Below, piece after piece: positions 1 to 64,000 of a stretch of DNA of 64,000 nt (positions are counted from its first letter, which is position 1; every line of letters begins with the position of its first letter). Made by a program: the position numbers and the translations under genes. The stretch is from positions 1-64,000 of the forward strand of contig NZ_JAINVH010000015.1 of assembly GCF_020400825.1 (NCBI RefSeq), in the 5' to 3' direction. The stretch comes from Streptomyces sp. HPF1205. GTDB lineage: Bacteria > Actinomycetota > Actinomycetes > Streptomycetales > Streptomycetaceae. The notes beneath the pieces are model-generated. The model did no database searches. It was not told the DNA's origin and was given only the letters and a program-made list of their open reading frames with translations.

Positions 1-7
1 ATTTTAT

Positions 8-51
8 GGCTCGGGTCCTCCGATTTTATTCGGGGGACCCGAGCCTTTTTT
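8..51 (+). terminator. Strong intrinsic terminator
   Basis: A 15-bp stem (arms 8-22 and 31-45, one G-U pair) closes an 8-nt A/T-rich loop and is followed at once by six T residues (46-51). The T-run on the + strand means it ends a rightward transcript that enters from outside the window. It finishes only 19 bases before the ATG of the acetyltransferase, so that gene needs a promoter inside the hairpin region or read-through. Confidence 0.9.
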
Positions 52-69
52 CGTTGTAGCGTCTGGCCC

Positions 70-648
70 ATGGAACCCATGGAGCCCATGGAGCCTGGGG
101 AGTACGAGATACGGACCGTGCGGCCGGCGGAGTGGCGGAAGATCCGCGAGGTCCGGTTGACGGCCCTTCAGGATCCCGTCGCCGTAGTGGCCTTCGCCAG
201 GAGCTACGCCGAGGAGGCGGCGCTCCCCGACGAGGAGTGGCAGCGCCGTGCGTCCGGTGCCGGGGCACAACAGTTCGCCGTCATCCGCCCCCGTACTGGC
301 GACGGCGGGGGAAACAGGGGAGGGGACGGCGACGGCGAGGAGGAGCGGGCCGGGGAGGACTGGGTCGGGATGGCGGTGGTGATCGCCGAACGGCCGGACT
401 ACCTGAGCGTCAACGCCGTATACCTGCGGCCCGAGGTGCGGGGCACGGGACTGGCCGAGCGGTTGTTCGCGACGGTGGCGGAGTGGACCTGGGAGCGCGC
501 CGACCGCCTCCACCTGTGGGTGCACCAGGACAATCCGCGGGCCGAGGCCCTCTACCGGCGCGTGGGCTTCGTACGGACCGGGCGGTCGATGGCGCATGCG
601 CGCACTCCCATGCGCAGCGAGTACGAGATGGTGCTCACCCGCGGCTGA
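70..648 (+). CDS. GNAT family N-acetyltransferase
   Basis: A 192-aa single-domain GNAT acetyltransferase, which moves acetyl from acetyl-CoA to an amine. The substrate cannot be told. Motif A is visible as VYLRPEVRGTGLAERLF near residues 117-133, and the helix and strand after it (DNPRAEALYRRVGFVRTG) are typical motif B. The N-terminus is a tandem M-E-P repeat: three in-frame ATGs at 70, 79 and 88 leave the start open, and none has a good Shine-Dalgarno. A low-complexity Gly/Asp/Glu insert lies near residues 77-95. The 3' end overlaps the convergent MFS gene by 14 bases. Confidence 0.85.
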   Translation: MEPMEPMEPGEYEIRTVRPAEWRKIREVRLTALQDPVAVVAFARSYAEEAALPDEEWQRRASGAGAQQFAVIRPRTGDGGGNRGGDGDGEEERAGEDWVGMAVVIAERPDYLSVNAVYLRPEVRGTGLAERLFATVAEWTWERADRLHLWVHQDNPRAEALYRRVGFVRTGRSMAHARTPMRSEYEMVLTRG

Positions 649-2116
649 GCGGGGCTTTCCTGCCCGGCACGAGGAGCCCTGCCGCGGCTCCCGCGAGGGC
701 CAGTCCCGCCGCCACGCCCATGGCCGGACGGAAACCCGAGGCGAAGGCGGACGCGGAGGCGTAGGTGCCGCAGGCGCTGAAGACGGCGGCCAGGACGGCG
801 ACGCCGAAGGCCCCGCCGAGTTGGCGCATGGTGCTGTAGGCGCCCGACGCCTTGCCGATGTCGGCGGGGGCGCTGGTGCTGACGACCGCTTTGGTGACCG
901 CGGGAATGCACAGAGCCGGGCCGACGCCGCTGACCGTGAGGGGGACGACGAAGGCGAGGTAGGAGGCGTGGGTGGTCGCGGCCAGGGCGATCCACGCCGG
1001 TCCGAGGGCCGCGAAGAGCATGCCGCCGACGATCAGGGGGCGTTCGCCGATTCGGTCGGCCAGGGCGCCGGTGCGGGGTGCGAGGAGGAACGGGGCCATG
1101 CCCCAGGGAAGCATCCGCAGCCCCGCCCCGAGCGGCCCCTGGCCGAGGCTGATCTGCAGGTACTGGGTCATGAAGAAGAGCGCGCCCGCCATGGAGCCGT
1201 TGAGCAGGAAGATCACGGTGTTGCCCGCGGAGAAGGAGCGGGAGCGGAACAGGCGCAGGGGCACCATCGGGGTCGTGGCGCGGGCCTGGCGGCGTACGAA
1301 CAGGGCGGCGAAGAGCGCGCCGGCGGCGAGGGCCCCGGTGACCTCGGGGCTGCCCCAGCCGGCCGCGTCGGAACGTACCAGTCCCCAGACCAGGCCGACG
1401 GCCGAGGCGGTGAACAGGGCGAGGCCGGGCAGGTCGAGCGAGGCGGCCTGGCCGAAGCCCTCGGAGACGCGGGTGAGGACGAAGGGGATCGCGGCGAGTC
1501 CGATGGGGACGTTCAGCCAGAAGATCCACTGCCAGGCGAGGCCTTGCGTGATGATGCCGCCGAGGGCGGGGCCGAGGAGGACGGCGAGGCTGGTGATGCT
1601 GCCGTAGACGCCGATCGCCCAGCCACGGCGCTGGGGTGGGAACGCCGTGTTGAGCAGGCCGAGGGCCAGGGGCATGACGACGGCCGCGCCGACGCCCTGC
1701 ACCGCGCGGGCGGCGATGAGCGCGCCGACGGACGGCGCGAGCGCGCAGGCCGCCGAGGCGAGCGAGAAGAGGGCGAGCCCGGCCGTGAACAGGCGCCGGC
1801 GGCCGAACCGGTCGCCCAGTGACGCGCTGGTCATGAGGAGTACGGCGAAGCTGAGCGTGTAGGCGTTGACCGTCCATTCCAGGTCGGCCATCGAGGCGTG
1901 CAGGTCGTCCTGGATCGAGGTCAGGGCGGTGGCCACGACGAGCATGTCGAGGATCACCATGAAGGAGGCGACCGAGGCCAGGACCAGGACCCACCACTGG
2001 GCGGCGGTCACCGCGGGGACGGGCGGCGCCGCGCCCGGCCCCGTTCCCCCGGAGCGCGCGTCCGCCCCCGCCCCCGCCCGCGCGCCCGTATTCGTACTCG
2101 ACTGCGTGCTGCTCAC
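635..2116 (-). CDS. DHA2-type MFS drug exporter
   Basis: Proton-driven multidrug efflux permease of the EmrB/QacA (14-helix, DHA2) type, in the cytoplasmic membrane. The loop 2-3 signature GDRFGRRR and the helix 5 motif C region (GPALGGIITQGLAWQWIFWLNVPIG) are clear. I chose the GTG at 2116 because GGAGGA lies 6-7 bases upstream; the frame stays open to 2206, but that N-terminus is Thr/Pro-rich and has no such site. From 2116 the product is 493 aa. It is divergent from a sigma-factor gene, a pairing that suggests control of the exporter by that sigma factor. The substrate is not predictable. Confidence 0.9.
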   Translation of the reverse strand: MSSTQSSTNTGARAGAGADARSGGTGPGAAPPVPAVTAAQWWVLVLASVASFMVILDMLVVATALTSIQDDLHASMADLEWTVNAYTLSFAVLLMTSASLGDRFGRRRLFTAGLALFSLASAACALAPSVGALIAARAVQGVGAAVVMPLALGLLNTAFPPQRRGWAIGVYGSITSLAVLLGPALGGIITQGLAWQWIFWLNVPIGLAAIPFVLTRVSEGFGQAASLDLPGLALFTASAVGLVWGLVRSDAAGWGSPEVTGALAAGALFAALFVRRQARATTPMVPLRLFRSRSFSAGNTVIFLLNGSMAGALFFMTQYLQISLGQGPLGAGLRMLPWGMAPFLLAPRTGALADRIGERPLIVGGMLFAALGPAWIALAATTHASYLAFVVPLTVSGVGPALCIPAVTKAVVSTSAPADIGKASGAYSTMRQLGGAFGVAVLAAVFSACGTYASASAFASGFRPAMGVAAGLALAGAAAGLLVPGRKAPLSRG

Positions 2117-2319
2117 GTTCGTCCTCCGAGGTGTGTCCGGTGTCGGTCCGGTGTCGGTCCGGTCGTGTCCGGTCCGGGTTCCGGTGTGCGTCGGTGGTAC
2201 GGACACCGGTTCGGGCGGAAAGTGGGCGCGGGGCCGCTCAGTTTCCGCGGCCGGGGGTGTCTGTATCAGGAGGAACGGGGACCAGGACGGGGACGAGGAC
2301 GACCGAGAGGAGCGGGGTC
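2117..2319. promoter_or_regulatory. Divergent promoter region, exporter/sigma factor
   Basis: This 203-base stretch separates the divergent exporter and ECF sigma genes and must hold both promoters. It contains imperfect direct repeats of TGTCGGTCCGG (2141-2151 and 2152-2162) and further TGTCCGG copies to about 2190. I could not pick a convincing -35/-10 pair by eye. Auto-regulation by the ECF factor is an inference only. Confidence 0.4.
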
Positions 2320-3399
2320 GTGGCGCGGACGGTGGCGGGAGCCGAGGAGAGCGCGGCGCTGGGGAGGGCGCGGGCGGGGGACGGGGAGGCGTTCCGGCGG
2401 CTTGTGGAACCGTACCGGCGCGAACTCCAGCTGCACTGCTACCGCATCCTGGGCTCGGTGCACGACGCGGAGGATCTGCTGCAGGAGACGCTGCTGGCGG
2501 CGTGGCGGGGGCTGGGGGGATACGAGGGCCGGGCGTCGGTGCGGACGTGGCTGTACAGGATCGCGACCAATCGCTGTCTGAACGCGCTGCGGGACGGCGC
2601 CAGGCGGCCGTCGCAGGAGGCGTCGGGGTGGTGGCGTGCGGAGGTGCCGTGGCCGGAGCCGCAGCGGCGGCTGGCCGAGCCGAGCCGGCTGGAGCCGTAT
2701 CCGGACGTGCTGCTCGACGGGCTGCCGGACCGGGCGCCTGGGCCCGAGGCGCGGTACGAGGCGCGGGAGGCGGTGTCGCTGGCGTTCCTGACGGCGCTGC
2801 AGCAGTTGCCGGCCAGGCAGCGGGCGGTGCTGGTGCTGCGCGATGTGCTGGGGTTCCGGGCGGCCGAGACGGCCGCGATGCTGGGCGCGAGTGAGAGCGC
2901 GGTCACGAGCGCGCTCAAGCGGGCGCGGGCCGGTCTGGACGCGCAGGTGGCAGGGGCGGGGCGGGAAGAGGCGCCGCTTCCGGGTTCGGCGCGGGAGCGG
3001 CGGATCCTGGACGGCATGGCGCGGGCCTTCGAGACGGGCGACGTCGACGCGATCGTGGCGCTGCTGACGGACGACGCGTGGCTGACGATGCCGCCGCTGC
3101 CGCTGGAGTACCAGGGGGCGGCGGCGGTGGGGGACTTCCTGCGGACGGTCGCGCTGCGGGACGGCCGTACGTACGTGATGGTGCCGACGCGGGCGAACGG
3201 GCAGCCGGCTTTCGGGACGTACCGGCGCGATCCGCGCAGTCCTGTTCTGCGGCGGCACGGGGTGCTGGTGCTGACCCTCGCCGGGGACCGGGTCGCGATG
3301 ATGACGCGGTTCATGGACACCGCGCTGTTGGCGGCGTTCGGGCTGCCGGGGTCGCTGCGCGAGGGAGGGGGGTGGCCCGCGTCCCGCGGTGTCTCATGA
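2320..3399 (+). CDS. ECF sigma factor with C-terminal SnoaL-like domain
   Basis: A 359-aa sigma-70 family factor of the long ECF kind. Region 2 is at about residues 15-85 (YRILGSVHDAEDLLQETLLAAWRG, then FRTWLYRIATN-like RASVRTWLYRIATNRCLN). Region 4 is at about 150-215 (LPARQRAVLVLRDVLGF, then SESAVTSALKRAR). A tail of about 130 residues (RRILDGMARAFETGDVDAIVALLTDDAWLTMPP) looks like the SnoaL/NTF2 fold found in ECF41/ECF56-type factors, where the extension acts in cis in place of an anti-sigma protein. GTG 2320 was chosen because GAGAGGAG lies at 2305-2312. No anti-sigma gene is next to it. Confidence 0.88.
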   Translation: MARTVAGAEESAALGRARAGDGEAFRRLVEPYRRELQLHCYRILGSVHDAEDLLQETLLAAWRGLGGYEGRASVRTWLYRIATNRCLNALRDGARRPSQEASGWWRAEVPWPEPQRRLAEPSRLEPYPDVLLDGLPDRAPGPEARYEAREAVSLAFLTALQQLPARQRAVLVLRDVLGFRAAETAAMLGASESAVTSALKRARAGLDAQVAGAGREEAPLPGSARERRILDGMARAFETGDVDAIVALLTDDAWLTMPPLPLEYQGAAAVGDFLRTVALRDGRTYVMVPTRANGQPAFGTYRRDPRSPVLRRHGVLVLTLAGDRVAMMTRFMDTALLAAFGLPGSLREGGGWPASRGVS

Positions 3400-3801
3400 G
3401 TGGCCGCGGGCCGGTTCCGGCTCGTGCCGCGGCGTCTGCTCCTGCCGGAGGAGGAGGAGCGGTGTGGTCAGGATGAGCAGTCCCGTGACGGTGAGAGCGG
3501 TGCGCGGGCCGGTGGCGTCGGCGAGCAGCCCGGCGAGCGCGGTGAGGACGGCGATGGACGCCTGCTGCCCGATCGACCAGGCCGACAGGGTGCGGGCGAC
3601 CAGATGCTTGGGAGTCTGTTCGAGCCGGTAGGTGGCGAGCACCGGGCCGTACAGGCTCATGTTGACGATGATCGCCAGCTCGACGGTCATCACGGTGACG
3701 AGGCCGACGACGCCGGGACGGACGAAGGCCAGGCCGATCAGCCAGACGGCGCGCAGGGTGCCGACGGTCCGGAAGACCCACTGCCGGCCGAAGCGGGCCA
3801 C
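3394..3801 (-). pseudogene. Truncated MFS permease, C-terminal fragment
   Basis: About 135 codons encode only the last four or so helices of a major facilitator permease (VWLIGLAFVRPGVVGLVTVMTVELAIIVNMSLYGPVLATY, then ARTLSAWSIGQQASIAVLTALAGLLADATGPR). Intact relatives run to about 400 aa. The coding frame continues upstream of the GTG at 3801 for about nine codons and then meets a TGA inside the 24-bp tandem repeat, so the 5' two thirds are gone and are not elsewhere in the window. Its 3' end overlaps the sigma gene. It is probably a deletion remnant; a functional small membrane protein is less likely. Confidence 0.7.
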
Positions 3802-3822
3802 GACACGGCGGGCAGGTCGGAT

Positions 3823-3900
3823 CGGACCGCGTCAATGGATGCGGACGCACCCGCGTCAATGGATGCGGACGCACCCGCGTCAATGGATGCGGACCGCGTC
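3823..3900. repeat. 24-bp tandem repeat at a gene-truncation junction
   Basis: Two perfect 24-bp units (3841-3864 and 3865-3888) begin GCGGACGCAC and end GTCAATGGAT. They are flanked by partial units, and the 11-bp sequence CGGACCGCGTC occurs at both edges (3823-3833 and 3890-3900). Read on the - strand, each unit contains CATCCATTGA, which is the stop region of the VirD4-like gene, so that gene's end has been multiplied in tandem. The period is a multiple of three. The repeat lies exactly between the truncated MFS fragment and the short C-terminus of the VirD4-like protein. Confidence 0.9.
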
Positions 3901-5727
3901 GGGGACGGCGGGGGGCAGGGTGTCCGCGGTGTCGTCGCCGAAGGCCAGGCGGACGTCGGCGGACTGCCACAGGGGTGAGTGCCAGCGGGCGAGGGCCTGT
4001 TCGGGGGAGCGCAGGACGGCGAGGGTGGGCAGGCCCGAGGCGTGGCCGGTGGACAGGAGGGTGGGGAGCTGGGGGAGAGGGGCCAGGGCGGCGACATCGT
4101 CGAGGACGAAGGTGAGTGGTGGGTCGAGCCGGCCGGCGGATGACCCTGCGGCCATGCGCCGGCCGTGCTCGACCACGCTGGAGACGAGTGCGGTGAGCAG
4201 GGGCATCGCACCCGGGCGTGACTTGGGGTCCTCGATCCGCTCACCCACTACGTACAGCGTTCCCCGTTCGGAGACGAACGACTCCAGGTCGAGGCCGCCG
4301 GCAGCGGCCTGTCTCGGAGGGTTGCACGCGTCGCGGATGTGGACGGACCCCAGGGGCTGGAGGATGTGGCGGATGAGCGCCTGGGCGGCGTCGCGGCGGT
4401 CGGGGTGGGCGTGCAGGACCGATTCGAGTTCGCCGCTCCAGCCGCTGGTGGCGGCGGTGTGGGTGCGCAGGATGCGGACCGCCTCGCCGGCGCCTGCCCC
4501 GGATTCGGGCCGGGCGGAGCCGCGTCTGGTGTCGCTCGCCGCCCAGCGCTGGATCTGCCGGAACGGGCGGCCGTCGACGGCCGCCGCGTGCAGCCAGCAG
4601 CGCAGCAGCGTGACGGCGGTGTCGTGGACGATGGCCTCGTCGGGGCGGGCGGGGCGCAGGGGGGCGAGGAGCGCGGCGGCCCGTATCGAGGCGTCCTGGG
4701 GGTTTTCGCAGCCGGTGTGCGGTGCCCAGCGCAGCCGCCCGGGGACGTCGAGGAGGTGGGCGGGGTCGTAGACGTGGACGGGACCGAGCTTGGCGCGGTT
4801 GCCGACGGTCTGGTGGTACGTGTCGGGGTCCGCGGTGGTGATCACGACCGGTCCCGCGGCGGCCAGGACGGCGGGCTGGATGACGCGCTTGGCCTTGTCG
4901 CCGCGCTCGCGGGCGAACAGGGCGTAGGTGCGGGTGATCTCGCCGTCGGCGAAGGGGTGGGCGGCGGTGCGTGCGCTGGGCTCGGGGGTGACGGCGGGCA
5001 GGACGGAGGTGGGGGCGTCGTCGCGGCCGGGGGCTCCGGGGGCTCCGGGGGCGTCCGGTGCTCCTGGGGCGCCGGGCGGAGGGACGGCCTGCGGGACGGT
5101 GCGGAACCAGGCGTCGAGGGTGTCGTCGCGGTGGGGTGCGGCCGGCCGCCGGGGGGCGGGCACGGCGGCGGTGGGGCCGGTGGGCGCGGCCTGGAGGCCG
5201 GTGCCGGGGCCGGTGCCGGGGCCTGCCCCGGAGTCCGCCCCCGTGCCGGGCTCGGCGTAGTCGGCCTGGGCGTCGTCGGCCTCGGCGTAGTCGGGCTCCG
5301 GGCCGGCCGTGGGCCGGCGGGCGGCCCGGGGCGTGCGGGCTGGGCGGGCGGGGGTGTCGCGGGGGCGCCGGGGCGCGGGCCGGCGGCGGCCGCGCAGCCG
5401 GGCGAGGGTGTTGACCACCCAGACGGCGAGCACGATCAGCACCATGAACTGGCTGATGAACACGCCCCAGAACAGCCCGGAGTCGGGCAGTCCCGCGGGG
5501 TCGGCGCCGTTCCAGGCGCCGGGGATGTCGTGCGGGTCGGAGATCAGTGCGCGCATGGCCCGCGGGGTGCGGGTGAAGTGGGCGTCGCCCGGCCAGTGGC
5601 CGTGGGCGAGCAGCCCGGCGATTCCGGTGCCGCTCCACACCAGGAAGGTCACCGCGAGCAGGACGGCGATGATGCCGACGACCAGGCCGTCCGGCAGGCC
5701 GCCCTCGTCCCTCTTCCGGTCCGCCAT
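3880..5727 (-). CDS. VirD4/TraG-like coupling protein, degenerate P-loop
   Basis: A 615-aa membrane protein with two N-terminal helices (about 14-33 and 84-107), a Pro/Ala-rich linker (110-240) and a C-terminal domain of the T4SS coupling-protein family. The family is recognised from GPVVITTADPDTY (292-304), GPVHVYDP (315-322) and LAPLPQLPTLLSTGHASGLP near 547-567. Where the Walker A loop belongs, the sequence reads LFARERGDKAKRVIQPAVL (270-288), with no GxxGxGKT. Walker B is LDDV rather than LDEA. The C-terminus ends in a tandem repeat and seems short. It is the last gene of the T4SS-like operon, the position of SCO4126 (cmdA) as I recall the cmd cluster. It may be a pseudo-ATPase scaffold. 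Start ATG 5727 follows AAGGAGGT. Confidence 0.78.
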   Translation of the reverse strand: MADRKRDEGGLPDGLVVGIIAVLLAVTFLVWSGTGIAGLLAHGHWPGDAHFTRTPRAMRALISDPHDIPGAWNGADPAGLPDSGLFWGVFISQFMVLIVLAVWVVNTLARLRGRRRPAPRRPRDTPARPARTPRAARRPTAGPEPDYAEADDAQADYAEPGTGADSGAGPGTGPGTGLQAAPTGPTAAVPAPRRPAAPHRDDTLDAWFRTVPQAVPPPGAPGAPDAPGAPGAPGRDDAPTSVLPAVTPEPSARTAAHPFADGEITRTYALFARERGDKAKRVIQPAVLAAAGPVVITTADPDTYHQTVGNRAKLGPVHVYDPAHLLDVPGRLRWAPHTGCENPQDASIRAAALLAPLRPARPDEAIVHDTAVTLLRCWLHAAAVDGRPFRQIQRWAASDTRRGSARPESGAGAGEAVRILRTHTAATSGWSGELESVLHAHPDRRDAAQALIRHILQPLGSVHIRDACNPPRQAAAGGLDLESFVSERGTLYVVGERIEDPKSRPGAMPLLTALVSSVVEHGRRMAAGSSAGRLDPPLTFVLDDVAALAPLPQLPTLLSTGHASGLPTLAVLRSPEQALARWHSPLWQSADVRLAFGDDTADTLPPAVPDAVRIH

Positions 5728-5750
5728 GGCGTCACCTCACCTCCTTGCGC

Positions 5751-7172
5751 TCACGCCACCTCGTCGGCCATCTGCTTGGCGAGCGCGACTTCGGCGGCGG
5801 CATGCGCCTCGGCCCGGGCCGCCGCTTCGGCTTCGGCCTCGGCTTCCTGCTCCGCCCGCTGCTGCGAGCTCTCGGTCATGGCGCGGTCGGTGAACACCAG
5901 CGGCCGTTCGGCCTCGGTGACCAGGTGCTTGACGACCTGTACGTTGCCGTTGACGTCCCAGACGGCGATGCCGGGCGTCAGGGTGGGAATGATCTCCACC
6001 GCCCAGCGCGGCAGGCCCAGGACCCGTCCGGTGGCGCGGGCCTCGTCGGCCTTCTGGGCGTAGATGGTGCGGGTGGAGGCCATCTTCAGGATCGCGGCGG
6101 CCTCCTTGGCGGCGGCGCCGTCCACGACGTCGGACAGGTGGTGGACGACGGCGACGAAGGACAGGCCGAGGCGGCGGCCGAACTTCAGCAGCCGCTGGAA
6201 GAGCTGGGCGACGAACGGCGAGTTGATGATGTGCCAGGCCTCTTCGACCAGGAAGATGCGCTTCTTGCGGTCCGGGCGGATCCAGGTGTGCTCCAGCCAC
6301 ACGCCGACGATCGCCATGAGGATGGGCATGGCGATCGAGTTGCGGTCGATGTGGGACAGGTCGAAGACGATCAGCGGGGAGTCCAGGTCGATGCCGGAGC
6401 TGGTCGGGCCGTCGAACATGCCGCGCAGGTCGCCGTCGACGAGGCGGTCGAGGACGAGGGCGACGTCCAGGCCCCAGGCGCGGACGTCCTCCAGCTGGAC
6501 GTTCATCGCCTCGGCGGACTCTGCGACGGGGTGGCGCAGCCGCTCCACGATGTCGGTGAGGATGGGCTGGCGGTCCGTCACGGTCTCGGCGACGTGGGCG
6601 TGGGCGACCTTCAGTGCGAAGCCGGAGCGCTCGTCCAGGCCGCGGCCCATGGCGACCTCGATGATGGTGCGCAGCAGGGCGAGCTGGCCGGTGACGGTGA
6701 TCGCGGGGTCGAGCGGGTTGAGTTTGATGCCGCCGTCGAGGGCGGCCATCGGGTCGAGCCGGATGGGGGTGAGGCCCATGGCGCCGGCGATGAGGTTCCA
6801 CTCGCCGACGCCGTCCTCGCCCTGGGCGTCGAGGACGACGACCTGCCGGTCGCGGAACCGCAGCTGGCGCAGGACGTACGTCTTCTCCAGCGCCGACTTG
6901 CCGTTGCCGGACTCGCCGAGGACGAGCCAGTGCGGGGCGGGCAGCTGCTGGCCGTAGAGCTGGAAGGGGTCGTAGATGTAGCCCTTGCCGGAGTACACCT
7001 CGCGGCCGATGATCACACCGGAGTCGCCGAGGCCGGGGGCGGCGGTGGGCAGGTAGACCGCCTGGGCCTGGCCGGTCGAGGTGCGGACCGGCAGCCGGGT
7101 GGTCTCCACGCGGCCGAAGAGGAAGCTGGTGAACGCGTCCGTGATCGCCGCGAGAGGGTCCAGCATGGGCAT
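5751..7172 (-). CDS. VirB4-like T4SS ATPase
   Basis: A 473-aa ATPase of the VirB4/TraC/HerA class. Walker A is GESGNGKS at 86-93 and Walker B is RIFLVEEAWH at 305-314; the sensor-like stretch FVAVVHHLSDVVDG follows. The C-terminus (about 440-473) is an Ala/Glu-rich helix and probably a coiled coil. Only the ATPase domain is present; the N-terminal VirB4 domain is on the next protein upstream in the operon, so VirB4 is split. It should power assembly or transport at the membrane. It corresponds to the ATP/GTP-binding member (cmdB, SCO4127) of the cluster linked to sporulation and chromosome segregation in S. coelicolor, as I recall. Confidence 0.85.
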   Translation of the reverse strand: MPMLDPLAAITDAFTSFLFGRVETTRLPVRTSTGQAQAVYLPTAAPGLGDSGVIIGREVYSGKGYIYDPFQLYGQQLPAPHWLVLGESGNGKSALEKTYVLRQLRFRDRQVVVLDAQGEDGVGEWNLIAGAMGLTPIRLDPMAALDGGIKLNPLDPAITVTGQLALLRTIIEVAMGRGLDERSGFALKVAHAHVAETVTDRQPILTDIVERLRHPVAESAEAMNVQLEDVRAWGLDVALVLDRLVDGDLRGMFDGPTSSGIDLDSPLIVFDLSHIDRNSIAMPILMAIVGVWLEHTWIRPDRKKRIFLVEEAWHIINSPFVAQLFQRLLKFGRRLGLSFVAVVHHLSDVVDGAAAKEAAAILKMASTRTIYAQKADEARATGRVLGLPRWAVEIIPTLTPGIAVWDVNGNVQVVKHLVTEAERPLVFTDRAMTESSQQRAEQEAEAEAEAAARAEAHAAAEVALAKQMADEVA

Positions 7173-7198
7173 GGCAGTGGCCTCCTCGTACGGGCGGG

Positions 7199-8743
7199 CT
7201 AGCGGCGGATGCCGGTAGCGAACGGCAACGTATTGACGAATGCCCGGTGGTGTTCACGATCGCACCACTCAAGCTTCAAATACGACTTACCGGCCGAAGC
7301 GCGGATGGTGCGTTTGTCGCGGGCGAGTGCTTCCGGGGTGCGTGAGGAGACTGTGATATAGCCGACGAGGTTCACTCCGGCGGCACCGCTGGCCAGGTCC
7401 TCGCCGCGCTGGTCGATCCGGCCGTGGTGGGCGATGTCGCGGGGGTCGATCACGCGGTTCATCTTGGCCTGGCGGCTGGCCTCGGCGTCGTCGTTGGTCT
7501 TCTCGGTGAGCATGCGCTCGATGGCCACGTCGGTGGGTTCCAGGTCCATGGTGACCGCGACGGTGCGGATCACGTCGGGCGTGTGCACCAGCAGGGGCGC
7601 GAGGAAGTTCACGCCGACCGGGGTGAGCGGCCATTCCTTGATCCAGGCGGTGGCGTGGTGCCAGGGCTCGCGGGTCGCCGACTCGCGGGTCTTGGCCTGC
7701 AGGTAGGTGGGCTCGGTGGCGTCGAGTTCGGCCGGCCAGGTGTTGCGGCGGGTCATGGCCTGGATGTGGTCGATGGGGTGGTCGGGGTCGTACATCGAGT
7801 GGACGAGGGAGGCGAGGCGGGCCTGCCCGAGCGGCTGGCGGACCCGGATGTCGGCCTCGGCCAGGCGGGCGCAGATGTCGTTGAGCTCGCGGGCCATCAC
7901 GGCGGCCAGGCCGGCGTCCTTGTCGACCTTGGCGCCGCGGGTGACGGTGGCGCGGGCCATGGCGTGGCCCTCGGCGGCCAGTTCGCGGGTGAAGTGCATG
8001 CAGGCGACGAGGTAGGCGCGGTGCTGTTCCGAGGAGGTGGACACCATGGACTGCAGCTGGTCGTAGGAGTCCTTGAGCCACCTGTCGGCGTCGGGGTCGC
8101 CGCGCAGGGCGACGTCCTTGGCGTGCGCGTCGGGGTCGGCGGGAAGGGTGCGGGCCAGCATCTGCAGGCGCGTCACATACCCGTCGCCGTTGGCGACATG
8201 CTTGAGCAGGGTGCCGAACCGCTCGACGAGGGCCTCCTGGTCCTCGCTGTCGCGCAGGCCGACGCCCGGGCCCTCGATCTCGATGGCGGCGGTGACGGTG
8301 CGGCGGTCCACGTGCAGCAGCACCGCGATCTCGTCGGGGCCGAAGGGCGCCGACAGCCAGGTGATCCGCCCGATGCCCGGCGGCGGCCCGACCTCGACCT
8401 CGCGCCCGTCGAGGCGGGTGCCGGCCTCCTGGACGCCGGAGCGGTAGGTGGGGGAGACGCGCAGGGTGCGGCGGTAGGTGCGGTTGATCTCGAACCAGCG
8501 GTAGAAGGTCCGCTTCCGGTACGGCATGTACACCGCGGCCAGGGCCAGGGTGGGCCAGCCGACGAGGCCGACGATCCGCAGCAGGAGTACCGGGATCAGC
8601 AGGCCGCTGAGCATGCCCAGGCCCGCGCCGGCGATGATCAGCGCGATCTCGCCGGTCTCCCGGTTCTTGCCCACGATCGCGTTGGGCCGCGCCTTCCCGA
8701 TCAGATACGTGCGCCGCGGCTGGGTGAACGGCTGGACCGTCAC
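7199..8743 (-). CDS. SCO6880-family protein (VirB3 plus VirB4 N-domain-like)
   Basis: A 514-aa protein of the SCO6880 family. Two adjacent helices (about 36-54 and 58-72) after a short cytosolic N-terminus resemble VirB3/PrgI/TcpE. The rest resembles the N-terminal non-ATPase domain of VirB4 (EIEGPGVGLRDSEDQEALVERFG, then VGYITVSSRTPEALARDKRTI). It has no P-loop and presumably pairs with the separate ATPase encoded 26 bases downstream. The GTG start at 8743 follows GGGAGGTGATC and overlaps the stop of the upstream gene by 4 bases, which indicates translational coupling. Confidence 0.82.
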   Translation of the reverse strand: MTVQPFTQPRRTYLIGKARPNAIVGKNRETGEIALIIAGAGLGMLSGLLIPVLLLRIVGLVGWPTLALAAVYMPYRKRTFYRWFEINRTYRRTLRVSPTYRSGVQEAGTRLDGREVEVGPPPGIGRITWLSAPFGPDEIAVLLHVDRRTVTAAIEIEGPGVGLRDSEDQEALVERFGTLLKHVANGDGYVTRLQMLARTLPADPDAHAKDVALRGDPDADRWLKDSYDQLQSMVSTSSEQHRAYLVACMHFTRELAAEGHAMARATVTRGAKVDKDAGLAAVMARELNDICARLAEADIRVRQPLGQARLASLVHSMYDPDHPIDHIQAMTRRNTWPAELDATEPTYLQAKTRESATREPWHHATAWIKEWPLTPVGVNFLAPLLVHTPDVIRTVAVTMDLEPTDVAIERMLTEKTNDDAEASRQAKMNRVIDPRDIAHHGRIDQRGEDLASGAAGVNLVGYITVSSRTPEALARDKRTIRASAGKSYLKLEWCDREHHRAFVNTLPFATGIRR

Positions 8744-10104
8744 CTGCGATCACCTCCCTGCGAAGAGCCGTTGGTGGGGCCGGGGCCGGACCTGGAGGGC
8801 GAACCGCCCCGGGCCGGCCCGCCCGCTCCGGTGCCCGTACCGGACGAGCCCGGGGTACGGGAGCTGTGGGCGGCCATGCCGCCGGCGACCGGGTTGGCCG
8901 GCTGCGGGCCGCCGCCCTGGGCCTGCTCCTGGGGGCCGCCGCGGGCGCTGTGGGTCTTGATGCCCTGTTTGACCAGCGCGGCCGGGGAGGAGATGACGGC
9001 GGCGGCCTGGCTGCCGCCGGCCTCCTTGCGGCTGTTGCGCAGGTTGACCACGTCGTCGCCGAAGCCGGGCACGAACCGGTAGATCGCGAAGCTGGCGAAG
9101 ATCGCGAGCAGGATGATGGCCAGGCCCGAGACGACGGCGGAGAAGGAGTCCGGGCCGTTGTCGCCGGCGGACAGGGCGCCGGCCAGCCCGAGCACGACCA
9201 CGATGACGGGCTTGACCAGGATGACCGCGATCATGATGCCGGCCCAGCGCCTGACGTGGTGCCACATGTTCTTGTCGACCAGGCCGGCGTAGACGGCAGT
9301 GCCCAGCAGGGCCCCGACGTACAGCAGCGCCGCTCTGATCACCAGTTCGAGCCAGAGCACGCCGGCGGCCAGGACGGACACCATCGACACCACGATCAGC
9401 ATGATCGGGCCGCCTCCTATGTCGGTGCCCTTGGTGAGGGCGCCGGAGAAGGAGCCGAAGAAGATCTGGGTGTCCGACTTGGTGCCCGAGCCGACCACGG
9501 CGGTGACGGCGTCCGTGGCGCTCACCACCGTGTACAGCACGAGGGGGGTGAACGCGCTGGCCAGGACGGTCAGCCACAGGAAGCCCACGGCCTCGGTGAG
9601 GGCCTCGGTCAGCGGCACGCCGCGCACGGCGCGCTTGGCGACGGCCAGCAGCCACAGGACCAGGGTCAGGATGGTGGACGCGGCGAAGACCACGGCGTAC
9701 TGCCGCAGGAACGCGGTGTTGGTGAAGTCCACCTGCGTGGTGCGGGTGACGGCGGCGGCCAGTTTGTCGATCGTCCACGACGCGGCGGTGGCGCAGCCCT
9801 TGGCCAGCGAGGTGAGCGGGTCGAGGGAGTCGGCGGCGCCGGACTTCGAGGGGGCGGTGGGAGTGCCCCGGGTGCAGTACGACTTGGCGGGGCCGCGGAT
9901 GTAGGCGCAAGGGTCGTGCGTGGGCGTGGGGTGGCCGGCGCCGTTCGCGGACGAGGTCGCGGACGAGGTCGCGGACGAGGTCGCGGACGAGGTCGCGGAC
10001 GGGGTCGGGCCGGGGGTGGCGAAGGCGCGCGTGGCCGTCAGGACGGCGGTCGCCTGGACGGCCGCCAGGGCGAGCGCGGCCTTGCGCAGAGCACTACCGG
10101 GCAT
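8740..10104 (-). CDS. VirB6/TrbL-like polytopic membrane protein
   Basis: A 454-aa protein with an N-terminal signal sequence (1-29, ending TRAFATP). A Ser/Ala/Thr repeat (about 34-53) follows, then a Cys-containing extracytoplasmic segment and about six hydrophobic helices between residues 138 and 350. The tail is Gly/Pro-rich and cytosolic (about 375-454). This is the layout of SCO6881-family VirB6/TrbL proteins that form the inner-membrane part of actinobacterial T4SSs. The Ser/Ala repeat is coded by a 12-bp tandem repeat and may vary in length between strains. It overlaps its neighbours by 4 and 11 bases, so it sits in a tight operon. Confidence 0.82.
   Translation of the reverse strand: MPGSALRKAALALAAVQATAVLTATRAFATPGPTPSATSSATSSATSSATSSANGAGHPTPTHDPCAYIRGPAKSYCTRGTPTAPSKSGAADSLDPLTSLAKGCATAASWTIDKLAAAVTRTTQVDFTNTAFLRQYAVVFAASTILTLVLWLLAVAKRAVRGVPLTEALTEAVGFLWLTVLASAFTPLVLYTVVSATDAVTAVVGSGTKSDTQIFFGSFSGALTKGTDIGGGPIMLIVVSMVSVLAAGVLWLELVIRAALLYVGALLGTAVYAGLVDKNMWHHVRRWAGIMIAVILVKPVIVVVLGLAGALSAGDNGPDSFSAVVSGLAIILLAIFASFAIYRFVPGFGDDVVNLRNSRKEAGGSQAAAVISSPAALVKQGIKTHSARGGPQEQAQGGGPQPANPVAGGMAAHSSRTPGSSGTGTGAGGPARGGSPSRSGPGPTNGSSQGGDRR
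9947..10006 (-). repeat. 12-bp tandem repeat coding a Ser-Ala-Thr-Ser tract
   Basis: Four perfect copies of GCGGACGAGGTC plus one variant copy, inside the VirB6-like gene. Each unit encodes four residues, so gain or loss of a unit keeps the frame. It lies just after the signal sequence, where length change is likely tolerated. Confidence 0.9.
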
Positions 10105-10990
10105 AGGTGAAGCCTCCGAACCCGTTCACCGCGTCGGCCATGTCCTTGGCCGACGACGCCGTCTGGTCCCGTCCTACGGGAGCGGGACCGTCCTTCTGCT
10201 GGAAGTCGGTGATCTTCCAGTCGCCGGAGGTCCAGGTCATCCGGAACGTGTTCGTGTACCAGCCCTCGGTCACCGGGCTGGTGGAGCCCTCGCCCGCCAG
10301 GCCGAACAGCGAGGAGTACCAGATGCTCACGGTCGCCGTGGCGCCGTCGTAGCCGGTGAGTTCGGCGCCGACGGGGTTGACCCGGCTTATGAACGTCATG
10401 CCCTTGGGCGCGGTGCCGTCGCTGTTCAGGCCGATGCGCTGCAGGAACGCGGGGTCGGTGTACGCCTTGTCCAGCTGGTTCCGCGAGGCCGCGGCGGCCC
10501 GCGGGGCGTAGACCGTGCTGACGATGCGGTGCCGCGTCTGCGTGTCGAACATCCCCGTCCCGCCCAGGGCCACCGCGTAGTTCGCCGCCGCCGACTGGGC
10601 GCCCTGCGCGGTGTGGGCGAAGCCGGAGGGGATGCCGGCGGTCCTGCCCGTGACGGGGGCGACGCCGGTGGGGGCGGTGGGGGCGGAGCCCTTCGAGCCG
10701 CGGGAGCCCGAGCCGGAGCCGGAGGAACCGGAGGAGCCGGTGGAACCGGAGGAGCCGGAGGAACCGGAGGAGCCGGAGGAGCCCGAGGCGCTGTCGGAGG
10801 ACGCCGTGGGGGAGGAGGAGTCGTGGGAGTGGCCGCCGCGGTTGGCGAAGGCGATCGCGGCGATGAGGAGGACGACGATGCTGACGACGGTGATCAGGGC
10901 GCGGCGGGGCTGGGCCGGGCGGCGGGCGCCGCCGCCGTGGCCCTCGGGCATCCGGGTCCTGGTCGGGGGGCCGTCCTGACCGAGGCTCAT
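10094..10990 (-). CDS. VirB8-like single-pass T4SS protein
   Basis: A 298-aa protein with a basic cytosolic N-terminus, one helix (31-49), a Ser/Gly-rich linker (about 57-98) and an extracytoplasmic domain (about 120-290). The outer domain has the look of the NTF2-like VirB8/TcpC fold (GMTFISRVNPVGAELTGYDGATATVSIWYSSLFG, then GDWKITDFQ). VirB8 proteins bridge core components. It is the second gene of the operon, and its last 11 bases overlap the VirB6-like start. The family assignment rests on architecture and context more than on a diagnostic motif. Confidence 0.72.
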   Translation of the reverse strand: MSLGQDGPPTRTRMPEGHGGGARRPAQPRRALITVVSIVVLLIAAIAFANRGGHSHDSSSPTASSDSASGSSGSSGSSGSSGSTGSSGSSGSGSGSRGSKGSAPTAPTGVAPVTGRTAGIPSGFAHTAQGAQSAAANYAVALGGTGMFDTQTRHRIVSTVYAPRAAAASRNQLDKAYTDPAFLQRIGLNSDGTAPKGMTFISRVNPVGAELTGYDGATATVSIWYSSLFGLAGEGSTSPVTEGWYTNTFRMTWTSGDWKITDFQQKDGPAPVGRDQTASSAKDMADAVNGFGGFTYAR

Positions 10991-11150
10991 CGGGCCGCCG
11001 CCTTCCCGGGCACGCCGCAGCGCCGCGGGACGCGGAGGGCACCGCTGCTCGATTGAGTGGGCATCAGCACGCAGCCTCGGGTGTGAAGGGAAGGCGGAGC
11101 CGGGGACGGGCTCCCGGGGGCGGAGCCGGCGCGGGCCGGCGGGGCCGTGG

Positions 11151-11459
11151 CTAGACGGCCATGCCGTACACGATGGTGAACAGGGTGCCGAGGGAACCGA
11201 TGATGAACACTCCGGTCAGTCCGGCGATGATCAACCCCTTGCCCTGCTCGGCGCTGAAGGTGTCGCGCAGTGCCGTCGCGCCGATGCGCTGTTTGGCAGC
11301 GCCCCAGATCGCGATGGCCAGGCACAGCAGGATCGCCACCGCCATGACCACCTCGACCATCACGCGCGCTTCGTTTCCCAGGCTACCGAAGGGTCCCCAG
11401 TCGGGCGCGATGCCGCCGATGATGGTGTTGATGTCGCCCTTCGCGGCTGCAAGATACAT
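11151..11459 (-). CDS. VirB2/TrbC-like small membrane protein
   Basis: About 102 aa with two hydrophobic helices (VMVEVVMAVAILLCLAIAIWG and GLIIAGLTGVFIIGSLGTLFTIVYGM) separated by a short basic loop. This is the pilin-like VirB2 pattern of Gram-positive T4SSs, but without an obvious long signal peptide. ATG 11459 (MYLAAAKGD) fits the GGTGGTGAG just upstream; the GTG at 11471 would add four residues. It is the first gene of the leftward operon and, with the other five, makes the six-gene set I recall as SCO4126-4131 (cmdA-F). A weak hairpin (11096-11114) follows it, before the VirB8-like gene. Confidence 0.75.
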   Translation of the reverse strand: MYLAAAKGDINTIIGGIAPDWGPFGSLGNEARVMVEVVMAVAILLCLAIAIWGAAKQRIGATALRDTFSAEQGKGLIIAGLTGVFIIGSLGTLFTIVYGMAV

Positions 11460-11696
11460 ATAACTCACCACCCCGCTCGATCAGTTGACTCCCTCGCCGG
11501 GGCGCAAGGGGCCAGGATCTATCTTGACTGAGGATTCCGCTGTTTCATGTCGACTCAGCGACTTTCTCGGTGGATCCTCCGTGTGATCCGGCCCCCAACC
11601 GGCAGACTGGTGCGCGGACCGGTGTTCGAAAGCCGTGGACGACTACTCTGTGTATCACGAGCATCACCGTAGGGCAACGGAAGGGACGGGCCCGCC
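11460..11696. promoter_or_regulatory. Divergent promoter region of the T4SS-like cluster
   Basis: These 237 bases separate the leftward T4SS-like operon from the rightward VirB1-like hydrolase, so one region probably drives both. It is clearly richer in A/T than the genes on either side (for example the stretch around 11517-11560). A TTGACT hexamer at 11523-11528 could be a rightward -35, but I found no matching -10, so no promoter is assigned. Confidence 0.4.
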
Positions 11697-12704
11697 GTGG
11701 CGCGGAAAATCTGGCTCACCGTCATCATGGGGGTGGGCCTGTTCCTTTCGCTGATCGCGCTTCTCGTGGTGGGGACCTTCTCGGCGGCGGCGGGGCTGGC
11801 GAGGAACGCCCGGGAGGCGGTGGCGCTGGCCAAGGGCGCGGTGCCGGCCGCGTACGAGCCGATCGTGCAGCAGTGGGGCAACCTGTGCCCGGCGCTGAAC
11901 CCGGCGCTGCTGGCCGCGCAGCTCTACCAGGAGAGCGGGTGGAACCCCAGGGCGCGCAGCGGGGCGGACGCGGAGGGGATCGCCCAGTTCATCCCGGGTA
12001 CGTGGGCGACGCACGGCGTGGACGGCGACGGCGACGGCAAGGCCGACGTGTGGGACCCGCAGGACGCGATCCCGTCGGCGGCGCGGTACGACTGCGATCT
12101 GGCGGCGTACGTGAAGAACGTGCCGGGGGACAACACGGACAACATGCTCGCGTCGTACAACGCGGGCGCGTACGCGGTGATCCAGGCGGGCGGCATCCCG
12201 CCGTTCGCCGAGACGCAGAACTACGTGCGGATCATCCGCTCGCTGGCGAAGAGCTTCGCGGCGCCCGTCGGCCGCCTGGCGCCCTCGCAGCAGGCGGCGG
12301 CGGCGATCTCGTTCGCGCAGGACCAGCTCGGCAAGAAGTACCTGTGGGGCGGCGAGGGGCGGGCCGACCAGGGCGGGCGGTTCGACTGCTCGGGCCTGAC
12401 GCAGGCGTCGTACGCCTCGGTGGGCGTCAAGCTGCCGCGGGTGGCCAACGACCAGTGGAACGCCGGGCCGCACCCGAGCCGCGACCAACTGCTGCCCGGT
12501 GACCTGGTGTTCTTCGCCTACGACCTCAACGACCCGCGCACCATTCACCACGTGGGCATCTACGTGGGCGGCGGCTACATGATCGACGCCCCGCACAGCG
12601 GCGCGTACATCCGCTTCGACCCGATCGACGCGGCGGACTACATCGGGGCGACGCGGGTGACCCAGGACGGCGCGGCGGCGCTGCCGTCGGCGCAGGCCGC
12701 GTAA
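11697..12704 (+). CDS. Lytic transglycosylase/NlpC-P60 peptidoglycan hydrolase
   Basis: A 335-aa two-domain cell-wall enzyme (VirB1-like). An N-terminal helix (about 5-28) serves as anchor or signal. An SLT domain follows (about 53-180) with catalytic Glu79 in QES and the motifs GIAQFIPGTW (94-103) and ASYNAGAYAV (152-161). An NlpC/P60 endopeptidase (about 205-325) has Cys231 in FDCSG, a His at 284/285 and H300. It should cut both glycan strands and stem peptides. Its divergent position at the head of the T4SS-like operon fits local wall opening for that machine. GTG 11697 is the start. Confidence 0.9.
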   Translation: MARKIWLTVIMGVGLFLSLIALLVVGTFSAAAGLARNAREAVALAKGAVPAAYEPIVQQWGNLCPALNPALLAAQLYQESGWNPRARSGADAEGIAQFIPGTWATHGVDGDGDGKADVWDPQDAIPSAARYDCDLAAYVKNVPGDNTDNMLASYNAGAYAVIQAGGIPPFAETQNYVRIIRSLAKSFAAPVGRLAPSQQAAAAISFAQDQLGKKYLWGGEGRADQGGRFDCSGLTQASYASVGVKLPRVANDQWNAGPHPSRDQLLPGDLVFFAYDLNDPRTIHHVGIYVGGGYMIDAPHSGAYIRFDPIDAADYIGATRVTQDGAAALPSAQAA

Positions 12705-12746
12705 CGCCTGGGGCGAGTGCGCTCGGTGAGGCGTTGGCCCGTGATC

Positions 12747-12762
12747 GGGGCCGCGCGGCCCC
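12747..12762 (+). terminator. GC palindrome after the wall hydrolase gene
   Basis: A perfect 16-base self-complementary sequence beginning GGGGCCGC, 43 bases after the stop of the hydrolase gene. There is no T-run, as is usual in Streptomyces. It is a plausible but unproven terminator. Confidence 0.45.
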
Positions 12763-12941
12763 GCCGGCCCCCGGCGCTGGTCACCCTTGCATAACGGCAT
12801 GGTGATCATCTGGCGAAAACCGGAACGCTACATATCGTGTCGGCCGTTGTACGGGGGAGAATGGCTTGTGACTCAAGCGACGGGGGTTGCACACGAGCCG
12901 AGCCACGTCACGTCAGCCGCCAGACAAGGGGCACCACCGCC

Positions 12942-13679
12942 ATGGCAGAGGTCGCTAACGACAGCGTGAACCCCGACATCCGCCTGCTGCGCGGCATCAA
13001 CGACCTCGCCCGGCAGGCGCCGCGCGGCGTCGACCGGGTGGTGGAGTTCCTCGCCGAGTACGGGGTGATGGTCGCGCTGGCGGCCGTGACCGCCTGGTGC
13101 TGGTGGCGGGTCGCCCGCCGCTCGGACGACGCCCCCGCCGCGGTCGCCGGCGTCGCCTGGTCGGTCCTGGCGGCCGGCGTCACGCTCCTGCTCGGCATCC
13201 CGGTGCGCGCCCTGGTCGCGCGCCCCAGACCGTACGAGGAGCACGACGGCCTGGACGTGCTGGCGCGCGCCCACGGCTTCTCCTTCGTCAGCGACCGCTC
13301 GGCGGTCGCCGGGGCCGTGGCCGTCGGGCTGTTCATGGTCAGCCGCAAACTCGGCGCCGTGGGCGGGCTGCTGGCCGCCGCCGAGGGGTTCGGCGTCGTC
13401 TACCTGGGGCTGCACTACCCGACCGACGTCATCGGCGGCTACGCGCTGGGCGCCGCCACCACCTTGCTGCTGGCCCCGCCCGCCCTGGCCCTGCTGACCG
13501 CCGCGACCACGGCACTGGCCCGCTCCCGGTGGGCGGTTCTGGTACGGGTGCCGGCGCGGGCCGGCGCACAAGGCGGTGCCGCGGGCGAGCGGGAGAGGGA
13601 GCGGGGGCGGGAGCGGCCGCGCGGCACCCAGCCGGCCCAGCGGCACCACAGCGCGGCCGACAAGGACCTCGCGGCGTAG
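12942..13679 (+). CDS. PAP2-family membrane protein with altered active site
   Basis: A 245-aa membrane protein of the PAP2/undecaprenyl-diphosphatase fold with four or five helices and a charged Arg/Glu-rich tail. The three phosphatase motifs are present but eroded. KX6RP is RALVARPRP (K to R). PSGH is replaced by VSDR, so the catalytic acid His is lost. SRX5HX3D is GVVYLGLHYPTD, keeping His and Asp but losing Arg. It may be inactive or act on something else. ATG 12942 with AAGGGG upstream fits better than the frame's upstream starts, whose extension (12837 onward) is unlike the family. Confidence 0.8.
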   Translation: MAEVANDSVNPDIRLLRGINDLARQAPRGVDRVVEFLAEYGVMVALAAVTAWCWWRVARRSDDAPAAVAGVAWSVLAAGVTLLLGIPVRALVARPRPYEEHDGLDVLARAHGFSFVSDRSAVAGAVAVGLFMVSRKLGAVGGLLAAAEGFGVVYLGLHYPTDVIGGYALGAATTLLLAPPALALLTAATTALARSRWAVLVRVPARAGAQGGAAGERERERGRERPRGTQPAQRHHSAADKDLAA

Positions 13680-13784
13680 CGCGGGGACGCGCCGGACGGC
13701 ACCTCGGGCGCGCCGCACCTCCCCGCGCGGCCCCTCACAGGCCCCCGCGCGGCCCCACGCGGCCTCGCAGGCCCTCGCAGGCCC

Positions 13785-15359
13785 TCACAGGGCCTGCGGG
13801 AAGTCGAACAGCCGGGAGGGGTCCAGGCGGTGCTTGACGGCCGTCAGGCGGTCGGCGTTGGGGCCGTAGTAGGCGGTGCGCCAGGAGCCGAGCGTCGGAT
13901 CGGCGTAGTTGGCGTAGGCGCCGCCCGAGGCCCAGCGCCGCATGGCCGCGTGAGTGTCCGTCAGCCACGAGCCCGTGGACAGGTGGTCCGAGGCGATGTA
14001 CTGCACGAGCACGCGGGACCTGCGGTGCGGGAAGGCGGTCGCGGTCGGCGAGGGCCGGTTGACGGCGCCGCCCAGGGCGGTCAGCGCGATGCTGCCCGCG
14101 CCGGAGCCCGACAGCCGGCTCAGCCGCTCGGTGTGCGCGAGCAGGGCGTCGACGCCGGCGGACGGCAGTTCGGCGGAGACGAAGTCCGAGCGCGCGGTGT
14201 ACGTCTCGCGGCCCAGGTGGCCGGCCGGGGCCAGGTGGCACTGGGCGGCGGACAGGTTCGCGCAGCCCGCGTACGCGAACATCGCGTTCACGTAACTGTG
14301 GTCCCGCAGGGTCACCGACCTCGCGGGCGAGCCGACCGCGGCGGTCAGGGTGGCGACGGCGGCGGCGAGGCCGGCGTGCGAGCCGGTGGACATCATGGGG
14401 ACGGCCACCGAGGGCGGGCCGCCGGCCGCGCAGTCCAGGTGCAGCGCCGACCAGATCGCGTCCGGCTGGTCGGGGCCCCAGTGCTGCCAGGCCCGCACCA
14501 CCTCGGCGGCCCGCGACCAGGGCCAGGTCAGGTAGCCGGTCACCACGGACGGCACCGGGTGGGTGGCGAAGGTCAGGGAGGTCACGACGCCGAACTGGCC
14601 GTTGCCGCCGCCGCGAAGCGCCCAGAACGTATCGGGATCGGACGAGGCGGACACCTCGCGGACCCGGCCGTCCGCCGTGACGAGGGTCGCGCCCGTGAGG
14701 CTGTCGCAGGTCAGGCCCATGGACCGGCTGACCACACCGTGCCCGCCGCCCAGGGTGAGGCCCGATATGGCGACCGACGGGCACGAGCCGCCCGGAACCG
14801 TACGGCCGCGCTGCCCGAGCGTGTTGTAGACGTCGATCAGCTTCGCGCCCGCCCCTATGGTGGCCGTCGTGCCGTCCAGCCGGATCGAGTTGAGCCTGGA
14901 GACGTCGATGATCAGCCGTCCGTCGCCGCTGGAGTAGCCGGCGTACGAGTGGCCACCGCTGCGGATGGCCGGCGGCGTGCCCGTCCGGCGGGCGAAGTCC
15001 AGGCACGTCCTTATGTCGGAGGTGCTCGTCACATAGGCGATGGCGGCCGGGCGCAGGACGTCGAAGCGGGTGTTGTAGAGGCGGTGGTCGCGGGCGTAGG
15101 CGCTGTCCCGCGGGCGTATCAGCGGCCCGTGGAGCGAGGCGGCCAGCGCATTCCAGTCGGCCTTGGCGTGAGCGGCGGTGGTACGGCCGCCGGCCCCGGG
15201 CGTCGCCGTCGCGGACGGCGTTGACGCGGCGGACCCGGCCGGCGCCTTGGCGTCGCCGCTCCCCTTGTCCGTGCACCCGGCGGTCAGCCACGCGCCCGCG
15301 ACCGCCCCGCCGCCCGCCCTGAGCGCCCCGCGCCGCGTCGTACCGCCCATTCCGCCCAT
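13785..15359 (-). CDS. FAD-linked oxidase of the berberine-bridge type, Tat lipoprotein
   Basis: A 524-aa secreted flavoenzyme. The N-terminus has twin Arg (TTRRGAL), a hydrophobic stretch and a lipobox (LTAGC), so export by Tat and lipid anchoring are likely. An FAD-binding PCMH domain contains RSGGHSYAGYS (His) and GLTCDSLTGA (Cys), the two sites of bicovalent flavin attachment in this family. The C-terminal BBE segment is YYGPNADRLTAVKHRLDP. Such enzymes oxidise sugars or alcohols with O2; the substrate here is unknown. ATG 15359 or the ATG at 15350 may be used. It is convergent with the PAP2 gene. Confidence 0.87.
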   Translation of the reverse strand: MGGMGGTTRRGALRAGGGAVAGAWLTAGCTDKGSGDAKAPAGSAASTPSATATPGAGGRTTAAHAKADWNALAASLHGPLIRPRDSAYARDHRLYNTRFDVLRPAAIAYVTSTSDIRTCLDFARRTGTPPAIRSGGHSYAGYSSGDGRLIIDVSRLNSIRLDGTTATIGAGAKLIDVYNTLGQRGRTVPGGSCPSVAISGLTLGGGHGVVSRSMGLTCDSLTGATLVTADGRVREVSASSDPDTFWALRGGGNGQFGVVTSLTFATHPVPSVVTGYLTWPWSRAAEVVRAWQHWGPDQPDAIWSALHLDCAAGGPPSVAVPMMSTGSHAGLAAAVATLTAAVGSPARSVTLRDHSYVNAMFAYAGCANLSAAQCHLAPAGHLGRETYTARSDFVSAELPSAGVDALLAHTERLSRLSGSGAGSIALTALGGAVNRPSPTATAFPHRRSRVLVQYIASDHLSTGSWLTDTHAAMRRWASGGAYANYADPTLGSWRTAYYGPNADRLTAVKHRLDPSRLFDFPQAL

Positions 15360-15567
15360 CCGCCCACCGCCGTGTCGAGTCCGCAGGTCACCGGGTCGCC
15401 CGGCCACCGAGTCAGGAGGGCCGCACTGTCCCGCGCGCGCCTCCGCAAACCCAAGACGCGGGGGGTGGGATTCCGGTTGCCGCCGGCACGGCGGCGGGCT
15501 GGGCAGCGTGCGGGGCGGCAGGCGGCGGGGCGGCAGGCGTCCGGTTGCGCCCGGGCGCGCGCCGCCC

Positions 15568-15783
15568 TCACGCCTGGCCGGTGCCGTCGGCGTGGGACAG
15601 GGCGTCGCGCCGGGCGCGGTCGCGGGCACGGCGGGCGGGGCCTTTCCAGCCGCAGTCGCAGCGGGCGGAGGCGAAGGAGCCGCGTTCCACGACGCGGGTG
15701 CGGTGGCCGGGGCCCGGGTCGGGGTCCGCGTCCGGCTCCGGGGCGGGCTCGGCGGGCTCGGGCGTGGGGTCCGGCGACGGCAC
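15568..15783 (-). CDS. Small hypothetical protein with a CDCGW motif
   Basis: A 71-aa protein. The first half is Pro/Glu/Asp-rich and the second half is basic: RCDCGWKGPARRARDRARRDALSH. The Cys-x-Cys-Gly-Trp core with a trailing Arg-rich helix resembles small conserved actinobacterial proteins of unknown role; the lone Cys pair is not enough for a standard zinc ribbon. The GTG start has GGGAGG directly against it, which is too close, so the start is uncertain. No function is assigned. Confidence 0.5.
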   Translation of the reverse strand: MPSPDPTPEPAEPAPEPDADPDPGPGHRTRVVERGSFASARCDCGWKGPARRARDRARRDALSHADGTGQA

Positions 15784-15908
15784 CCTCCCACCGTAACGGG
15801 CGAGCGGGCGTCCCGTGACGGGGTCGTCGGGACCGTCGTTATCAGGACGCGGCCCCGGCTGGAAGAGCTGTGGCGGCGGTGTCCCACGGTGTCCATGGGG
15901 GTGCGGTG

Positions 15909-16787
15909 ATGGCGGTACGGCGACTGCCCGGCGTGGCGGCGGCCACGGCTCTGGGCGCGGCCCTGCTGTCCGGCTGCGGCGGTCAGGCCGCGGGCTCGGC
16001 GGCGGCCGACACCCGGGACGGCGCCGCGGCGCGCGCGGTGACCGCCGCCGCCGACACGCTGGTACGGGCGGGCAGCTCGCGGGTGACCACCGCCATGCGG
16101 ATGGCCAGCGGCGGCACCTGGCTGACCATCACCGGCACCGGCGCTTTCGACTACACGGCGCGCCGCGGCCGGCTGACCCTCACCCTGCCCAGGAACGCCG
16201 CGGGCGCCCAGGAGCACAAGCCGATCACCGAGCTGCTGCTCCCCGGCGCCCTCTACATGAAGGACCGCGGCGAGGGCGTGCCGCCCGGCAAGTGGGTACG
16301 GGTGGACACCACGCGGCTGCCCGACGGCAACCTGGTGACCGGCGGCGCCACCGGGCCGCTGGACGCGGCCGACCTGCTGCGGGGGACCCGGGAGGTCACC
16401 CTGGTCGGCGAGGAGACCCTCCCGGACGGCACGAGGGCGCGCCACTACGAGGGCACCGCCGACATCGCGCTCGCCGCCCGCGCGACCCCGGCCGCCGACC
16501 GCGGCCCGCTGGAGGCAGCGGCCAAGGGCTTCGCCAGGACCCGGGTGCCGTTCGACGCGTGGCTCGACGCGGAGGGGCGGCTGCGGCGGCTGAGTCAGAC
16601 CTTCACGTTCGGCGCGGCCGGCACCGGCGGGGGCGCGGTCCGCGAGGTCACTGTGGTCTCTACCACTCGCTTCGACGGGTTCGGGGTGCCGGTGCCGATG
16701 GCGATGCCGCGACCTGCGGACATCTGGTCCGGAAAGATCGTTTCTGCGCCGGCGGGGCGGGGGTCCGGCCCGGTCGGGTCGCGCTAA
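15909..16787 (+). CDS. Lipoprotein, LolA/LppX-like fold possible
   Basis: A 292-aa exported lipoprotein: a signal peptide with lipobox LLSGC (Cys near residue 22), then a domain of about 230 residues. Its pattern (thresholded beta segments such as GTWLTITGTGAFDY, then KPITELLLPGALYMKDRGE and LPDGTRARHYEGTADI) recalls LolA/LppX-type lipoproteins that hold a hydrophobic molecule. This is a resemblance, not a diagnostic match. ATG 15909 follows GGGGGTGCGGTG. No operon partners. Confidence 0.7.
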   Translation: MAVRRLPGVAAATALGAALLSGCGGQAAGSAAADTRDGAAARAVTAAADTLVRAGSSRVTTAMRMASGGTWLTITGTGAFDYTARRGRLTLTLPRNAAGAQEHKPITELLLPGALYMKDRGEGVPPGKWVRVDTTRLPDGNLVTGGATGPLDAADLLRGTREVTLVGEETLPDGTRARHYEGTADIALAARATPAADRGPLEAAAKGFARTRVPFDAWLDAEGRLRRLSQTFTFGAAGTGGGAVREVTVVSTTRFDGFGVPVPMAMPRPADIWSGKIVSAPAGRGSGPVGSR

Positions 16788-16893
16788 ATGGTCCTTCCGT
16801 GCCATGCGGAGGGGCGCACGGGGTCCTTACGCTGGTGAGCGGCCGCCGCGGGTGCACGGCACGTGCGCCCGCGCTCACGAGCGAGGAGGTGGT

Positions 16894-17067
16894 GTGCGTA
16901 TGGCGCCGTCGCCCGGAACCTCGGTGCAGGACGATGCGGTCGCCCTCGCCGAGATCGACCTGTGCGGTGAGCTGATGATTGCTGCGTCCACCGCTGATGA
17001 GGAGAGGTTGAGCTTCGCTCGGATCGATGAGGTGCTTGAGGTGGGGCGGGGGACGGGTGCGGGTTGA
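16894..17067 (+). CDS. Small hypothetical protein (57 aa)
   Basis: A short acidic protein: after VRMAPSPGTS comes VQDDAVALAEIDLCGELMIA and then ERLSFARIDEVLEVG. GTG 16894 or ATG 16900 would be used; GAGGAGG at 16883-16889 suits either. The helix-rich core looks like the small conserved proteins common in Streptomyces genomes, but I can name no function. It directly precedes the GC-rich repeat block. Confidence 0.6.
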   Translation: MRMAPSPGTSVQDDAVALAEIDLCGELMIAASTADEERLSFARIDEVLEVGRGTGAG

Positions 17068-17235
17068 CGGTTCGCCCGGCCTGCGCCGGGCCTGGCCTCT
17101 CCGCTGCGCGGCTTGAGGCTTGCGCTTTGCGCTTTGCGCTGCGCGGCACGCTGCGGCCGGGTACGTCGGCGTCGGCGTTCGGCTTGTGGGTTGAGCGGGC
17201 GGGCGCCGTTGATGGTTTCGGGCCGTTGCCGTGTG

Positions 17236-17690
17236 CCGGTGCGTCGTGGCTGGTCGCGCAGTTCCCCGCGCCCCTGTGGGGGCGCGCCCTGCGGGCGCAG
17301 CCTGGGTGGCGGCAGCCGAGGGTGAGCCGCAGCCTCCCTTCTTTGGGGCGCGCCCTGCGGGCGCAGCCCGGCGCCCGGGTTCCGCGCCCCTGCGGGGGCG
17401 TACGTTCTCTGGGCCTGGCGGCGGCTTCGAGCCGTTGGTGGGTTTGGGCCGTTGCCGTGTAGCGGTTCGTTGTGGCTGGTCGCGCCCGCGCGGCGGCAGC
17501 CGCATATCGGGTTGAGCCCCGCGCCCCTGTGGGGGCGCGCCCTGCGGGCGCAGCCCGGCGCCCGGGTTCCGCGCCCGGGTGGCGGCAGCCGAATATCAGC
17601 CACAACCCCGCAACCCTTTGCGGGCGCGGCCCGTGCGGCGGGAGCGGATATCAGCCACAGTCCCGCGGCCCTTGCGGCGGCAGGCGCGGG
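17236..17690. repeat. Array of imperfect GC-rich palindromic repeats
   Basis: The 696 bases between the small gene and csoR hold no gene. They carry an array of related elements. The core GCGCCCCTGTGGGGGCGCGC followed by CCTGCGGGCGCAGCC occurs at 17269-17303 and 17521-17555. A copy lacking the first part, with GGCGCCCGGGTTCCGCGCCC after it, occurs near 17345-17390 and again at 17533-17578. GTGGCTGGTCGCGC occurs near 17247 and 17470, and variants of GGCGGCAGCCGAATATCAGCC near 17580 and 17650. Each core can fold into hairpins. The array resembles the intergenic repeats scattered through Streptomyces chromosomes. Confidence 0.8.
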
Positions 17691-17763
17691 TGAGCCCGCA
17701 GGCTCGCGGCCGGGGGCGCGGCGCCTGGGGTGCGGGTTGGGGGGGCGGAGCTCCCCGCAGGGG

Positions 17764-18093
17764 CTAGGTGCGGAGGAGGCGGGCTATCGCGGCGGTCGCT
17801 TCGGCGACCTTCGCGTCGGTTTCCTCCTGGCCGCCGCCCACCGCCGCGGCGGCCACGCAGTGGCGCAGGTGCTCCTCCAGGAGCTGGAGGGCGAAGGACT
17901 GGAGGCCCTTCGTGCTCGCCGAGACCTGGGTGAGGATGTCGATGCAGTAGACGTCTTCCTCGACCATGCGCTGCAGGCCGCGGATCTGGCCCTCGATCCT
18001 GCGCAGCCGCTTCAGATGGGACTCTTTGTCATGGCTGTAGCCATGCGGTCCGGACGGCTTCACAATCTCACCCGCGACGCTTTCCGTGGTCAT
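17764..18093 (-). CDS. csoR: Copper-sensing repressor CsoR
   Basis: A 109-aa all-helical DUF156 repressor that lets go of DNA on binding Cu(I). The family core HLKRLRRIEGQIRGLQRM is followed by VYCIDILTQVSASTK and LLEEHLRHC. The Cu ligands Cys50, His75 and Cys79 form the x-H-C set of CsoR rather than the sensors for formaldehyde or sulfide. The sequence is close to S. lividans CsoR as I remember it (SCO4136). ATG 18093 gives the usual length; the frame is open to 18204, but that would run through the operator. A CsoR operator lies 27 bases upstream, so it likely represses itself. No copper ATPase gene is adjacent. Confidence 0.93.
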   Translation of the reverse strand: MTTESVAGEIVKPSGPHGYSHDKESHLKRLRRIEGQIRGLQRMVEEDVYCIDILTQVSASTKGLQSFALQLLEEHLRHCVAAAAVGGGQEETDAKVAEATAAIARLLRT

Positions 18094-18119
18094 CCCGCCT
18101 GCCAGCCCTTCTGTCCCGT

Positions 18120-18138
18120 TATACCCCCGATGGGTATA
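18120..18138. promoter_or_regulatory. CsoR operator
   Basis: TATACCC and GGGTATA form a perfect 7-bp inverted repeat around CCGAT. This is the TATACCCC..GGGGTATA type of site known for CsoR, here 27 bases before the csoR start and overlapping its presumed promoter. Confidence 0.88.
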
Positions 18139-18283
18139 GCTTACTGAATCGATACCGAGTGCGAGGCATCCCCCGTTCAGGGGGTGTGTGAGCATGGGCG
18201 ACACTGGGGGACGCCGGTTAGCCGTGGCCGGATGATGCGCCTAGCATCAACGAGACCCGATCCGAGTACAACGAGGACCCCAC

Positions 18284-18904
18284 GTGCGCTTTCGTCTGAC
18301 CCCCAGGGAGACGAGCTTCTACGACATGTTCGCCGCGTCCGCGGACAACATCGTCACCGGCTCGAAGCTCCTGATGGAACTGCTCGGGGCCGATTCGGCA
18401 ACGAGGACCGAGATCGCGGAACGGATGCGGGCGGCCGAGCACGCCGGGGACGACGCGACGCACGCGATCTTCCACCAGCTCAACTCCTCCTTCATCACAC
18501 CCTTCGACCGTGAGGACATCTACTCGCTGGCGGGCTCCCTCGACGACATCATGGACTTCATGGAGGAGGCCGTCGACCTGGTCGTCCTCTACAACGTCGA
18601 GGAGCTGCCCAAGGGGGTCGAGCAGCAGATCGAGGTGCTGGCGCGGGCCGCGGAGCTGACCGCGGAGGCCATGCCCAACCTGCGCACGATGTCCAACCTC
18701 ACCGAGTACTGGATCGAGGTCAACCGGCTGGAGAACCAGGCCGACCAGATCCACCGCAAGCTGCTCGCCCACCTGTTCAACGGCAAGTACGACGCCATCG
18801 AGGTACTCAAGCTCAAGCAGATCGTCGACGTCCTTGAGGAGGCGGCGGACGCCTTCGAGCACGTCGCCAACACCGTGGAGACCATCGCGGTCAAGGAGTC
18901 CTGA
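18284..18904 (+). CDS. DUF47 (PhoU-like) Pit accessory protein
   Basis: A 206-aa all-alpha DUF47 protein, related to PhoU, that accompanies and probably gates Pit phosphate carriers. Family features are the N-terminal FYDMFAASADNIVTG, the acidic metal-binding repeats EHAGDDATHAIFHQL and NRLENQADQIHRKLL, and the C-terminal KLKQIVDVLEEAADAFEHVANTVE. GTG 18284 has GAGG 7 bases before it. The Pit gene starts 7 bases after the stop, so the two are one operon. Confidence 0.92.
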   Translation: MRFRLTPRETSFYDMFAASADNIVTGSKLLMELLGADSATRTEIAERMRAAEHAGDDATHAIFHQLNSSFITPFDREDIYSLAGSLDDIMDFMEEAVDLVVLYNVEELPKGVEQQIEVLARAAELTAEAMPNLRTMSNLTEYWIEVNRLENQADQIHRKLLAHLFNGKYDAIEVLKLKQIVDVLEEAADAFEHVANTVETIAVKES

Positions 18905-18910
18905 CCCGAC

Positions 18911-19906
18911 GTGGACACCTTCGCGCTGCTCGTGACCATCGTGGTCGCGCTGTTCTTCACGTACACCAACGGCTTCCACGACTCGGCCAACGCCATCGCC
19001 ACCTCGGTGTCCACCCGGGCGCTCACCCCCAAGGCGGCGCTGGCGATGGCGGCCGTGATGAACCTGGTCGGCGCCTTCCTGGGGTCCGGCGTCGCCAAGA
19101 CGGTCAGCAAGGGCCTGATCGCCACCCCGCAGGGCCGCACCGGCATGGCCATCCTCTTCGCCGCGCTGGCCGGCGCGGTGGTGTGGAACCTGATCACCTG
19201 GTACTTCGGGCTGCCGTCGAGTTCCAGCCACGCGCTGTTCGGCGGGCTGGTCGGCGCGGCCCTGGCCGGCGGCACCACCGTGCACTGGAACGGGGTGGTG
19301 AACAAGGTCGTCGTACCGATGATCCTCTCGCCCGTGGTCGGCCTGACCATCGGCTACCTGCTGATGCTGGCCATCCTGTGGTTCTTCCGCCGCTCCAACC
19401 CGCACAAGGCCAAGCGCGGCTTCCGGATAGCGCAGACCGTCTCCGCGGCCGGCATGGCGCTCGGGCACGGCCTGCAGGACGCGCAGAAGACGATGGGCGT
19501 GGTGGTGCTGGCCCTCGTCATCAACGACCCGTCCAAGGGCTTCGGCATCCCGGTCTGGGTCAAGCTGGTGTGCGCGCTGATGATGTCGCTGGGCACGTAC
19601 GCCGGCGGCTGGCGGATCATGCGGACCCTCGGCCGGCGGATCATCGAGCTGGACCCGCCGCAGGGCTTCGCCGCCGAGACGACCTCGGCGTCGATCCTCT
19701 ACGGCACCGCGTACATCTTCCAGGCACCGGTCTCCACCACCCACGTGATCACCTCCGCGATCATGGGCGTGGGCGCGACCCGGCGGGTGAAGGCGGTGCG
19801 CTGGGGGGTGGCCAAGAACATCGTCGCCGGCTGGTTCATCACGATGCCGGCCGCCGGGCTCGTGGCCGCGTTCTGCTTCTACGTCGTCAAGCTGGTCTTC
19901 GGCTGA
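18911..19906 (+). CDS. pitH: Low-affinity inorganic phosphate transporter, Pit family
   Basis: A 331-aa metal-phosphate:H+ symporter of the PiT family, about ten helices. The two family signatures are present: GFHDSANAIATSVSTRALTP near the N-terminus, and a second copy, here eroded, in GHGLQDAQKTMGV near 185. PSSSSHALFGGL and the C-terminal STTHVITSAIMGVGATRR are also typical. The symbol follows the S. coelicolor gene pitH1 by position next to csoR and pst. It is convergent with pstB across a perfect palindrome. Confidence 0.92.
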   Translation: MDTFALLVTIVVALFFTYTNGFHDSANAIATSVSTRALTPKAALAMAAVMNLVGAFLGSGVAKTVSKGLIATPQGRTGMAILFAALAGAVVWNLITWYFGLPSSSSHALFGGLVGAALAGGTTVHWNGVVNKVVVPMILSPVVGLTIGYLLMLAILWFFRRSNPHKAKRGFRIAQTVSAAGMALGHGLQDAQKTMGVVVLALVINDPSKGFGIPVWVKLVCALMMSLGTYAGGWRIMRTLGRRIIELDPPQGFAAETTSASILYGTAYIFQAPVSTTHVITSAIMGVGATRRVKAVRWGVAKNIVAGWFITMPAAGLVAAFCFYVVKLVFG

Positions 19907-19945
19907 GCCGGGCCGAACCGAACCGAACCGAACCGGAAACGGCCG

Positions 19946-19975
19946 GGCCCCCTTCCCCGCGCGGGGAAGGGGGCC
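19946..19975. terminator. Bidirectional terminator between pit and pst
   Basis: A perfect 30-base palindrome (arms 19946-19960 and 19961-19975, beginning GGCCCCCTTCC) between two convergent operons. It is preceded by four tandem GAACC pentamers (about 19915-19935). With no unpaired centre it folds with a forced small loop. Being symmetric, it can serve both strands. Confidence 0.85.
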
Positions 19976-20023
19976 GTGCGCCCTGCGGTGGCACCGCCAT
20001 GCAGCACCGCACGGCGGTCTCGG

Positions 20024-20800
20024 TCAGCCGAAGCGGCCGGAGATGTAGTCCTCGGTGGCCTGGACCGACGGGTTGGAGAAGATCCGCTCGGTCTCGTCGA
20101 TCTCGATGAGCTTGCCGGGCTGCCCGACCGCCGCCAGGTTGAAGAAGGCGGTACGGTCCGACACGCGCGCGGCCTGCTGCATGTTGTGGGTGACGATGAC
20201 GATGGTGAACCGGGTCTTCAGCTCGCCGATCAGGTCCTCGATGGCGAGGGTGGAGATCGGGTCGAGCGCCGAGCACGGCTCGTCCATCAGCAGCACCTGC
20301 GGCTCGACCGCGATGGCGCGGGCGATGCACAGCCGCTGCTGCTGGCCGCCGGACAGGCCCGCGCCGGGCTTGTTCAGCCGGTCCTTGACCTCGTTCCAGA
20401 GATTGGCGCCCTTCAGCGACTTCTCGACGATCGTGTCGAGCTCGCCCTTCTTGCGGACGCCGTTGAGCCGCAGGCCCGCCGCCACGTTGTCGTAGATCGA
20501 CATGGTGGGGAACGGGTTGGGGCGCTGGAAGACCATGCCGACCGTGCGGCGCACGGTCACCGGGTCGACGGCGGGGCCGTACAGGTTCTCGTCGTCCAGC
20601 ATCACCTTGCCCTCGACGCGGCCACCGGGGGTGACCTCGTGCATCCGGTTCAGGGTGCGCAGGAAGGTGGACTTGCCGCAGCCGGACGGGCCGATGAACG
20701 CGGTCACCGTGCGCGGCTCGATGGTCATGGATATGTCGTCGATGGCGCGGAAGCCGCCGTAGAAGGCGGACAGTCCGCTGACGTCGATGCGCTTGGCCAT
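20024..20800 (-). CDS. pstB: Phosphate ABC transporter ATPase PstB
   Basis: A 258-aa ABC ATPase that energises high-affinity phosphate import. Walker A is GPSGCGKST, the signature is [10 protein letters not shown] and Walker B is [13 protein letters not shown], and its length is normal for PstB. ATG 20800 is the start; the longer open frame runs back into pstA. It is the last gene of the leftward pstSCAB operon, 38 bases after pstA. Confidence 0.96.
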
Positions 20801-20838
20801 GGTGTCGCTCTCTATTCTCTGTCGCCGATGTGGCCGCG

Positions 20839-21921
20839 TCAGCGACCTGTCTTCGGTGCCTTCCAGCGCGCGATGCCGCGGGCCAGCAGGTTGAGGATCA
20901 TGACGAAGGCGATCAGCACCAGTGCCGCGCCCCACGCCCGGTCGTAGGAGGCGTCCGTCCCGAGGGTGTACTGCTCGTACACGAAGTACGGGAGGGACGA
21001 CTGCGGGTTGTGGAACGGGTCGTTGTTGATCGCCGGGTTGCCGAAGACCAGCAGCAGGATGGGCGCCGACTCACCCGCGATGCGGGCGACCGCCAGCATG
21101 ACGCCGGTCAGGATGCCGCCGATGGAGGTCGGCAGCACCACCTTGAGGATGGTGCGCCATTTCGGGACGCCCAGCGCCAGCGAGGCCTCGCGCAGCTCGT
21201 TCGGGACGAGCTTGAGCATCTCCTCGGTGGAGCGGACCACGATCGGGATCATCAGGATGGCCAGGGCCAGGGAGCCGGCGAAGCCGGAGAAGCCGAAGCC
21301 GAGGATGAGGATCCAGAACGCGAGGATGAACAGGCCGGACACGATCGACGGGATGCCCGTCATGACGTCCACGAAGAAGGTGACCGTCCTGGCCAGCGCG
21401 CCGCGCCCGTACTCGACGAGGTAGATCGCGGTGAGCATGCCGACCGGGATGGCGATCAGCGAGGCCAGGCCCACCTGCTCCAGGGAGCCGATGATGGCGT
21501 GGTAGACGCCGCCGCCGGCCTCGGTGTTGAGCACGCCGCTCATCGAGTGGGTCAGGAAGTGCCCGTCGATGATCTTGGCGCCCTTGGAGATGGTGGTCTC
21601 CACCAGGGAGTACAGCGGGACGACGGCCACCACGAAGCAGGCCCAGACGAGGCTGGTGGCCACCCGGTCCTTCGCCTGGCGGGTGCCCTCGACGCGGGCG
21701 GTGACCGCGTAGGTGCCGCCGACGAACAGCGCGAGCGCGATCAGTCCCCACTGGACGTGGCTGGACAGGCTCGCGCCCGCTCCGATCCCGACGCCCAGGG
21801 CGATCGACACGGCGGCTGTGGCGGCCGGGGCCCAGCGCGGCAGGCGGCGGTGGGTCAGGGACGGCTGGGGGACGGAGGCCGGCGCGGGGCCGCCGGCGGC
21901 GGCCGTTGTCGTGTCGCTCAT
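20839..21921 (-). CDS. pstA: Phosphate ABC transporter permease PstA
   Basis: A 360-aa inner-membrane permease with a longer N-terminus than in E. coli: two extra helices before the usual six. The permease EAA loop is [23 protein letters not shown], followed by [21 protein letters not shown]. The start overlaps the pstC stop by 4 bases, which suggests coupling. It pairs with PstC to form the channel. Confidence 0.95.
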
Positions 21922-22898
21922 GCGTTGGCCCCCGAGTACTCCTTGCGGCGGGCGATGATCACCCGAGCGGCGCCGTTGACCAGCAGGGTGATCACGAAGA
22001 GCACCAGGCCGGAGGCGATGAGGGCGTCACGCCCGAAGTCGTTGCTCTCGTTGAACTTGATCGCGATGTTCTGGGCGAAGGTGCCGCCCGCGGGGTCGAG
22101 GATGTGCGCGGTGAGCACCGGGCTGGAGGACAGCACGGTCGCGACGGCCATCGTCTCGCCCAGCGCGCGGCCGAGCCCGAGCATCGAGGCGCTGATGATG
22201 CCGGAGCGGGCGAAGGGCAGCACCGACAGCCGGATCACCTCCCAGCGGGTGGCGCCGAGCGCGAGCGCGGCCTCCTCCTGCATCCTCGGGACCTGGCGGA
22301 AGACCTCGCGGCTGACGTTGGTGATGATCGGCAGGATCATGATCGCCAGCAGGATGCCCACCGTGAACAGCGACCGGGCCGCGGTTCCCGCGTTGGACTG
22401 GTCGAAGACCACGGTCCAGGCGAAGTAGTGGTCCAGCCAGGTGTTCAGCCCGTTCATGTGCGGCACCAGGTACAGGGCGCCCCACAGGCCGTAGACGATG
22501 CTGGGCACGGCGGCCAGCAGGTCGATCACGTACGCCAGCGGCGTGGCCAGCCGGCGCGGGGCGTAGTGCGAGATGAACAGCGCGATGCCGACCGCGACCG
22601 GCACGGCCAGGATCATGGCGATGACCGAGCTGACGACGGTGCCGTAGGCGAGGACCGCGATGCCGAACACCGGCGGGCTCAGCTGCGGGTTCCACTCGAA
22701 CGTGGTGAGGAAGTTCCCGTGGTCCTTGGAGACCGCGGTGATCGCGCGCACGGTGAGGAACACCGCGATCGAGGCCATGATCAGCAGGAGCAGGAGGCCC
22801 GAGCCGCGGGCGAGGCCGGCGAAGACCCGGTCGCCGGGGCGGCTGACCGGTTTGGCCGGGGCTGGTGGGGCGCTGGTGGGAGGTGCTGTGGTTGCCAT
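21918..22898 (-). CDS. pstC: Phosphate ABC transporter permease PstC
   Basis: A 326-aa permease with six to seven helices. The EAA loop reads MQEEAALALGATRWEVIRLSVLP, then LGRALGETMAVATVL. ATG 22898 (MATTAPP) gives the normal length; the frame is open upstream through the pstS-pstC hairpins. It lies 108 bases after pstS, the widest gap in the operon, which is filled by two hairpins. Confidence 0.95.
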   Translation of the reverse strand: MATTAPPTSAPPAPAKPVSRPGDRVFAGLARGSGLLLLLIMASIAVFLTVRAITAVSKDHGNFLTTFEWNPQLSPPVFGIAVLAYGTVVSSVIAMILAVPVAVGIALFISHYAPRRLATPLAYVIDLLAAVPSIVYGLWGALYLVPHMNGLNTWLDHYFAWTVVFDQSNAGTAARSLFTVGILLAIMILPIITNVSREVFRQVPRMQEEAALALGATRWEVIRLSVLPFARSGIISASMLGLGRALGETMAVATVLSSSPVLTAHILDPAGGTFAQNIAIKFNESNDFGRDALIASGLVLFVITLLVNGAARVIIARRKEYSGANA

Positions 22899-22920
22899 GG
22901 GAGGGTCTCCGGTCTGTGGT

Positions 22921-23002
22921 GGGGGAGCGGTCGTGCTCCCCCGGCGGCGGTGCACCGGATGAACGGGGCCGGACCGGGCGGTGAGCGCCGGTCCGGCCCC
23001 GT
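22921..23002 (-). terminator. Double hairpin between pstS and pstC
   Basis: Directly after the pstS stop a perfect 15-bp stem (22963-22977 with 22988-23002, 10-nt loop) is followed by an 8-bp stem (22921-22928 with 22935-22942). Neither has a T-run. Their place between the binding-protein gene and the permease genes suggests partial termination or 3' protection, so that pstS mRNA exceeds pstCAB mRNA. Confidence 0.8.
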
Positions 23003-23006
23003 CGGG

Positions 23007-24155
23007 TCAGGACAGGGAGGAGATGGTGGCGCGGACCTTCGTGGCGATCGTGTCGGGCAGCGGGGCGTAGCCCTGGTCGCCGAGCAGCTTCTGGCCGTCG
23101 GCGCCGGCGATGTAGGTCAGGAAGGACTTGACCAGCGGCAGAGTGCCGGCCTTGTTGCCCTTGTCGCAGGCGATCTCGTAGGTGACCAGGGTGATCGGGT
23201 AGGCACCCTCCGCCTTGGTCTTGTAGTCGAACTTCAGGGACAGGTCGCTGCCCGTGCCGACCACGGAGGCGGCGGCGATGGCCTTGGAGGCGTTGTCCGT
23301 GGTGGCCTCGACCGGGGCGGAGGCGCCCGTGGCGATCTTGACCGTGTTCAGGCTGCTGGCGGTGGCGTAGGACAGCTCGCCGTAGCCGATGGCGCCCTGG
23401 GTCTGCTTGACCTGCGCGGTGACACCGGAGGTGCCCTGCGCGGACTGGCCGCCCTTGGCCTGCCAGGCCTTGCCGCCGGTGTACGGGAAGTCGCTGCCGG
23501 CCGCGGCGATCAGGTACTTGGTGAAGTTGTCCGTGGTGCCGGAGTCGTCGGAGCGGTGGAACGCCTGGATCGACGTGGACGGCAGGGAGGCGCTCGGGTT
23601 GAGCTTCTTGATCGCCTCGTCGTTCCACTTGGTGATCTTGTTGTTGAAGATCTTGGCCACGGTGGGCGCGTCCAGGACCAGGTTGTTCACGCCGGGGAGG
23701 TTGTACATGATCGCGATCGGCCCGCCGACCATGGGCATGTCGATGGCCTGGCCGCCCGTGCAGACGGACTTGGACTTGGTGACCTGGTCGGGCTTGAGCG
23801 GCGAGTCCGAACCCGCGAAGGAGGTGCTGCCCTGCAGGAACTCCTCGATGCCGGCGCCCGAGCCGTTGCCCTTGTAGTTGATGCTCGCGCCGGAGCACGC
23901 CTGCTGGTAGTTCTTCACCCACAGCGCCATGGCGTTCTGCTGCGCGGTCGAACCGGACGCGAGGACCTGGCCCTTGGCGCAGGAGATGCTGGAGGCGTTG
24001 GTGGCGCTGCTGGCCCCGGAGGAGCCGCTGCTCGGGGTGGAGTTGTCACTGCTGCTGTTGTTGTCCGAACCGCAGGCGGTCAGGACCAGCGCTCCGGTAA
24101 CCGCGACCGCGCCGACGGTCAGGGCGCGCAGCCCGCTCTTACGCTGAAGCTTCAC
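23007..24155 (-). CDS. pstS: Phosphate-binding lipoprotein PstS
   Basis: A 382-aa periplasmic-type binding lipoprotein for phosphate. The lipobox is LVLTACGSD, with a Ser/Asn-rich linker after the lipid Cys. Ligand-loop motifs are GSTAQQNAM, YKGNGSGAGIEEF, FAGSDSPL and HRSDDSGTTDNFTKYL. GTG 24155 (VKLQRKSG) was chosen for the normal basic signal-peptide start; the open frame extends 23 codons upstream. It is the first gene of the operon behind a PHO box. Confidence 0.96.
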   Translation of the reverse strand: MKLQRKSGLRALTVGAVAVTGALVLTACGSDNNSSSDNSTPSSGSSGASSATNASSISCAKGQVLASGSTAQQNAMALWVKNYQQACSGASINYKGNGSGAGIEEFLQGSTSFAGSDSPLKPDQVTKSKSVCTGGQAIDMPMVGGPIAIMYNLPGVNNLVLDAPTVAKIFNNKITKWNDEAIKKLNPSASLPSTSIQAFHRSDDSGTTDNFTKYLIAAAGSDFPYTGGKAWQAKGGQSAQGTSGVTAQVKQTQGAIGYGELSYATASSLNTVKIATGASAPVEATTDNASKAIAAASVVGTGSDLSLKFDYKTKAEGAYPITLVTYEIACDKGNKAGTLPLVKSFLTYIAGADGQKLLGDQGYAPLPDTIATKVRATISSLS

Positions 24156-24287
24156 CTTCGTGTGTTCCTTCCGAGAGCCCGCCGGTGGACGGCGAAGCAG
24201 AGGGTTGAGGAGTTCTGCATCCACCCGGCGGCGATGCGCCCACCGGTACGGCCGAAATTAGGCAGATCAGGTGAAGCGACCCTCGGG

Positions 24288-24309
24288 GGACGGTGAACGC
24301 GAGGTGAAC
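24288..24309 (-). promoter_or_regulatory. PHO box (PhoP-binding direct repeats)
   Basis: On the - strand two GTTCACC heptamers (24309-24303 and 24298-24292) start exactly 11 bases apart, the spacing of Streptomyces PhoP direct repeats. A weaker CTTCACC lies two periods further (24276-24270). The site is about 140 bases before the pstS GTG, so phosphate starvation control by PhoR-PhoP is expected. Confidence 0.88.
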
Positions 24310-24411
24310 CTCGTCCGTCGGGGTGATGGCGCACTTGTCCGCCGTGACACAGAGCGTCGTACGAGTGACACGTGTGGTTCACGGAAAAGCTGCGGTCACG
24401 ACCGCATAACG

Positions 24412-24852
24412 TTACGGTCTCAAGGCCCGGAGCAACGCGTCGAGCAGCGGACGGTCCCGGTCGTGGGTCAGGCGGTGCCGGGCGGCGGCCGGCGGCAGCC
24501 ACTCCATCCGGTCGACCTCGCGGCTGGGCTCGAACCGCCCGCCGCCGGCCCTCGCCTCCCAGTAGCGGACCTCCTTGGGGCGCCCGTCGACCAGGTAGCG
24601 GCAGGTGGGCAGCGGCTCGCCCAGCTCGCACTCCGTCCCGGTCTCCTCGCGTGCCTCGCGCGCCGCGGCCGCCGGGAAGTCCTCGCCGCGCTTGAGCTTG
24701 CCCTTGGGCCAGCTCCAGTCGTCGTAGCGCGGCCGGTGCACCAGGGCGACCTCGATGCCGCCTCCCCCTGCCGCGGGGCGCCACATCAGCACGCCCGCGG
24801 CCCGGACGGGAGCGGGGCCGGGCGGGAGGCCCGCGATGTCGGTCCTGGTCAT
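24412..24852 (-). CDS. Nudix hydrolase (MutT-like)
   Basis: A 146-aa Nudix pyrophosphohydrolase. The Nudix box is GKLKRGEDFPAAAAREAREE followed by TG, with all Glu ligands for Mg in place. WSWPKGKL just before it is the MutT1/diadenosine-polyphosphate type. The C-terminal phosphohistidine-phosphatase domain of MutT1 proteins is absent. The genes that follow in the phosphate block suggest a nucleotide- or polyphosphate-linked substrate, but that is inference. A TAACGTTA palindrome (24407-24414) spans its stop codon. Confidence 0.87.
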   Translation of the reverse strand: MTRTDIAGLPPGPAPVRAAGVLMWRPAAGGGGIEVALVHRPRYDDWSWPKGKLKRGEDFPAAAAREAREETGTECELGEPLPTCRYLVDGRPKEVRYWEARAGGGRFEPSREVDRMEWLPPAAARHRLTHDRDRPLLDALLRALRP

Positions 24853-24886
24853 GTCTCCTCCTGTCCCGGGAGGCCGGTGGCGGCTG

Positions 24887-26113
24887 TTACCCGCGCGGGC
24901 CGGGCAGCGGACGGTCGCCCTCCGGCGCGGGGGGCAGGCCCTGCCACAGCCGGGAGAAGGCGAACCTGGCGGCCTCCACCTCGTGCCGCTGGTCGGCGTG
25001 CAGCACGCCCAGGGCGTACGCGGTGGCGGGCGCGATCCGCGGGGTGCGGGCGGCGGCGGCCACGGCGGCGGCGGACTCCGCGGCCTCCCGGTGCCGCCCC
25101 AGCACCTGCGCGGCCTCCACCAGCCGGTCGTCGCCGTACGGCTCCACGCCGGGCACCTCGGCGGCGTACCGGGCCAGCCGCAGCAGGATCCGTACCTGGT
25201 GCCAGGGCGCGTCCTGCAGGTCGGCGGTCAGTTCCGCGCCCAGCGACGCCTGCACCGCCTCCGCGTTGTACGGCAGCGCCGCCCGCCCCAGCGGCAGCGC
25301 GTCGGCGGCGTCGCACAGCCGCTGGTACGCCTGCGCGGCCAGCGGCGGCAGTACGGCGGGGGCGGGGTCGGCGGCGCGCCCGGTCAGCGGCACCTCCGAG
25401 GCCAGCACCGCCATGGAATCGGCCAGGCCGTGGAAGCGGGAGGAGCCCACCGCCTGCAGGGCCGCGGAGTGCGCCCGGGTGCGGGCCAGCGTCAACTGCC
25501 GCTCCAGCAGCGCCGCGGCCCGCGCGGCGCCCAGCGCGAGCGGTCCCGACCCGGTGCCGCCGCCCTCGACCTCGGCGAGCACGGACTCGGGCACGCCGGC
25601 CGTCGACAGCCGCCTGAGCGCCTCCAGCAGCCGGGCCAGCCGGCCGGTGTGCTGCGGCTCGCGGCCCAGCGTCGAGGTGAGCCAGCCCAGTTCGCCGCGC
25701 AGCGCCTCCGCCCAGCCCGGCTCGGTCAGCGGCGCGTACGTGTGCAGCACCGCGGCGATCCGCCGCGCGCTGCCGCGCAGCAGCGCGTCCGCCTGCCCCT
25801 CGCGTTCCGAGCGCAGGCCCAGGCCCCGCAGGAAGGCGGTCGCCTGTTCCCGCAGGTACCCGGTCAGCGCCCGCCCCGCGGTGAGCGTGCCCGCGGGGGG
25901 TGCGAGAACGGCCGTGTCGGGCGGCCCGCCCGTGGTGCGCGCGGGCGGTTCCCCGCCCGGCGTCGTCTTGCCGCTGGCCACTGCCGTGCTCCCCGTTCGC
26001 CTGGCCGCCGTGCGGTCGCGCGGCGGCTCGCTGGTCGTCGTCACTCCCGCACCCGGTGCCGCGGACGCCCGTCCGGGCGGCACGGCCGGTTCAGGTGGCT
26101 GCTGCTGGGCCAC
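24887..26113 (-). CDS. CHAD domain protein (polyphosphate-binding)
   Basis: A 408-aa protein with a Pro/Thr-rich first 75 residues, then a CHAD domain rich in Arg/His/Lys helices (about 80-380). It has repeated basic motifs such as [38 protein letters not shown] and [19 protein letters not shown] folds bind polyphosphate along a positive groove. Its place directly after ppk, overlapping that gene by 23 bases (26091-26113), strongly supports a polyphosphate role. No CYTH (triphosphatase) domain is fused to it. Confidence 0.88.
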
Positions 26114-28313
26114 GCCGGCGCCTCCGGGCGTCGATGAGCATCTCCTGGATGTTGGTCAGCGGCCGGCCCTCGGCGTCGGCGCTGTGCCGGGTCCAGTTGC
26201 CGTCGGCCGACAGGTGCCAGGACGACGTGGTGTCCGCCATCCCCGTCTGCAGCAGGTCGTTGAGCGTGGCGCGGTGGACCGGGTTGACCACCCGTACCAG
26301 CGCCTCGATCCGCCGGTCGAGGTTGCGGTGCATCATGTCGGCGCTGCCCAGCCACACTTCGGACTCGCCGCCGCCGCCGAACACGAACACCCGGGAGTGC
26401 TCCAGGAACCGGCCCAGGATGCTGCGCACCCGGATGTTGTCCGACAGCCCGGCCACGCCGGGCCGCACCGCGCAGATGCCGCGCACCCAGATGTCCACCG
26501 GCACCCCGGCCTGCGAGGCCCGGTACAGCGCGTCGATCACCGCCTCGTCGACGATCGAGTTGACCTTCATCCGCACGTACGCCGGCCGGCCCGCCTTGTG
26601 GTGCGCGATCTCCGCCATGATCCGGCGGATCAGGCCCTCGCGCAGGCTGCGCGGGGCGACCAGCAGCCGCTTGTAGGCGTCCCGCCGCGAATAGCCGGAC
26701 AGCCGGTTGAACAGGTGCGACAGGTCGGCGCCCACCTGCGGGTCGGCGGTCAGCAGGCCGAGGTCCTCGTACACCCTGGCCGTCTTCGGGTGGTAGTTGC
26801 CGGTGCCGACGTGGCTGTAGCGGTTGAGGACCTCGCCCTCCTGCCGCACCACCAGCGACAGCTTGGAGTGCGTCTTCAGGCCGACCAGCCCGTACACCAC
26901 GTGGCAGCCCGCCTCCTCCAGCTTGCGGGCCCACTTGATGTTGGCCTGCTCGTCGAAGCGCGCCTTGATCTCGACCAGCACCAGCACCTGCTTGCCGGCC
27001 TCGGCCGCGTCGATGAGCGCGTCCACGATCGGCGAGTCGCCGGAGGTGCGGTACAGGGTCTGCTTGATGGCCAGCACGTCCGGGTCGGCGGCCGCCTGCT
27101 CCAGGAACGCCTGCACCGAGGTGGAGAACGAGTCGTACGGGTGGTGCAGCAGCACGTCCCGCTCGCGCAGCGCCGCGAAGATGTCCGGCGGCGAGGCGGA
27201 CTCCACCTCGGCCAGGTCGCGGTGGGTGCCGGCGATGAACTTGGCGTACTTCAGCTCCGGCCGGTCCAGGCCCGCGATGGCGAACAGCCCGGTCAGGTCC
27301 AGCGGACCGGGCAGCGGGTAGACCTCGCGGTTCTGCATCTTCAGCTCGCGCATCAGCAGGTTCAGCACGCGCGGCGCGATGGACTCCTCGACCTCCAGCC
27401 GCACCGGCGGGCCGAAGCGGCGCCGCATGAGCTCCTTCTCCAGCGCCTGGAGCAGGTTCTCCGCGTCGTCCTCCTCGACCTCCAGGTCCTCGTTGCGGGT
27501 GACCCGGAACATGTGGTGGTCGATGACCTCCATGCCGGGGAAGAGGTAGTCCAGGTGCGCGGCGATCACGTCCTCCAGCGGCACGTACCGCTGCGGGCCG
27601 GCCTCCAGGAAGCGGGACAGGATCGGCGGCACCTTCACCCGCGCGAAGTGCTCGTGCCCGGAGACGGGGTTGCGCACCACGACCGCCAGGTTCAGCGACA
27701 GCCCCGAGATGTACGGGAAGGGGTGCGCCGGGTCCACCGCCAGCGGCGTCAGCACCGGGAAGATCTGCTGCCGGAACAGGATCGCCAGCCGCTCCTGCTC
27801 CTGGCGGGTCAGATCACCCCAGCGGATGACGTGGATGCCCTCCTCGGCGAGCTGCGGCGCCACGTCGTTCTGGAAGCAGGCGGCGTGCCTGGCCATCAGC
27901 TCGCGCGACCTGGTGAGTATCAGGTCGAGGACTTCCTTGGGCTGCAGGCCGGAGGCCGAGCGGGTGGCCACACCCGTGGCCATGCGGCGCTTGAGGCCCG
28001 CCACCCGGACCATGAAGAACTCGTCGAGGTTGCCGGCGAATATGGCCAGGAACTTGGCCCGCTCCAGCAGCGGGGTGGTGGGGTCCTCGGCGAGCTCCAG
28101 CACCCGCTCGTTGAACGCCAGCCAGCTGCGCTCGCGGTCCAGGAACCGGCCCTCGGGCAGTTCCTCGCCGAACTCCTCGCCCGCCTTGCTCAGGTCGGGC
28201 AGGTCGGGTTCGGCGGGCGGGGCGACCAGGCGCGGCCGGAAAACGCCGTCGGGCTCCCCCGGCTCGCCGGGCAACGACTGGGCGGGGACACTGGGATTGT
28301 TGGTCTGGGCCAT
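26091..28313 (-). CDS. ppk: Polyphosphate kinase 1
   Basis: A 740-aa Ppk1 that reversibly makes polyphosphate from ATP. The N-terminal domain begins [19 protein letters not shown], then [19 protein letters not shown]. The two PLDc-like C domains carry the family motifs [36 protein letters not shown] (the His region for autophosphorylation) and [22 protein letters not shown] 28313 (MAQTNNPS) follows GAGGAGGG; the frame is open to 28463, but that extension lacks a ribosome site. With CHAD and Nudix genes it forms a polyphosphate operon beside pst. Confidence 0.95.
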
Positions 28314-28722
28314 GGGGTTCGAGCCCTCCTCCGGTTCCGGCACGTGCGGCGTGCGGCCGGCGGCCTTGCCGAGGCGGCCATCAGCCGTCGCTCCATTGTC
28401 CCGTGTTCCCGAGGATTCCGGCAGGTCGGGCGGGGGTGCGGGGGCAGGGGCGGCGGGCTGCATCCGCCGATGCTCGCAAGGGAGATTGAATCGCCGGTAA
28501 CGAGCGCGTTGCCGTCAGGCAAGCGGGGTGCTTCCGGAAAGGGTGGGGCGGGGGCGGCGGAGGGGTCCGTTCCGGGTTCCTTCCGGGCTCGCTCGCGGCT
28601 CGTTCCGGGCTCGTTTTCGGCCTCGTCCGCGTCCTGCCAACGCCGTTCCCGTGCCCTCGCGGCGCCCGCCCGCGCCCGCCGTTCCCCGTACCCTCCGCGG
28701 CCGCCGTATGTCCTTGCGTGCC
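28314..28722. promoter_or_regulatory. Intergenic region upstream of ppk
   Basis: These 409 bases between mshD and ppk hold no gene I can support. On the - strand GTTACCGGCG followed by ATTCAATCTC (about 28501-28482) is a poor match to the 11-bp PhoP repeats, so phosphate control of ppk is possible but weak. The half nearer mshD (about 28555-28640) has imperfect repeats of CGTTCCGGGCTCG, with no coding sign. Confidence 0.4.
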
Positions 28723-29649
28723 TCAGTTCTCCGTGCGGTACATCAGGTCCGTCTCGTGCACAGTGAACCCCAGGCGCTCGTAGACCGTCACGGCCGGGGT
28801 GTTGTCGGCGTCCACGTAGAGCATCGCCGTCGGCAGGCCGCGGTCGCGGGCCAGGTGGCGCAGGCCCAGCACGGTCAGGGCCCGGCCGAGGCCGCCGCCC
28901 TGCTCGCTGGGGGCGACCCCGACGACGTACACCTCGCCGAGCCGCTCCTCCTGGTGCACCTTCGTCCAGTGGAACCCGGCCAGCGCCGGGCCGCGGAAGG
29001 CCAGGAAGAACCCGGCCGGGTCGAACCAGGGCTCGGCCTTGCGGTCGTCCAGGTCGCGCTGGGTGAGGCTGCCCTGCTCGGGGTGGTGGGCGAAGGCGGC
29101 GGCGTTCACCGCGAGCCAGGCGGCGTCGTCCTGGCCGGGTACGAAGGGCCGTACGGTGACGCCCACCGGCCAGGACGGCTCGGGCAGGTCGGCGCAGTCC
29201 GGGTCCAGCGGGCGGCGCATCTGCCGCAGCTCGCGGAAGAGCTTCAGGCCGAGCTGGACGGCCAGGTGGCGGGCCGGCGGGTGGCCGCCGTGGGCCCACA
29301 CCCGCAGCCGCTTGCCGGTGGCGGTCAGCAGCGCCCGGCCCAGCGCGGCGCCGTGCCCGCGCCCGCGGTGCGCCGGATGCACCACGAACTCCGCGGCCGG
29401 CGCCTCCACCGGATCCGTCCCGTCGAGCTGGCCGTAGCCCACCAGGACCTCGGCCTCCCCGTCCCCGTCGGGCGCCCACACCAGCAGATGCCGCACGCCC
29501 TCGCGCGCCCCGCCCCGTACATGGAGCCTGCCCTGCTCCGACACCGCGGCCTGGCCGTCCTGCGCGGCCGCCGCGCCGATCAGCCCGAGCACCTTGTCGG
29601 CGTCGTGCCCGGGCAGTTCGCTCACGTCCTCGATTCGCCGGTCGGTCAT
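28723..29649 (-). CDS. mshD: Mycothiol synthase
   Basis: A 308-aa MshD that acetylates Cys-GlcN-Ins in the last step of mycothiol synthesis. It has two tandem GNAT halves. The N-half motif is FVVHPAHRGRGHGAALGRALL and the active C-half motif is VYVVGVAPSEQGGGLGRALT, with FHWTKVH typical of MshD. ATG 29649 (MTDRRIEDV) is the start. This locates the organism among actinomycetes. Its neighbours are unrelated in function. Confidence 0.95.
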   Translation of the reverse strand: MTDRRIEDVSELPGHDADKVLGLIGAAAAQDGQAAVSEQGRLHVRGGAREGVRHLLVWAPDGDGEAEVLVGYGQLDGTDPVEAPAAEFVVHPAHRGRGHGAALGRALLTATGKRLRVWAHGGHPPARHLAVQLGLKLFRELRQMRRPLDPDCADLPEPSWPVGVTVRPFVPGQDDAAWLAVNAAAFAHHPEQGSLTQRDLDDRKAEPWFDPAGFFLAFRGPALAGFHWTKVHQEERLGEVYVVGVAPSEQGGGLGRALTVLGLRHLARDRGLPTAMLYVDADNTPAVTVYERLGFTVHETDLMYRTEN

Positions 29650-29716
29650 GGTGCAGATCGTACGGCGGCCCGCCCCGGTGATCGATGAGGAACGGCGATA
29701 CGCCCGCCCCGTCCCG

Positions 29717-30982
29717 CTAAGGCCGCCCGGCCGCCCCGAGCTCCGGTGCCGGTCCCTGCCCCGGTCCCTGCCCCGGGCCCTGCCCCGGTCCGGCATCAGG
29801 AGCTTCCGGTGCCTCGGCCCCCTCCCGTTCCCGCCGCGCGGCGACCGGCACGATCAGTGCGGACAGGCCCGCCGTGGCCGCGGCCAGCGCGAAGCCGGGC
29901 CAGTAGGCGGTGGCCGAGATCACGGCCGCCATGGCCGGCGGCACCAGGGCGGCGGTGAGGTTCTGGCCGGTGTTGTGCACGCCCAGGGCGCGGCCCGACC
30001 AGGCGCTGCCGGCGATCTCGGCGGTGGAGGTGAAGGACAGCCCGTTGGTGCTCGCGGTGATCGCGATCGCCGCGACGAGCAGCGCCGGGGTGAGCGGCGA
30101 GGGGAAGGCGGTGCTCAGCGCGGTGGCGGCGACCACCGCGGCGGTCACGGCGGCGAGCTGCCGCATGGGCCGCAGCCGGCTGCCGGTCCGGTCCGACCAG
30201 CGGCCGACCAGCACGCGGGACAGCGCGCCCAGCCCCTGGGCGAGCGCGATCAGCCGGCCCGCGCCGACCGCCGACCAGCCCCGCACGTCCACCAGCAGCA
30301 CCAGCGCGAACGCCCCGGCGGTGAACTGCGGCACCACCAGCAGCGCCGCCGAACCGTGGATCCGCGGCAGGACGCGCGAACCGCGGTACGGATTGGGCGC
30401 GGGCCCGGCCGCCGCCGTCCGCGGCCGGGCCGGGTCGGCGGCGAAGGCCGCGACGAGTGCGGCGACGACCCCGCAGGTCACGGCCAGGAACCCGATCGCG
30501 CCCGGCAGCCCGTGGGCGCCGGCCAGCGGCGGCATCGCCAGCGCGGCCAGGCCCATGCCCAGCGGGGTGGAGGTCTGCCGGATGCCCATCGCCAGCCCGC
30601 GCTCGCGCCGCCCGAACCAGCCCATGACCATCCGTCCGCTGGCCGAGTACACCGAGGCTCCGGCCGCGCCGGCGACCACGAGCAGCGCGCCCAGCGGCAC
30701 CGCCCCGTGTACGCCCCACGCGGCGGCTGCCAGCGCGCCGAACGCCGCCGCGAGCCCGCAGGCGATCACCAGCCGCTCCCCGAACCGGTCGGCGGCGGCG
30801 CCCCAGGCGTACAGCGCCAGCACCAGCCCCGCCGTGGGGCAGGCCACCAGCACCCCGACCTGCGTCAGCGAAAGCCCCTCGCGCCCCCGCAGCTCGTCGG
30901 CGAGGTACGGCACCCCGTACACGAACGCGCAGGCCGCCGTCTGCGCCGCCGTCCCCAGCGCGAGCATGATCCATCGACGCAA
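29717..30982 (-). CDS. MFS permease
   Basis: A 421-aa twelve-helix major facilitator, with loop 2-3 AWGAAADRFGERLV and loop 8-9 LVGRWSDRTGSRLR. The overall look is that of the CynX/oxalate-type MFS_1 family; the substrate is unknown. The C-terminus holds a GPGQ repeat (GPGQGPGQGPGQG), coded by a 12-bp tandem repeat near 29757-29795. A TTG start at 30982 lies about 10 bases after AGGAGG; the ATG five codons in is the alternative. Confidence 0.85.
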   Translation of the reverse strand: MRRWIMLALGTAAQTAACAFVYGVPYLADELRGREGLSLTQVGVLVACPTAGLVLALYAWGAAADRFGERLVIACGLAAAFGALAAAAWGVHGAVPLGALLVVAGAAGASVYSASGRMVMGWFGRRERGLAMGIRQTSTPLGMGLAALAMPPLAGAHGLPGAIGFLAVTCGVVAALVAAFAADPARPRTAAAGPAPNPYRGSRVLPRIHGSAALLVVPQFTAGAFALVLLVDVRGWSAVGAGRLIALAQGLGALSRVLVGRWSDRTGSRLRPMRQLAAVTAAVVAATALSTAFPSPLTPALLVAAIAITASTNGLSFTSTAEIAGSAWSGRALGVHNTGQNLTAALVPPAMAAVISATAYWPGFALAAATAGLSALIVPVAARREREGAEAPEAPDAGPGQGPGQGPGQGPAPELGAAGRP

Positions 30983-31116
30983 CGCCTCGGCACCTCCTGG
31001 GTGGGTGGTGCGGCCAAGTATCCGCTGAGGCCGTCATGTGAGACAGACATTTCCGTATGGCGAGACGATCACGGACGGACGGCTGCGGCCCCTGCCCCGT
31101 CATTACTCTGTCGTCC

Positions 31117-31371
31117 ATGGAAACGACCGCACCCGAGTTCATCCGGAACGCGTCGAGGATCCTCGCGGCCGCCGAGCGCGGCGAACGCGTCACGGTGACC
31201 AGGAACGGGCGGCCGGTCGCCGTCCTCACTCCCGTCGGCGACAAGAGGGACGTCGCCCTGTGTCCGACCGGCCCGATGGGCGAGGACGACGAGGCGCCGG
31301 TGTTCCGCGGTGGCACCGCCGTGGACCGGTCCGCCGGGCGCGAGGGCTGCCTTGAGGGGTTCGGGGCGTGA
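31117..31371 (+). CDS. Phd/YefM-family antitoxin-like protein
   Basis: An 84-aa protein whose first 45 residues match the Phd/YefM DNA-binding fold (APEFIRNASRILAAAERGER, then VTVTRNGRPVAVLTPV). The tail does not resemble a known toxin-neutralising segment. ATG 31117. The next gene overlaps it by 4 bases (GTGA), as in toxin-antitoxin pairs, but that partner is not a recognisable toxin. It may be an orphan antitoxin kept as a regulator. Confidence 0.75.
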   Translation: METTAPEFIRNASRILAAAERGERVTVTRNGRPVAVLTPVGDKRDVALCPTGPMGEDDEAPVFRGGTAVDRSAGREGCLEGFGA

Positions 31372-31589
31372 CCGAGCTCATCGCCTCCGCGGTCGAGCGG
31401 GAGCTGCGCGGCCGGATTCTCGACGGGTATCTGGCCGAGTACGAACGGCGCAAAGGGCCGCTGTCCCGCGAGCAGCAGGACCGTGCCCAGCAGGTCTTCG
31501 ACGAGGCGTTTGATTCCCGGTGTGATCCACCCCGCTCACCCGCCGCCGCTCCCCGGTGGGGCCGTCGGGGCTCCTGGGAGGAGGAGTGA
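31368..31589 (+). CDS. Small protein resembling a CopG antitoxin C-terminus
   Basis: A 73-aa reading frame. Residues 1-50 (LIASAVERELRGRILDGYLA, then EYERRKGPLSREQQDRAQQVFDEAF) look like the helical tail of CopG/VapB-type antitoxins, but the ribbon-helix-helix that should precede it is missing. The last 25 residues (CDPPRSPAAAPRWGRRG) look like read-through out of frame, and they run into the 3' end of the convergent kinase gene. It may be a decayed toxin-antitoxin remnant. Coupled start GTG 31368. Confidence 0.5.
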   Translation: MTELIASAVERELRGRILDGYLAEYERRKGPLSREQQDRAQQVFDEAFDSRCDPPRSPAAAPRWGRRGSWEEE

Positions 31590-32966
31590 GGCGAGGGTGC
31601 CGCCGCCCGGGGCCGGGGTGAGGGAGACCTCGCCGCCGGACTGCTCGACGGTGCGGGCCACGATCGACAGGCCGAGGCCGCTGCCGGGCAGGCTGCGGGC
31701 CGAGGGGGAGCGCCAGAAGCGCTCGAAGACGTGCGGGAGTTCGTCGGCGGGGATGCCGGGGCCGTGATCGCGCACGGTGAGCCGGCCGCCGTGCAGGCGG
31801 ACCTCGATCTCACCACCCGCCGGGCTGAACTTCACCGCGTTGTCCAGCAGGTTGACGATCGCGCGCTCCAGGGCCGCCGCGTCGCCGCGGACGTACCAGG
31901 GCGCGACATCGGAGATGATCTTCAGGTCCGGGCCGCGCAGCCGGGCCCGCTCCAGGGCCGTGGCCGTCACCTCGTGCAGCGCGACGACCGTGACGGCGGG
32001 CCCGGCGTCCGGCCGGGACAGCTCCTGCAGGTCGCCGATGAGCGCGGCCAGCTCCGACATCTGCGCCTTCACCGAGGCCAGTAGGGCCTTGCGGTCCTCC
32101 GGCGGGATCGCCCGGCCGGTCGCCTCGCTGCGCTCCAGCAGTTCGATGTTGGTACGCAGGGACGTCAGCGGCGTGCGCAGCTCGTGCCCCGCGTCCGCGA
32201 TGAGCTGCTGCTGCCGGTCCCGCGACGAGGCGAGCGCGGCGGTCATCGCGTTGAACGACGCGCCGAGCCGGGCGATCTCGTCCTCCCCGCTCACCGGGAT
32301 CCGCACGTTCAGGTCCTCGGTCCTGGCGATGTGCTCCACGGTCTGGGTCAGGGTGTCCACCGGGCGCAGCCCCGTCCGCGCGATCCACATGCCGGCGCTG
32401 GCCGCGCCCAGCACACCGACACCGGACACGGCGAGCAGCACCCAGGCCAGGGTGGTGAGGGGGTCGGTGACGTCGCTGGTCGGGCGGGCGACGGACAGGG
32501 CGGCCGGCTGGCCGCCGTTGACGAGCAGCCCGTTGGTGGTGCGCACCCGCAGGCGGTGGCCGTCGTCCTTGACCGTGTGGGTCACCGAGACCGGCGGATC
32601 GCTGGGCGGCACGGCGGCGACGGCCTTGTCCTCGGCCGTGACGGTGAACGTGCCGGACCCGGAGATCCAGCAGGTGGTGCCGTCGGCGAGGACGAGCTGC
32701 GCGGTGACGTTCGACGGGTTGATGTTGTACTGCCCCTGGTCGGGCCGCGGCGGCCGCGTCCGGCAGGGGAGGACGCCGAGGGTCTTCTCCACCTGCTGGA
32801 GCTGCCGGGAGGCGTCCGCCTGCCCCTCGCTCAGCGACTTGTCGAGCTGCGAGTTGAACCGGTCCCTGGTGATCAGCCAGCACGCCAGCGCCGCGGCGGC
32901 CACCGCGACCGCGACGGCGACCGCCGTCAGCAGGGTGAGCCGGGAACGCAGCGGGAGCTTGCTCAT
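31536..32966 (-). CDS. Sensor histidine kinase (MprB-like)
   Basis: A 476-aa membrane kinase. A first helix lies at about 12-32. The extracytoplasmic sensor (33-165) has two Cys (CRTRPP and TTCWIS) that could form a disulfide. A second helix is at about 171-193, then HAMP, HisKA with His261 in DAGHELRTPL, and HATPase_c with NLLDNAVKFSPAG (N box), DHGPGIP and GSGLGLSIV. Its pairing with a response regulator and a trypsin-like protease mirrors mycobacterial MprAB-PepD, which senses envelope stress. The C-terminal Pro/Gly tail overlaps the small protein gene. Confidence 0.92.
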   Translation of the reverse strand: MSKLPLRSRLTLLTAVAVAVAVAAAALACWLITRDRFNSQLDKSLSEGQADASRQLQQVEKTLGVLPCRTRPPRPDQGQYNINPSNVTAQLVLADGTTCWISGSGTFTVTAEDKAVAAVPPSDPPVSVTHTVKDDGHRLRVRTTNGLLVNGGQPAALSVARPTSDVTDPLTTLAWVLLAVSGVGVLGAASAGMWIARTGLRPVDTLTQTVEHIARTEDLNVRIPVSGEDEIARLGASFNAMTAALASSRDRQQQLIADAGHELRTPLTSLRTNIELLERSEATGRAIPPEDRKALLASVKAQMSELAALIGDLQELSRPDAGPAVTVVALHEVTATALERARLRGPDLKIISDVAPWYVRGDAAALERAIVNLLDNAVKFSPAGGEIEVRLHGGRLTVRDHGPGIPADELPHVFERFWRSPSARSLPGSGLGLSIVARTVEQSGGEVSLTPAPGGGTLASLLLPGAPTAPPGSGGG

Positions 32967-32982
32967 GGATCGGTCCCGTCCG

Positions 32983-33732
32983 TCAGCGGCCGGGGCCGTT
33001 GTCCGCGGCGCGCAGCACGTAGCCGACGCCCCGCACGGTGTGGACGATCCGCGGCAGGCCGCCCGCCTCGGTCTTGCGGCGCAGGTACATCACGTACACG
33101 TCGAGCGAGTTCGAGGACGGCTCGAAGTCGAAGCCCCACACCGCCTTGAGGATCTGCTCGCGGGTGAGGACCTGGCGGGGGTGGGTCAGGAACAGCTCCA
33201 GCAGGGTGTACTCGGTACGGGTCAGCTCCACCGGCCGCCCGGCCCTGGTGACCTCGCGCGTGGCCGGGTCCATGCGCAGGTCGCCGAAGGTCAGTGCGGT
33301 GTCGTCGGGGTGGCCGGCGGCGGCGGTGTAGGAGGAGCGGCGCAGCAGGGCGCGCAGCCGGGCCAGCAGCTCGTCCAGTTCGAAGGGCTTGACGAGGTAG
33401 TCGTCGGCGCCCGCGTCGAGGCCGGTGACCCGGTCGCCGACGGTGTCGCGGGCGGTGAGCATGAGGATCGGGGTGGTGACCCCGCCGGCCCGCAGCCGGC
33501 GGGCGGTGGTCAGGCCGTCCATGCGCGGCATCAGGACGTCGAGCACGATGGCGTCCGGGCGGTGGGCGGCGACCTGGTCGAGGGCGGCCAGGCCGTCCCC
33601 GGCGAGTTCCGTCTCGTACCCCTCGAAGGCCAGGCTGCGGCGCAGCGCCTCCCGCACCGCGGGCTCGTCGTCCACGATCAGGATGCGGGCGGGCGCCTCG
33701 CCGTTCTCGCCGGAGCCGGAACCAGGGCTCAT
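32983..33732 (-). CDS. OmpR-family response regulator (MprA-like)
   Basis: A 249-aa regulator. The receiver has Asp65 in [11 protein letters not shown], the acidic pair DDE and the switch residues LTARD and VKPFE. A winged-helix DNA-binding domain follows (about 145-240, [20 protein letters not shown], then [11 protein letters not shown]). ATG 33732 was chosen; the frame is open to 33780. It sits 16 bases before the kinase gene, so they are one operon and one phosphorelay. Confidence 0.93.
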
Positions 33733-33956
33733 GTGTGGGTTACCTCGCTGCTGAAGGCTCGAAGGCCGCTCGAAGGCCACTTGACGACCGTACGTATGGA
33801 TGCCGAACCGCTGGTGCCGTCGCCGGACCGGGCAGGACCGGGGCGTCCCGGCACCCCTCAGCGTCGCACAGCGCCGCGGTGCGGTGCGGCGGGGTGCCGC
33901 GGGTGGGCCGGTGCCGCCGGTGCGGGGCCCGGCCCGGCGGCTCGGCGCCGGCCGCC

Positions 33957-34994
33957 TCAGCTCTGGGTGCCGCCGGCCCGCAGGGTCGCCAGGTCGGCCT
34001 TGACGGTGTTGACCGGGATGGCGAAGCCCAGGCCCACGCTGCCCGCCGACGAGGAGCCGGCCGAGGAGGAGCCGGCGTACATCGCCGAGTTGATTCCGAC
34101 GATCCGGCCGCTCATGTCGATCAGCGCGCCGCCGGAGTTGCCCGGGTTGAGCGAGGCGTCGGTCTGGATGGCCTTGTACGTGGTGGTGGACGAGCCCGTG
34201 TCACCTTTGTACTGGTTGCCGCCGAAGGAGAACGGCCAGCGCCCGTCGCCGCCGCCGAACGGATTGCCCTGGCTCTCGTCGGTGGGCACCGTCACGTCGC
34301 GGTCGAGCGCGGAGACGATGCCGCTGGTGACGGTGTTGCTCAGGCCCTCGGGGGAGCCGATGGCCACCACCTGGTCGCCGACCGCGAGGCCGCTGGAGTC
34401 GCCCAGCGTCGCCGCCGGAAGTCCGCTCGCGCCCCGCACCTTGATCAGCGCGAGGTCCTTCTTCGGGTCGGTGCCGACCACCGAGGCGCTCGCGGTCCTG
34501 CCGTTGCAGTACGTCACGGAGACGTCGTCGGCGCCGGCGATCACGTGGTTGTTGGTGACGATCTGGCCGTCCGCCGTGATGATCACGCCGGCCCCGGTGG
34601 ACTTCCCGGAGTTCGAGGTCGCGTTGATCTCCACGACGCTCGGGCCGACCGCCTTGGCCACGCCCGCTACGCTGCCGTCGAGCGCGCTGGCGTTCCTCGC
34701 GGCGGCGGCCGACACGGTGGCCGTCGTGTCCGAGCCGCCGGCCGCGTTCCCGATGAGGGCGCCCGCGCCGCCCCCGATCGCGCCCGCGGCCACCGCCACG
34801 GCGGCCAGCAGGGCGTACGGTCCGCGTACCCGCCTTCTGCGCCGGCCCGCGGCCTCGGGGGCGGGGGCGTACGCGTACGCCTCAGGAGTCGCGGGGCCCG
34901 TGGGCGCCGTGGGCGCCGTGGGTCCGAAGTAGAGCGGAAGCTGAGGGTCCGGCCGACCCTGGTGTTCATCGCCGGTGTGGCTGCTCTCGTTCAT
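33957..34994 (-). CDS. Membrane-anchored trypsin-like serine protease (PepD/HtrA-like)
   Basis: A 345-aa S1C protease with a Pro/Tyr-rich cytosolic head, a basic stretch (51-57), one helix (59-84) and an extracytoplasmic chymotrypsin fold. The triad is His150 (TNNHVI), Asp180 (KKDLALI) and Ser287 (GNSGGAL). A Ser/Gly insert ([11 protein letters not shown]) lies near 308-318. There is no PDZ domain, unlike HtrA and mycobacterial PepD; the chain ends just after the protease fold. It lies upstream of the MprAB-like pair on the same strand and is a likely target of that system. Confidence 0.9.
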
Positions 34995-35107
34995 GTCTCC
35001 GACTGTGCGGCGCTTTCATGAGAGGTTCCTGAGCGCACGCTGAGAAGCCCGGCAGAAGGGTGTACGCCCGAGATGAGGATCCACCGGACGGGCCCGTGCC
35101 GCCCCGG

Positions 35108-36136
35108 TCAGTGCGGCCCGCAGCCGCAGGAGTTGCGGACGACGAGGCGGGACGGGAACTGCCGCACCCGCTCGCGCCTGCCGCCGGGCACCCGCAGGGA
35201 GTCGTCGAGGACGGCGTCCACCGCCGCACGGGCCATGGCCTGGCGGTCGGAGGCGACGGTGGTGAGCGGGGGGTCGGCGAGCGCGGCTTCCTTGACGTCG
35301 TCGAAGCCGGCCACCGCGAGGTCGCCGGGCACGTCGAGGCGCAGCTCACGGGCGGCGCGCAGCACCCCTATCGCCTGGTCGTCGGTGGCGCAGAAGATCG
35401 CCGGGGGCCGGTCGGGTCCCGACAGCAGCCGCAGTGCGACCTCGTAGGCGTCGTAGCGGTTGTACGGGGACTGGAAGAGGCGGCCCTCGGTGGGCCGCCC
35501 CGCCTCCTGCATGGCGCGTCTCCAGCCGGCGACGTGGTCGGTGACCGGGTCGCCGGTGACCGGGGTGATCTCGGTGCCGCCGAGGCAGGCCACGTACTCG
35601 TACCCGTGCTCCAGCAGGTGCCGGGTGGCGAGCTGCGCGCCGCCGATGTCGTCGGTCACCACGGCGATGTCGTCGATGGCCTCGGGCCGCTCGTGCAGCA
35701 GCACCACCCGGGCGTCCCAGGCGTCGATCTCGGTCGCGGCGTTCTCGCTCGGGCCCTGGCTGATCAGGATCAGGCCGGAGACCCGCATCCCGAGGAACGC
35801 CCGCAGGTAGTGCACCTCGCGCTCGTCGAGGTAGTCGGAGTTGCCGACCAGCACCATCTTGCCGCGCTCGGACGCCGCCTGTTCGACGGCGTGCGCCATC
35901 TCCGCGAAGAACGGCTGCCGCGCGTCCGGCACGATCAGGCCGATCAGGTCGGTACGGCGGCTCGCCATCGCCTGGGCCACCCGGTCCGGGCGATAGCCGA
36001 GCTGCTTGATGGCCGCGAGCACCCGCTCGCGGGTGGCCGGGGCTACCGGCCGGGGTCCGTTGTTGATGACGTAGCTGACGACCGCGGTCGAGGTCCCCGC
36101 CAGCCTGGCCACGTCGTCGCGCGTCACCTTGGGCAC
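35108..36136 (-). CDS. LacI-family transcriptional regulator
   Basis: A 342-aa regulator. The N-terminal helix-turn-helix is [20 protein letters not shown] with hinge helix [14 protein letters not shown]. The periplasmic-binding-like effector domain spans about 60-335 ([20 protein letters not shown], then [20 protein letters not shown]). It ends in CGCG (SCGCGPH), common in actinobacterial LacI proteins. GTG 36136 (VPKVTRDD) places the HTH at the N-terminus; the longer open frame is Arg-rich noise. No sugar genes are adjacent, so the effector is unknown. Confidence 0.92.
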
Positions 36137-36179
36137 GTCGCGCAGTCTACGCGGGTCCACCCTGCGGCCATACGGCTTG

Positions 36180-36995
36180 TCACACGGTCTGCTCGGCGGA
36201 GGTACGGGCCCGCTCCCGGCCGCCGTCCGCCGCGCCCGCCCGCGCCGCGCCCGCCGGCCCCGCGGCCTGCTCCCCGCCCCGCGCGCCCTCGCCGCGGGCC
36301 GCGTCCTCGGCGGCGCGCTCGGCCTTGTCCGGTGCCACGAAGCGGTAGCCGACATTGCGCACGGTGCCGATCAGCGACTCGTGCTCCACGCCGAGCTTGG
36401 CCCGCAGCCGCCGTACGTGCACGTCCACGGTCCTGGTGCCGCCGAAGTAGTCGTAGCCCCACACCTCCTGCAGCAGCTGGGCCCGGGTGAACACCCGCCC
36501 CGGGTGCTGCGCGAGGTACTTCAGCAGCTCGAACTCCTTGAAGGTCAGGTCGAGCACCCGGCCCTTGAGCTTCGCGCTGTACGTCGCCTCGTCCACCGAC
36601 AGGTCGCCGTTGCGGATCTCCATCGGGCTGTCGTCCGTGGTGATCTGCTGGCGGCCCATGGCCAGCCGCAGCCGCGCCTCGACCTCCGCCGGTCCCGCGG
36701 TGTCCAGCAGCACGTCGTCGATGCCCCAGTCCGCGGTCACCGCGGCGAGCCCGCCCTCGGTGACGACCAGCAGCAGCGGGCAGCCGGGCCCGGTGGAGCG
36801 CAGCAGCTGGCACAGGCTGCGCACCTGCGGCAGGTCGCGCCGGCCGTCGATCAGTATGACGTCGGCCCCGGGGGTGTCGACCAGGGCCGGGCCCTCGGCC
36901 GGGGCCACCCGCACGCTGTGCAGCAGCAGCCCGAGCGCGGGCAGCACCTCGGTGGAGGGCTGGAGGGCGTTGGTCAGAAGCAGGAGAGAACTCAC
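36180..36995 (-). CDS. glnR: Nitrogen regulator GlnR
   Basis: A 271-aa OmpR-family protein matching the actinomycete global nitrogen regulator GlnR. The receiver-like domain keeps one Asp ([11 protein letters not shown], residue 50) but lacks the normal acidic pocket, as known for GlnR, which works without a kinase. The winged helix has [20 protein letters not shown], then [20 protein letters not shown]. The tail is an Ala/Glu/Arg-rich extension of about 50 residues. GTG 36995 follows GGGAGC. It controls ammonium uptake and glutamine synthetase genes elsewhere. Confidence 0.93.
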
Positions 36996-37196
36996 CGGGC
37001 GCTCCCGTCGGTCGTCCTGACGTGCCGCGCGGCGCCGGCGGTGCCGCGCGTTCGGCGTGGGTCGGGCTGCTGGTCGGGTCGGCGCAAAGTGAACCCCTTC
37101 CTCGCCCCCGGCGGGGACGACGTGCCGGGTGCCCGAAAGCACGAAAGGACCCGGGGGCGACATTGCCCAGGTCCTCTGCACGGAAGAATAGCCCAC

Positions 37197-38108
37197 ATGG
37201 ACAGCCCTGCCGAGACCGGCGACGAGCGTTTCCGTGCTCCCCTGATCACTTCGGGTGGCCGGCGGGCGGTTCTGTTGACGTCGGACGGCGTGCCGATCGA
37301 GGCCGAACACCGCCCCGCGCAGGACGATTCCGGCCATCTCGCGATCGTGGTCGCGCACGGTTTCACCGGGGCGCTGGACCGGCCCGCGATCCGCGCGGTC
37401 GCGCGGCGGATGTCCGGGTTCGGCGCGGTCGTCACGTTCTCGTTCCGCGGGCACGGCCGCTCCGGCGGGCGCTCCACCGTCGGCGACCGCGAGGTGCTCG
37501 ACCTCGACGCCGCCGTCGTGTGGGCCCGCTCCCTCGGCTACACCCGGGTGGCCACGCTCGGCTTCTCCATGGGCGGCTCGGTGGTGCTGCGGCACGCCGG
37601 CCGCACCGGGCCGGTCGCACCGCGGGCCCGTACGGACGCGGTGGTCGCGGTCAGCTCGCCGGCCCGCTGGTACTACCGGGGGACCGCCCCCATGCGGCGC
37701 CTGCACTGGGTGGTCACCCGGCCCGCGGGACGGCTCGTCTCCCGCGTCGGCCTGCGCACCCGCGTCCACTCCCGCGAGTGGGACCCCGTACCGCTCTCCC
37801 CCGTCGAGTCGGTGCCGCACATCGCGCCGACCCCGCTCCTCGTCGTCCACGGCGACCGCGACGGCTACTTCCCGCTCGACCACCCCCTGTCCCTGTTCGA
37901 CGCGGCCGACCCCGCCACCAGCGACCTGTGGATAGAACGGGGCTTCGGCCACGCCGAGAACGCGGCGGACGCCGCCCTCCTCTCCCGGATCGGGGAGTGG
38001 CTGCGCCGCAGCACGTCGCAGGCACCCTCGCCCGTCACGGCGGACCCGGTCCGCACGGAGCCGCCCGCGGGGACCGGGCATGATGGACGTCGACACGACG
38101 AGACGTGA
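37197..38108 (+). CDS. Alpha/beta hydrolase
   Basis: A 303-aa serine hydrolase of the alpha/beta fold, in the cytosol. The oxyanion region is VVAHGFTG, the nucleophile elbow is GFSMGGS (Ser in G-x-S-x-G), a likely acid is in [11 protein letters not shown], and the catalytic His is in GFGHAEN. The substrate is unknown. ATG 37197 opens the predicted operon, since the MoaD-like gene starts 11 bases after its stop. A 10-bp inverted repeat (37102-37111 with 37151-37160) lies in the divergent region shared with glnR. Confidence 0.88.
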
Positions 38109-38119
38109 GGGAAACGCTC

Positions 38120-38401
38120 ATGGCAGCAGCCGAGAGGGCCGCGGCGGCGGGGACGATCCGCTACTGGGCCGCCGCGAAGGCCGCCGCGGGGACGGCGGAG
38201 GAGCCGTACCGCGGGGCGACCCTCGCCGACGCCCTGGCCGAGGCCCGCGCCCGCCACGACGCGGAGTTCGCGCGCGTGCTGGGACGGTGCTCGTTCCTGG
38301 TCGACGGCACCCCCGTGGGCACCCGGGAGCACGCGAGCGTGCCGCTGCCCGACGGCGGCACCGTCGAGGTGCTCCCCCCGTTCGCGGGAGGCAGCGCGTG
38401 A
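38120..38401 (+). CDS. MoaD/ThiS-family protein
   Basis: A 93-aa beta-grasp protein of the MoaD/ThiS sulfur-carrier family (GTIRYWAAAKAAAGTAEEPY, then LVDGTPV and VPLPDGGTVEVLPPFAGG). Working carriers end in Gly-Gly, which is adenylated and then thiocarboxylated. This one has two more residues after it (GGSA). Either a protease trims it, as for some JAMM-processed carriers, or it is not a carrier. ATG 38120 follows GAGGG. Its stop overlaps the next gene's GTG by 4 bases. Confidence 0.8.
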   Translation: MAAAERAAAAGTIRYWAAAKAAAGTAEEPYRGATLADALAEARARHDAEFARVLGRCSFLVDGTPVGTREHASVPLPDGGTVEVLPPFAGGSA

Positions 38402-39822
38402 GCGACCGGCAGGACGACGACTACGGACACGGGCCCGGGCCCGGGCCCGGACACGGACATGGGCCCGGACATGGGCCCGGACACGGGCCCGGCGGCCACG
38501 GGAGCCACGGCGCCCCGTACGACCCGGCGTACGACAGCCCCTACGTGCCCGAGACCTACGTGCCCGAGCCGCTGAGCGGCCAGGTCCCGCTGGAGTCCGA
38601 GCCGGGCGCGGCCTTCGGCGCCCCGGCCGGCGGCGACGCCTGGGCCGCGCCCGCGCCCGAGGCGCCCGGCGGCCACGGGGCGTACGGCACGGCGCAGGAG
38701 GGCTGGGCCGCCGCTCCCCCCGCCGCCCAGCCCTGGCAGGCGCCCGCACCCGGCGCGTGGGAGCACTCGGGGGAGCAGGGCCAGTACGGCGGGGGGTTCG
38801 CGCCGCAGCCGCAGCCGCAGCCGTATCCCCAGCACCCCCAGCCGTATCCCCAGCACCCCGGGCCCTCTCCGCAGCCGTATCCGCAGTCGTATGCCGAGCC
38901 GCAGCCGCAGCCGCAGCCGCAGCCGTACGCGCAACCGCAGCCGTACTCCTACGACGGGCCCGCGCCCGCCGGGGGCGGCGAGCACACCGCCGTGCTCCCG
39001 GTGGTCGAGGAGCTTGCGGCGCCCGCCCACGCGGGGCACGGCGAAGCCGCGTCGCCGGCGGCCGCCCGGCGCACCGGCTCGCCGATCATCCCGCCGGGTA
39101 TCGAACCCGCCGCGCTGACGGCCGGGCTCGGCCTGCTGACCGCCGGCGCCGCCGTGCTGGGCAAGCCCGCGCTCGCCGTGGCGCTGGTGCTGCTGCAGGC
39201 GGTCACCGCCGCCGGGTGGTTCCGGCTGAACGGGATGTGGCCCGCCCGGCAGGGCATCGCGCTGGCGTTCCTGTCCGGGGTCACCGCGGACGTGGCGCTG
39301 CTCGCGGTCGACGGCCGTCACGGGCCGCCGGCGCTGGCCGGCACCCTCGGGGTGTGGCTGCTGCTGGTCCTGGTGCTGCAGTTGCGCCACCACGGCAGCG
39401 CCGACGAACGCCTCTCGTCGCTCACCGCGACCTCGGCGTCCACCCTGCTCACCGTGGTCGCCGCGACCTACCTGGCGACGGCGTCCTCGCACGCGGGCCC
39501 GCACCCGGTGGAGGTGGGCGCGATCGCCGTGGCGGCCGCGACCCTGGTCCGCGCGGTGCGCCTGCCGGGCGGCGAACCCGTCTCGCTCGTGCTGTCGCTG
39601 CTCGCGGCCGTGGCCACGGGCCTGGCGACCGGCCCCGCCACCGGTTTCGGCACCGGGCATGCCGTCCTGCTGGCCGCCGCTGCCGGGGCGTGCGCCCTGG
39701 TCGGGCTGCGGGTGGCGAGCTACGACTGGCCGTCCCGCTTCGTGCACTTCACGGCGGGGGTGGCGCTGCCGCTGACCGCCGCGGCGCCGGTCGTGTACGT
39801 CCTCGGCCGGGCGCTCGGCTGA
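38398..39822 (+). CDS. Membrane protein with Gly/His- and Pro/Gln-rich N-terminus
   Basis: A 474-aa protein. Residues 1-40 are Gly/Pro/His-rich (GHGPGPGPGHGHGPGHGPGH) and 130-190 are Pro/Gln/Tyr-rich (PQPQPQPYPQHPQPYPQHP). Seven or eight hydrophobic helices fill about 235-474. The N-terminal half is likely disordered and cytosolic; the His clusters could bind metal. I do not recognise a named family. GTG 38398 overlaps the upstream stop, so it is coupled to the MoaD-like gene. The low-complexity DNA may vary in length. Confidence 0.78.
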   Translation: MSDRQDDDYGHGPGPGPGHGHGPGHGPGHGPGGHGSHGAPYDPAYDSPYVPETYVPEPLSGQVPLESEPGAAFGAPAGGDAWAAPAPEAPGGHGAYGTAQEGWAAAPPAAQPWQAPAPGAWEHSGEQGQYGGGFAPQPQPQPYPQHPQPYPQHPGPSPQPYPQSYAEPQPQPQPQPYAQPQPYSYDGPAPAGGGEHTAVLPVVEELAAPAHAGHGEAASPAAARRTGSPIIPPGIEPAALTAGLGLLTAGAAVLGKPALAVALVLLQAVTAAGWFRLNGMWPARQGIALAFLSGVTADVALLAVDGRHGPPALAGTLGVWLLLVLVLQLRHHGSADERLSSLTATSASTLLTVVAATYLATASSHAGPHPVEVGAIAVAAATLVRAVRLPGGEPVSLVLSLLAAVATGLATGPATGFGTGHAVLLAAAAGACALVGLRVASYDWPSRFVHFTAGVALPLTAAAPVVYVLGRALG

Positions 39823-40013
39823 CGTGCGGCGGGGCGGCGCGGTTCGCGACGCGGGCCGCGACGCGGTTCGTGACGCGGTTCGTGACGTGAGCCGCGCCGC
39901 CGGCGGCCGCCCGGGTGGCCGCCGCGTAACGGATCGGCAGCGGCGGGAACCGCGGAGCCCGTACCGCCCGTCAGGCGTTGGGGAACGTTGATCGAACGGG
40001 GGAGTGCGCACGC

Positions 40014-40715
40014 ATGCGAGTGGCCCGGATTGTCCTGATCGTACTGGTGGTCCTCGGCGGGCTGTTCGTCGCCGCCGACCGGATCCTGGTGTCCGTCGCC
40101 CAGGACAAGGCCGCGGAACAGGCGAAGATCACCGAGGGGCTGAGCAGCAAGCCGCACGTGTCGATCGAGGGTTTCCCGTTTCTGACCCAGGTGCTCACGG
40201 GCAAGCTGGACGACGTGAAGGTCGAGGCGACGGGTCTGGCGGCGGACGGCGGGACCGGGCAGCAGGTGCGGTTCCAGAGCCTGCGCGCTGACCTGCGCGG
40301 GGTGAAGCTGTCCGACGGCTTCAAGCGGGCGGTCGCCGACAAGGCCGACGGCCAGGTCTTCCTCACCTACGCCGACCTGCGCGACGCGATCGGCGTCCCC
40401 GGCCTGAAGGTCTCCTACGGCGGCCCGGCGAAGAACGGCGCCGCGCTGGTCAAACTGTCCGGGCCGATCCTGGGCGGCGACCTGAGCGTGGTGAGCGAGG
40501 TCAGCGTGCGCGGCGGCGACTCGGTCGCCCTGCACGCCGAGAACATCCCCACCGCGTTCACGGCGCTGGGCCTGGAGAACCAGGTGCGGCAGCGGATCGA
40601 CGTCCAGGTGCCGATCGCCCATCTGCCCTCGGGACTGGGCCTGACCGGGGTCGGCACGGCCCCCGACGGCATATCCGTGGCGGCCGCGGGCAAGGACGTC
40701 GTGCTCGCCGACTGA
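40014..40715 (+). CDS. LmeA/DUF2993 family exported protein
   Basis: A 233-aa protein with an N-terminal helix (RIVLIVLVVLGGLFVAADRI) that serves as signal or anchor, then a DUF2993 domain (HVSIEGFPFLTQVLTGKLDD, then VKVEATGL). The mycobacterial member LmeA binds phospholipid and helps lipomannan assembly. Here the role is likely lipid binding at the outer face of the membrane, by family only. ATG 40014 follows GGGGGAG. Monocistronic; a hairpin candidate follows at about 40750-40778. Confidence 0.82.
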   Translation: MRVARIVLIVLVVLGGLFVAADRILVSVAQDKAAEQAKITEGLSSKPHVSIEGFPFLTQVLTGKLDDVKVEATGLAADGGTGQQVRFQSLRADLRGVKLSDGFKRAVADKADGQVFLTYADLRDAIGVPGLKVSYGGPAKNGAALVKLSGPILGGDLSVVSEVSVRGGDSVALHAENIPTAFTALGLENQVRQRIDVQVPIAHLPSGLGLTGVGTAPDGISVAAAGKDVVLAD

Positions 40716-40883
40716 GACGGCGGTGTCCGCACACGGGTACGAAGGGCGGCACGCGGCGGCCCGGTTCGGCCGCCGTGTCCGATTCCGCCCCGCCCGCGAG
40801 TGCCCACCCGGCGCCTGCCACGGCGTGAGCGTTCCGCCGCATTCCGCCATACGGACAATCTTGTCTCGACATGCGACACGGCG

Positions 40884-40913
40884 GTGACACCCGCCCTTCG
40901 GTGTCCCTACGAT
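40884..40913 (+). promoter_or_regulatory. Predicted promoter of the sulfurtransferase leader
   Basis: GTGACA (40884-40889) and TACGAT (40908-40913) are 18 bases apart and fit the principal (HrdB-type) consensus. Transcription would begin about 7 bases later, at or next to the A of the leader-peptide ATG (40921), giving a leaderless message. The upstream stretch CCATACGGACAATCTTGTCT (about 40847-40866) is A/T-rich for this genome and may bind a regulator. Confidence 0.6.
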
Positions 40914-40920
40914 CGAGCGC

Positions 40921-41001
40921 ATGAAGCGACAGGCGGACCTCACGAAGCGGCGGGCAGTCGACCTGTGCCGCGTTGCCGCCATGCTCTGTCGCATGTCCTA
41001 G
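40921..41001 (+). CDS. Cysteine-containing leader peptide (26 aa)
   Basis: ATG 40921 to TAG 41001 encodes a 26-residue peptide: MKRQADLTKRRAVDLCRVAA followed by MLCRMS. It is too short for a usual gene call. The basic head and the DLCRVAAMLCR end with two Cys codons (TGC, TGT) fit the short actinobacterial leader peptides found before sulfur-metabolism genes. Ribosome stalling at Cys codons when cysteine is scarce would control read-through to the sulfurtransferase at 41154. The ATG appears to be at the transcription start, so translation would be leaderless. No Shine-Dalgarno precedes it. Confidence 0.8.
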   Translation: MKRQADLTKRRAVDLCRVAAMLCRMS

Positions 41002-41153
41002 GGCGCCGCGCCTCCCGCGCCGCTTCCGGCCGGCCCGGCCCGATCCGGGTGCCGCCCGCGCCCCTCACCTGACGCCCGCCCCGGCGCGCGCAGCCGCGCG
41101 CCCCAGCAGATCCACGCGCATCCGCAATCCGCACTGCCCCGGAGGAGAACAGC
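41002..41153 (+). promoter_or_regulatory. Possible attenuator between leader peptide and sulfurtransferase
   Basis: The 152-base gap is very GC-rich and can fold strongly. It contains a perfect 8-bp stem with loop CAGC (41083-41090 with 41095-41102), and another inverted GGCC/CCGG-rich stretch near 41027-41052 that could pair alternatively. There is no T-run. GGAGGAG directly before the sulfurtransferase ATG is the ribosome site. Confidence 0.55.
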
Positions 41154-41990
41154 ATGAGCCGCAGTGACGTCCTGGTCGACGCCGACTGGGTCGAGGCCCA
41201 CATCGACGACCCCAAGGTGGTCATCGTCGAGGTCGACGAGGACACCTCGGCCTACGACAAGAACCACATCAAGAACGCCGTCCGCATCGACTGGAAGCAG
41301 GACCTGCAGGACCCGGTCCGCCGCGACTTCGTCGACCAGGCCGGCTTCGAGGCCCTGCTGTCGGCCAAGGGCATCGCCAACGACGACACGGTCGTGCTGT
41401 ACGGCGGCAACAACAACTGGTTCGCCTCGTACGCCTACTGGTACTTCAAGCTCTACGGCCACGAGGACGTCCGCCTGCTCGACGGCGGCCGCAAGAAGTG
41501 GGAGCTGGACTCCCGCGACCTGGTCGCCGCGGTACCCGAGCGCCCCGCCACCGAGTACAAGGCCAAGGCGCAGAACACCGCGATCCGCGCCTTCCGCGAC
41601 GACGTCGTCGCCGCGATCGGCTCGCTGAACCTGGTCGACGTGCGCTCGCCCGACGAGTTCTCCGGCAAGCTGCTGGCCCCCGCGCACCTGCCGCAGGAGC
41701 AGTCGCAGCGCCCCGGCCACGTGCCGACCGCCCGCAACATCCCCTGGTCGAAGTCGGCCAACGACGACGGCACCTTCAAGTCGGACGACGAACTGAAGGA
41801 GCTGTACGAGAGCGCGGGCGTGGACCTGTCCAAGGACACCATCGCGTACTGCCGGATCGGCGAGCGCTCCGCGCACAGCTGGTTCGTCCTGCACGAGCTG
41901 CTGGGCCAGCCCAACGTGAAGAACTACGACGGCTCGTGGACCGAGTACGGGTCCCTGGTCGGCGTGCCGATCGAGCTCGGCGCCAACTGA
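41154..41990 (+). CDS. Thiosulfate sulfurtransferase (rhodanese)
   Basis: A 278-aa two-domain rhodanese that moves sulfane sulfur from thiosulfate to an acceptor. The inactive N-domain spans about 5-130; the C-domain (about 150-278) has the active loop CRIGERS, with Cys233. It matches the actinobacterial type often labelled cysA (SCO4164 by position). It lies behind the cysteine leader peptide and is followed by DUF1416, a usual partner. The start ATG follows GGAGGAG. Confidence 0.95.
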   Translation: MSRSDVLVDADWVEAHIDDPKVVIVEVDEDTSAYDKNHIKNAVRIDWKQDLQDPVRRDFVDQAGFEALLSAKGIANDDTVVLYGGNNNWFASYAYWYFKLYGHEDVRLLDGGRKKWELDSRDLVAAVPERPATEYKAKAQNTAIRAFRDDVVAAIGSLNLVDVRSPDEFSGKLLAPAHLPQEQSQRPGHVPTARNIPWSKSANDDGTFKSDDELKELYESAGVDLSKDTIAYCRIGERSAHSWFVLHELLGQPNVKNYDGSWTEYGSLVGVPIELGAN

Positions 41991-42033
41991 GCGGCCCGAG
42001 ACGGCCCCGAGACGCGAGAAGGACGGAACAACC

Positions 42034-42324
42034 ATGTGTGGAGCGAAGGCCGGCGGCCCGGATCTGGCAGGAGTTGACGTGGCGAACGAGACGATCATCC
42101 AGGGTTCGGTGACCCGCGACGGCGAGCCGGTCAGCGGCTACGTGCGGCTGCTGGACGGCGGCGGCGAGTTCACCGCGGAGGTGCCGACCTCCGCGACCGG
42201 GCAGTTCCGCTTCTTCGCGGCCCCCGGCACCTGGACGGTGCGCGCCCTGGTCCCGGGCGCCACGGTGGACCGCACGGTCGTCGCCCAGCAGGGCGCGGCG
42301 GCGGACGTCGCCATCGCCGTCTGA
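42034..42324 (+). CDS. DUF1416 protein
   Basis: A 96-aa conserved actinobacterial protein that almost always follows the rhodanese gene. After MCGAKAGGPDL comes a single carboxypeptidase-regulatory-like beta sandwich (IIQGSVTRDGEPVSGYVRLL, then GTWTVRALVPG). The Cys at position 2 could take part in sulfur transfer; this is inference. It lies 43 bases after the rhodanese gene and before a strong terminator. Confidence 0.92.
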   Translation: MCGAKAGGPDLAGVDVANETIIQGSVTRDGEPVSGYVRLLDGGGEFTAEVPTSATGQFRFFAAPGTWTVRALVPGATVDRTVVAQQGAAADVAIAV

Positions 42325-42376
42325 GCCACCAGGCGGCTCACGGCGGCTCACCGCGGCGCACGGCGCGCCGGACGAG

Positions 42377-42415
42377 GGCCCGGGCACTTCCGGACACCGG
42401 AGGTGCCCGGGCCTT
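42377..42415 (+). terminator. Strong terminator of the sulfurtransferase operon
   Basis: A 17-bp stem (42377-42393 with 42397-42413, one G-U pair) around the triloop ACA, followed by TT. It lies 53 bases after the DUF1416 stop. The stem begins GGCCCGGGCAC. Confidence 0.9.
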
Positions 42416-42459
42416 GCCGTGCGGGTGCCGCCCGCACCCGTCCGGCGTACGGTTGAAGT

Positions 42460-42738
42460 GTGTTGGCACGGCGTCGTCACATGTACTACGCCATGATGGG
42501 CACCTGCGTGGGTCTGTTCGTCCTGGCGTGGGCGGTCGTACGCATCTGGTCCGTGCCGGCGGCCATCGGCATGTGCGTGGTGGCCATGGTCATCCCCCCG
42601 GTCGCGGCGATCGTCGCCAACAGGCGCGGCCCGGAGGACCGGTGGTGGGACGACCCGTCCGGTGATCCGCAGTCCGACGAATGGTGGGCCGAACTCGACG
42701 GCCGGGACCGCGGTGACCACAAGGACCGCCACGAGTAG
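42460..42738 (+). CDS. DUF3099 membrane protein
   Basis: A 92-aa protein with two helices (YYAMMGTCVGLFVLAWAVV and IGMCVVAMVIPPVAAIVANR) and an acidic Trp-rich tail (EDRWWDDPSGDPQSDEWWAE). The first segment, RRHMYYAMMGTC, is the DUF3099 hallmark. Function unknown. The GTG at 42460 is the likely start. Confidence 0.85.
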   Translation: MLARRRHMYYAMMGTCVGLFVLAWAVVRIWSVPAAIGMCVVAMVIPPVAAIVANRRGPEDRWWDDPSGDPQSDEWWAELDGRDRGDHKDRHE

Positions 42739-42780
42739 TGTCCGCGGGCCGCGGGCAGGCGGCACGGGCCCCGCGCGCGA

Positions 42781-43143
42781 TCAGTAGACGAGTGCCTGCG
42801 TCCCGTCCGTCATCGCCTCGCTGACGAAGACCTGCGCCCCGGCGATCCGCACTCCCTCGATGACGTCGGCCTCCCCGATGTCACGGCGGGCCGCGCACTG
42901 CGTGCACAGCGTCACCGTGCCGCCCGCGAGCACCGACTCCAGCAGATCCGGCAGCGGCGCGGAGTGCGGCAGCTCGAACCCCGCCGCCCGCCCCGGCAGC
43001 GCGAACCACGCCGACTCCCCGGTGAGCCACAGCGACACCTCGACCCCGCTGGCCACCGCGACCGCCGCCACCGTGAACGCCTGCGAGCACCGCTCCGGCG
43101 CGTCCGCACCGGCCGTCACCTTGATAACGAGCCTCTTCGCCAT
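42781..43143 (-). CDS. DsrE family protein
   Basis: A 120-aa DsrE/DsrF-like sulfur-relay fold (LVIKVTAGADAPERCSQAFT, then LCTQCAARRDI). The Cys pair CTQC lies where active DsrE proteins carry their sulfur-accepting Cys. It fits the sulfur theme of the neighbouring rhodanese, but it is on the opposite strand and has its own transcript. The partner is unknown. Confidence 0.85.
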   Translation of the reverse strand: MAKRLVIKVTAGADAPERCSQAFTVAAVAVASGVEVSLWLTGESAWFALPGRAAGFELPHSAPLPDLLESVLAGGTVTLCTQCAARRDIGEADVIEGVRIAGAQVFVSEAMTDGTQALVY

Positions 43144-43193
43144 GCGCCCAGCCTAGGCCAGCGCTGTGACCGGGAAGGTTCACCGGTTCGCGA

Positions 43194-43238
43194 CCCTGCC
43201 CGCCGGGCGTACGGCCCCTGCCCGCCGGGCGTACGGCC
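43194..43238. repeat. Two tandem 22-bp repeats
   Basis: Two near-perfect copies (43194-43215 and 43216-43237) of a unit beginning CCCTGCCCGCCGGGCGTACG. They lie in the promoter region between the divergent dsrE-like gene and the small membrane protein gene. Confidence 0.85.
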
Positions 43239-43380
43239 GGGTCCGGCGGCGGGGGCCGGGCGGCCGAGGTGCCGTTCCGGCAGACCGTACGGCTGCAGGC
43301 CCGCCTGCTGGGATGACCCGCGTCCCGATTAGACTCGGGGGCGGCCGTGAACGTACCGCCTGTCCGAGGAGCACCCCGCC

Positions 43381-43485
43381 GTGCGCATTGAGTACTACTT
43401 CGACGCCTTGCTGGTGCTGGTGTGCCTCGGCGTCGCCGCCTTCACGCTGTACGTGGTGAAGAAGCTCTACCAGGGCCAGCGCTGA
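43381..43485 (+). CDS. Conserved 34-aa membrane protein
   Basis: GTG 43381 to TGA 43485 encodes 34 residues: VRIEYYFDALLVLVCLGVAA then FTLYVVKKLYQGQR. It is one transmembrane helix with an acidic aromatic head and a basic tail, so Nout-Cin topology is expected from the positive-inside rule. GAGGAG lies 10 bases upstream. The stop is one base from the ATG of the nitrobindin gene (43487), so the two are one transcript and probably coupled. I believe Streptomyces relatives carry the same small gene here. The function is unknown. Confidence 0.8.
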   Translation: MRIEYYFDALLVLVCLGVAAFTLYVVKKLYQGQR

Positions 43486-43486
43486 C

Positions 43487-44050
43487 ATGATCGAGATCCC
43501 CTCCGACCTGCACCCGAGGCTCGTCCCGCTGGCGTTCCTGCTCGGCCGCTGGACGGGCGCGGGCGTGCACGACTTCCCCGGCGCCGAGAAGTGCAACTTC
43601 GGGCAGGAGGTCGTCTTCACGCACGACGGCCGGCCCTTCCTGGAGTACACCTCGCACACCTGGGTGCTCGACCAGGAGGGCAACAAGGTCCGGCCGCTGG
43701 AGAACGAGACCGGCTTCTGGCGGGTCGACGACGAGCGCCGGGTGGACCTGACCACCACGCGCGACGACGGCGTCGTGGAGATCTGGACCGGCGAGCTGGC
43801 CCAGGGCAAGCCGCAGATCGACCTGGTCACGGACGCGGTGGCCCGGCTGGCGGGCGCGGCCGAGTACAGCGGCGGCAAGCGGCTGTACGGCTACGTGAAC
43901 GGCGATCTGATGTGGGTCGGCGAGAAGACCACGCCGTCCGTGCCCCTGCGCCCGTACATGTCCGCGCACCTGAAGAAGGTGCCGGACCCGCGGGAATGGG
44001 TGGCGGACCTCAAGGACCTCCCGGACGACGGGATCGCCTTCTTCAAGTGA
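43487..44050 (+). CDS. FABP-like/nitrobindin heme protein
   Basis: A 187-aa beta-barrel of the nitrobindin (THAP4-like) family. The N-terminal signature is LAFLLGRWTGAGV, with EVVFTHDGRPFLEYTSHTW and a C-terminal His region (YMSAHLKKV) that could supply the proximal heme ligand. Nitrobindins bind ferric heme and react with NO or peroxynitrite. It lies between the 34-aa membrane gene and nur (19 bases upstream of nur). Confidence 0.9.
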   Translation: MIEIPSDLHPRLVPLAFLLGRWTGAGVHDFPGAEKCNFGQEVVFTHDGRPFLEYTSHTWVLDQEGNKVRPLENETGFWRVDDERRVDLTTTRDDGVVEIWTGELAQGKPQIDLVTDAVARLAGAAEYSGGKRLYGYVNGDLMWVGEKTTPSVPLRPYMSAHLKKVPDPREWVADLKDLPDDGIAFFK

Positions 44051-44069
44051 GGGTTCCTACACTGGCCGT

Positions 44070-44549
44070 GTGGCGAGCACGGACTGGAAGAGCGATCTGC
44101 GGCGGCGCGGCTACCGGCTGACACCGCAGCGGCAGCTTGTCCTGGAGGCCGTCGACACCCTCGAACACGCCACGCCCGACGGCATTCTGTGCGAGGTCCG
44201 CAAGACGGCCTCCGGGGTGAACATCTCCACCGTCTACCGCACGCTGGAACTGCTGGAGGAGCTGGGCCTGGTCAGCCACGCCCACCTCGGGCACGGGGCG
44301 CCCACGTACCACCTGGCCGACCGGCACGACCACATGCACCTGGTGTGCCGGGACTGCGGCTCGGTCACCGAGGCCGGGGTGGAGCTCGCGGCGCCGCTGC
44401 GGGACGGGCTGCGGGAGCGGTTCGGCTTCGAGACCGACATGAAGCACTTCGCGATCTTCGGGCGCTGCCGGGACTGCGCGCGCACGGCGGGGAACCGGGG
44501 CGGGGCGCCCGGCGGGGACGCCGGACGGCCGGCGGAACCGGGCGGGTGA
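44070..44549 (+). CDS. nur: Nickel-responsive Fur-family regulator Nur
   Basis: A 159-aa Fur-fold repressor. The sequence is very close to S. coelicolor Nur (SCO4180) as I remember it: STDWKSDLRRRGYRLTPQRQ, then NISTVYRTLELLEELGLVSH. Metal ligands are in HDHMHLVCRDC, FETDMKHFAIFGR and CRDC. Nur represses nickel uptake and the iron superoxide dismutase when Ni is plentiful. It differs by a Gly/Pro tail of about 18 residues (GGAPGGDAGRPAEPGG). GTG 44070. Confidence 0.92.
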   Translation: MASTDWKSDLRRRGYRLTPQRQLVLEAVDTLEHATPDGILCEVRKTASGVNISTVYRTLELLEELGLVSHAHLGHGAPTYHLADRHDHMHLVCRDCGSVTEAGVELAAPLRDGLRERFGFETDMKHFAIFGRCRDCARTAGNRGGAPGGDAGRPAEPGG

Positions 44550-44569
44550 CCAGTCGTACGCTTGACGGC

Positions 44570-45586
44570 ATGACGAAGAGCCCTTTGCTGTCGCTGCCCG
44601 GCGCCGTCCCCGCTGAAGGCCCCGACGAGGGTGTCGCCGCCCACTACGGCGACCTGTTCCGCGAACAGCGCGCGCTCGCGGACGGCACGGGCTTCGTGGA
44701 CCTGTCGCACCGCGGCGTCGTCACCGTCACGGGCGAGGACCGGCTGTCCTGGCTGCACCTGCTGCTGACCCAGCACGTCGAACAGCTCCCGCCGCACCAG
44801 GCCACGGAAGCGCTCATCCTGTCGGCCCACGGCCACGTCGAGCACGCCCTCTACCTGGTGGACGACGGCACGACCACCTGGATGCACGTCGAGCCGGGCA
44901 CGCAGGGCGCCCTGACGGCGTACCTGGAGAGCATGAAGTTCTTCTACCGGGTCGAGGTCGAGGACGCGACCGAGCGGTACGCGGTGGTGCACCTGCCGGC
45001 CGGCTCCATCACCGCCGTCGGGGACCTGACCGTGCGCGAGACGCCGTACGGCCGGGACGTCTTCGTCCCCCGCGAGCGCCTCGCGGCCTTTGCCCGCCCG
45101 TCTCCCGCCACCACCCTTCCAAGGAATGGCTCCGCCGCCTTCCTTTTCGAGGCCGGGCCGGCGATCGGTGTCCTGGCGTACGAGGCGCTGCGGATCGAGG
45201 CGCACCGGCCGAGGCTGGGCCTGGAGACCGATCACCGCACCATTCCGCACGAGGTGGGCTGGCTGGACACCGCGGTGCACCTGAGCAAGGGCTGCTACCG
45301 CGGCCAGGAGACGGTCGCCCGGGTGCACAACCTGGGACGCCCGCCGCGCCGGCTGGTCTTCCTGCACCTGGACGGCAGCGAGGTGCGGCTGCCCGGGCAC
45401 GGCGCGCCGGTCCGGGTCGCCGAGGACGGCGCCGACGGCCGCCCGGTGGGCTTCGTCACCTCCTCCGCCCGCCACTGGGAGCTCGGCCCGATCGCCCTCG
45501 CCCTGGTCAAGCGGAACACCCCGGAGAACGCCACGCTGCTGGCGCAGGACACGGCGGCGGCGCAGGAGACGGTGGTGGCGCCGTAG
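44570..45586 (+). CDS. ygfZ: YgfZ/GcvT-like folate-binding Fe-S maintenance protein
   Basis: A 338-aa GcvT-fold protein with the YgfZ signature KGCYRGQE (Cys near 238). YgfZ helps keep Fe-S enzymes intact under oxidative stress and depends on tetrahydrofolate. The N-domain has LSHRGVVTVTGEDRLSWLH. A Pro/Thr insert (FARPSPATTLPRNG, about 174-187) interrupts a region usually shorter in the family. ATG 44570, 20 bases after nur. Confidence 0.9.
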   Translation: MTKSPLLSLPGAVPAEGPDEGVAAHYGDLFREQRALADGTGFVDLSHRGVVTVTGEDRLSWLHLLLTQHVEQLPPHQATEALILSAHGHVEHALYLVDDGTTTWMHVEPGTQGALTAYLESMKFFYRVEVEDATERYAVVHLPAGSITAVGDLTVRETPYGRDVFVPRERLAAFARPSPATTLPRNGSAAFLFEAGPAIGVLAYEALRIEAHRPRLGLETDHRTIPHEVGWLDTAVHLSKGCYRGQETVARVHNLGRPPRRLVFLHLDGSEVRLPGHGAPVRVAEDGADGRPVGFVTSSARHWELGPIALALVKRNTPENATLLAQDTAAAQETVVAP

Positions 45587-45622
45587 CGGCGGTCACCGCC
45601 ACGCGCGGGCGCGCGCGCCTCG

Positions 45623-45710
45623 CATGCGCGGGTGCGCCGACCTGCGCGTGCACGCAGGCATGCGCGGGTGCGCCGACCAGGGTGCGCCGCCCTTGCGCGG
45701 GTGCGCCCGA
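45623..45710. repeat. Direct repeats between ygfZ and dtd
   Basis: A 21-bp sequence beginning GCATGCGCGGGTGCGCCGAC occurs at 45623-45643 and 45659-45679, with a third, partial copy (TGCGCGGGTGCGCCC) near 45696-45710. The unit is rich in GCGC and lies between two convergent genes; it may fold into several hairpins and act as terminator. Confidence 0.75.
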
Positions 45711-45724
45711 GCGCCCGCGCCGGC

Positions 45725-46150
45725 CTATATGTCGATGACCACGGTGAACGGTCCCTCGTTGGTCAGGGACACCCTCATCTCGGCGCCGAACACGCCCGTC
45801 GCGACGGTCGCGCCCAGCTCCCGGAGCCGGGCGACGACCTCGTCGACGAGCGGTTCGGCGACGTGACCGGGCGCGGCGGCGTTCCACGTGGGGCGGCGGC
45901 CCTTGCGGGCGTCACCGTAAAGCGTGAACTGGCTGATCACCAGGAGCGGTCCGCCGGTGTCGGAGCAGGACTGCTCGCCGGGCAGGATGCGCAGCGTCCA
46001 CAGTTTGCGGGCCAGCGCGGCGGCCTTCTCCTTGGTGTCGTCGTGCGTCACCCCGACCAGGACGCACAGTCCGGGACCCCCGATCTCGCCGACGGTCTCG
46101 CCGCCGACCACGACCTTCGCCTCGCTCACCCGCTGGGCCACCGCTCGCAT
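45725..46150 (-). CDS. dtd: D-aminoacyl-tRNA deacylase
   Basis: A 141-aa DTD that removes D-amino acids (and Gly) wrongly loaded on tRNA. The two catalytic motifs are [15 protein letters not shown] and NEGPFTV (usually NxGPVT). The N-terminus [13 protein letters not shown] and the length are standard. It is convergent with ygfZ. Confidence 0.95.
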
Positions 46151-46323
46151 GGCCTCATTGTGCCGGGGCGGCGCGGGAGCCTTCCGGGCGGGCCGGACCG
46201 GCCGGTTCGTACACCTGTCGCGGCGGCCGTTCGGGTGCAGGGCGCTGCGCTGCGTGACCGGCTAGTGGCAGCATCGGAAACCGGGCGCGGCGTACGCGCC
46301 GCCAGGAGGGGATACGACACCGC

Positions 46324-47022
46324 ATGACCACACCCGCCACTGGACACACTCCCGGCACCGCCGTACCCGCCGCAGCGGCGGTGTCCGTCACGAAGGGGCC
46401 ACGTATGCCGGAGGCCGAAGCGCCGGGGCCGCAGGTCCCGTCCGGCCCGTGCGACGCGCTCGCGGGGCCGCTCGAGGGGGAGCCGGGCCCGCCCGACCCG
46501 GGCGCGCTGGACCTCGCCGCCCTGCGCGCCCTGCGCCGCGACGCCCAGCGGCAGGAGGCCGACCTGTCGTACCTGCGGCGCCTGCTGCACGGGCGGATCG
46601 ACATCCTCCAGGCCGAGCTCGGCCGCCGGGCGCACCGGGCCGGTGCCGCCGGGGGGCCCGCGGCGGCACCGGCCGCGCCGGAGTCGCCCTCCTCGCCGCT
46701 GGTCGACCGGCTTCCGGAGATCCTCACCGACGAGCCGTCCCCGGTCCGCACCTCCGCCCGGCACGTCACCTTGGGCACCCCGCTGACCGAGCCGGTCCGC
46801 CGCCTGGCCGAGGACATGCTCGCCGAGGTCGGCCTGTCCGACCCCGCCGCCCGTACGGACGCGGAGCTCACCGCCGCGATGGCCCGCCTGCGCGGCCACG
46901 AGCACCACATCTCGCGCCGCCGCCAGGCGCTGCAGCAGACCGTCGACGCCACCTCCGCGGAGATCGCCCGCCGCTACCGCAGCGGCGAGGCGCGGGTGGA
47001 CGACCTTCTGGCGGGTGAATGA
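46324..47022 (+). CDS. rsiG: RsiG-like anti-sigma factor, c-di-GMP-binding motifs
   Basis: A 232-aa protein with a disordered Pro-rich head (1-65), then two helical segments. The first has EADLSYLRRLLHGRID and the second EHHISRRRQALQQTVD. The second fits E(x3)S(x2)R(x3)Q(x3)D, the c-di-GMP-binding repeat of RsiG, which holds the sporulation sigma factor WhiG. The first has His instead of Gln. The segment DRLPEILTDEPSPVRTSARH lies between. This predicts control of sporulation timing by c-di-GMP. ATG 46324 or a later ATG at 46405 may be used; AGGAGGGG precedes the first. Confidence 0.85.
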   Translation: MTTPATGHTPGTAVPAAAAVSVTKGPRMPEAEAPGPQVPSGPCDALAGPLEGEPGPPDPGALDLAALRALRRDAQRQEADLSYLRRLLHGRIDILQAELGRRAHRAGAAGGPAAAPAAPESPSSPLVDRLPEILTDEPSPVRTSARHVTLGTPLTEPVRRLAEDMLAEVGLSDPAARTDAELTAAMARLRGHEHHISRRRQALQQTVDATSAEIARRYRSGEARVDDLLAGE

Positions 47023-47194
47023 GCTGCGAGCGGGACCGTGCACGGGCGAGCGGACGAGCGGGCGCGTGGGCGGCGCGGGCGGGCGTGAGCGCGGCGTGAG
47101 CGGGGGATCGCGGGCGGTACGCGCGGGGCCGGTGGCCCGGGACCTGCGGTTTATTCGAGTGCGCCCGGCGATCCGCCGCCCTTAGCGTGCGGGT

Positions 47195-48454
47195 ATGACC
47201 GTGGAGATCCGCACCCTGGACGAGTCCGACGTCGCCGACTGGCTGAGGGCCCTGCACGCGGGGTTCCTCATCTCGCCCTCGGTGACCGAGGAGGAGGTCG
47301 CGGTGCGCCGCCCCTCGTTCGACCTGGCCCGCACCCGCGGTGCCTTCGACGGGGGCCGCTGTGTGGGGACCTTCCGCAGCATGCAGCGGGAGCTGACCGT
47401 GCCCGGTGGCGCGGTGGTGGCCGCCTCCGCCGTCACGAACGTGTGCGTGCTGGGCACCCACCGCCGCCGCGGCCTGCTGTCGCGCATGATGGCCGCCGAC
47501 CTCGCGGAGGCCAAGGAGCGCGGCGAAGCGGTGTCGATCCTGATCGCCGCCGAGCACCCGATCTACGGGCGGTACGGCTTCGGCCCGGCGACCTGGGTCG
47601 GCGAGTGGGAGATCGACGTCATGCGCGCCGCGCAGGACAAGCGGTACGGGGGCCCGGCCGACGGCGGCCGGGTGGACCAGGTGACCGTCGCCGAGGTGCG
47701 GAAGACCGGGCCCGCGCTGTTCGACCGGGTCCGCGCGGTGACGAACGGCGCGATCGACCGGCCGCCGTTCTGGTGGGAGCTGGCCACCGGCGAGCGCGTG
47801 CCGCCCTCCCGTCCGTGGAAGGAGCCCTTCTTCGCGGTCTACCGCGACGCCGCCGGCCGCGCCGACGGCCTCGTCGCGTACGACGTGGACGACCACGAGT
47901 GGCCCAACAAGCTGTCGAGGACCGAGGTGAAGGTGCGCCAGCTCGTCGCGGCCACCCCTGCCGCCGAGGCCGCGCTGTGGCAGTACCTGATATCGCTCGA
48001 CTGGGTGACACAGGTGCGCACGAACCTGCGGGCGCCGGACGACGTGGTGCCGCTGCTCCTCGGCGACCCGCGGGCCGCACGCCCGGTGACGTACGCGGAC
48101 TTCATGTGGCTGCGGGTGCTGGACGTGCCCGCGGCGCTGTCCGCCCGCACCTACTCGGGGACGGGCCCGGTCGCGCTGGTCCTCGACGTGGCGGACCCGG
48201 ACGGCATGTCCGGCGGGCGCTTCCTGCTGGAGACGGACGTCTCGGGCGCGGCCGTGTGCGGCCCGGCCCCGGCGGGCGCCTCGCCCGACCTGACCGTGCC
48301 GCTGCCCGAACTCGGCCGTCTCTACCTCGGCGACGAGTCGCCGGTCAGGCTGGCGGCGCTCGGCCGGCTCACCGAGCACCGGGCGGGCGCGGCCAGGACA
48401 GCCGACGCGCTGTTCCGCACGCCGCGCCGCCCGTGGTGCCCCGACTTCTTCTGA
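47195..48454 (+). CDS. Eis-type GNAT acetyltransferase
   Basis: A 419-aa three-part Eis-like enzyme: an N-terminal GNAT (motif VCVLGTHRRRGLLSRMMAADL), a second GNAT-like half with no CoA motif, and a C-terminal SCP2-like domain. It ends in DFF, so the terminal carboxylate that serves as base in Eis is present. Eis enzymes acetylate several amines of aminoglycosides and Lys residues. The target here is unknown. ATG 47195. Confidence 0.88.
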   Translation: MTVEIRTLDESDVADWLRALHAGFLISPSVTEEEVAVRRPSFDLARTRGAFDGGRCVGTFRSMQRELTVPGGAVVAASAVTNVCVLGTHRRRGLLSRMMAADLAEAKERGEAVSILIAAEHPIYGRYGFGPATWVGEWEIDVMRAAQDKRYGGPADGGRVDQVTVAEVRKTGPALFDRVRAVTNGAIDRPPFWWELATGERVPPSRPWKEPFFAVYRDAAGRADGLVAYDVDDHEWPNKLSRTEVKVRQLVAATPAAEAALWQYLISLDWVTQVRTNLRAPDDVVPLLLGDPRAARPVTYADFMWLRVLDVPAALSARTYSGTGPVALVLDVADPDGMSGGRFLLETDVSGAAVCGPAPAGASPDLTVPLPELGRLYLGDESPVRLAALGRLTEHRAGAARTADALFRTPRRPWCPDFF

Positions 48455-48463
48455 CGGCCCGCC

Positions 48464-48631
48464 TCACTGCGCCAGCAGCAGGGCCAGTGCGGTGAGCCCG
48501 ACGGCGGTGAAGGCGGTGCTGCGGATCCTGTGGCCGACGGTGACCAGGCCGACGGCAAGGACGCCGGCCCATCCGTACCGCCACTGGACGACTTGATCGG
48601 CGATGTAGGCACACATCGTGAGAGCGAGCAC
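48464..48631 (-). CDS. Small membrane protein (55 aa), opposite a GntR gene
   Basis: GTG 48631 to TGA 48464 encodes 55 residues: MLALTMCAYIADQVVQWRYG, then WAGVLAVGLVTVGHRIRSTA and FTAVGLTALALLLAQ. It has two hydrophobic helices with a short basic link (GHRIRS). GGAGGG lies 5-6 bases before the GTG. It ends 10 bases from the stop of the convergent Eis-type gene and is divergent from the GntR gene across a large palindrome. I cannot name a family. Confidence 0.7.
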   Translation of the reverse strand: MLALTMCAYIADQVVQWRYGWAGVLAVGLVTVGHRIRSTAFTAVGLTALALLLAQ

Positions 48632-48725
48632 AGTTCCCTCCTTCGTTGCGCTGGGTGTGGCTGAAGGCGGGTGGGTGCTGTGCGTCCCCGTACGTCCTCG
48701 GACGGGAAGTCCGGCATCCCCCGTG

Positions 48726-48781
48726 GAGAGGTTGCCTCATTCAACTCCCGGTGATCGACCAGTAGTTGAATGATTCCTCTC
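48726..48781. promoter_or_regulatory. Large interrupted palindrome before the GntR gene
   Basis: The arms GAGAGG (48726-48731) plus TCATTCAACT (48737-48746) pair with AGTTGAATGA (48764-48773) plus CCTCTC (48776-48781) around a 17-base centre. The palindrome lies between the divergent 55-aa gene and the GntR gene, in an A/T-richer stretch. An operator for the GntR protein is the simplest reading; a recombination site is the alternative. Confidence 0.75.
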
Positions 48782-48867
48782 ATGTCCTGGTGTGCCCGGT
48801 TGGCAGAGATCGGTAAACTTGGTTCCATCAAGGGGTCTTCCTGGTCGGGCAGTTGTAACGTTGCCTC

Positions 48868-49782
48868 GTGGACGAGGACACCCGTACCAGTGACCGCCTG
48901 CCCGCCGGAGCGGCCCCGTATCTGCGCATCGCCGACATTCTGCGCGGCGAGATCCTCGACGGGCACCTGGCGATCGGTCAGCGCATCCCGTCCCAGGCGG
49001 AGTTGGAGGAGCGGTTCCAGGTCTCCCGCCCCACCGTTCAGCGCGCCCTGACCAAGCTGCGCGAGCAGGGCTTCATCGACAACCGCAGGGGACGCCCCGC
49101 GGAGGTCCTGCCCTGGCGGGAGCGGGGCGGCGCGGCCGCTCCCGTGGCGACGGAGGAGCCCGAGCGCGCCTTCGCCTCCCTGGCCACGCACCTGGCGGCG
49201 GCTTTCGAGCGCGCGCACGTCACCATCGACGCCTTCTCCCTCACCGCCGAGACGCTCAACTCCGCGCTGACCACCCAGATCCAGCGGGTGCTGCGCGGCG
49301 AGGTGCACCCCAAGTCCCTGCACGTCCGCCTGCTGCTGCCCAGCCCGTCGGCCCGCCTGGCGATCCCCCGCCTGGTCGCCGACCCCGCCGACGAGCGCCC
49401 GCTGCGCCGGCTGTACCAGCTCGTGCACGGCCAGACCATCACCTTGCGCAGCGCCTTCAACGGCCTGCGGGACACCGGCCGCGACATCGAGCTGTCGATC
49501 GGGATCAGGACCGTGCCGGTCACCCCGCTGCACAAGCTGTACCTGATCAACCAGACGACCGCGCTCTACGGCCTGTACCGGGTCGTCGAACGCCCGGTCC
49601 GGCTGACGGACGGCGAGTTCGCGGAGATCTACGACGTGCTCGGCATCGACGCCACCCTCTTCCCGTACCGGGCCGACCCCATGCGGCCCGAGACGTTCGA
49701 CTCCCGGTACGTGGCGGAGGCCTACGCCTGGTTCGAGTCGCTGTGGACCACCATCGCCGAACCGCTGACCGACCTTGGCTGA
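48868..49782 (+). CDS. GntR-family regulator with unusual C-terminal domain
   Basis: A 304-aa regulator. The winged helix (about 17-85) has PYLRIADILRGEILDGHLAI, then QAELEERFQVSRPTVQRALT. The C-terminal domain of about 200 residues (HVTIDAFSLTAETLNSALTT, then TPLHKLYLINQTTALYGLYR) is not a UTRA or FCD domain I can recognise. The start is GTG 48868. The next gene begins inside its last codons, so they are coupled. Repressors of this kind with partner enzymes are common near integrative elements. Confidence 0.85.
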   Translation: MDEDTRTSDRLPAGAAPYLRIADILRGEILDGHLAIGQRIPSQAELEERFQVSRPTVQRALTKLREQGFIDNRRGRPAEVLPWRERGGAAAPVATEEPERAFASLATHLAAAFERAHVTIDAFSLTAETLNSALTTQIQRVLRGEVHPKSLHVRLLLPSPSARLAIPRLVADPADERPLRRLYQLVHGQTITLRSAFNGLRDTGRDIELSIGIRTVPVTPLHKLYLINQTTALYGLYRVVERPVRLTDGEFAEIYDVLGIDATLFPYRADPMRPETFDSRYVAEAYAWFESLWTTIAEPLTDLG

Positions 49783-50827
49783 CCCCGGGCCGCCCCGGCG
49801 GCGGCCGTCCCACAAGGAGCAGCCGCAGGAGCTTCTGCGGGAGCCCCGCCAGGAGCCGTCGCAGGAGCTTCGGCGGGAGCCGTCGAAAGAGCCTCGCCAG
49901 GAGCCGTCACGGGACCCCGGCCAGGAGCCGCCGCGGCCCGGCGGACCCGCCCCGAGCCCGGGGCGGCGGGCTCTGGCGGCCGGACCGGTGTCCACCGAGA
50001 CTCGACAGGTGACTTCCGCGCACGACGGGTTCCCCGGGGCCCCAGAGGTTCCCGCGGCCCCCGAGTTCCCCGAGTTCCCCGGGTTCCCCGGGTTCGACGC
50101 CTTCGCCGAGTTCGACCGGTCCGGCGGCCCCGCCCTGCTCGCCGCCGCGCGCGGCCTGCTGCTGGACTTCGACGGACCCATGTGCCGGCTGTTCGCCGGC
50201 CACCCGGCGGACGGGGTGGCGCTGCGGATGCGCGAGCTGCTCGCCGAGCGCGCGGGGATCGCGGACCCCGGTCCGGTCCGGGCCGCCCTGCGCGACCCGC
50301 ACGGGCTGCTGCGCGCCGCGCGCGGCCGGGAGATCGTCGCCGACCTTGAGGCACTGCTGGCGGAGCAGGAGGAGGTGGCCGCGCTGTCGGCCGAGCCGAC
50401 GCCCGGGGCCGGCGCCTTCGTACGGGCCGTGGCGGACAGCGGCAGGGTGCCGGCCGTCACCACGAACAACGCGCCCCGCGCCGTCCTGGCCTACCTGAAG
50501 GCGCACGGGCTCGACGCATGGTTCGGCGACCGGGTCTTCGGCCGCGACCCCGAGGACCCCTCGCGGATGAAACCGCACCCCGACTGCCTGCTGCGGGCCG
50601 TCGCCGCGCTCGGCGTGCCGCCCGGGGACTGCCTGATGATCGGGGACTCGCCGGCCGACGCGGAGGCCGCCGTCGCCGCCGGCGTGCGCTTCCTCGGCTA
50701 CGCCCGCAGCCCGGACCGCGTGGCCCGGCTGCGGCGCGACGTCCCGCACCCGGTGGTCGTGGGGATGGCACCGCTGGTGAGCGCCGCCCGCACCTTGGGC
50801 GCCGTGCCGGGACCGTCCGAGGAGTGA
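49775..50827 (+). CDS. HAD-family hydrolase
   Basis: A HAD phosphatase fold from about residue 125 on. Motif I is LLLDFDGPM, motif II is in AVTTNNAPR, the Lys is in RMKPHPD and motif IV is MIGDSPAD. All catalytic Asp are present; the substrate is unknown. The first 110 residues are low complexity (QEPSQELRREPSKEPRQEPS, then PEFPEFPGFPGF), coded by irregular repeats. The start is uncertain: TTG 49775 overlaps the GntR stop, while GTG 49988 or 50009 would skip most of the repeats. Confidence 0.82.
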   Translation: MADPGPPRRRPSHKEQPQELLREPRQEPSQELRREPSKEPRQEPSRDPGQEPPRPGGPAPSPGRRALAAGPVSTETRQVTSAHDGFPGAPEVPAAPEFPEFPGFPGFDAFAEFDRSGGPALLAAARGLLLDFDGPMCRLFAGHPADGVALRMRELLAERAGIADPGPVRAALRDPHGLLRAARGREIVADLEALLAEQEEVAALSAEPTPGAGAFVRAVADSGRVPAVTTNNAPRAVLAYLKAHGLDAWFGDRVFGRDPEDPSRMKPHPDCLLRAVAALGVPPGDCLMIGDSPADAEAAVAAGVRFLGYARSPDRVARLRRDVPHPVVVGMAPLVSAARTLGAVPGPSEE

Positions 50828-50967
50828 GACCCGCGGCGCGCCCGCGTCCGCGACACAGCCCCACGACGCCCACCCGTCCCGCGGCCCTCTAGTCTTCCGT
50901 CTGCCGGACCGTCGTACCGCCGGCCGGACCGTGATCGTGCAGTGGCCGACCGTACAGGAGAGGCGCC

Positions 50968-52098
50968 TTGGGCAGTTCTGGAACGGCGACGGCGGCCGGG
51001 ACCGGCGAGGCGGGCGGCACCGCCCCCGGCCCCGGCTCCGCGGCCGGCCCCTGGCAGCGGCTGCTCACCGACGCCGTCTCGCGCGGCCGCCCCCTCGCCG
51101 GGTTCCACAACAGCAACTACGTCCTGGAGCGGGCCGGCGGCCACGCCCGGCTGCTGGACGTCGACCCCGGCACACCGCTGAAGGTCCGCGTGCGGCGCGG
51201 GGCGCTGACGGTCGTGGAGCGGGCCTGGTCCGACGAGGGCGCCATCCTGGCGGCGCTGGACCGCACCGAGGCCGTGCGGGGCACCCCGCGCCACTACGCG
51301 GGCGCCGGCGAGGCGTGCGTCCACGAGTACGTGCCCGGGGTCGCGCTGTCGCAGGTGTGCCCGCCGGGCAAGCCGCTGGAGCGGCGGTACGTCGAGGCCG
51401 TCGCCGCGCACCTCGCCTCCTTCGGCGCGGTCCGCCTCGCCGACCTGCCCCCGCTGCCCGCCGGCTGGGCCGCCGACGGCGACTCGCGCGCCTTCCTGCT
51501 CGGCCGGGTCCGGTTCACCGACACGCGGGTCAGGGGCGCGCACGAGGCGGATTTCGGCGGGCTGCTGGGGGCGCTGGGGGTGCCGGAGCGCGCGCTGGAC
51601 GACTACGCCGCCCGGCTGCCCGCGCTGACCCGGCGGCCCTTCGCCCTGCTCCACGCCGACCTGCACCGCGGCAACCTGATCGTCCGCGACGACGGCGACC
51701 TGGCCGTCGTGGACTGGGAGCTGGCCCTGTGGGGCGATCCGCTGCACGACCTGGCCGTCCACCTGGTGCGCACCCGCTACCCGGACGACCAGCGCGACGA
51801 GGCCGTCCGTGCCTGGCGGGACGCCGTGGAGCCCGCGGCGGCCGCCGGCCTGGCCGACGACCTGCCCGTCTACATCGGCTACGAGTACGCCCAGTCGCTG
51901 TACGCCGACACCTTGCGCGCGGCCCACGGCCTGAGCGAGCACCCCGAACCCGCCGCCTTGGACGCGGCCGCGCGATGGGTGCGGGACGCGCTGTGGCGGG
52001 CCGCGGCGCCGCTGCGGCTGGACCGGGTGCCGACCCTGACCGAGGTGGAGCGGGCACTGCTGGCGTGGGCGCGGCGCCGGGCCGGCGCCCGGCCGTGA
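50968..52098 (+). CDS. Phosphotransferase family (APH/choline kinase-like)
   Basis: A 376-aa small-molecule kinase fold. The catalytic loop is LLHADLHRGNLIV (Asp and Asn) and the metal loop is VVDWELALWGDPLHDLA. The N-lobe is short and Gly-rich and starts with GFHNSNYVLERAGG. Aminoglycoside or choline-type substrates are possible; none can be chosen. TTG 50968 follows AGGAGAGG by 4-5 bases. It may belong with the upstream HAD and GntR genes, 140 bases away. Confidence 0.85.
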   Translation: MGSSGTATAAGTGEAGGTAPGPGSAAGPWQRLLTDAVSRGRPLAGFHNSNYVLERAGGHARLLDVDPGTPLKVRVRRGALTVVERAWSDEGAILAALDRTEAVRGTPRHYAGAGEACVHEYVPGVALSQVCPPGKPLERRYVEAVAAHLASFGAVRLADLPPLPAGWAADGDSRAFLLGRVRFTDTRVRGAHEADFGGLLGALGVPERALDDYAARLPALTRRPFALLHADLHRGNLIVRDDGDLAVVDWELALWGDPLHDLAVHLVRTRYPDDQRDEAVRAWRDAVEPAAAAGLADDLPVYIGYEYAQSLYADTLRAAHGLSEHPEPAALDAAARWVRDALWRAAAPLRLDRVPTLTEVERALLAWARRRAGARP

Positions 52099-52145
52099 GG
52101 CGAGGGGCGCTACCGGCCCCGTACGCGTGCCTCGTCCGCGGGCCG

Positions 52146-52556
52146 TCACCGCCCGCCCAGGGTCATCCACTTCTCCGGGTCGGACAGGGGCTCGAAGCCG
52201 AACCTCGCGTAAAGGGAGTGGGCGTCGGCGGTGGCGAGCATGATCCGGCGCAGGCCGTAGGGGGCGAGGTGCTCGCGGACGGCGGTCAGCAGCAGGGTGG
52301 CGACGCCCTGGCCGCGGACGGCGGGGTCCACGTAGACGTCGCACAGCCAGGCGAAGGTGGCGCGGTCGGTGACCACGCGGGCGTACGCGTGCTGCTCGCC
52401 GGTCCCGGAGTGGTACGCGCCGAAGTTCAGCGAGCCGGCTATCGCCGCCTCCTGCTTGGCGAGGGGGCGGCCGAGCGCCCAGTAGGCGTCGGTGGACAGC
52501 CACCGGTGGACACGGGGAACGTCGAGGCGGGCCGGATCGGCGGAGATCTCGTACAT
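52146..52556 (-). CDS. GNAT acetyltransferase (YitI type)
   Basis: A 136-aa single-domain acetyltransferase: DVPRVHRWLSTDAYWALGRP, then the CoA-binding motif VYVDPAVRGQGVATLLLTAV, and LYARFGFEPL. The small size and the SNFGAYH-like SLNFGAYHSG segment fit the many GNATs of unknown target. Monocistronic and divergent from the DapA-like gene. Confidence 0.88.
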   Translation of the reverse strand: MYEISADPARLDVPRVHRWLSTDAYWALGRPLAKQEAAIAGSLNFGAYHSGTGEQHAYARVVTDRATFAWLCDVYVDPAVRGQGVATLLLTAVREHLAPYGLRRIMLATADAHSLYARFGFEPLSDPEKWMTLGGR

Positions 52557-52620
52557 GGGGCAGCAGCGTAGAACTGCTTAAGGGTTCCCTGCACGACAAT
52601 TAACTGGACCTTCTGTATCG

Positions 52621-53568
52621 GTGCGGGCGAGACTCGGGGACATGATCCACGTACCGCTGATCACGCCCTTCGGGAGCGACGGGCGGGTGGCGGCCGCCGC
52701 GCTGGAGGACCTCGCGCACGAGGTGCTGGCGGACGGCGCCGGCGGCCTGGTCGCGCTCGGCACCACCGGGGAGCCGGCCGCCCTGGACGACGGGGAGCGG
52801 GCCGAGGTGGCGGCCGTCGTCGGCCGGGTCTGCGACGAGCGCGGCGCCCGCTTCGTGGTGGGCGTCGGCGCGAGCGGCACACGGCGGGCCGCCGCCGGGC
52901 TCGCCGCCCTCGCCGCCCTTCCCGTCGTGCCGGACGCCGCCTTGGTGACGGTCCCGTCGTTCCTGCGCCCCGGCGAGGCCGGGGTCGTCGCCCACTTCCG
53001 CGAGCTGGCCGCGGCGAGCCCCGTACCGCTGCTCGTCTACCACGTCCCCTACCGCACCGCCCAGCCGCTGTCCGCGGCCGCCCTTGCCGAGCTCGCCGGG
53101 ATCCCGGGCGTGGCGGGCGTGAAGTACGCGACCGGCCGCGTCGACGGGCAGACCGTGGAGCTGATGGGCGCCCTGCCCGACGGCTTCGAGGTGCTGGCCG
53201 GCGACGACGTGCTCGCTCCGGCCCTGTTCGCGCTGGGCGCCCACGGCGCCGTCCTCGCCTCCGCGCACCTGGCCACCGCGGCCTGGGCGCACCTCGCGTC
53301 CGGCGGCGGCACCGGTCCGGACCGCGCCGCGCTCGGCCACCGCCTGGCCGCGCTGGCCGCCGCCGTGTTCCGCGAGCCGAACCCGGCCGTGGTCAAGGCG
53401 GTCCTGCACGCCCAGGGCCGCATCCCCACCCCGGACGTCCGCCTGCCGCTGCTGCCCGCGAGCCGGGAGGCGTTCGAGGACGCGCTCGGCGCCCTGGACA
53501 CGCTGGCCGGACCGGACGCGTACGAGGGCGCCCGCGCGGGCGCCGCCAGGGGGCGTCTCGTCCCCTGA
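52621..53568 (+). CDS. Dihydrodipicolinate synthase family lyase
   Basis: A 315-aa class I aldolase-type lyase of the DapA/NAL family. The Schiff-base Lys168 is in GVKYATG, the GTTGE loop is at 47-51, and Tyr140 and the Arg lie in YHVPYRT. All residues of a true DapA are in place, but family members also act on other keto acids. The aspartate-semialdehyde dehydrogenase gene follows, which makes a lysine or diaminopimelate role plausible. GTG 52621 or the ATG at 52642 is the start; neither has a strong ribosome site. Confidence 0.82.
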   Translation: MRARLGDMIHVPLITPFGSDGRVAAAALEDLAHEVLADGAGGLVALGTTGEPAALDDGERAEVAAVVGRVCDERGARFVVGVGASGTRRAAAGLAALAALPVVPDAALVTVPSFLRPGEAGVVAHFRELAAASPVPLLVYHVPYRTAQPLSAAALAELAGIPGVAGVKYATGRVDGQTVELMGALPDGFEVLAGDDVLAPALFALGAHGAVLASAHLATAAWAHLASGGGTGPDRAALGHRLAALAAAVFREPNPAVVKAVLHAQGRIPTPDVRLPLLPASREAFEDALGALDTLAGPDAYEGARAGAARGRLVP

Positions 53569-53601
53569 AACCCTCGCGCGCCCTCCCTTCCGCCGGGGTG
53601 A

Positions 53602-54696
<1,095 letters not shown>

Positions 54697-54717
54697 CCGT
54701 CAGAGGCCCGGCGGCCG

Positions 54718-55614
54718 TCAGTCGAAGGCCCCGCCCCCGCCGTCCGAGCGCCAGATGAGCTCGGGCGGAGTGTCCTCGGCGACCTCGTACCACCCCTCCG
54801 GCTGCCGCGGGCGCGGTATCTCGCCGCCCCGCCGCAGCCGGTGGGCGTCGCGCACGTGCCGGCCGAGCAGCGCGCCGCCGAAGACGACGAAGCCGACGCC
54901 GACCAGCCAGGTCTCCACCGTCAGCACGGTGCCGACCGGCCCGTAGGTGTCGGCGTTGGCGACGGTCATGCGGGCGAAGACGAACTGCGAGAACACCCGC
55001 AGCCCGGCCAGGCCCAGCATCGTGAAGACCGCGCCGGGCAGGGCGGTGCGCACCCGCACCCCGCCGCCGACCAGGAACCGCTGGCCCCAGGCGAAGAAGG
55101 CGACGCCGAGGACGAAGGTCGCCGCGATGCGCACCGCCCGCGACACCAGGCCGCTGCCCATGACGGTCGCGCTCTGCGCCTCGCAGAACAGGTAGCCGGT
55201 CAGGACGGCCAGCCACACCGTGCGGCGCCAGTCGCGGTGCCAGGCCCCGCCCGGCAGGTCCCAGATCTTGCGGTAGGCGGTCTCCACGCTGGCCACGAAG
55301 GTCAGCCCGAAGTACGCCAGCGAGGCCAGGCTCCACGCGCTGGTCGCGCTGAGGATGGTGCGCGGCGCCGCGAACAGCCCGCGCACACTCGTCGCCCCGC
55401 GCTGGTCCAGGCCCATCCCGTCCACCACCCACTGGGCGAAACCGGGCCGGTGCTCCCAGGGCGTCGCCGCGGCCACCACCACCAGCAGCGGCATCAGCGT
55501 GACGAAGCCGAGCGCGGCGAAGCCCATCGACCGGTGCATCAGCTCGATGTGGACCGCCTGCTTCCACAGCCGCCCGATCACGGACCGCTTCCAGGCGCCC
55601 TTCAGTCCGGCCAT
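54718..55614 (-). CDS. YihY/BrkB family membrane protein
   Basis: A 298-aa protein with about six helices. The N-terminal KQAVHIELMHRSMGFAALGF and the central RKIWDLPGGAWHRDWRRTVW mark the YhjD/YihY/BrkB family. The cytosolic tail is Pro/Trp-rich (PRQPEGWYEVAEDTPPELIW). No transport role is proven for the family. ATG 55614 follows AAAGGTGA; the frame is open upstream to 55680. Confidence 0.88.
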   Translation of the reverse strand: MAGLKGAWKRSVIGRLWKQAVHIELMHRSMGFAALGFVTLMPLLVVVAAATPWEHRPGFAQWVVDGMGLDQRGATSVRGLFAAPRTILSATSAWSLASLAYFGLTFVASVETAYRKIWDLPGGAWHRDWRRTVWLAVLTGYLFCEAQSATVMGSGLVSRAVRIAATFVLGVAFFAWGQRFLVGGGVRVRTALPGAVFTMLGLAGLRVFSQFVFARMTVANADTYGPVGTVLTVETWLVGVGFVVFGGALLGRHVRDAHRLRRGGEIPRPRQPEGWYEVAEDTPPELIWRSDGGGGAFD

Positions 55615-55749
55615 GGCGTCACCTTTCCGCAGCGTTACCGCAGTGGATACCGGCCGGGGTTCCCCCCGCGCAACTCCCATCCCACCAGGTGTCGGTGACG
55701 TGCCGCCAGCCGGGTGCCACAGCCGTGGGTTCCGGCCGCCGGCCGGGTG

Positions 55750-57048
55750 CTACGACAGCAGGTCCACGGCCGCCAGCACCGCCCGCGCCTGCAGCTCGAC
55801 CTGGTCGCCGACCGGCACCCACTTCCCGTCCATGACGCCCACCAGGTCCCGCGCGCCGGCGTCCAGCCGCCGCTCCAGGCCGGTCCGCAGGCGGGCGCCC
55901 TCGCCGTCGCGGGCGTCGTCGGCGTCGTCCAGGCCGGCCCGGTCCAGCAGCCGCAGCAGCATCCCGCAGGCGCGCAGCGGTATGCGGCGGGCGGCGATGT
56001 CCAGGGCGGCGATGTGGGCCATGGTCAGCGGTACGGGGGACCGGCCGGCGAGCCCCTCGTAGTCGTCCGCGAGCCCGGGGAAGGCGCCGACCGCCTGCTC
56101 GACACCCCGCAGCAGGGCGCCTTGGGGGCCGTCGAGGACGGGCAGCAGGGGCAGTGCCCGCTCCAGGGCCTCGGCGGCGGCCGAGCCGTCCTTGCGCAGC
56201 CGGGAGGCGAGCAGGGTGACCGCGTAGCCGGGGTCGGGGTGCGGCGCCGGGTCCGCGACGCGCCGGGAGGCCCACATGGGGACCTCGAACAGCGCGGTCG
56301 CCCCGCCGTGGCGGTGCGGGCGGCTCCAGGTGGAGCCCTTGGCGTTCTCCGGCTCGCTGGAGAAGCGTTCCTGCGCGCCGGGCGGCGGCATCACGAACAC
56401 CCCGGGCCCGGCGCACGGCCAGTAGATCGCGTCATAGGTGCCGGTCTGCACCGGGATGTCGAGCTCGGCCGCGTACTTGCCGAACGGCTCCGACAACCCG
56501 GGGATGTCGGCGGTGAGCTGTATCCAGGCGCCGCCGACGTCCGTCCCGTGCAGCGAGCACTGCAGCACCGGCCGCAGTTCGTCGATGACCGCCAGCAGGG
56601 CGAGCGTCTCGGGCAGTTCGTCGCCCGGCGCCCGGAACGAGCCCGCCCACTCGGGCTGTTCGGCCGCCGCCGGGCGGAAGACGTGCCGGTAGTGGACCGC
56701 GGGCGGGCGCGGCCCGGCCGGGCCGGTCTCGTTGAGCACCATGCCGTCGGGGTCGAGGCACAGCAGGAAGTGCCAGGTCAGATCGTCCTCGGCGAGCTGC
56801 CGCCGGTTCCGGACGGCATGCTCGGCCAGCCACAGCGCGGTCGCGCCGCCTGCTTGTTCGTCCGGGTGCGGGCCGGCGACCACCAGCACGTGCCGCCCGC
56901 CGTGCCCCACCGACAGCAGCCACAGCGGACGCCCCGCCCGCGACTCGCCGGCCGGCCGCATCCGGCACAGGTCCGGGTGGCGCCGGGTCAGCAGGCGGGC
57001 CGCGGCCGCGACCCCGGACACGGTGGGATAGGCATCCGGCCCGCGCAT
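55750..57048 (-). CDS. M14-family zinc carboxypeptidase
   Basis: A 432-aa M14 peptidase. The Zn ligands His and Glu are in GPHPDEQ and the third His in CSLHGTD; the catalytic Glu is in TALFEVPMW. There is no signal peptide, so it acts in the cytosol. Helical C-terminal residues (about 290-432) go beyond the catalytic fold. Related proteins cut small peptides or muropeptides; the substrate is unknown. ATG 57048 follows GGAGGAG. Confidence 0.85.
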   Translation of the reverse strand: MRGPDAYPTVSGVAAAARLLTRRHPDLCRMRPAGESRAGRPLWLLSVGHGGRHVLVVAGPHPDEQAGGATALWLAEHAVRNRRQLAEDDLTWHFLLCLDPDGMVLNETGPAGPRPPAVHYRHVFRPAAAEQPEWAGSFRAPGDELPETLALLAVIDELRPVLQCSLHGTDVGGAWIQLTADIPGLSEPFGKYAAELDIPVQTGTYDAIYWPCAGPGVFVMPPPGAQERFSSEPENAKGSTWSRPHRHGGATALFEVPMWASRRVADPAPHPDPGYAVTLLASRLRKDGSAAAEALERALPLLPVLDGPQGALLRGVEQAVGAFPGLADDYEGLAGRSPVPLTMAHIAALDIAARRIPLRACGMLLRLLDRAGLDDADDARDGEGARLRTGLERRLDAGARDLVGVMDGKWVPVGDQVELQARAVLAAVDLLS

Positions 57049-57321
57049 GACGGCTCCTCCTCGTCCGTGCTGTGTCCGGTGGCACCCCCATGCGAAGCCG
57101 TGGGGGAGGATCCGCTTGCGCCAGGTGCCGGTCCAACTGTGCTGTTGTGCCGGTCGTGTTGCCGGTGCCGCCCCCCGTAACTGCCAGTGCCCCCCGTGCC
57201 GCCGCCCCGTACCGCCGTGCCGCCCCCCGTGCATCCGGTGCCGTGCCGGTCACGCCGCTCGTCCGGCTCGCACGGACCCCGTCGCGCGCATGCCCCAGAC
57301 TCATCAGGACGCGAACGGGTG

Positions 57322-58104
57322 TCAAGGGCGCCCGGGGGCGGTGGAGGGGGCGGTCGCGGGGGCGGTCGCGGCGGTACGCGAGCGGGCGATGTCGGGACCC
57401 CGGTACATGTCCTCGGGGATGGTGGCGAGCGTCGACTCCCGCAGCCGGCCGCCGAGTCCGTACAGCTCCTGGAAGCTCATGATCAGCGGCCGCCACGCGT
57501 CGGGGTCGACGCGGTCGTGGCAGCCGGCCATCCGTATCCGCTCGTGCACCAGCACCCGCTGGACGCGCACCTCGAAGACGAGGATGCCGCCGCGCTGCTT
57601 CTCGTCGTCGGCGGCGAGCGGGTGGGTGGCCTCGACCACGGCCTCCATCGCCACCGGGCACTGCGCCGCCCGCGGCGGGGCCACCGTCCGCGACGGGACG
57701 GGGGTCAGTCCGGCGCGGCCGAACTTGTCGCCCACGTAACGGTATCCGCGCGCGGCCTTGCCCTCGGGCACCGGGTCGCGTCCCGTGGTCAGCGCGAGCC
57801 GGTCGACGGCGCCGGCGAGCGTGTCGTCGGGCAGGTTGAGCACGCACTCGCCGGTACGCAGCAGGTTGCGCGCGGTCTGCGAACGCGCTCCCAGGCCCAG
57901 CATCGCCCGCCAGCCCAGCCAGAAGGCGGAGGACATCGGGGCGAGGTTGGGGCCGCCGTCCTCGTTGACGGTCGAGATCAGGACGACGGGGGTGCCGAAG
58001 TAGAGGATGCCCGGCTCGATCCGGACATGAGCGGGGGCATCGGATACGGCGGGGGCGCCGGGTGCGGTCGAGGCGCCGTCGAGGCGGGTGTGCTCGGTGG
58101 TCAT
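57322..58104 (-). CDS. Flavin reductase-like/FMN-binding domain protein
   Basis: A 260-aa protein with the flavin reductase-like split-barrel fold (PVVLISTVNEDGGPNLAPMS, SAFWLGWRAMLGLGARSQTA, then NLLRTGECVLNLP). It probably binds FMN and uses NAD(P)H. The tail is a short Ala/Thr/Pro repeat (RTAATAPATAPSTAPGRP). The substrate is not known. Confidence 0.88.
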   Translation of the reverse strand: MTTEHTRLDGASTAPGAPAVSDAPAHVRIEPGILYFGTPVVLISTVNEDGGPNLAPMSSAFWLGWRAMLGLGARSQTARNLLRTGECVLNLPDDTLAGAVDRLALTTGRDPVPEGKAARGYRYVGDKFGRAGLTPVPSRTVAPPRAAQCPVAMEAVVEATHPLAADDEKQRGGILVFEVRVQRVLVHERIRMAGCHDRVDPDAWRPLIMSFQELYGLGGRLRESTLATIPEDMYRGPDIARSRTAATAPATAPSTAPGRP

Positions 58105-58337
58105 GCGGCCAGTCTCGCCACGCCGACGGCCCCTCGGCTGGCGGCTTTCGGACCTCGCTGTCGGCCCGCCGGACGCGGGCGGCGGGGGGCGACGTGACTG
58201 CTCCGGGGCAAAACTGTGACGGACCTATGACGAAGCGGTGGGGCTTCGGGGGGCCGCGAGGCGATAGCGTCGGGAGGCTTCCGTCGCGGAGTTCTACCCG
58301 CGCGAAGCACGGAACAATCCCATGAGGGGGACCCCAA

Positions 58338-59276
58338 GTGAACTCGCATCAGTCCCGCCCCGCCCGCTCCGGCCGCCGCGTCACCGCGAAGCTGGCCGCG
58401 GTCACCGCGGGAGCGCTGGCCCTCGCCCTCGGCACCACGGTCGCCGCGAGCGCCAGCCAGGGCACGCAGGCGGCGGGCAAGGCGGAGACCGCCCAGCCCG
58501 TGCACTCCGCGAAGACGGCCTTCAGCGCGCAGAGCCCGAACACGGCCGCGCTGACCACCTGGTCGTTCGGCATCGACGGCCGCGACTCGGCCGGCCGGAT
58601 GTGGAGCTACGCGCCCGGCGACTTCTCCCACCGCGATCAGACCGGTTACGGCATGAACAACGCGAGCGCGTTCTTCAAGAACAACCCCGCCGGCAACGGG
58701 ACGGTCTACACGTACGCCCGATTCGGCGGCACGCTGCGCATCTTCCGTGACGCGTCCGCCGACGCCGGCGACCCGATCGGCAACGGCTGGGACGTCTACA
58801 ACGCCTTCGTGACGCCGGGCAACATCGGCGGCGCCTCCAACCCGGACCTGCTGGCCCGGGACAAGAGCGGCGTGCTGTGGGAGTACCTGTCGTACAGCGA
58901 CGGCAACTTCGCCAAGCGCGTCAAGGTCGGCGGCGGCTGGAACACCTACAACCAGATCGCCGGCCGCGACGACCTGACCGGTGACGGCAAGCCCGACATC
59001 GTCGCCCGCGACTCGTCCGGCGTCCTGTGGCTGTACAAGGGCACCGGCAACTACAAGGCGCCGTTCACCGCCCGCACCAGGATCGGCAGCGGGTGGAACA
59101 CCTACAACAAGATCCTCGGGCTCGGCGACACCAATGCCGACTACCACAACGACCTGATCGCCCGCGACTACAAGGGCGTCCTGTGGCTGTACAAGGGCAC
59201 CGGCAGCGCGAGCGCCCCGTACCAGAAGCGGGTGCAGATCGGCACCGGCTGGAACACGTACAACTACCTGTTCTGA
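58338..59276 (+). CDS. Secreted repeat protein, FG-GAP/VCBS-like
   Basis: A 312-aa exported protein. The signal peptide ends near residue 38 (VAASASQ). Three C-terminal repeats of about 50 residues each carry PDxxARDxxGVLWxYxG followed by GWNTYN (from about 172 onward), after a divergent N-terminal part (SFGIDGRDSAGRMWSYAPGD). This is the blade pattern of FG-GAP/VCBS-like or tachylectin-type propellers that bind sugars or wall polymers. Three blades are too few for a closed propeller, so the upstream 130 residues may form the rest. GTG 58338. Confidence 0.85.
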   Translation: MNSHQSRPARSGRRVTAKLAAVTAGALALALGTTVAASASQGTQAAGKAETAQPVHSAKTAFSAQSPNTAALTTWSFGIDGRDSAGRMWSYAPGDFSHRDQTGYGMNNASAFFKNNPAGNGTVYTYARFGGTLRIFRDASADAGDPIGNGWDVYNAFVTPGNIGGASNPDLLARDKSGVLWEYLSYSDGNFAKRVKVGGGWNTYNQIAGRDDLTGDGKPDIVARDSSGVLWLYKGTGNYKAPFTARTRIGSGWNTYNKILGLGDTNADYHNDLIARDYKGVLWLYKGTGSASAPYQKRVQIGTGWNTYNYLF

Positions 59277-59373
59277 TCGGCCCCGGCGGTGCCGGGCGCG
59301 CGATCCGTCCGCGCCCGGCGCCGCGGCCCGCACCACCGCCGTGACGGCGCCGCGCCACGGCGGGCGCGCCTTT

Positions 59374-59414
59374 GGCCCGCGGGCCGGAAGTCTCCTTCCG
59401 GCCCGCGGGCCTTT
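59374..59414. terminator. Bidirectional terminator
   Basis: A perfect 17-bp stem (59374-59390 with 59395-59411) with loop TCTC, followed by TTT on the + strand and preceded by TTT at 59371-59373. It lies between the convergent secreted-protein gene and the UvrA-like gene. The arms begin GGCCCGCGGGCC. Confidence 0.9.
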
Positions 59415-59444
59415 CGCGTGGGCGCCGGGGTCCCGCCGGCCGTC

Positions 59445-61832
<2,388 letters not shown>

Positions 61833-62099
61833 CCTGTCTCCCTGTGTGCTGTGCGGGGCCGGTCCGGCGGTCGGGGTCCGGGCCGTGGCGGTCCGGGTCC
61901 GGGCCGTGGCGGGTCGTACGGGGGCTTGCGGGGCCGATCCGGCGGTCCGTGCCCCTTGCCGGTGCCCCGTGGCCCCGTGCCCCGTGCCCCGGGCCGCGCG
62001 GCCCGGGGCGGCCGGCTCCGCATGCTACGTCCGCCCCGCGCGAGTTCCCCCGTCGATTCGAGCGGGAACCGCTCGGGGCACCCCTTCGGGGAAGGGCGG

Positions 62100-62456
62100 T
62101 CAGCGGTCCTGGATCAGCCCGAGGACATTGCCGTCGGGGTCGCTGACGGTGGCCACCAGGCGGCCGCCGCCGACGTCGCGCGGGGACTGCTTCACGATGG
62201 CACCCGCGGCGGTCACCTCGGCGAGCTTCGCCTCGATGTCCGGTACGTGCCAGTAGGCGGTCACCGCCTCCGGGCTCTGCGGGCCGCCGGCGGGCACCAG
62301 CCCGATCTGCTGGCCCGCCGCCTCGTAGCCGACGTAGTAGGGCGAGTCCGTGGCCGGCGCCACGCCGAGCAGCGCGGTGTACACGTCCTTGGCCTTGTCG
62401 AGGTCGGACACGGGGTGCAGGACGGTCTTGATCCCTTGGGTGGACGAGGTGCTCAT
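62100..62456 (-). CDS. VOC/glyoxalase-like protein
   Basis: A 118-aa vicinal-oxygen-chelate fold ([20 protein letters not shown], then [16 protein letters not shown]). It may be a dioxygenase, a glyoxalase or a drug-binding protein; no diagnostic metal set is certain (His in LHPV, Glu absent at the usual place). ATG 62456 follows GGAG. Monocistronic. Confidence 0.85.
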
Positions 62457-62715
62457 GGTGGCTCCGTGAGGTCGTGGTCCAGGCGGACCAGAGGCCCGGG
62501 AATCGGTCGATCCGGGCAGGTCGGCGGCGCGCCGGCCTGCCCCTCACGGTAGGCGCGGCCCGGACGGGGCCGCTTCTCGAATCCTGACCGGTTCCCTGCC
62601 GGCTGTACGGGGGCTGCCCCCAGGGCCAGGACGGTGGTCAGCAGGAGTGTGCCCGCGGTGTCCCCCGCCTAGATTCGCTCGTCGAGGACAGCGACGGCGC
62701 CGAGGGGGAGGGCGG

Positions 62716-63915
62716 ATGATGGTGCGGGGGAAAGGCCTGCTGCCACTGGCCGTGGCGGGCGCGATCGCGGTCACGGCCCTGGCCGCGACCGCTCCGCCGG
62801 CGACCGCCGGGACGGGGGCGGGGACCGCGAACGCGGCCGTGAGCGCGGGCGGGCCGGCCGCGTGCGGGGGCCACGCGGCCCTGCGCCGCGCGCTGCACCG
62901 GCTGACGCACACCGACGGCCTGGCGGGCGCGGCGGTCCGGGTGGACGCCCCCGGGTGCGGCGAATGGGCCGCGGCCGCCGGGGCCGCCGACCTCCGCACC
63001 GGCCGGCCGATGCCGGTCGCCGGGCGGATCCGCATCGGCAGCACGACCAAGACCTTCACCGCCACCGTGCTGCTCCAGCTCGTCGCCGCGCACCGGGTCG
63101 ACCTGGACGCCACCGTGGACCACTACCTGCCGGGCCTGATCGACCGCAACGGATACGACGGCCGGAGGATCACCGTACGGCAGCTCCTCCAGCACACCAG
63201 CGGACTGCCGGACCACGTGGACGCCCTGGACTTCGACCACCCGCGGACCTGGCGGACGCACGACTTCACCCCCGGGGAACTCGTCGCGCTCGCGCTGGAC
63301 CAGCCGCGCCCGGCCCGGGCCTGGTCGTACTCCACGACGAACTACATCGTCCTGGGGATGATCATCCGGAAGGTGACCGGGAACTCCCCGAGCCGGGAGA
63401 TCACCGGGCGGATCATCCGCCCGCTGGGGCTGAAGGACACCTACTGGCCGCACGCGGACCGGGCGATCGAGGGCCCGCACCCCCACGGCTACGAGCGCCT
63501 GCCGCGAGGCGGCGGGACCGTCCTGACCGACACCACGGACTTCAACATGACCTACGCGGGCGTGGGCGGGGCGCTGGTCTCCAGCCTCGCCGACGAGAAC
63601 CGCTTCTTCGCCGCACTGCTCGGCGGCCGCCTGCTGCCGCCCGCGCAACTGGCGCAGATGAAGGCCACGGTGCCCGCCGACCCGGACAGGATCTGGCCGG
63701 GTGCCCGGTACGGCCTGGGCCTGATCTCCACGCCGCTGCCCTGCGGCGGGACGTACTGGGGCCACGGGGGCACCACCCCCGGCTTCGAGACGACCGGCGG
63801 CGTCGCCCCGGACGGCCGCCGCGTGCAGCTCGTGATCAACCAGAACATCGACAGCGCGCGGTCCTTCGAGGACGAGCTGGCCACGATCAGCACGGCACTG
63901 TGTGAGAACCGGTAG
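62716..63915 (+). CDS. Secreted serine hydrolase (DD-peptidase/class C beta-lactamase family)
   Basis: A 399-aa exported enzyme. The signal peptide ends near residue 31 (PPATAG). The catalytic Ser109-x-x-Lys112 is in GSTTKTF, the Tyr motif is WSYSTTNYIVLG and the third box is WGHGGTTPG. The fold and motifs match the R61 D-Ala-D-Ala carboxypeptidase/esterase family, abundant in Streptomyces. Two Cys (PAACGG and PGCGEW) may form a disulfide. ATG 62716 has GGAGGG 2-3 bases before it, which is tight; the following in-frame ATG (62719) gives better spacing. Confidence 0.88.
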   Translation: MMVRGKGLLPLAVAGAIAVTALAATAPPATAGTGAGTANAAVSAGGPAACGGHAALRRALHRLTHTDGLAGAAVRVDAPGCGEWAAAAGAADLRTGRPMPVAGRIRIGSTTKTFTATVLLQLVAAHRVDLDATVDHYLPGLIDRNGYDGRRITVRQLLQHTSGLPDHVDALDFDHPRTWRTHDFTPGELVALALDQPRPARAWSYSTTNYIVLGMIIRKVTGNSPSREITGRIIRPLGLKDTYWPHADRAIEGPHPHGYERLPRGGGTVLTDTTDFNMTYAGVGGALVSSLADENRFFAALLGGRLLPPAQLAQMKATVPADPDRIWPGARYGLGLISTPLPCGGTYWGHGGTTPGFETTGGVAPDGRRVQLVINQNIDSARSFEDELATISTALCENR

Positions 63916-64000
63916 TCGAACGGGTGGCCGAACCGGTGACGGAACCGGCGCTGCGGCGCGGCGCGGGCGCGTGACGAGCAGGACGACGGAGCACGACCAC

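Follow-up and report, generated by a model that had tools for sequence, protein, structure and literature searches.

The closest described counterpart of the locus analysed here is the cmdABCDEF cluster (SCO4126-4131) of Streptomyces coelicolor, whose deletion affects both sporulation and chromosome segregation, as the earlier note on this DNA had correctly stated (PMC2782261). Loss of cmdB or of the whole cluster delays sporulation and leads to aberrant branching and to 6-8% anucleate spores. Deletion of cmdA left sporulation normal and caused no pigment phenotype, while every other single cmd deletion resulted in paler colonies that seemed to carry fewer spores; the blue pigment was raised upon deletion of cmdB, cmdD, cmdE or the cluster. 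Transfer of the SLP2-derived plasmid pQC542 was unchanged by deletion of SCO4126-4131. For CmdB, which was predicted to be RecA/FtsK-like, lysine mutants failed to complement, and a function as a VirB4-like ATPase in a possible type IV-like channel has already been proposed (PMC2782261). In a transposon library, the actinorhodin down-modulators comprised SCO4127-4131 and SCO4132, and not SCO4126 (PMC6585502). Type IV secretion systems that lack VirD4 are known from B. pertussis (Ptl), Brucella (VirB), H. pylori (ComB) and Bartonella (Trw) and provide a precedent for a machine that works without a coupling ATPase (PMC12857230).

The window, a stretch of 64,000 nucleotides from Streptomyces sp. 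HPF1205, contains a gene set that corresponds to cmdABCDEF and SCO4132 of S. coelicolor; orthologues were assigned from gene order, family matches and the published description. Its nearest loci place the genome within or next to Actinacidiphila. The open reading frame of cmdA, given as 3880-5727 without a strand in the earlier note, reads on the minus strand (5727..3880), starts with ATG and encodes 615 residues; it is the orthologue of CmdA/SCO4126. The genes cmdB, cmdC, cmdD, cmdE and cmdF lie upstream of it on the same strand, and a gene for an SLT and NlpC/P60 protein is divergent. The stop codon of cmdA sits within a perfect 24-bp tandem repeat of 2.8 copies (window 3827-3894), beyond which an apparent remnant of an MFS transporter gene is found at 3394-3801.

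CmdB (5751..7172, minus strand, 473 residues, the SCO4127 orthologue) represents the C-terminal ATPase half of VirB4, as identified by phmmer, PF12846 and PF19044, and it matches VirB4 of T. pseudethanolicus (4ag5) with a phmmer E-value of 2.3e-6. Its Walker A motif GESGNGKS (residues 86-93, 6894-6917, minus strand) is invariant in 106 of 106 loci, and the cluster has, like a type IV secretion system, a VirB4-type ATPase with an intact Walker A. Walker B reads VEEAW in at least 95 of the 106 loci, with a glutamate for the usual aspartate, so that the claim that this ATPase keeps both Walker motifs holds for Walker A, while Walker B is altered. Among plasmid relatives, one from Streptomyces (L090) likewise shows VEEAW and one from Arthrobacter (L089) YDEGW. 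In the protein analysed here the Walker A lysine is at position 92, consistent with K90 of the published work. The primers labelled K404A there carry the Walker A segment (ESGNG-R-SALE) and those labelled K90A the segment NVQVV-R-HLITE, and the two names seem to have been exchanged (PMC2782261).

CmdC (7199..8743, minus strand, 514 residues) belongs to the SCO6880 family (NF042935, 180.8 bits) and lies next to the VirB4 ATPase half both in this cluster and in plasmid clusters; it probably combines a VirB3/PrgI-like transmembrane segment with the N-terminal half of VirB4. CmdD (8740..10104, minus strand, 454 residues) is a polytopic membrane protein and VirB6-like by position, its plasmid homologues being annotated as type IV secretion system protein. 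A search for solved structures by sequence gave nothing meaningful for either of the two, so their VirB3 and VirB6 roles are based on position and on the annotation of plasmid homologues. CmdE (10094..10990, minus strand, 298 residues) consists of one transmembrane segment and an NTF2-like domain according to AlphaFold and Foldseek, which is the topology of a VirB8-like subunit; Foldseek matched it to the IcmL-like structure 5cnl with an E-value of 3.4e-4 and to VirB8 (4kz1) with a TM-score (target) of 0.66, a likeness of moderate weight because the fold is common to other NTF2 proteins. CmdF (11151..11459, minus strand, 102 residues) has two hydrophobic segments and the size of VirB2, and is conserved in three other lineages described below (L094, L112 and family f3). 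No other protein of the cluster is as strongly conserved (mean column identity of 94% in 12 loci), and CmdF matches no Pfam family. Upstream of cmdF no sigma-70-like promoter was found. The divergent gene in the SCO4132/tgdA position (11697..12704, plus strand) encodes an SLT (PF01464) and NlpC/P60 (PF00877) cell-wall hydrolase and provides the VirB1-like component.

Of the two relaxase families searched for, TrwC and PF03432, neither is present on this contig, and the cmd cluster thus lacks such a conjugation relaxase in its sequence or nearby, as had been noted for the cluster before. PF03432 is absent from the whole genome, and the single TrwC-type match, on contig C100, has one TAG inside.

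CmdA is a homologue of the type IV coupling proteins, as the earlier note had proposed. The TraG-D_C domain (PF12696) is found with 23.9 bits, above the curated cut-off of 22, and the family landmarks GPVVITT, GPVHVYDP and LAPLPQLPTLL are all present. The AlphaFold model (mean pLDDT 80, 371 residues at 90 or higher) consists of two transmembrane helices, a long linker of low confidence and a core of high confidence. The predicted helices (residues 13-42 and 83-114; 5386..5691, minus strand) are placed as in VirD4/TraG. Foldseek assigned the coupling-protein fold (2.2e-8), and in VIA comparisons the core aligned with TrwB over 316 residues at a Z-score of 23.7, with Z-scores of 20.0 for the Legionella coupling complex and 19.0 for Cag-beta. 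Hence, a TrwB-like nucleotide-binding domain, an all-alpha domain and a membrane anchor are all present. When the PDB was searched with a sequence profile of CmdA, only the low-complexity linker gave matches, and a PHROGs search gave no match.

Both nucleotide motifs of a coupling protein, Walker A and a Walker B with the catalytic glutamate (DE), are missing from CmdA. Residues 270-288 read LFARERGDKAKRVIQPAVL and contain no GxxxxGK[ST], in agreement with the P-loop loss that had been read from this segment. Where TrwB-type proteins carry the P-loop, CmdA shows strand-LFARERGDKAKR-helix; in the model, a strand (268-271) and a helix (277-289) are connected by a short loop that fills the P-loop position without the motif. 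In the alignment to P-loop-bearing relatives, A272-R-E-R-G-D-K-A279 lies opposite G-P-A-R-S-G-K-A/T, and the alignment, the column counts and the loop of the model mark ARERGDKA (residues 272-279; 4891..4914, minus strand) as a P-loop relic. In this genome K278 may be what is left of the Walker lysine; the preceding glycine has become an aspartate and the following threonine or serine an alanine. As a sign of an active site K278 was rejected, because the position is a lysine in only 12 of 73 orthologues (T 25, A 14, K 12, Q 7, and others), with mostly arginine in the next column.

None of the 73 aligned Streptomycetaceae CmdA orthologues has GK at the P-loop site, nor has any of 33 further loci, which partly overlap the 73 (22 found with the cmdB primer pattern and 11 from genome sampling; the published cmdB primer sequence matched 26 Streptomyces loci with short flanks). 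On the evidence of these alignments, the P-loop loss was confirmed as universal among the sampled Streptomycetaceae. The loop at the site is variable across the family and in many Streptomyces apparently shorter by about two residues, and no orthologue in the alignment has a GxxxxGK[ST] elsewhere. The Walker B region, described before as LDDV, reads VLDDV (residues 541-545; 4093..4107, minus strand) and follows the pattern L-[D/E/H]-D in the family, compared with the usual L-D-E. The catalytic glutamate is replaced by aspartate in 71 of 73 orthologues, the other two being truncated there, and the Walker B aspartate is kept in 68 of 73. The usual VLQ glutamine has become an arginine (LRS).

These features were compared with 20 VirD4 sequences, namely 19 relatives from plasmids and other contigs and an outgroup (L094). 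All 19 plasmid/ICE-type relatives outside the cmd lineage retain [G/S]K[S/T/G] at the site, and their Walker B is DE wherever the pattern located it. With 0/73 and 0/33 orthologues against 19/19 relatives, the P-loop loss is not due to chance, and to judge from the sequences compared it is confined to the chromosomal cmd lineage. Three of the 19 come from the host genome (L087, L092, L093); besides cmdA, this genome (G000) has three VirD4-type genes with P-loops on contigs C12, C67 and C100 (L091-L093), alongside which SCO6880-family genes are found. The outgroup belongs to a different family within the order and carries the complete cmd cluster on its chromosome, with unchanged gene order and identities of 81% for CmdB, 77% for CmdC and 83% for CmdF. 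Its CmdA shows GPARSGKA and LDD; the lysine is kept, while the threonine or serine and the glutamate are gone, which is an intermediate state.

A match to the SCO6880 family was obtained in 119 of 119 genomes sampled in the order, and the cmd-type CmdC proteins form a separate score class of ca. 175-205 bits among the matches listed, with cmd-type presence scored only in loci inspected directly. Such loci numbered 92 for the Streptomycetaceae, from a chromosomal sampling that left out Kitasatospora and other genera, and cmdA follows cmdB in every one of them, with some contigs ending inside cmdA or having gaps. Apparent breaks of cmdA in L045 and L061 coincide with stretches of N, L027 contains such a stretch in the linker and L068 a linker frameshift; none of the four was taken for a pseudogene. 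In S. reniochalinae and S. diacarni (L070 and L079; related species, separate assemblies) CmdA stops just short of the Walker B aspartates.

In a further family of the order (f3, probably Catenulisporaceae) cmdA is absent after cmdB in 12 of 12 loci, while cmdB-F are conserved to the contig ends and the SLT/NlpC gene travels with them; identities are 79-83% for CmdB and 80-90% for CmdF. The genes after cmdB are unrelated there, with a block of nudix, CHAD and ppk genes in two of the 12 loci; nudix and ppk are also found 12-15 kb from the cmd cluster in the window. A profile search of three f3 genomes detected no cmd-type CmdA elsewhere, and these genomes have a different, P-loop-bearing VirD4 in a cluster of its own (L098), which could act in trans. 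In the CmdB tree the chromosomal lineages group together, with f3 beside the Streptomycetaceae and a plasmid copy from S. chartreusis as the nearest sequence outside. In a different order of the class, one locus (L112, G027:C878) has cmdB-F and the SLT/NlpC gene, with 78% identity for CmdB, and its contig ends at cmdB. The gene set that survives in family f3 is the one that matters genetically.

For closely related pairs, median dN/dS values (Nei-Gojobori) of 0.05 for CmdB, 0.10 for CmdC, 0.29 for CmdD, 0.41 for CmdE and 0.32 for CmdA were determined, from non-independent pairs and with dS uncorrected for codon bias. Within CmdA the medians are 0.17 for the core, 0.39 for the transmembrane part, 0.53 for the linker and 0.38 for the former P-loop segment, and some 60 columns are invariant in 56 sequences. 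The core is under purifying selection; the old P-loop is less constrained.

Motif loss, fold, distribution, selection and gene content as observed here, together with the published phenotypes, make it likely that the cmd genes encode a VirB4-powered, relaxase-free type IV secretion-like envelope machine in which the coupling ATPase has been switched off and become a non-catalytic accessory. The chromosomal machine would be driven by the VirB4-type ATPase CmdB, with CmdC as VirB3 and VirB4-N, CmdD as VirB6, CmdE as VirB8, CmdF as a subunit of VirB2 size and the SLT/NlpC protein as VirB1. It would descend from SLP2/SCO6880-type conjugation machinery of actinobacteria, which gave up the coupling-ATPase step upon recruitment to hyphal development. 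CmdA would have retained the coupling-protein fold and membrane anchor, with Walker A, the Walker B glutamate and a C-terminal segment being lost. In Streptomycetaceae it would persist as an accessory without catalytic activity, held by moderate purifying selection, and it would have disappeared from the f3 cluster. With the coupling step abandoned and CmdA an accessory, the machine would work with no ATP-driven step that loads cytosolic DNA, and it would probably build or position an envelope structure or cell-wall hydrolase in aerial growth; we infer the assembly of a complex, its cargo and the role of CmdA, including the placing of the cell-wall hydrolase or of a CmdF polymer.

The earlier note saw in CmdA a docking scaffold. 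As an essential scaffold, CmdA would bring a substrate, protein or DNA, to the channel and hydrolyse no ATP, and the conserved fold, the membrane anchor and the constrained core would suit this function; we nevertheless think it improbable, since the cmdA deletion has neither a sporulation nor a pigment phenotype (PMC2782261), the actinorhodin study does not list cmdA with the other cmd genes (PMC6585502) and the gene is missing from the f3 cluster. The known cell-biology role is that of the machine, not of CmdA. The silent deletion and the absence from f3 would fit a functionless vestige on its way out, as do the relaxed linker and the loss of everything from Walker B onward in L070 and L079. 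Yet cmdA is found in 92 of 92 Streptomycetaceae loci read, in some of them cut by contig ends or gaps, and the dN/dS of 0.17 in the core and the invariant columns would be unexpected for a mere remnant; this explanation is rather unlikely. That the dead VirD4 acts as a plug or regulator on the VirB4 machine and keeps DNA out of a hypha-building channel is a tentative idea, and it seems similarly doubtful that the ATPase was inactivated as part of domestication, with an adaptive P-loop loss that later permitted loss of the gene.

A working ATPase that binds nucleotide through a different loop is very hard to reconcile with the data. The Walker B aspartate in 68 of 73 orthologues and the K278 kept in some lineages might point to it, but the loop at the P-loop site varies across the family, the catalytic glutamate is replaced in every sequence that reaches its position, the VLQ-type glutamine has become an arginine and a second GxxxxGK[ST] is found in no orthologue. 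VirB4 proteins in the type IV secretion systems studied are assembly ATPases and not DNA pumps, and septation or envelope defects also produce segregation defects. Both points, and the unaffected transfer of the SLP2-derived plasmid, speak against a machine that still moves DNA in chromosome segregation, with CmdB as its sole motor and no part for CmdA, which we regard as unlikely. It would explain the anucleate spores of the cmdB and cmdA-F mutants, and the RecA/FtsK-like prediction for CmdB leaves room for a DNA-moving role of the machine (PMC2782261).

If the accessory reading with a switched-off coupling ATPase is true, the cmd genes offer a traceable case of a conjugation machine turned into a developmental one, in a series with an ATP site that is intact on plasmids, part-decayed in the chromosomal outgroup and lost in Streptomycetaceae, and with the gene gone from the f3 cluster. 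This suggests that cell development took over a conjugation engine but not the step that loads it. The reading could also account for the 2009 finding that, of the six cmd genes, only cmdA could be deleted without a sporulation phenotype (PMC2782261). The role of a type IV secretion system without an active VirD4, which a 2025 review left open for Ptl, ComB and Bartonella Trw (PMC12857230), becomes testable for a VirB4-driven machine in a genetically tractable organism. A dead coupling ATPase retained in a developmental machine was not found described in the literature.

By gene order, family matches and published description the cluster is the same operon as S. coelicolor cmdABCDEF, for which CmdA was described merely as a membrane protein; the coupling-protein homology, the dead ATP site and the absence from the sister family are not stated there (PMC2782261). 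With TrwB, VirD4, Cag-beta and DotL, CmdA shares the fold, the membrane anchor, the all-alpha domain and the TraG-D_C domain, but unlike them it has no Walker A, no Walker B glutamate and a shortened C-terminus. The SLP2/SCO6880-type conjugation clusters of actinobacterial plasmids and ICEs have the same order of VirB6-like protein, SCO6880 family, VirB4 ATPase half and VirD4; they keep [G/S]K[S/T/G] (19/19), several with a MobF relaxase nearby, whereas cmd has neither. Ptl, Brucella VirB, ComB and Bartonella Trw are, like the proposed cmd machine, VirB machines that work without a coupling ATPase and have roles other than conjugative DNA export. They lack the VirD4 gene, while in Streptomycetaceae a homologue devoid of the ATP site is retained, and they are diderm systems, whereas the cmd machine belongs to a monoderm mycelial bacterium and serves its development.

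Follow-up and report, generated by a model that had tools for sequence, protein, structure and literature searches.

The window analysed here, a 64,000-nucleotide stretch of DNA from Streptomyces sp. HPF1205, starts at base 1 of contig C56 (198,926 bases; 8.4-Mb draft genome) and carries six co-directional minus-strand genes, cmdF, cmdE, cmdD, cmdC, cmdB and cmdA, beside a divergent plus-strand gene for a protein with SLT and NlpC/P60 domains (Table 1). Overlaps of 11 and 4 bases join cmdD to cmdE and to cmdC, respectively. A VirB4-like ATPase gene in second place and an adjoining tgdA counterpart give the window the layout of S. coelicolor cmdABCDEF, which the published record describes as six co-directional genes with the ATPase gene SCO4127 second and tgdA at the next gene number.

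Table 1. Features of the cmd locus in the window, with predicted identities and the evidence used to assign them.
Feature	Position	Strand	Predicted identity and basis
cmdA	3880..5727	-	615 aa, putative VirD4/TraG-like coupling protein relic; Pfam TraG-D_C, alignment, motif scan
cmdB	5751..7172	-	VirB4 C-terminal ATPase chain; Pfam, PDB profile match, motifs
cmdC	7199..8743	-	VirB3(PrgI)-like N-terminus and putative VirB4 N-domain in C-terminal half; SCO6880 family
cmdD	8740..10104	-	VirB6/TrbL-like polytopic membrane protein; membrane segments, TrbL_4 in relatives
cmdE	10094..10990	-	VirB8-like, with one membrane helix, low-complexity linker and NTF2-like extracellular domain; AlphaFold and VIA-align
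cmdF	11151..11471	-	106 aa, VirB2-like, two membrane helices; TM profile, plasmid counterparts
Divergent intergenic region cmdF/tgdA	11472..11696		Conserved TGTGTATCAC block; alignment of same-order loci
tgdA (SCO4132) counterpart	11697..12704	+	SLT lytic transglycosylase and NlpC/P60 endopeptidase, VirB1-like
PAP2 phosphatase gene, travels with tgdA	12837..13679	+	Pfam PAP2, E 2.3e-9; synteny in 17/17 loci of the genus

On primer-encoded peptides, gene order and universality, we assign the locus as the probable Actinacidiphila orthologue of S. coelicolor cmdABCDEF (SCO4126-4131) and tgdA (SCO4132). The mutagenesis primers in print for cmdB of S. coelicolor specify the peptides ESGNG-x-SALE and VQVV-x-HLIT, where the window copy reads ESGNGKSALE and VQVVKHLVT, with lysine at both of the published mutated positions. 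The encoded peptides alone match, the primer DNA having no counterpart in the window at up to three mismatches. ESGNGKSALE was absent from all 12 mobile relatives checked. When 38 CmdB entries were tested, this motif failed in 3 and the second motif in 7 (variants or extraction errors), figures to be read beside a separate scan that found GESGNGKS in 37/37 CmdB sequences. According to the published work, S. coelicolor requires cmdB-F for normal aerial growth and normal chains of spores, mutants of these genes also disturb actinorhodin control, and the cmdA deletion showed no visible change whereas the other five deletions were defective (PMC2782261). Aerial growth, sporulation and the control of actinorhodin are likewise disturbed in tgdA mutants, and a second source reports peaks of transposon insertion at cmdBCDEF and tgdA (PMC6585502; Xie et al. 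2013 as cited).

Our analysis of CmdB and CmdC points to a VirB4 protein divided over two chains. CmdB matches the Pfam models AAA_10 (E 3.1e-11) and P-loop_TraG (E 4.9e-8) as well as VirB4-type NCBIfam models, and its profile matches the VirB4 structure 4ag5 in the PDB (E 6.6e-4) and also the VirB4 of pCF10, for which hhalign gave a probability of 14% and an E of 0.0019. The window copy has Walker A GESGNGKS and Walker B LVEEAW. Walker A is kept in 80/80 of the best 80 of 545 loci (L074-L153) and in 37/37 fetched loci, and Walker B in 80/80 and 36/37; the two sets overlap in part and their counts are not additive. CmdC matches NCBIfam NF042935 (E 4.6e-53), all 10 aligned members belonging to the SCO6880 family. 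The preliminary description had set the VirB4 N-domain on a VirB3-like chain apart from the ATPase, and the clearest proof of that division comes from single-chain VirB4s of relatives. In four of seven of these (L168, L169, L173 and L174; 846-978 aa) the C-terminal half of CmdC stands directly before a CmdB-like ATPase (E 1e-12 to 1e-15), and the same four match the NCBIfam VirB4 CD1110 family at E 1e-87 to 1e-95, with scores just below the family cut-off. This comparison identifies the C-terminal half of CmdC as the VirB4 N-domain. The other three one-chain VirB4s (L175, pCF10 and R388) gave no match to the CmdC profile at a domain E below 1, hhalign of single sequences placed CmdC at a probability below 1% against pCF10 PrgI, pCF10 VirB4 and R388 VirB4 alike, and searching the PDB with profiles of CmdC and of CmdE brought up no notable sequence relative. 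A structural route for CmdC was dropped in favour of the single-chain comparison, its AlphaFold model being too poor to search at a mean pLDDT of 37.

The N-terminus of CmdC has two membrane helices and appears to resemble VirB3/PrgI, with PrgI/VirB3 matches of E 0.003-0.006, below the Pfam cut-off, in two of ten relatives, both on plasmids; the window copy had no PrgI match in Pfam. In pCF10, the PrgI and VirB4 genes adjoin; that plasmid has a one-chain, CD1110-type VirB4 with its own relaxase and coupling protein, unlike the window cluster with its VirB4 split. The split itself turns out to be normal for the family: mobile relatives, plasmid-borne ones among them, likewise have two separate genes, which appear at NCBI as 'SCO6880 family protein' and 'ATP/GTP-binding protein'.

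The remaining membrane components are assigned on evidence of varied strength. CmdD is probably TrbL/VirB6-like, with TrbL_4 matches in two of four aligned members (best E 1.9e-4) and none in the window copy. The AlphaFold model of CmdE has a core at residues 110-270 with a pLDDT of about 95, and VIA-align placed VirB8-family proteins (DotI, TraE, TrwG, CagV and PrgL) in all of its best 25 rows at Z 10.6-12.8, the VirB8 domain of pCF10 PrgL scoring 10.6; lower VirB8 rows lie less than one Z unit from unrelated NTF2 folds. Foldseek returned plant ARC6 as its best match (E 4.9e-5) and an IcmL-like T4SS protein third. The order of the VIA-align results thus suggests a VirB8 fold for the modelled CmdE, a shared fold being something other than proof of function. 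The proposal of a VirB2-like part draws on the size and position of CmdF, its two membrane helices and its 39% identity to the proteins that take its place in plasmid clusters. The Pfam T4SS_pilin model gave no better than E 0.45 in one of four members, and CmdF is called VirB2-like mainly by its position. Median dN/dS over 136 pairs within the genus was 0.10 for CmdB, 0.12 for CmdC, 0.39 for CmdD, 0.50 for CmdE, 0.05 for CmdF and 0.27 for the SLT protein, so that constraint is highest on the pilin-like and VirB4 chains and, within the cluster, tightest on CmdF (0.054).

The divergent VirB1-like hydrolase of the preliminary description was supported, with Pfam matches to NLPC_P60 (E 5.8e-24) and SLT (E 2.2e-14). 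A tgdA-like SLT/C40 gene also heads two of three plasmid clusters (L154 and L156), and tgdA is therefore likely to be the VirB1 of the family. Among the best 80 loci, an slt gene lies upstream of cmdF in 50 of the 68 with at least 1.8 kb there and not in the other 18, and it occurs in 32/37 fetched loci, with tgdA away from cmdF in 5 of the 20 fetched outside the genus; these gaps count against the account favoured below.

CmdA is, by contrast with CmdB, probably a relic of VirD4. Two membrane helices near its N-terminus are followed by a disordered linker, and Pfam TraG-D_C matches the window copy (E 4.2e-5) over profile positions 1-71 of 126 only, compared with positions 1-125 in two plasmid VirD4s and 2-95 in a third. 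The P-loop is replaced by RERGDKAKR, the DE of Walker B has become DD and the C-terminus is truncated; the shortened profile match and the lost P-loop set CmdA apart from a functional VirD4 coupling ATPase. A canonical Walker A was found in 0/70 CmdA proteins of the best 80 loci and in 0/29 of the fetched loci, the L046 sequence, extracted without its P-loop region, being left out of the 29. The gene is present in 70/80 of the former set, the other ten loci ending within 1.2 kb of cmdB, and in 30/37 of the latter, where six loci (L065 and L067-L071) had no cmdA detected beside cmdB and L073 ends at a contig edge. The P-loop region reads GPARSGKAT in L066; copies of the genus have PRGDKAKR or a string like it, and in Streptomyces-type loci the loop can no longer be recognised. 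The trace (GDK) kept in the window copy is gone from the Streptomyces-type copies read. VirD4 was detectable in 10 of 13 mobile loci examined, and all ten proteins keep the P-loop end [GS]K[ST], with the full pattern matched in nine and APRSGKTS in L035. The conserved part of CmdA has a median dN/dS of 0.28 over the same 136 pairs, a sign of purifying selection, and the protein may therefore still serve structurally even though its P-loop is gone. The earlier view of this region as a T4SS-type gene set, with VirB4 in two chains and its N-domain on the VirB3-like chain, is supported, while its description as complete fails on a VirD4-like protein that is truncated and without a canonical Walker A. 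The VirD4-like gene also lies outside the interval 5751-12704 in which it had been placed.

The distribution of the cluster shows that it belongs to the chromosomal core of the order. All eight genes (cmdA-F, tgdA and PAP2) keep their order and orientation in 17/17 loci fetched from the 33 other genomes of the genus, and cmdB-F do so in 37/37 once 20 loci from beyond the genus are added, a conservation that takes the cluster far beyond chance. cmdB occurs in 34/34 genomes of the genus, our own included, and in 291/293 genomes of the order (E <= 1e-60); the two misses are G125, in which a contig break leaves cmdC at the end of a contig, and G247, an assembly of 850 contigs without both cmdB and cmdC. 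In a sample of the class, 27/246 genomes matched at E <= 1e-90 and 26 of these were from the order, the sole match among 220 genomes outside it coming from a 970-contig assembly with 6% contamination. The cluster lies near mid-chromosome in genus genomes with few contigs. In L069, which is among the loci without a detected cmdA, a mutT-CHAD-ppk-GNAT block adjoins cmdB, and the same four genes stand at 24.4-29.5 kb of the window, at a distance of 13-18 kb from the cluster, in favour of a position passed on by descent. A CmdC tree of 37 sequences places the chromosomal copies in one group beside seven mobile relatives (support 59/95), with short chromosomal branches that broadly track genus and family; the tree is rooted at its midpoint only, the bootstrap of 59 is weak and long branches carry a risk of artefact. 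A single capture by the chromosome is the simplest reading of this pattern, short of proof. No relatives were found in viral contigs.

No relaxase or integrase of the families searched lies near the locus on the contig. Relaxases of the families PF03432 and PF03389 were found nowhere in the genome, and the one PF08751 (TrwC) relaxase lies on another contig (C100, at 39,961), 37 kb from one of the three mobile-type cmdB paralogues of the genome. The preliminary description had reported relaxase and integrase genes as missing and had named a relaxase just outside the window as the finding that would overturn it; across the 199-kb contig, rightward of base 1, none of the three families is present. 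The integrase domain PF00589 is absent from the window, its nearest matches on the contig lying more than 75 kb away (88395-88968, at 88.4-89.0 kb). Actinobacterial plasmids carry the same series of genes, SLT/C40 - VirB2 - VirB8 - VirB6 - CmdC - CmdB - VirD4, in the records of pMDJK44.2, an A. glaucinigra plasmid and a plasmid of S. sp. NBC_01244, in which CmdC and CmdB are separate genes. Plasmid CmdC is about 42-44% identical to window CmdC, and plasmid VirD4 has an intact Walker A, unlike CmdA. pMDJK44.2 is typed MOBF, the NBC_01244 plasmid is annotated with a MobF relaxase some 8 kb beyond its VirD4 gene, and the A. glaucinigra plasmid is typed non-mobilizable. The published study reports that genes SLP2.19-23 of the S. 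lividans plasmid SLP2, three of which are 22-33% identical to SCO4127-4129, are required for conjugal transfer, whereas deletion of cmd had no effect on transfer of an SLP2-derived plasmid (PMC2782261).

In model T4SSs, VirB2, VirB3, VirB4, VirB6 and VirB8 together with VirB1 build the channel and pilus. The cmd locus appears to keep this set and to have lost the component responsible for loading DNA or effectors. An envelope machine that works independently of VirD4 is for this reason preferred here to export of proteins, movement of DNA or signalling, at roughly even confidence. From the predicted parts, their order and conservation, the intact VirB4 ATPase motifs and the lost VirD4 P-loop, we infer a Gram-positive-type T4SS, kin to the systems of MOBF-type actinobacterial plasmids, that would have been captured once by the ancestor of the order, inherited vertically and turned into such an envelope machine; we consider this account to stand about midway between doubtful and secure. 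A tentative extension, which we hold at somewhat below an even chance, is that a once-domesticated conjugation machine is still used, free of a coupling protein and driven by its pilin, for the envelope of aerial growth, with VirD4 decaying stepwise from the near-intact P-loop of L066 through the decayed form of Actinacidiphila and the unrecognisable Streptomyces type to the absence of a neighbouring gene in the family of L067-L071. In such a machine TgdA would open the peptidoglycan, CmdE (VirB8), CmdD (VirB6) and the VirB3 part of CmdC would form the membrane channel, and the CmdB ATPase, docked on CmdC, would insert or extrude the pilin-like CmdF, and perhaps a small protein cargo, through the wall of the aerial hypha. 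As no coupling protein would be needed, relaxase-bound DNA would not be the cargo, and the defects in branching, septation and chromosome placement would result from a failed envelope step.

Several other readings can be weighed against this envelope machine. Protein effectors or wall enzymes might be exported without a VirD4 receptor, from the outer membrane face or directly through VirB4; export of this kind occurs in a few VirD4-less T4SSs and would agree with intact VirB4, VirB6 and VirB8 parts beside a decayed CmdA, as well as with the wall access that tgdA would provide. However, no conserved cargo gene accompanies the cluster beyond tgdA and PAP2, neither of which adjoins it in part of Streptomyces, although a cargo may be encoded elsewhere, and we regard export as possible though on the whole unlikely. 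The published anucleate spores, at 6-8% against 0.1%, could point to DNA handling and be counted against the envelope machine; together with a RecA/FtsK-like prediction for CmdB they favour the suggestion in that study of a type IV-like channel, which would shift chromosomal DNA or hold it in place while sporulation septa form (PMC2782261). CmdB has a similarity to DUF87/HerA (E 0.017) in line with this. Yet VirD4, the DNA-handling part of T4SSs, has lost its P-loop or its whole gene, no relaxase of the families searched lies near the cluster, plasmid transfer was unchanged in the published deletion and the earliest published defects were in aerial growth and branching (PMC2782261), which leaves DNA movement with a distinctly low probability.

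The complex might instead serve as a membrane scaffold in which the CmdB ATPase reports the state of the envelope and shifts developmental and antibiotic genes with no export at all. Early actII-orf4 transcription in the deletion, as the same work reports (PMC2782261), would suit such signalling, but this reading does not explain why parts resembling a pilin, VirB8 and a hydrolase have been kept, and we think it very improbable. Least credible is that the locus is a conjugative element, defective or dormant, with no function of its own; screens for ICEs may score it as a defective ICE. The lack of a relaxase or integrase nearby and the decay of VirD4 would fit, and a mid-chromosome defective ICE reported in all 11 strains of one Streptomyces population (PMC9513070) may be the cmd locus. 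Against it stand the strong purifying selection on CmdB, CmdC and CmdF, conservation over the order and mutant phenotypes in three species, S. coelicolor, S. lividans and S. avermitilis (PMC2782261); the published phenotypes rule out a remnant with no function.

The locus itself is not new, cmdABCDEF with tgdA having been in print since 2009 with its genes, its phenotypes and its VirB4 likeness, and the excerpted account already proposes a VirB4-like ATPase with a possible "type IV-like channel" and contains no mention of VirD4 (PMC2782261). Among the papers listed by full-text literature searches there was no later T4SS analysis of the cmd locus, and the Streptomyces passages of a 2025 review of T4SS nomenclature do not mention it (PMC12857230). 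New here are the assignments of CmdC with its VirB4 N-domain, CmdD, CmdE and CmdF, the ordinary nature of the split, the place of the cluster in the chromosomal core and the VirD4 relic. They offer a testable reason why deletion of cmdA is without visible effect while those of cmdB-F are not, namely that the coupling protein would be dead or gone and the rest under selection. If this is true, a whole bacterial order would have kept a T4SS to serve its own development, and neither to pass on genes nor to attack. The question of what leaves through a T4SS without VirD4 could then be put in laboratory strains that are easy to handle.

Beyond the cmd cluster, the Streptomyces sp. HPF1205 genome encodes three more SCO6880-type T4SS loci, mobile-type relatives L034, L035 and L036 on contigs C12, C67 and C100, whose copies show 30-38% CmdB identity; on C100, a TrwC relaxase lies 37 kb from the T4SS locus. 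At a chromosomal cmd locus from another family of the same order (L069), the four-gene block listed below immediately follows cmdB. The MFS fragment adjoining cmdA in the window is perhaps a gene remnant.

Features around the cmd cluster (window coordinates)
Feature	Position	Strand	Details
mutT - CHAD - ppk - GNAT block	24451-29544	minus	gene content
Short MFS fragment adjoining cmdA	3394-3801		135 aa; MFS profile positions 57-186 of 347
cmdF-tgdA intergenic region	11472-11696		contains TGTGTATCAC block

Matches to cmdB, the VirB4 ATPase gene, are split in two in three other genomes (G068, G116 and G135), with the break near residues 195-266; the pieces are separated by ~60 bases in G068 and G135 and overlap in G116, a pattern suggesting that the gene has gained an insertion or shifted frame in certain species. 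Weak Pfam matches to EccE of type VII ESX systems (residues 261-318; E 0.02 and 0.21) in the CmdC relatives of two actinobacterial plasmid clusters, L154 and L156, may reflect chance or, possibly, a distant T4SS-type VII ESX link. Between cmdF and the divergent tgdA, the TGTGTATCAC block shows at least 90% conservation in an alignment of same-order loci and is a possible candidate for a developmental operator.

Follow-up and report, generated by a model that had tools for sequence, protein, structure and literature searches.

The 64,000-nt stretch of contig NZ_JAINVH010000015.1 from Streptomyces sp. HPF1205 analyzed here (hereafter the window) contains a presumed operon of two genes which, like all features below except where indicated, is on the forward strand. 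The first gene (41154–41990) encodes a sulfurtransferase of the CysA/SseA type with two rhodanese domains (pfam Rhodanese, 114.8 bits, two stretches) and is preceded by the Shine-Dalgarno (SD) sequence GGAGG (41141–41145), which is conserved in the alignment; the second gene (42034–42324) encodes an SseC-like DUF1416 protein (pfam DUF1416, 132.6 bits). Upstream of the operon are a sigma-70-type promoter (40884–40913), a 26-codon ORF running from ATG to TAG (40921–41001), and a 152-nt spacer (41002–41153). The neighborhood is rich in sulfur-related genes, given that a MoaD/ThiS-like, sulfur-carrier-type ORF (38105–38401) and a DsrE-family gene (42781–43143, reverse strand) are located close to the operon. 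The window also includes a 34-codon ORF, VRIEYYFDALLVLVCLGVAAFTLYVVKKLYQGQR (43381–43485), with an SD-like site; a tblastn search identifies matches in 22 of 80 related loci, with 56–84% identity in the best dozen, so that this ORF probably encodes a real small membrane protein.

The ORF upstream of the rhodanese gene translates as MKRQADLTKRRAVDLCRVAAMLCRMS. The preliminary description gave it 26 codons, two Cys codons and a 152-nt spacer, and placed the end of the -10 element at 40913 and the ATG at 40921, all of which agree with the sequence. The peptide alone matches the NCBIfam profile NF042933, “Ms5788A family Cys-rich leader peptide”, with a score of 45.0 bits (E-value 6e-12), exactly at the cut-off of 45, and scores slightly below it, 41.9 bits, in a six-frame genome scan; this cut-off is passed in 53 of the 200 Streptomycetaceae genomes. 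The second profile, NF042934, “putative leader peptide” (cis_reg_atten) of Actinobacteria, with a cut-off of 27, gives 30.1 bits for the peptide and 28.4 bits in the genome scan. The arrangement that is typical of the Ms5788A locus, namely a cysA-type rhodanese downstream of the leader followed by DUF1416, is present in the window as well. Leader matches are detected in all 35 genomes of the genus, in all 200 genomes (17 genera) of the Streptomycetaceae, in 169 of 296 genomes across the class (63 of 115 sampled genera), and in 17 of 296 genomes of a phylum-wide draw, with none in 14 control genomes. Among 80 named loci, 77 have the leader ahead of the rhodanese gene, and one of the others offers too little sequence for a decision; outside the Streptomycetaceae, the distance between leader and rhodanese is often longer, and a candidate gene lies in the gap. 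The leader ORF is real. Since it scores around the NF042933 cut-off and shares its cysA/DUF1416 locus with the mycobacterial leader, it is best placed in the Ms5788A family, whose mycobacterial members are reported to be cysteine-responsive attenuators; it is thus not new as a kind, albeit without the polycysteine tract.

The promoter, GTGACA-N18-TACGAT, is the sole promoter-like site between 40700 and 42500 (mean in shuffled sequences, 0.0), and its elements and their spacing are conserved in the Streptomycetaceae. The -10 element TACGAT (40908–40913) is separated by 7 bases from the ATG at 40921. Among the 154 Streptomycetaceae loci with a recognized -10, this distance is 6–8 nt in 135, including 116 with 7 nt, and a -35-like element lies 17–19 bp ahead of the -10; the spacing from the -10 to the start is retained also in lineages in which the N-terminus of the peptide, or its N-terminal codons, are different. 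Given the promoter and this conserved spacing, transcription is predicted to start on the leader ATG or no more than one base from it. In Streptomyces coelicolor, about 21% of the mRNAs are leaderless (PMC4895711).

The positions of the two Cys codons, counted from the core Asp codon (D, 40960–40962), are D+2 (TGC, 40966–40968) and D+9 (TGT, 40987–40989), the latter being the proposed sensor codon. The D+9 codon is TGT in 105 of 105 distinct Streptomycetaceae rhodanese leaders, in 68 of 71 leaders of other actinobacteria, and in 68 of 69 paralogous leaders that have Cys at this position; in the same three sets, the D+2 Cys codon is TGC in 100 of 105, 63 of 70, and 18 of 20, respectively, with the class-wide counts referring to the loci that fit a strict core pattern, which missed 33 of 153. 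Ordinary codon usage is ruled out as the source of TGT: in the rhodanese genes, Cys is encoded by TGC in 233 of 233 cases, and the long downstream ORFs have TGT at 19 of 148. Pairing of TGT with the ACAGC preceding the rhodanese start was likewise rejected as a general cause, because TGT is equally fixed in the paralogous leaders of other genes. As judged from these counts, selection at D+9 acts on the codon itself. The genome encodes a single tRNA-Cys, with the anticodon GCA, so that UGU is read by wobble. No mention of a fixed-TGT rule was found in the searchable literature, which does not prove that it is unreported.

The peptide core, R-R-x-V-D-L-x-R, together with the Cys nine codons after the Asp, recurs in the leaders of other genes. 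The same genome contains three more leaders of the wider family, which precede a sulfite/nitrite-reductase-like gene, a gene for a cysteine-synthase-type PLP enzyme and, at a distance of about 0.7 kb, a rhodanese-like gene. Across the paralogous leaders, the Asp of the core never changes and lies at a constant distance from the Cys, and the Arg at D+3 is preserved although six different codons are used for it (CGC, CGT, CGG, AGG, AGA, and CGA); the invariance of the Asp and this variety of Arg codons indicate that the amino acids of the core are selected. In three paralogous leaders, L204, L205 and L206 (two with RNGLTRRLHIDLLRVSSAY and one with TPLLTSRRHIDLLRVCSAI), exactly the sensor position, at which nearly all other leaders have TGT, is occupied by a stop codon (TAG, TGA and TGA, respectively).

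The spacer, at the end of which the rhodanese gene starts after GGAGG, is C-rich and is not unusually structured. The preliminary description had viewed it as foldable GC-rich RNA; the GC-richness is confirmed but special folding is not, because the spacer folds slightly worse than its dinucleotide shuffles (192 of 200 are at least as stable; z-score +1.69), so that its foldability reflects composition rather than structure. An Rfam search of the window yields no match, and on the basis of this result and the z-score, we reject the spacer as a structured RNA element. The claim that a T-run terminator is missing holds, with no terminator-like sites between 40700 and 42500; accordingly, the intrinsic terminator with a T run that defines classical, trp-type transcription attenuators is not found in this interval. 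The spacer varies strongly among the compared loci, both in sequence and in length (108–425 nt), and the block flanking the SD is conserved. In many Streptomyces loci (L053–L132), the leader stop is followed by two short inverted repeats (GCGGGA...TCCCG and GGCCC...GTCAGGGCC), which are not evident in the genus of the window.

Within the leader, the heptamer GGGCAGT (40952–40958), which spans the GCA Ala codon together with the final two bases of the Arg codon before it and the initial two of the Val codon after it, is the exact complement of ACTGCCC (41133–41139), which is part of the conserved non-coding block and ends one base before the SD. These two segments are the proposed arms of an SD-masking helix. 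A 7-base match between two such regions is unremarkable by itself, and the argument comes from comparing loci. In 126 distinct Streptomycetaceae loci, the helix cells are paired in 92.7% of cases, compared to 22.8–54.4% when the arms are slid by 1–3 positions, and there are 23 double-change cells, compared to 0–13 in the slid controls. The covariation amounts essentially to one base pair, at D-4, which is A-U in 83, G-C in 22 and G-U in 6 of the 126 loci. The Kitasatospora group and, as a separate case, L386 have the G-C pair (L128 is scored as G-C as well but in a shifted register); its label requires at least three changes on the tree, and double changes that turn A-U into G-C are seen in two or more lineages. 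The Ala codon that bears the D-4 base is GCA or GCG accordingly, i.e., the change is synonymous. The helix is absent in several clades (the albus/cacaoi group, L070, L375/L389, and L380). In L119, the block is otherwise retained but contains an A.C mismatch and, at its end, a U.C. The predicted duplexes between leader and SD region are stronger for matched than for exchanged partners, with none of 100 exchanges as strong in the Streptomycetaceae and none of 300 in other actinobacteria, in a comparison that corrects incompletely for the GC content and ancestry that the partners share; for the 19 polycysteine leaders alone, matched and exchanged duplexes do not differ (118 of 300 exchanges are as strong). 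In the duplex predictions, the leader bases CUC are also able to pair with the SD itself.

The explanation that is best compatible with these observations, to which we assign a probability of about 0.62, is that the leaderless leader controls the rhodanese-DUF1416 operon through translational attenuation, which would be mediated by the ribosome and respond to cysteine supply; SD masking is favored by the conserved complementarity between the leader codons and the SD flank. The ribosome-mediated attenuation suggested in the preliminary description thus survives in part: comparative evidence upholds a leaderless leader with Cys codons that most likely acts through ribosome position and without an intrinsic terminator, but not the spacer as a structured element. 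Under the proposed scheme, RNA polymerase would start on the ATG or one base away at most, and a ribosome would initiate on the 5'-terminal AUG. When Cys-tRNA is ample, the ribosome would clear the leader and GGGCAGU, as the comparison suggests, would pair with ACUGCCC beside the SD, resulting in little translation of the rhodanese. When Cys-tRNA is scarce, we infer that ribosomes would stall or form a queue at the Cys codons, most of all at the wobble-read UGU, and would cover the leader arm such that the SD is freed; the conserved peptide core may contribute to a sharper stall. The leader would probably allow the bacterium to make more of the sulfur-transfer enzyme when cysteine is short. 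In the 2020 work of Canestrari on Mycobacterium smegmatis, stalled ribosomes are said to prevent masking of the downstream ribosome-binding site.

Footprint estimates suggest that a ribosome stalled at the first Cys codon (40966) would cover the leader arm, and that a single ribosome with the UGU (40987) in its A site would not; with a ribosome stalled at the UGU, the arm would be covered if a second one queues behind. A ribosome-state folding model with blocked footprints was run on 157 loci. The mean predicted cost of opening the SD, for 142 loci, is 7.3 kcal/mol for the free RNA, 7.1 for a stall at the first Cys codon, 6.2 at the second, 6.0 at the second with a queue, and 6.8 at the stop codon, with a standard deviation of about 2 kcal/mol, and these energies single out no stall state.

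Rho-dependent transcriptional attenuation is retained as a rival because the spacer is C-rich: in the Streptomycetaceae, the mean C and G fractions in the stretch from -90 to -25 are 0.49 and 0.26, compared to 0.37 and 0.37 before the DUF1416 gene of the window. Here, the spacer would serve as a rut site, with a ribosome stalled on the leader blocking Rho and the transcript otherwise ending before the rhodanese gene, in line with the lack of an intrinsic terminator; Rho was already proposed in 2005 for the mycobacterial cys leaders (PMC1262725). We nevertheless consider this mechanism unlikely: the spacer varies strongly while the SD-flanking block is conserved, and Rho alone leaves the helix arm at the SD unexplained.

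A somewhat less improbable, still doubtful alternative is nascent-peptide arrest, in which the core R-R-x-V-D-L-x-R, located in the exit tunnel, would stall the ribosome at the UGU nine codons past the Asp, and the arrested ribosome, rather than simply tRNA charging, would read cysteine or another sulfur signal. The invariant Asp, the synonymously varied D+3 Arg and the constant Asp-to-Cys spacing of the paralogous leaders are all compatible with arrest, as are the many leaders with just one or two Cys codons and the three with a stop exactly at the sensor position; conversely, according to the review in PMC9031893, the response in M. smegmatis is reported to be governed by contiguous Cys codons and cysteine supply. 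In a tentative generalization, which we rate no higher than arrest itself, the actinobacterial cysteine leaders would constitute an arrest family, with the exit-tunnel core and the wobble-read UGU at a fixed distance forming a two-part cysteine sensor; if so, one rare codon would do the work of a polycysteine tract. That the peptide is instead a small protein acting in trans, with its position before the operon incidental, appears highly improbable: the strong conservation of the amino acid sequence across the class speaks for it, but the codons are constrained as well (GCA for Ala, TGT for Cys), both the leaderless promoter and the placement ahead of sulfur genes are preserved, and the N-terminal residues are free to vary.

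Candidate Cys leader peptides lacking terminators were predicted in 2005 for mycobacteria, Propionibacterium acnes and Bifidobacterium longum, in a survey that also covered the genomes of S. coelicolor and S. avermitilis and reported no Streptomyces cys leader (PMC1262725). A leaderless uORF before cysA2 was subsequently described (Shell 2015, PMC4633059), and cysteine-responsive attenuation in M. smegmatis was reported by Canestrari (2020), as related or cited in PMC9031893, PMC9094748, and PMC13236596. The 2021 leader table for S. lividans lists eight leader peptides, none of them for cysteine (PMC8079986). The metL leader in this set (MSTTSDRTPATEATTTPGARCMCRRMCAF), which is called methionine-dependent, contains three Cys codons (PMC8079986, Table 4) and could be a cysteine leader. 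With the attenuation proposed here under SD masking, a type of cysteine control known from mycobacteria would extend to the Streptomycetaceae, a family of antibiotic producers, for which it is not listed in these two surveys (PMC1262725, PMC8079986).

The leader shares with the mycobacterial Ms5788A/cysA2 polycysteine uORF the core LTKRRAVDLCRVA, the leaderless start (here predicted), the locus with the cysA rhodanese and DUF1416, the Cys codons near the stop, and the lack of a T-run terminator. In place of a contiguous Cys run, however, it has a TGC and a TGT separated by six codons, the Streptomycetaceae leader directly precedes the rhodanese, and the pairing arm consists of the RRAV codons; for several mycobacterial loci, the best of the predicted duplexes involves the Cys codons instead. 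NF042934 members have in common with it the core and the terminal Cys, as well as, in the cases from this genome, sulfur-metabolism genes downstream; this is, however, a broader domain model, most members of which differ in the core (RRHVDL) and in the following gene. The cysS attenuator of Rhodobacterales, uORFC-8-2 (PMC8632094), is similarly a short uORF with Cys codons as the presumed sensor, but these are tandem and UGC-dominated and are accompanied by a U-run terminator, in contrast to the fixed UGU and the missing terminator here. What stands out in the present system is the combination of the fixed UGU, the conserved peptide core, and a masking arm located in the RRAV codons rather than in a Cys tract. 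The Cys codon that is always UGU offers a testable hint at the way in which such leaders sense cysteine and, together with the core, turns the idea of stalling at Cys codons into tests of one codon and one residue.
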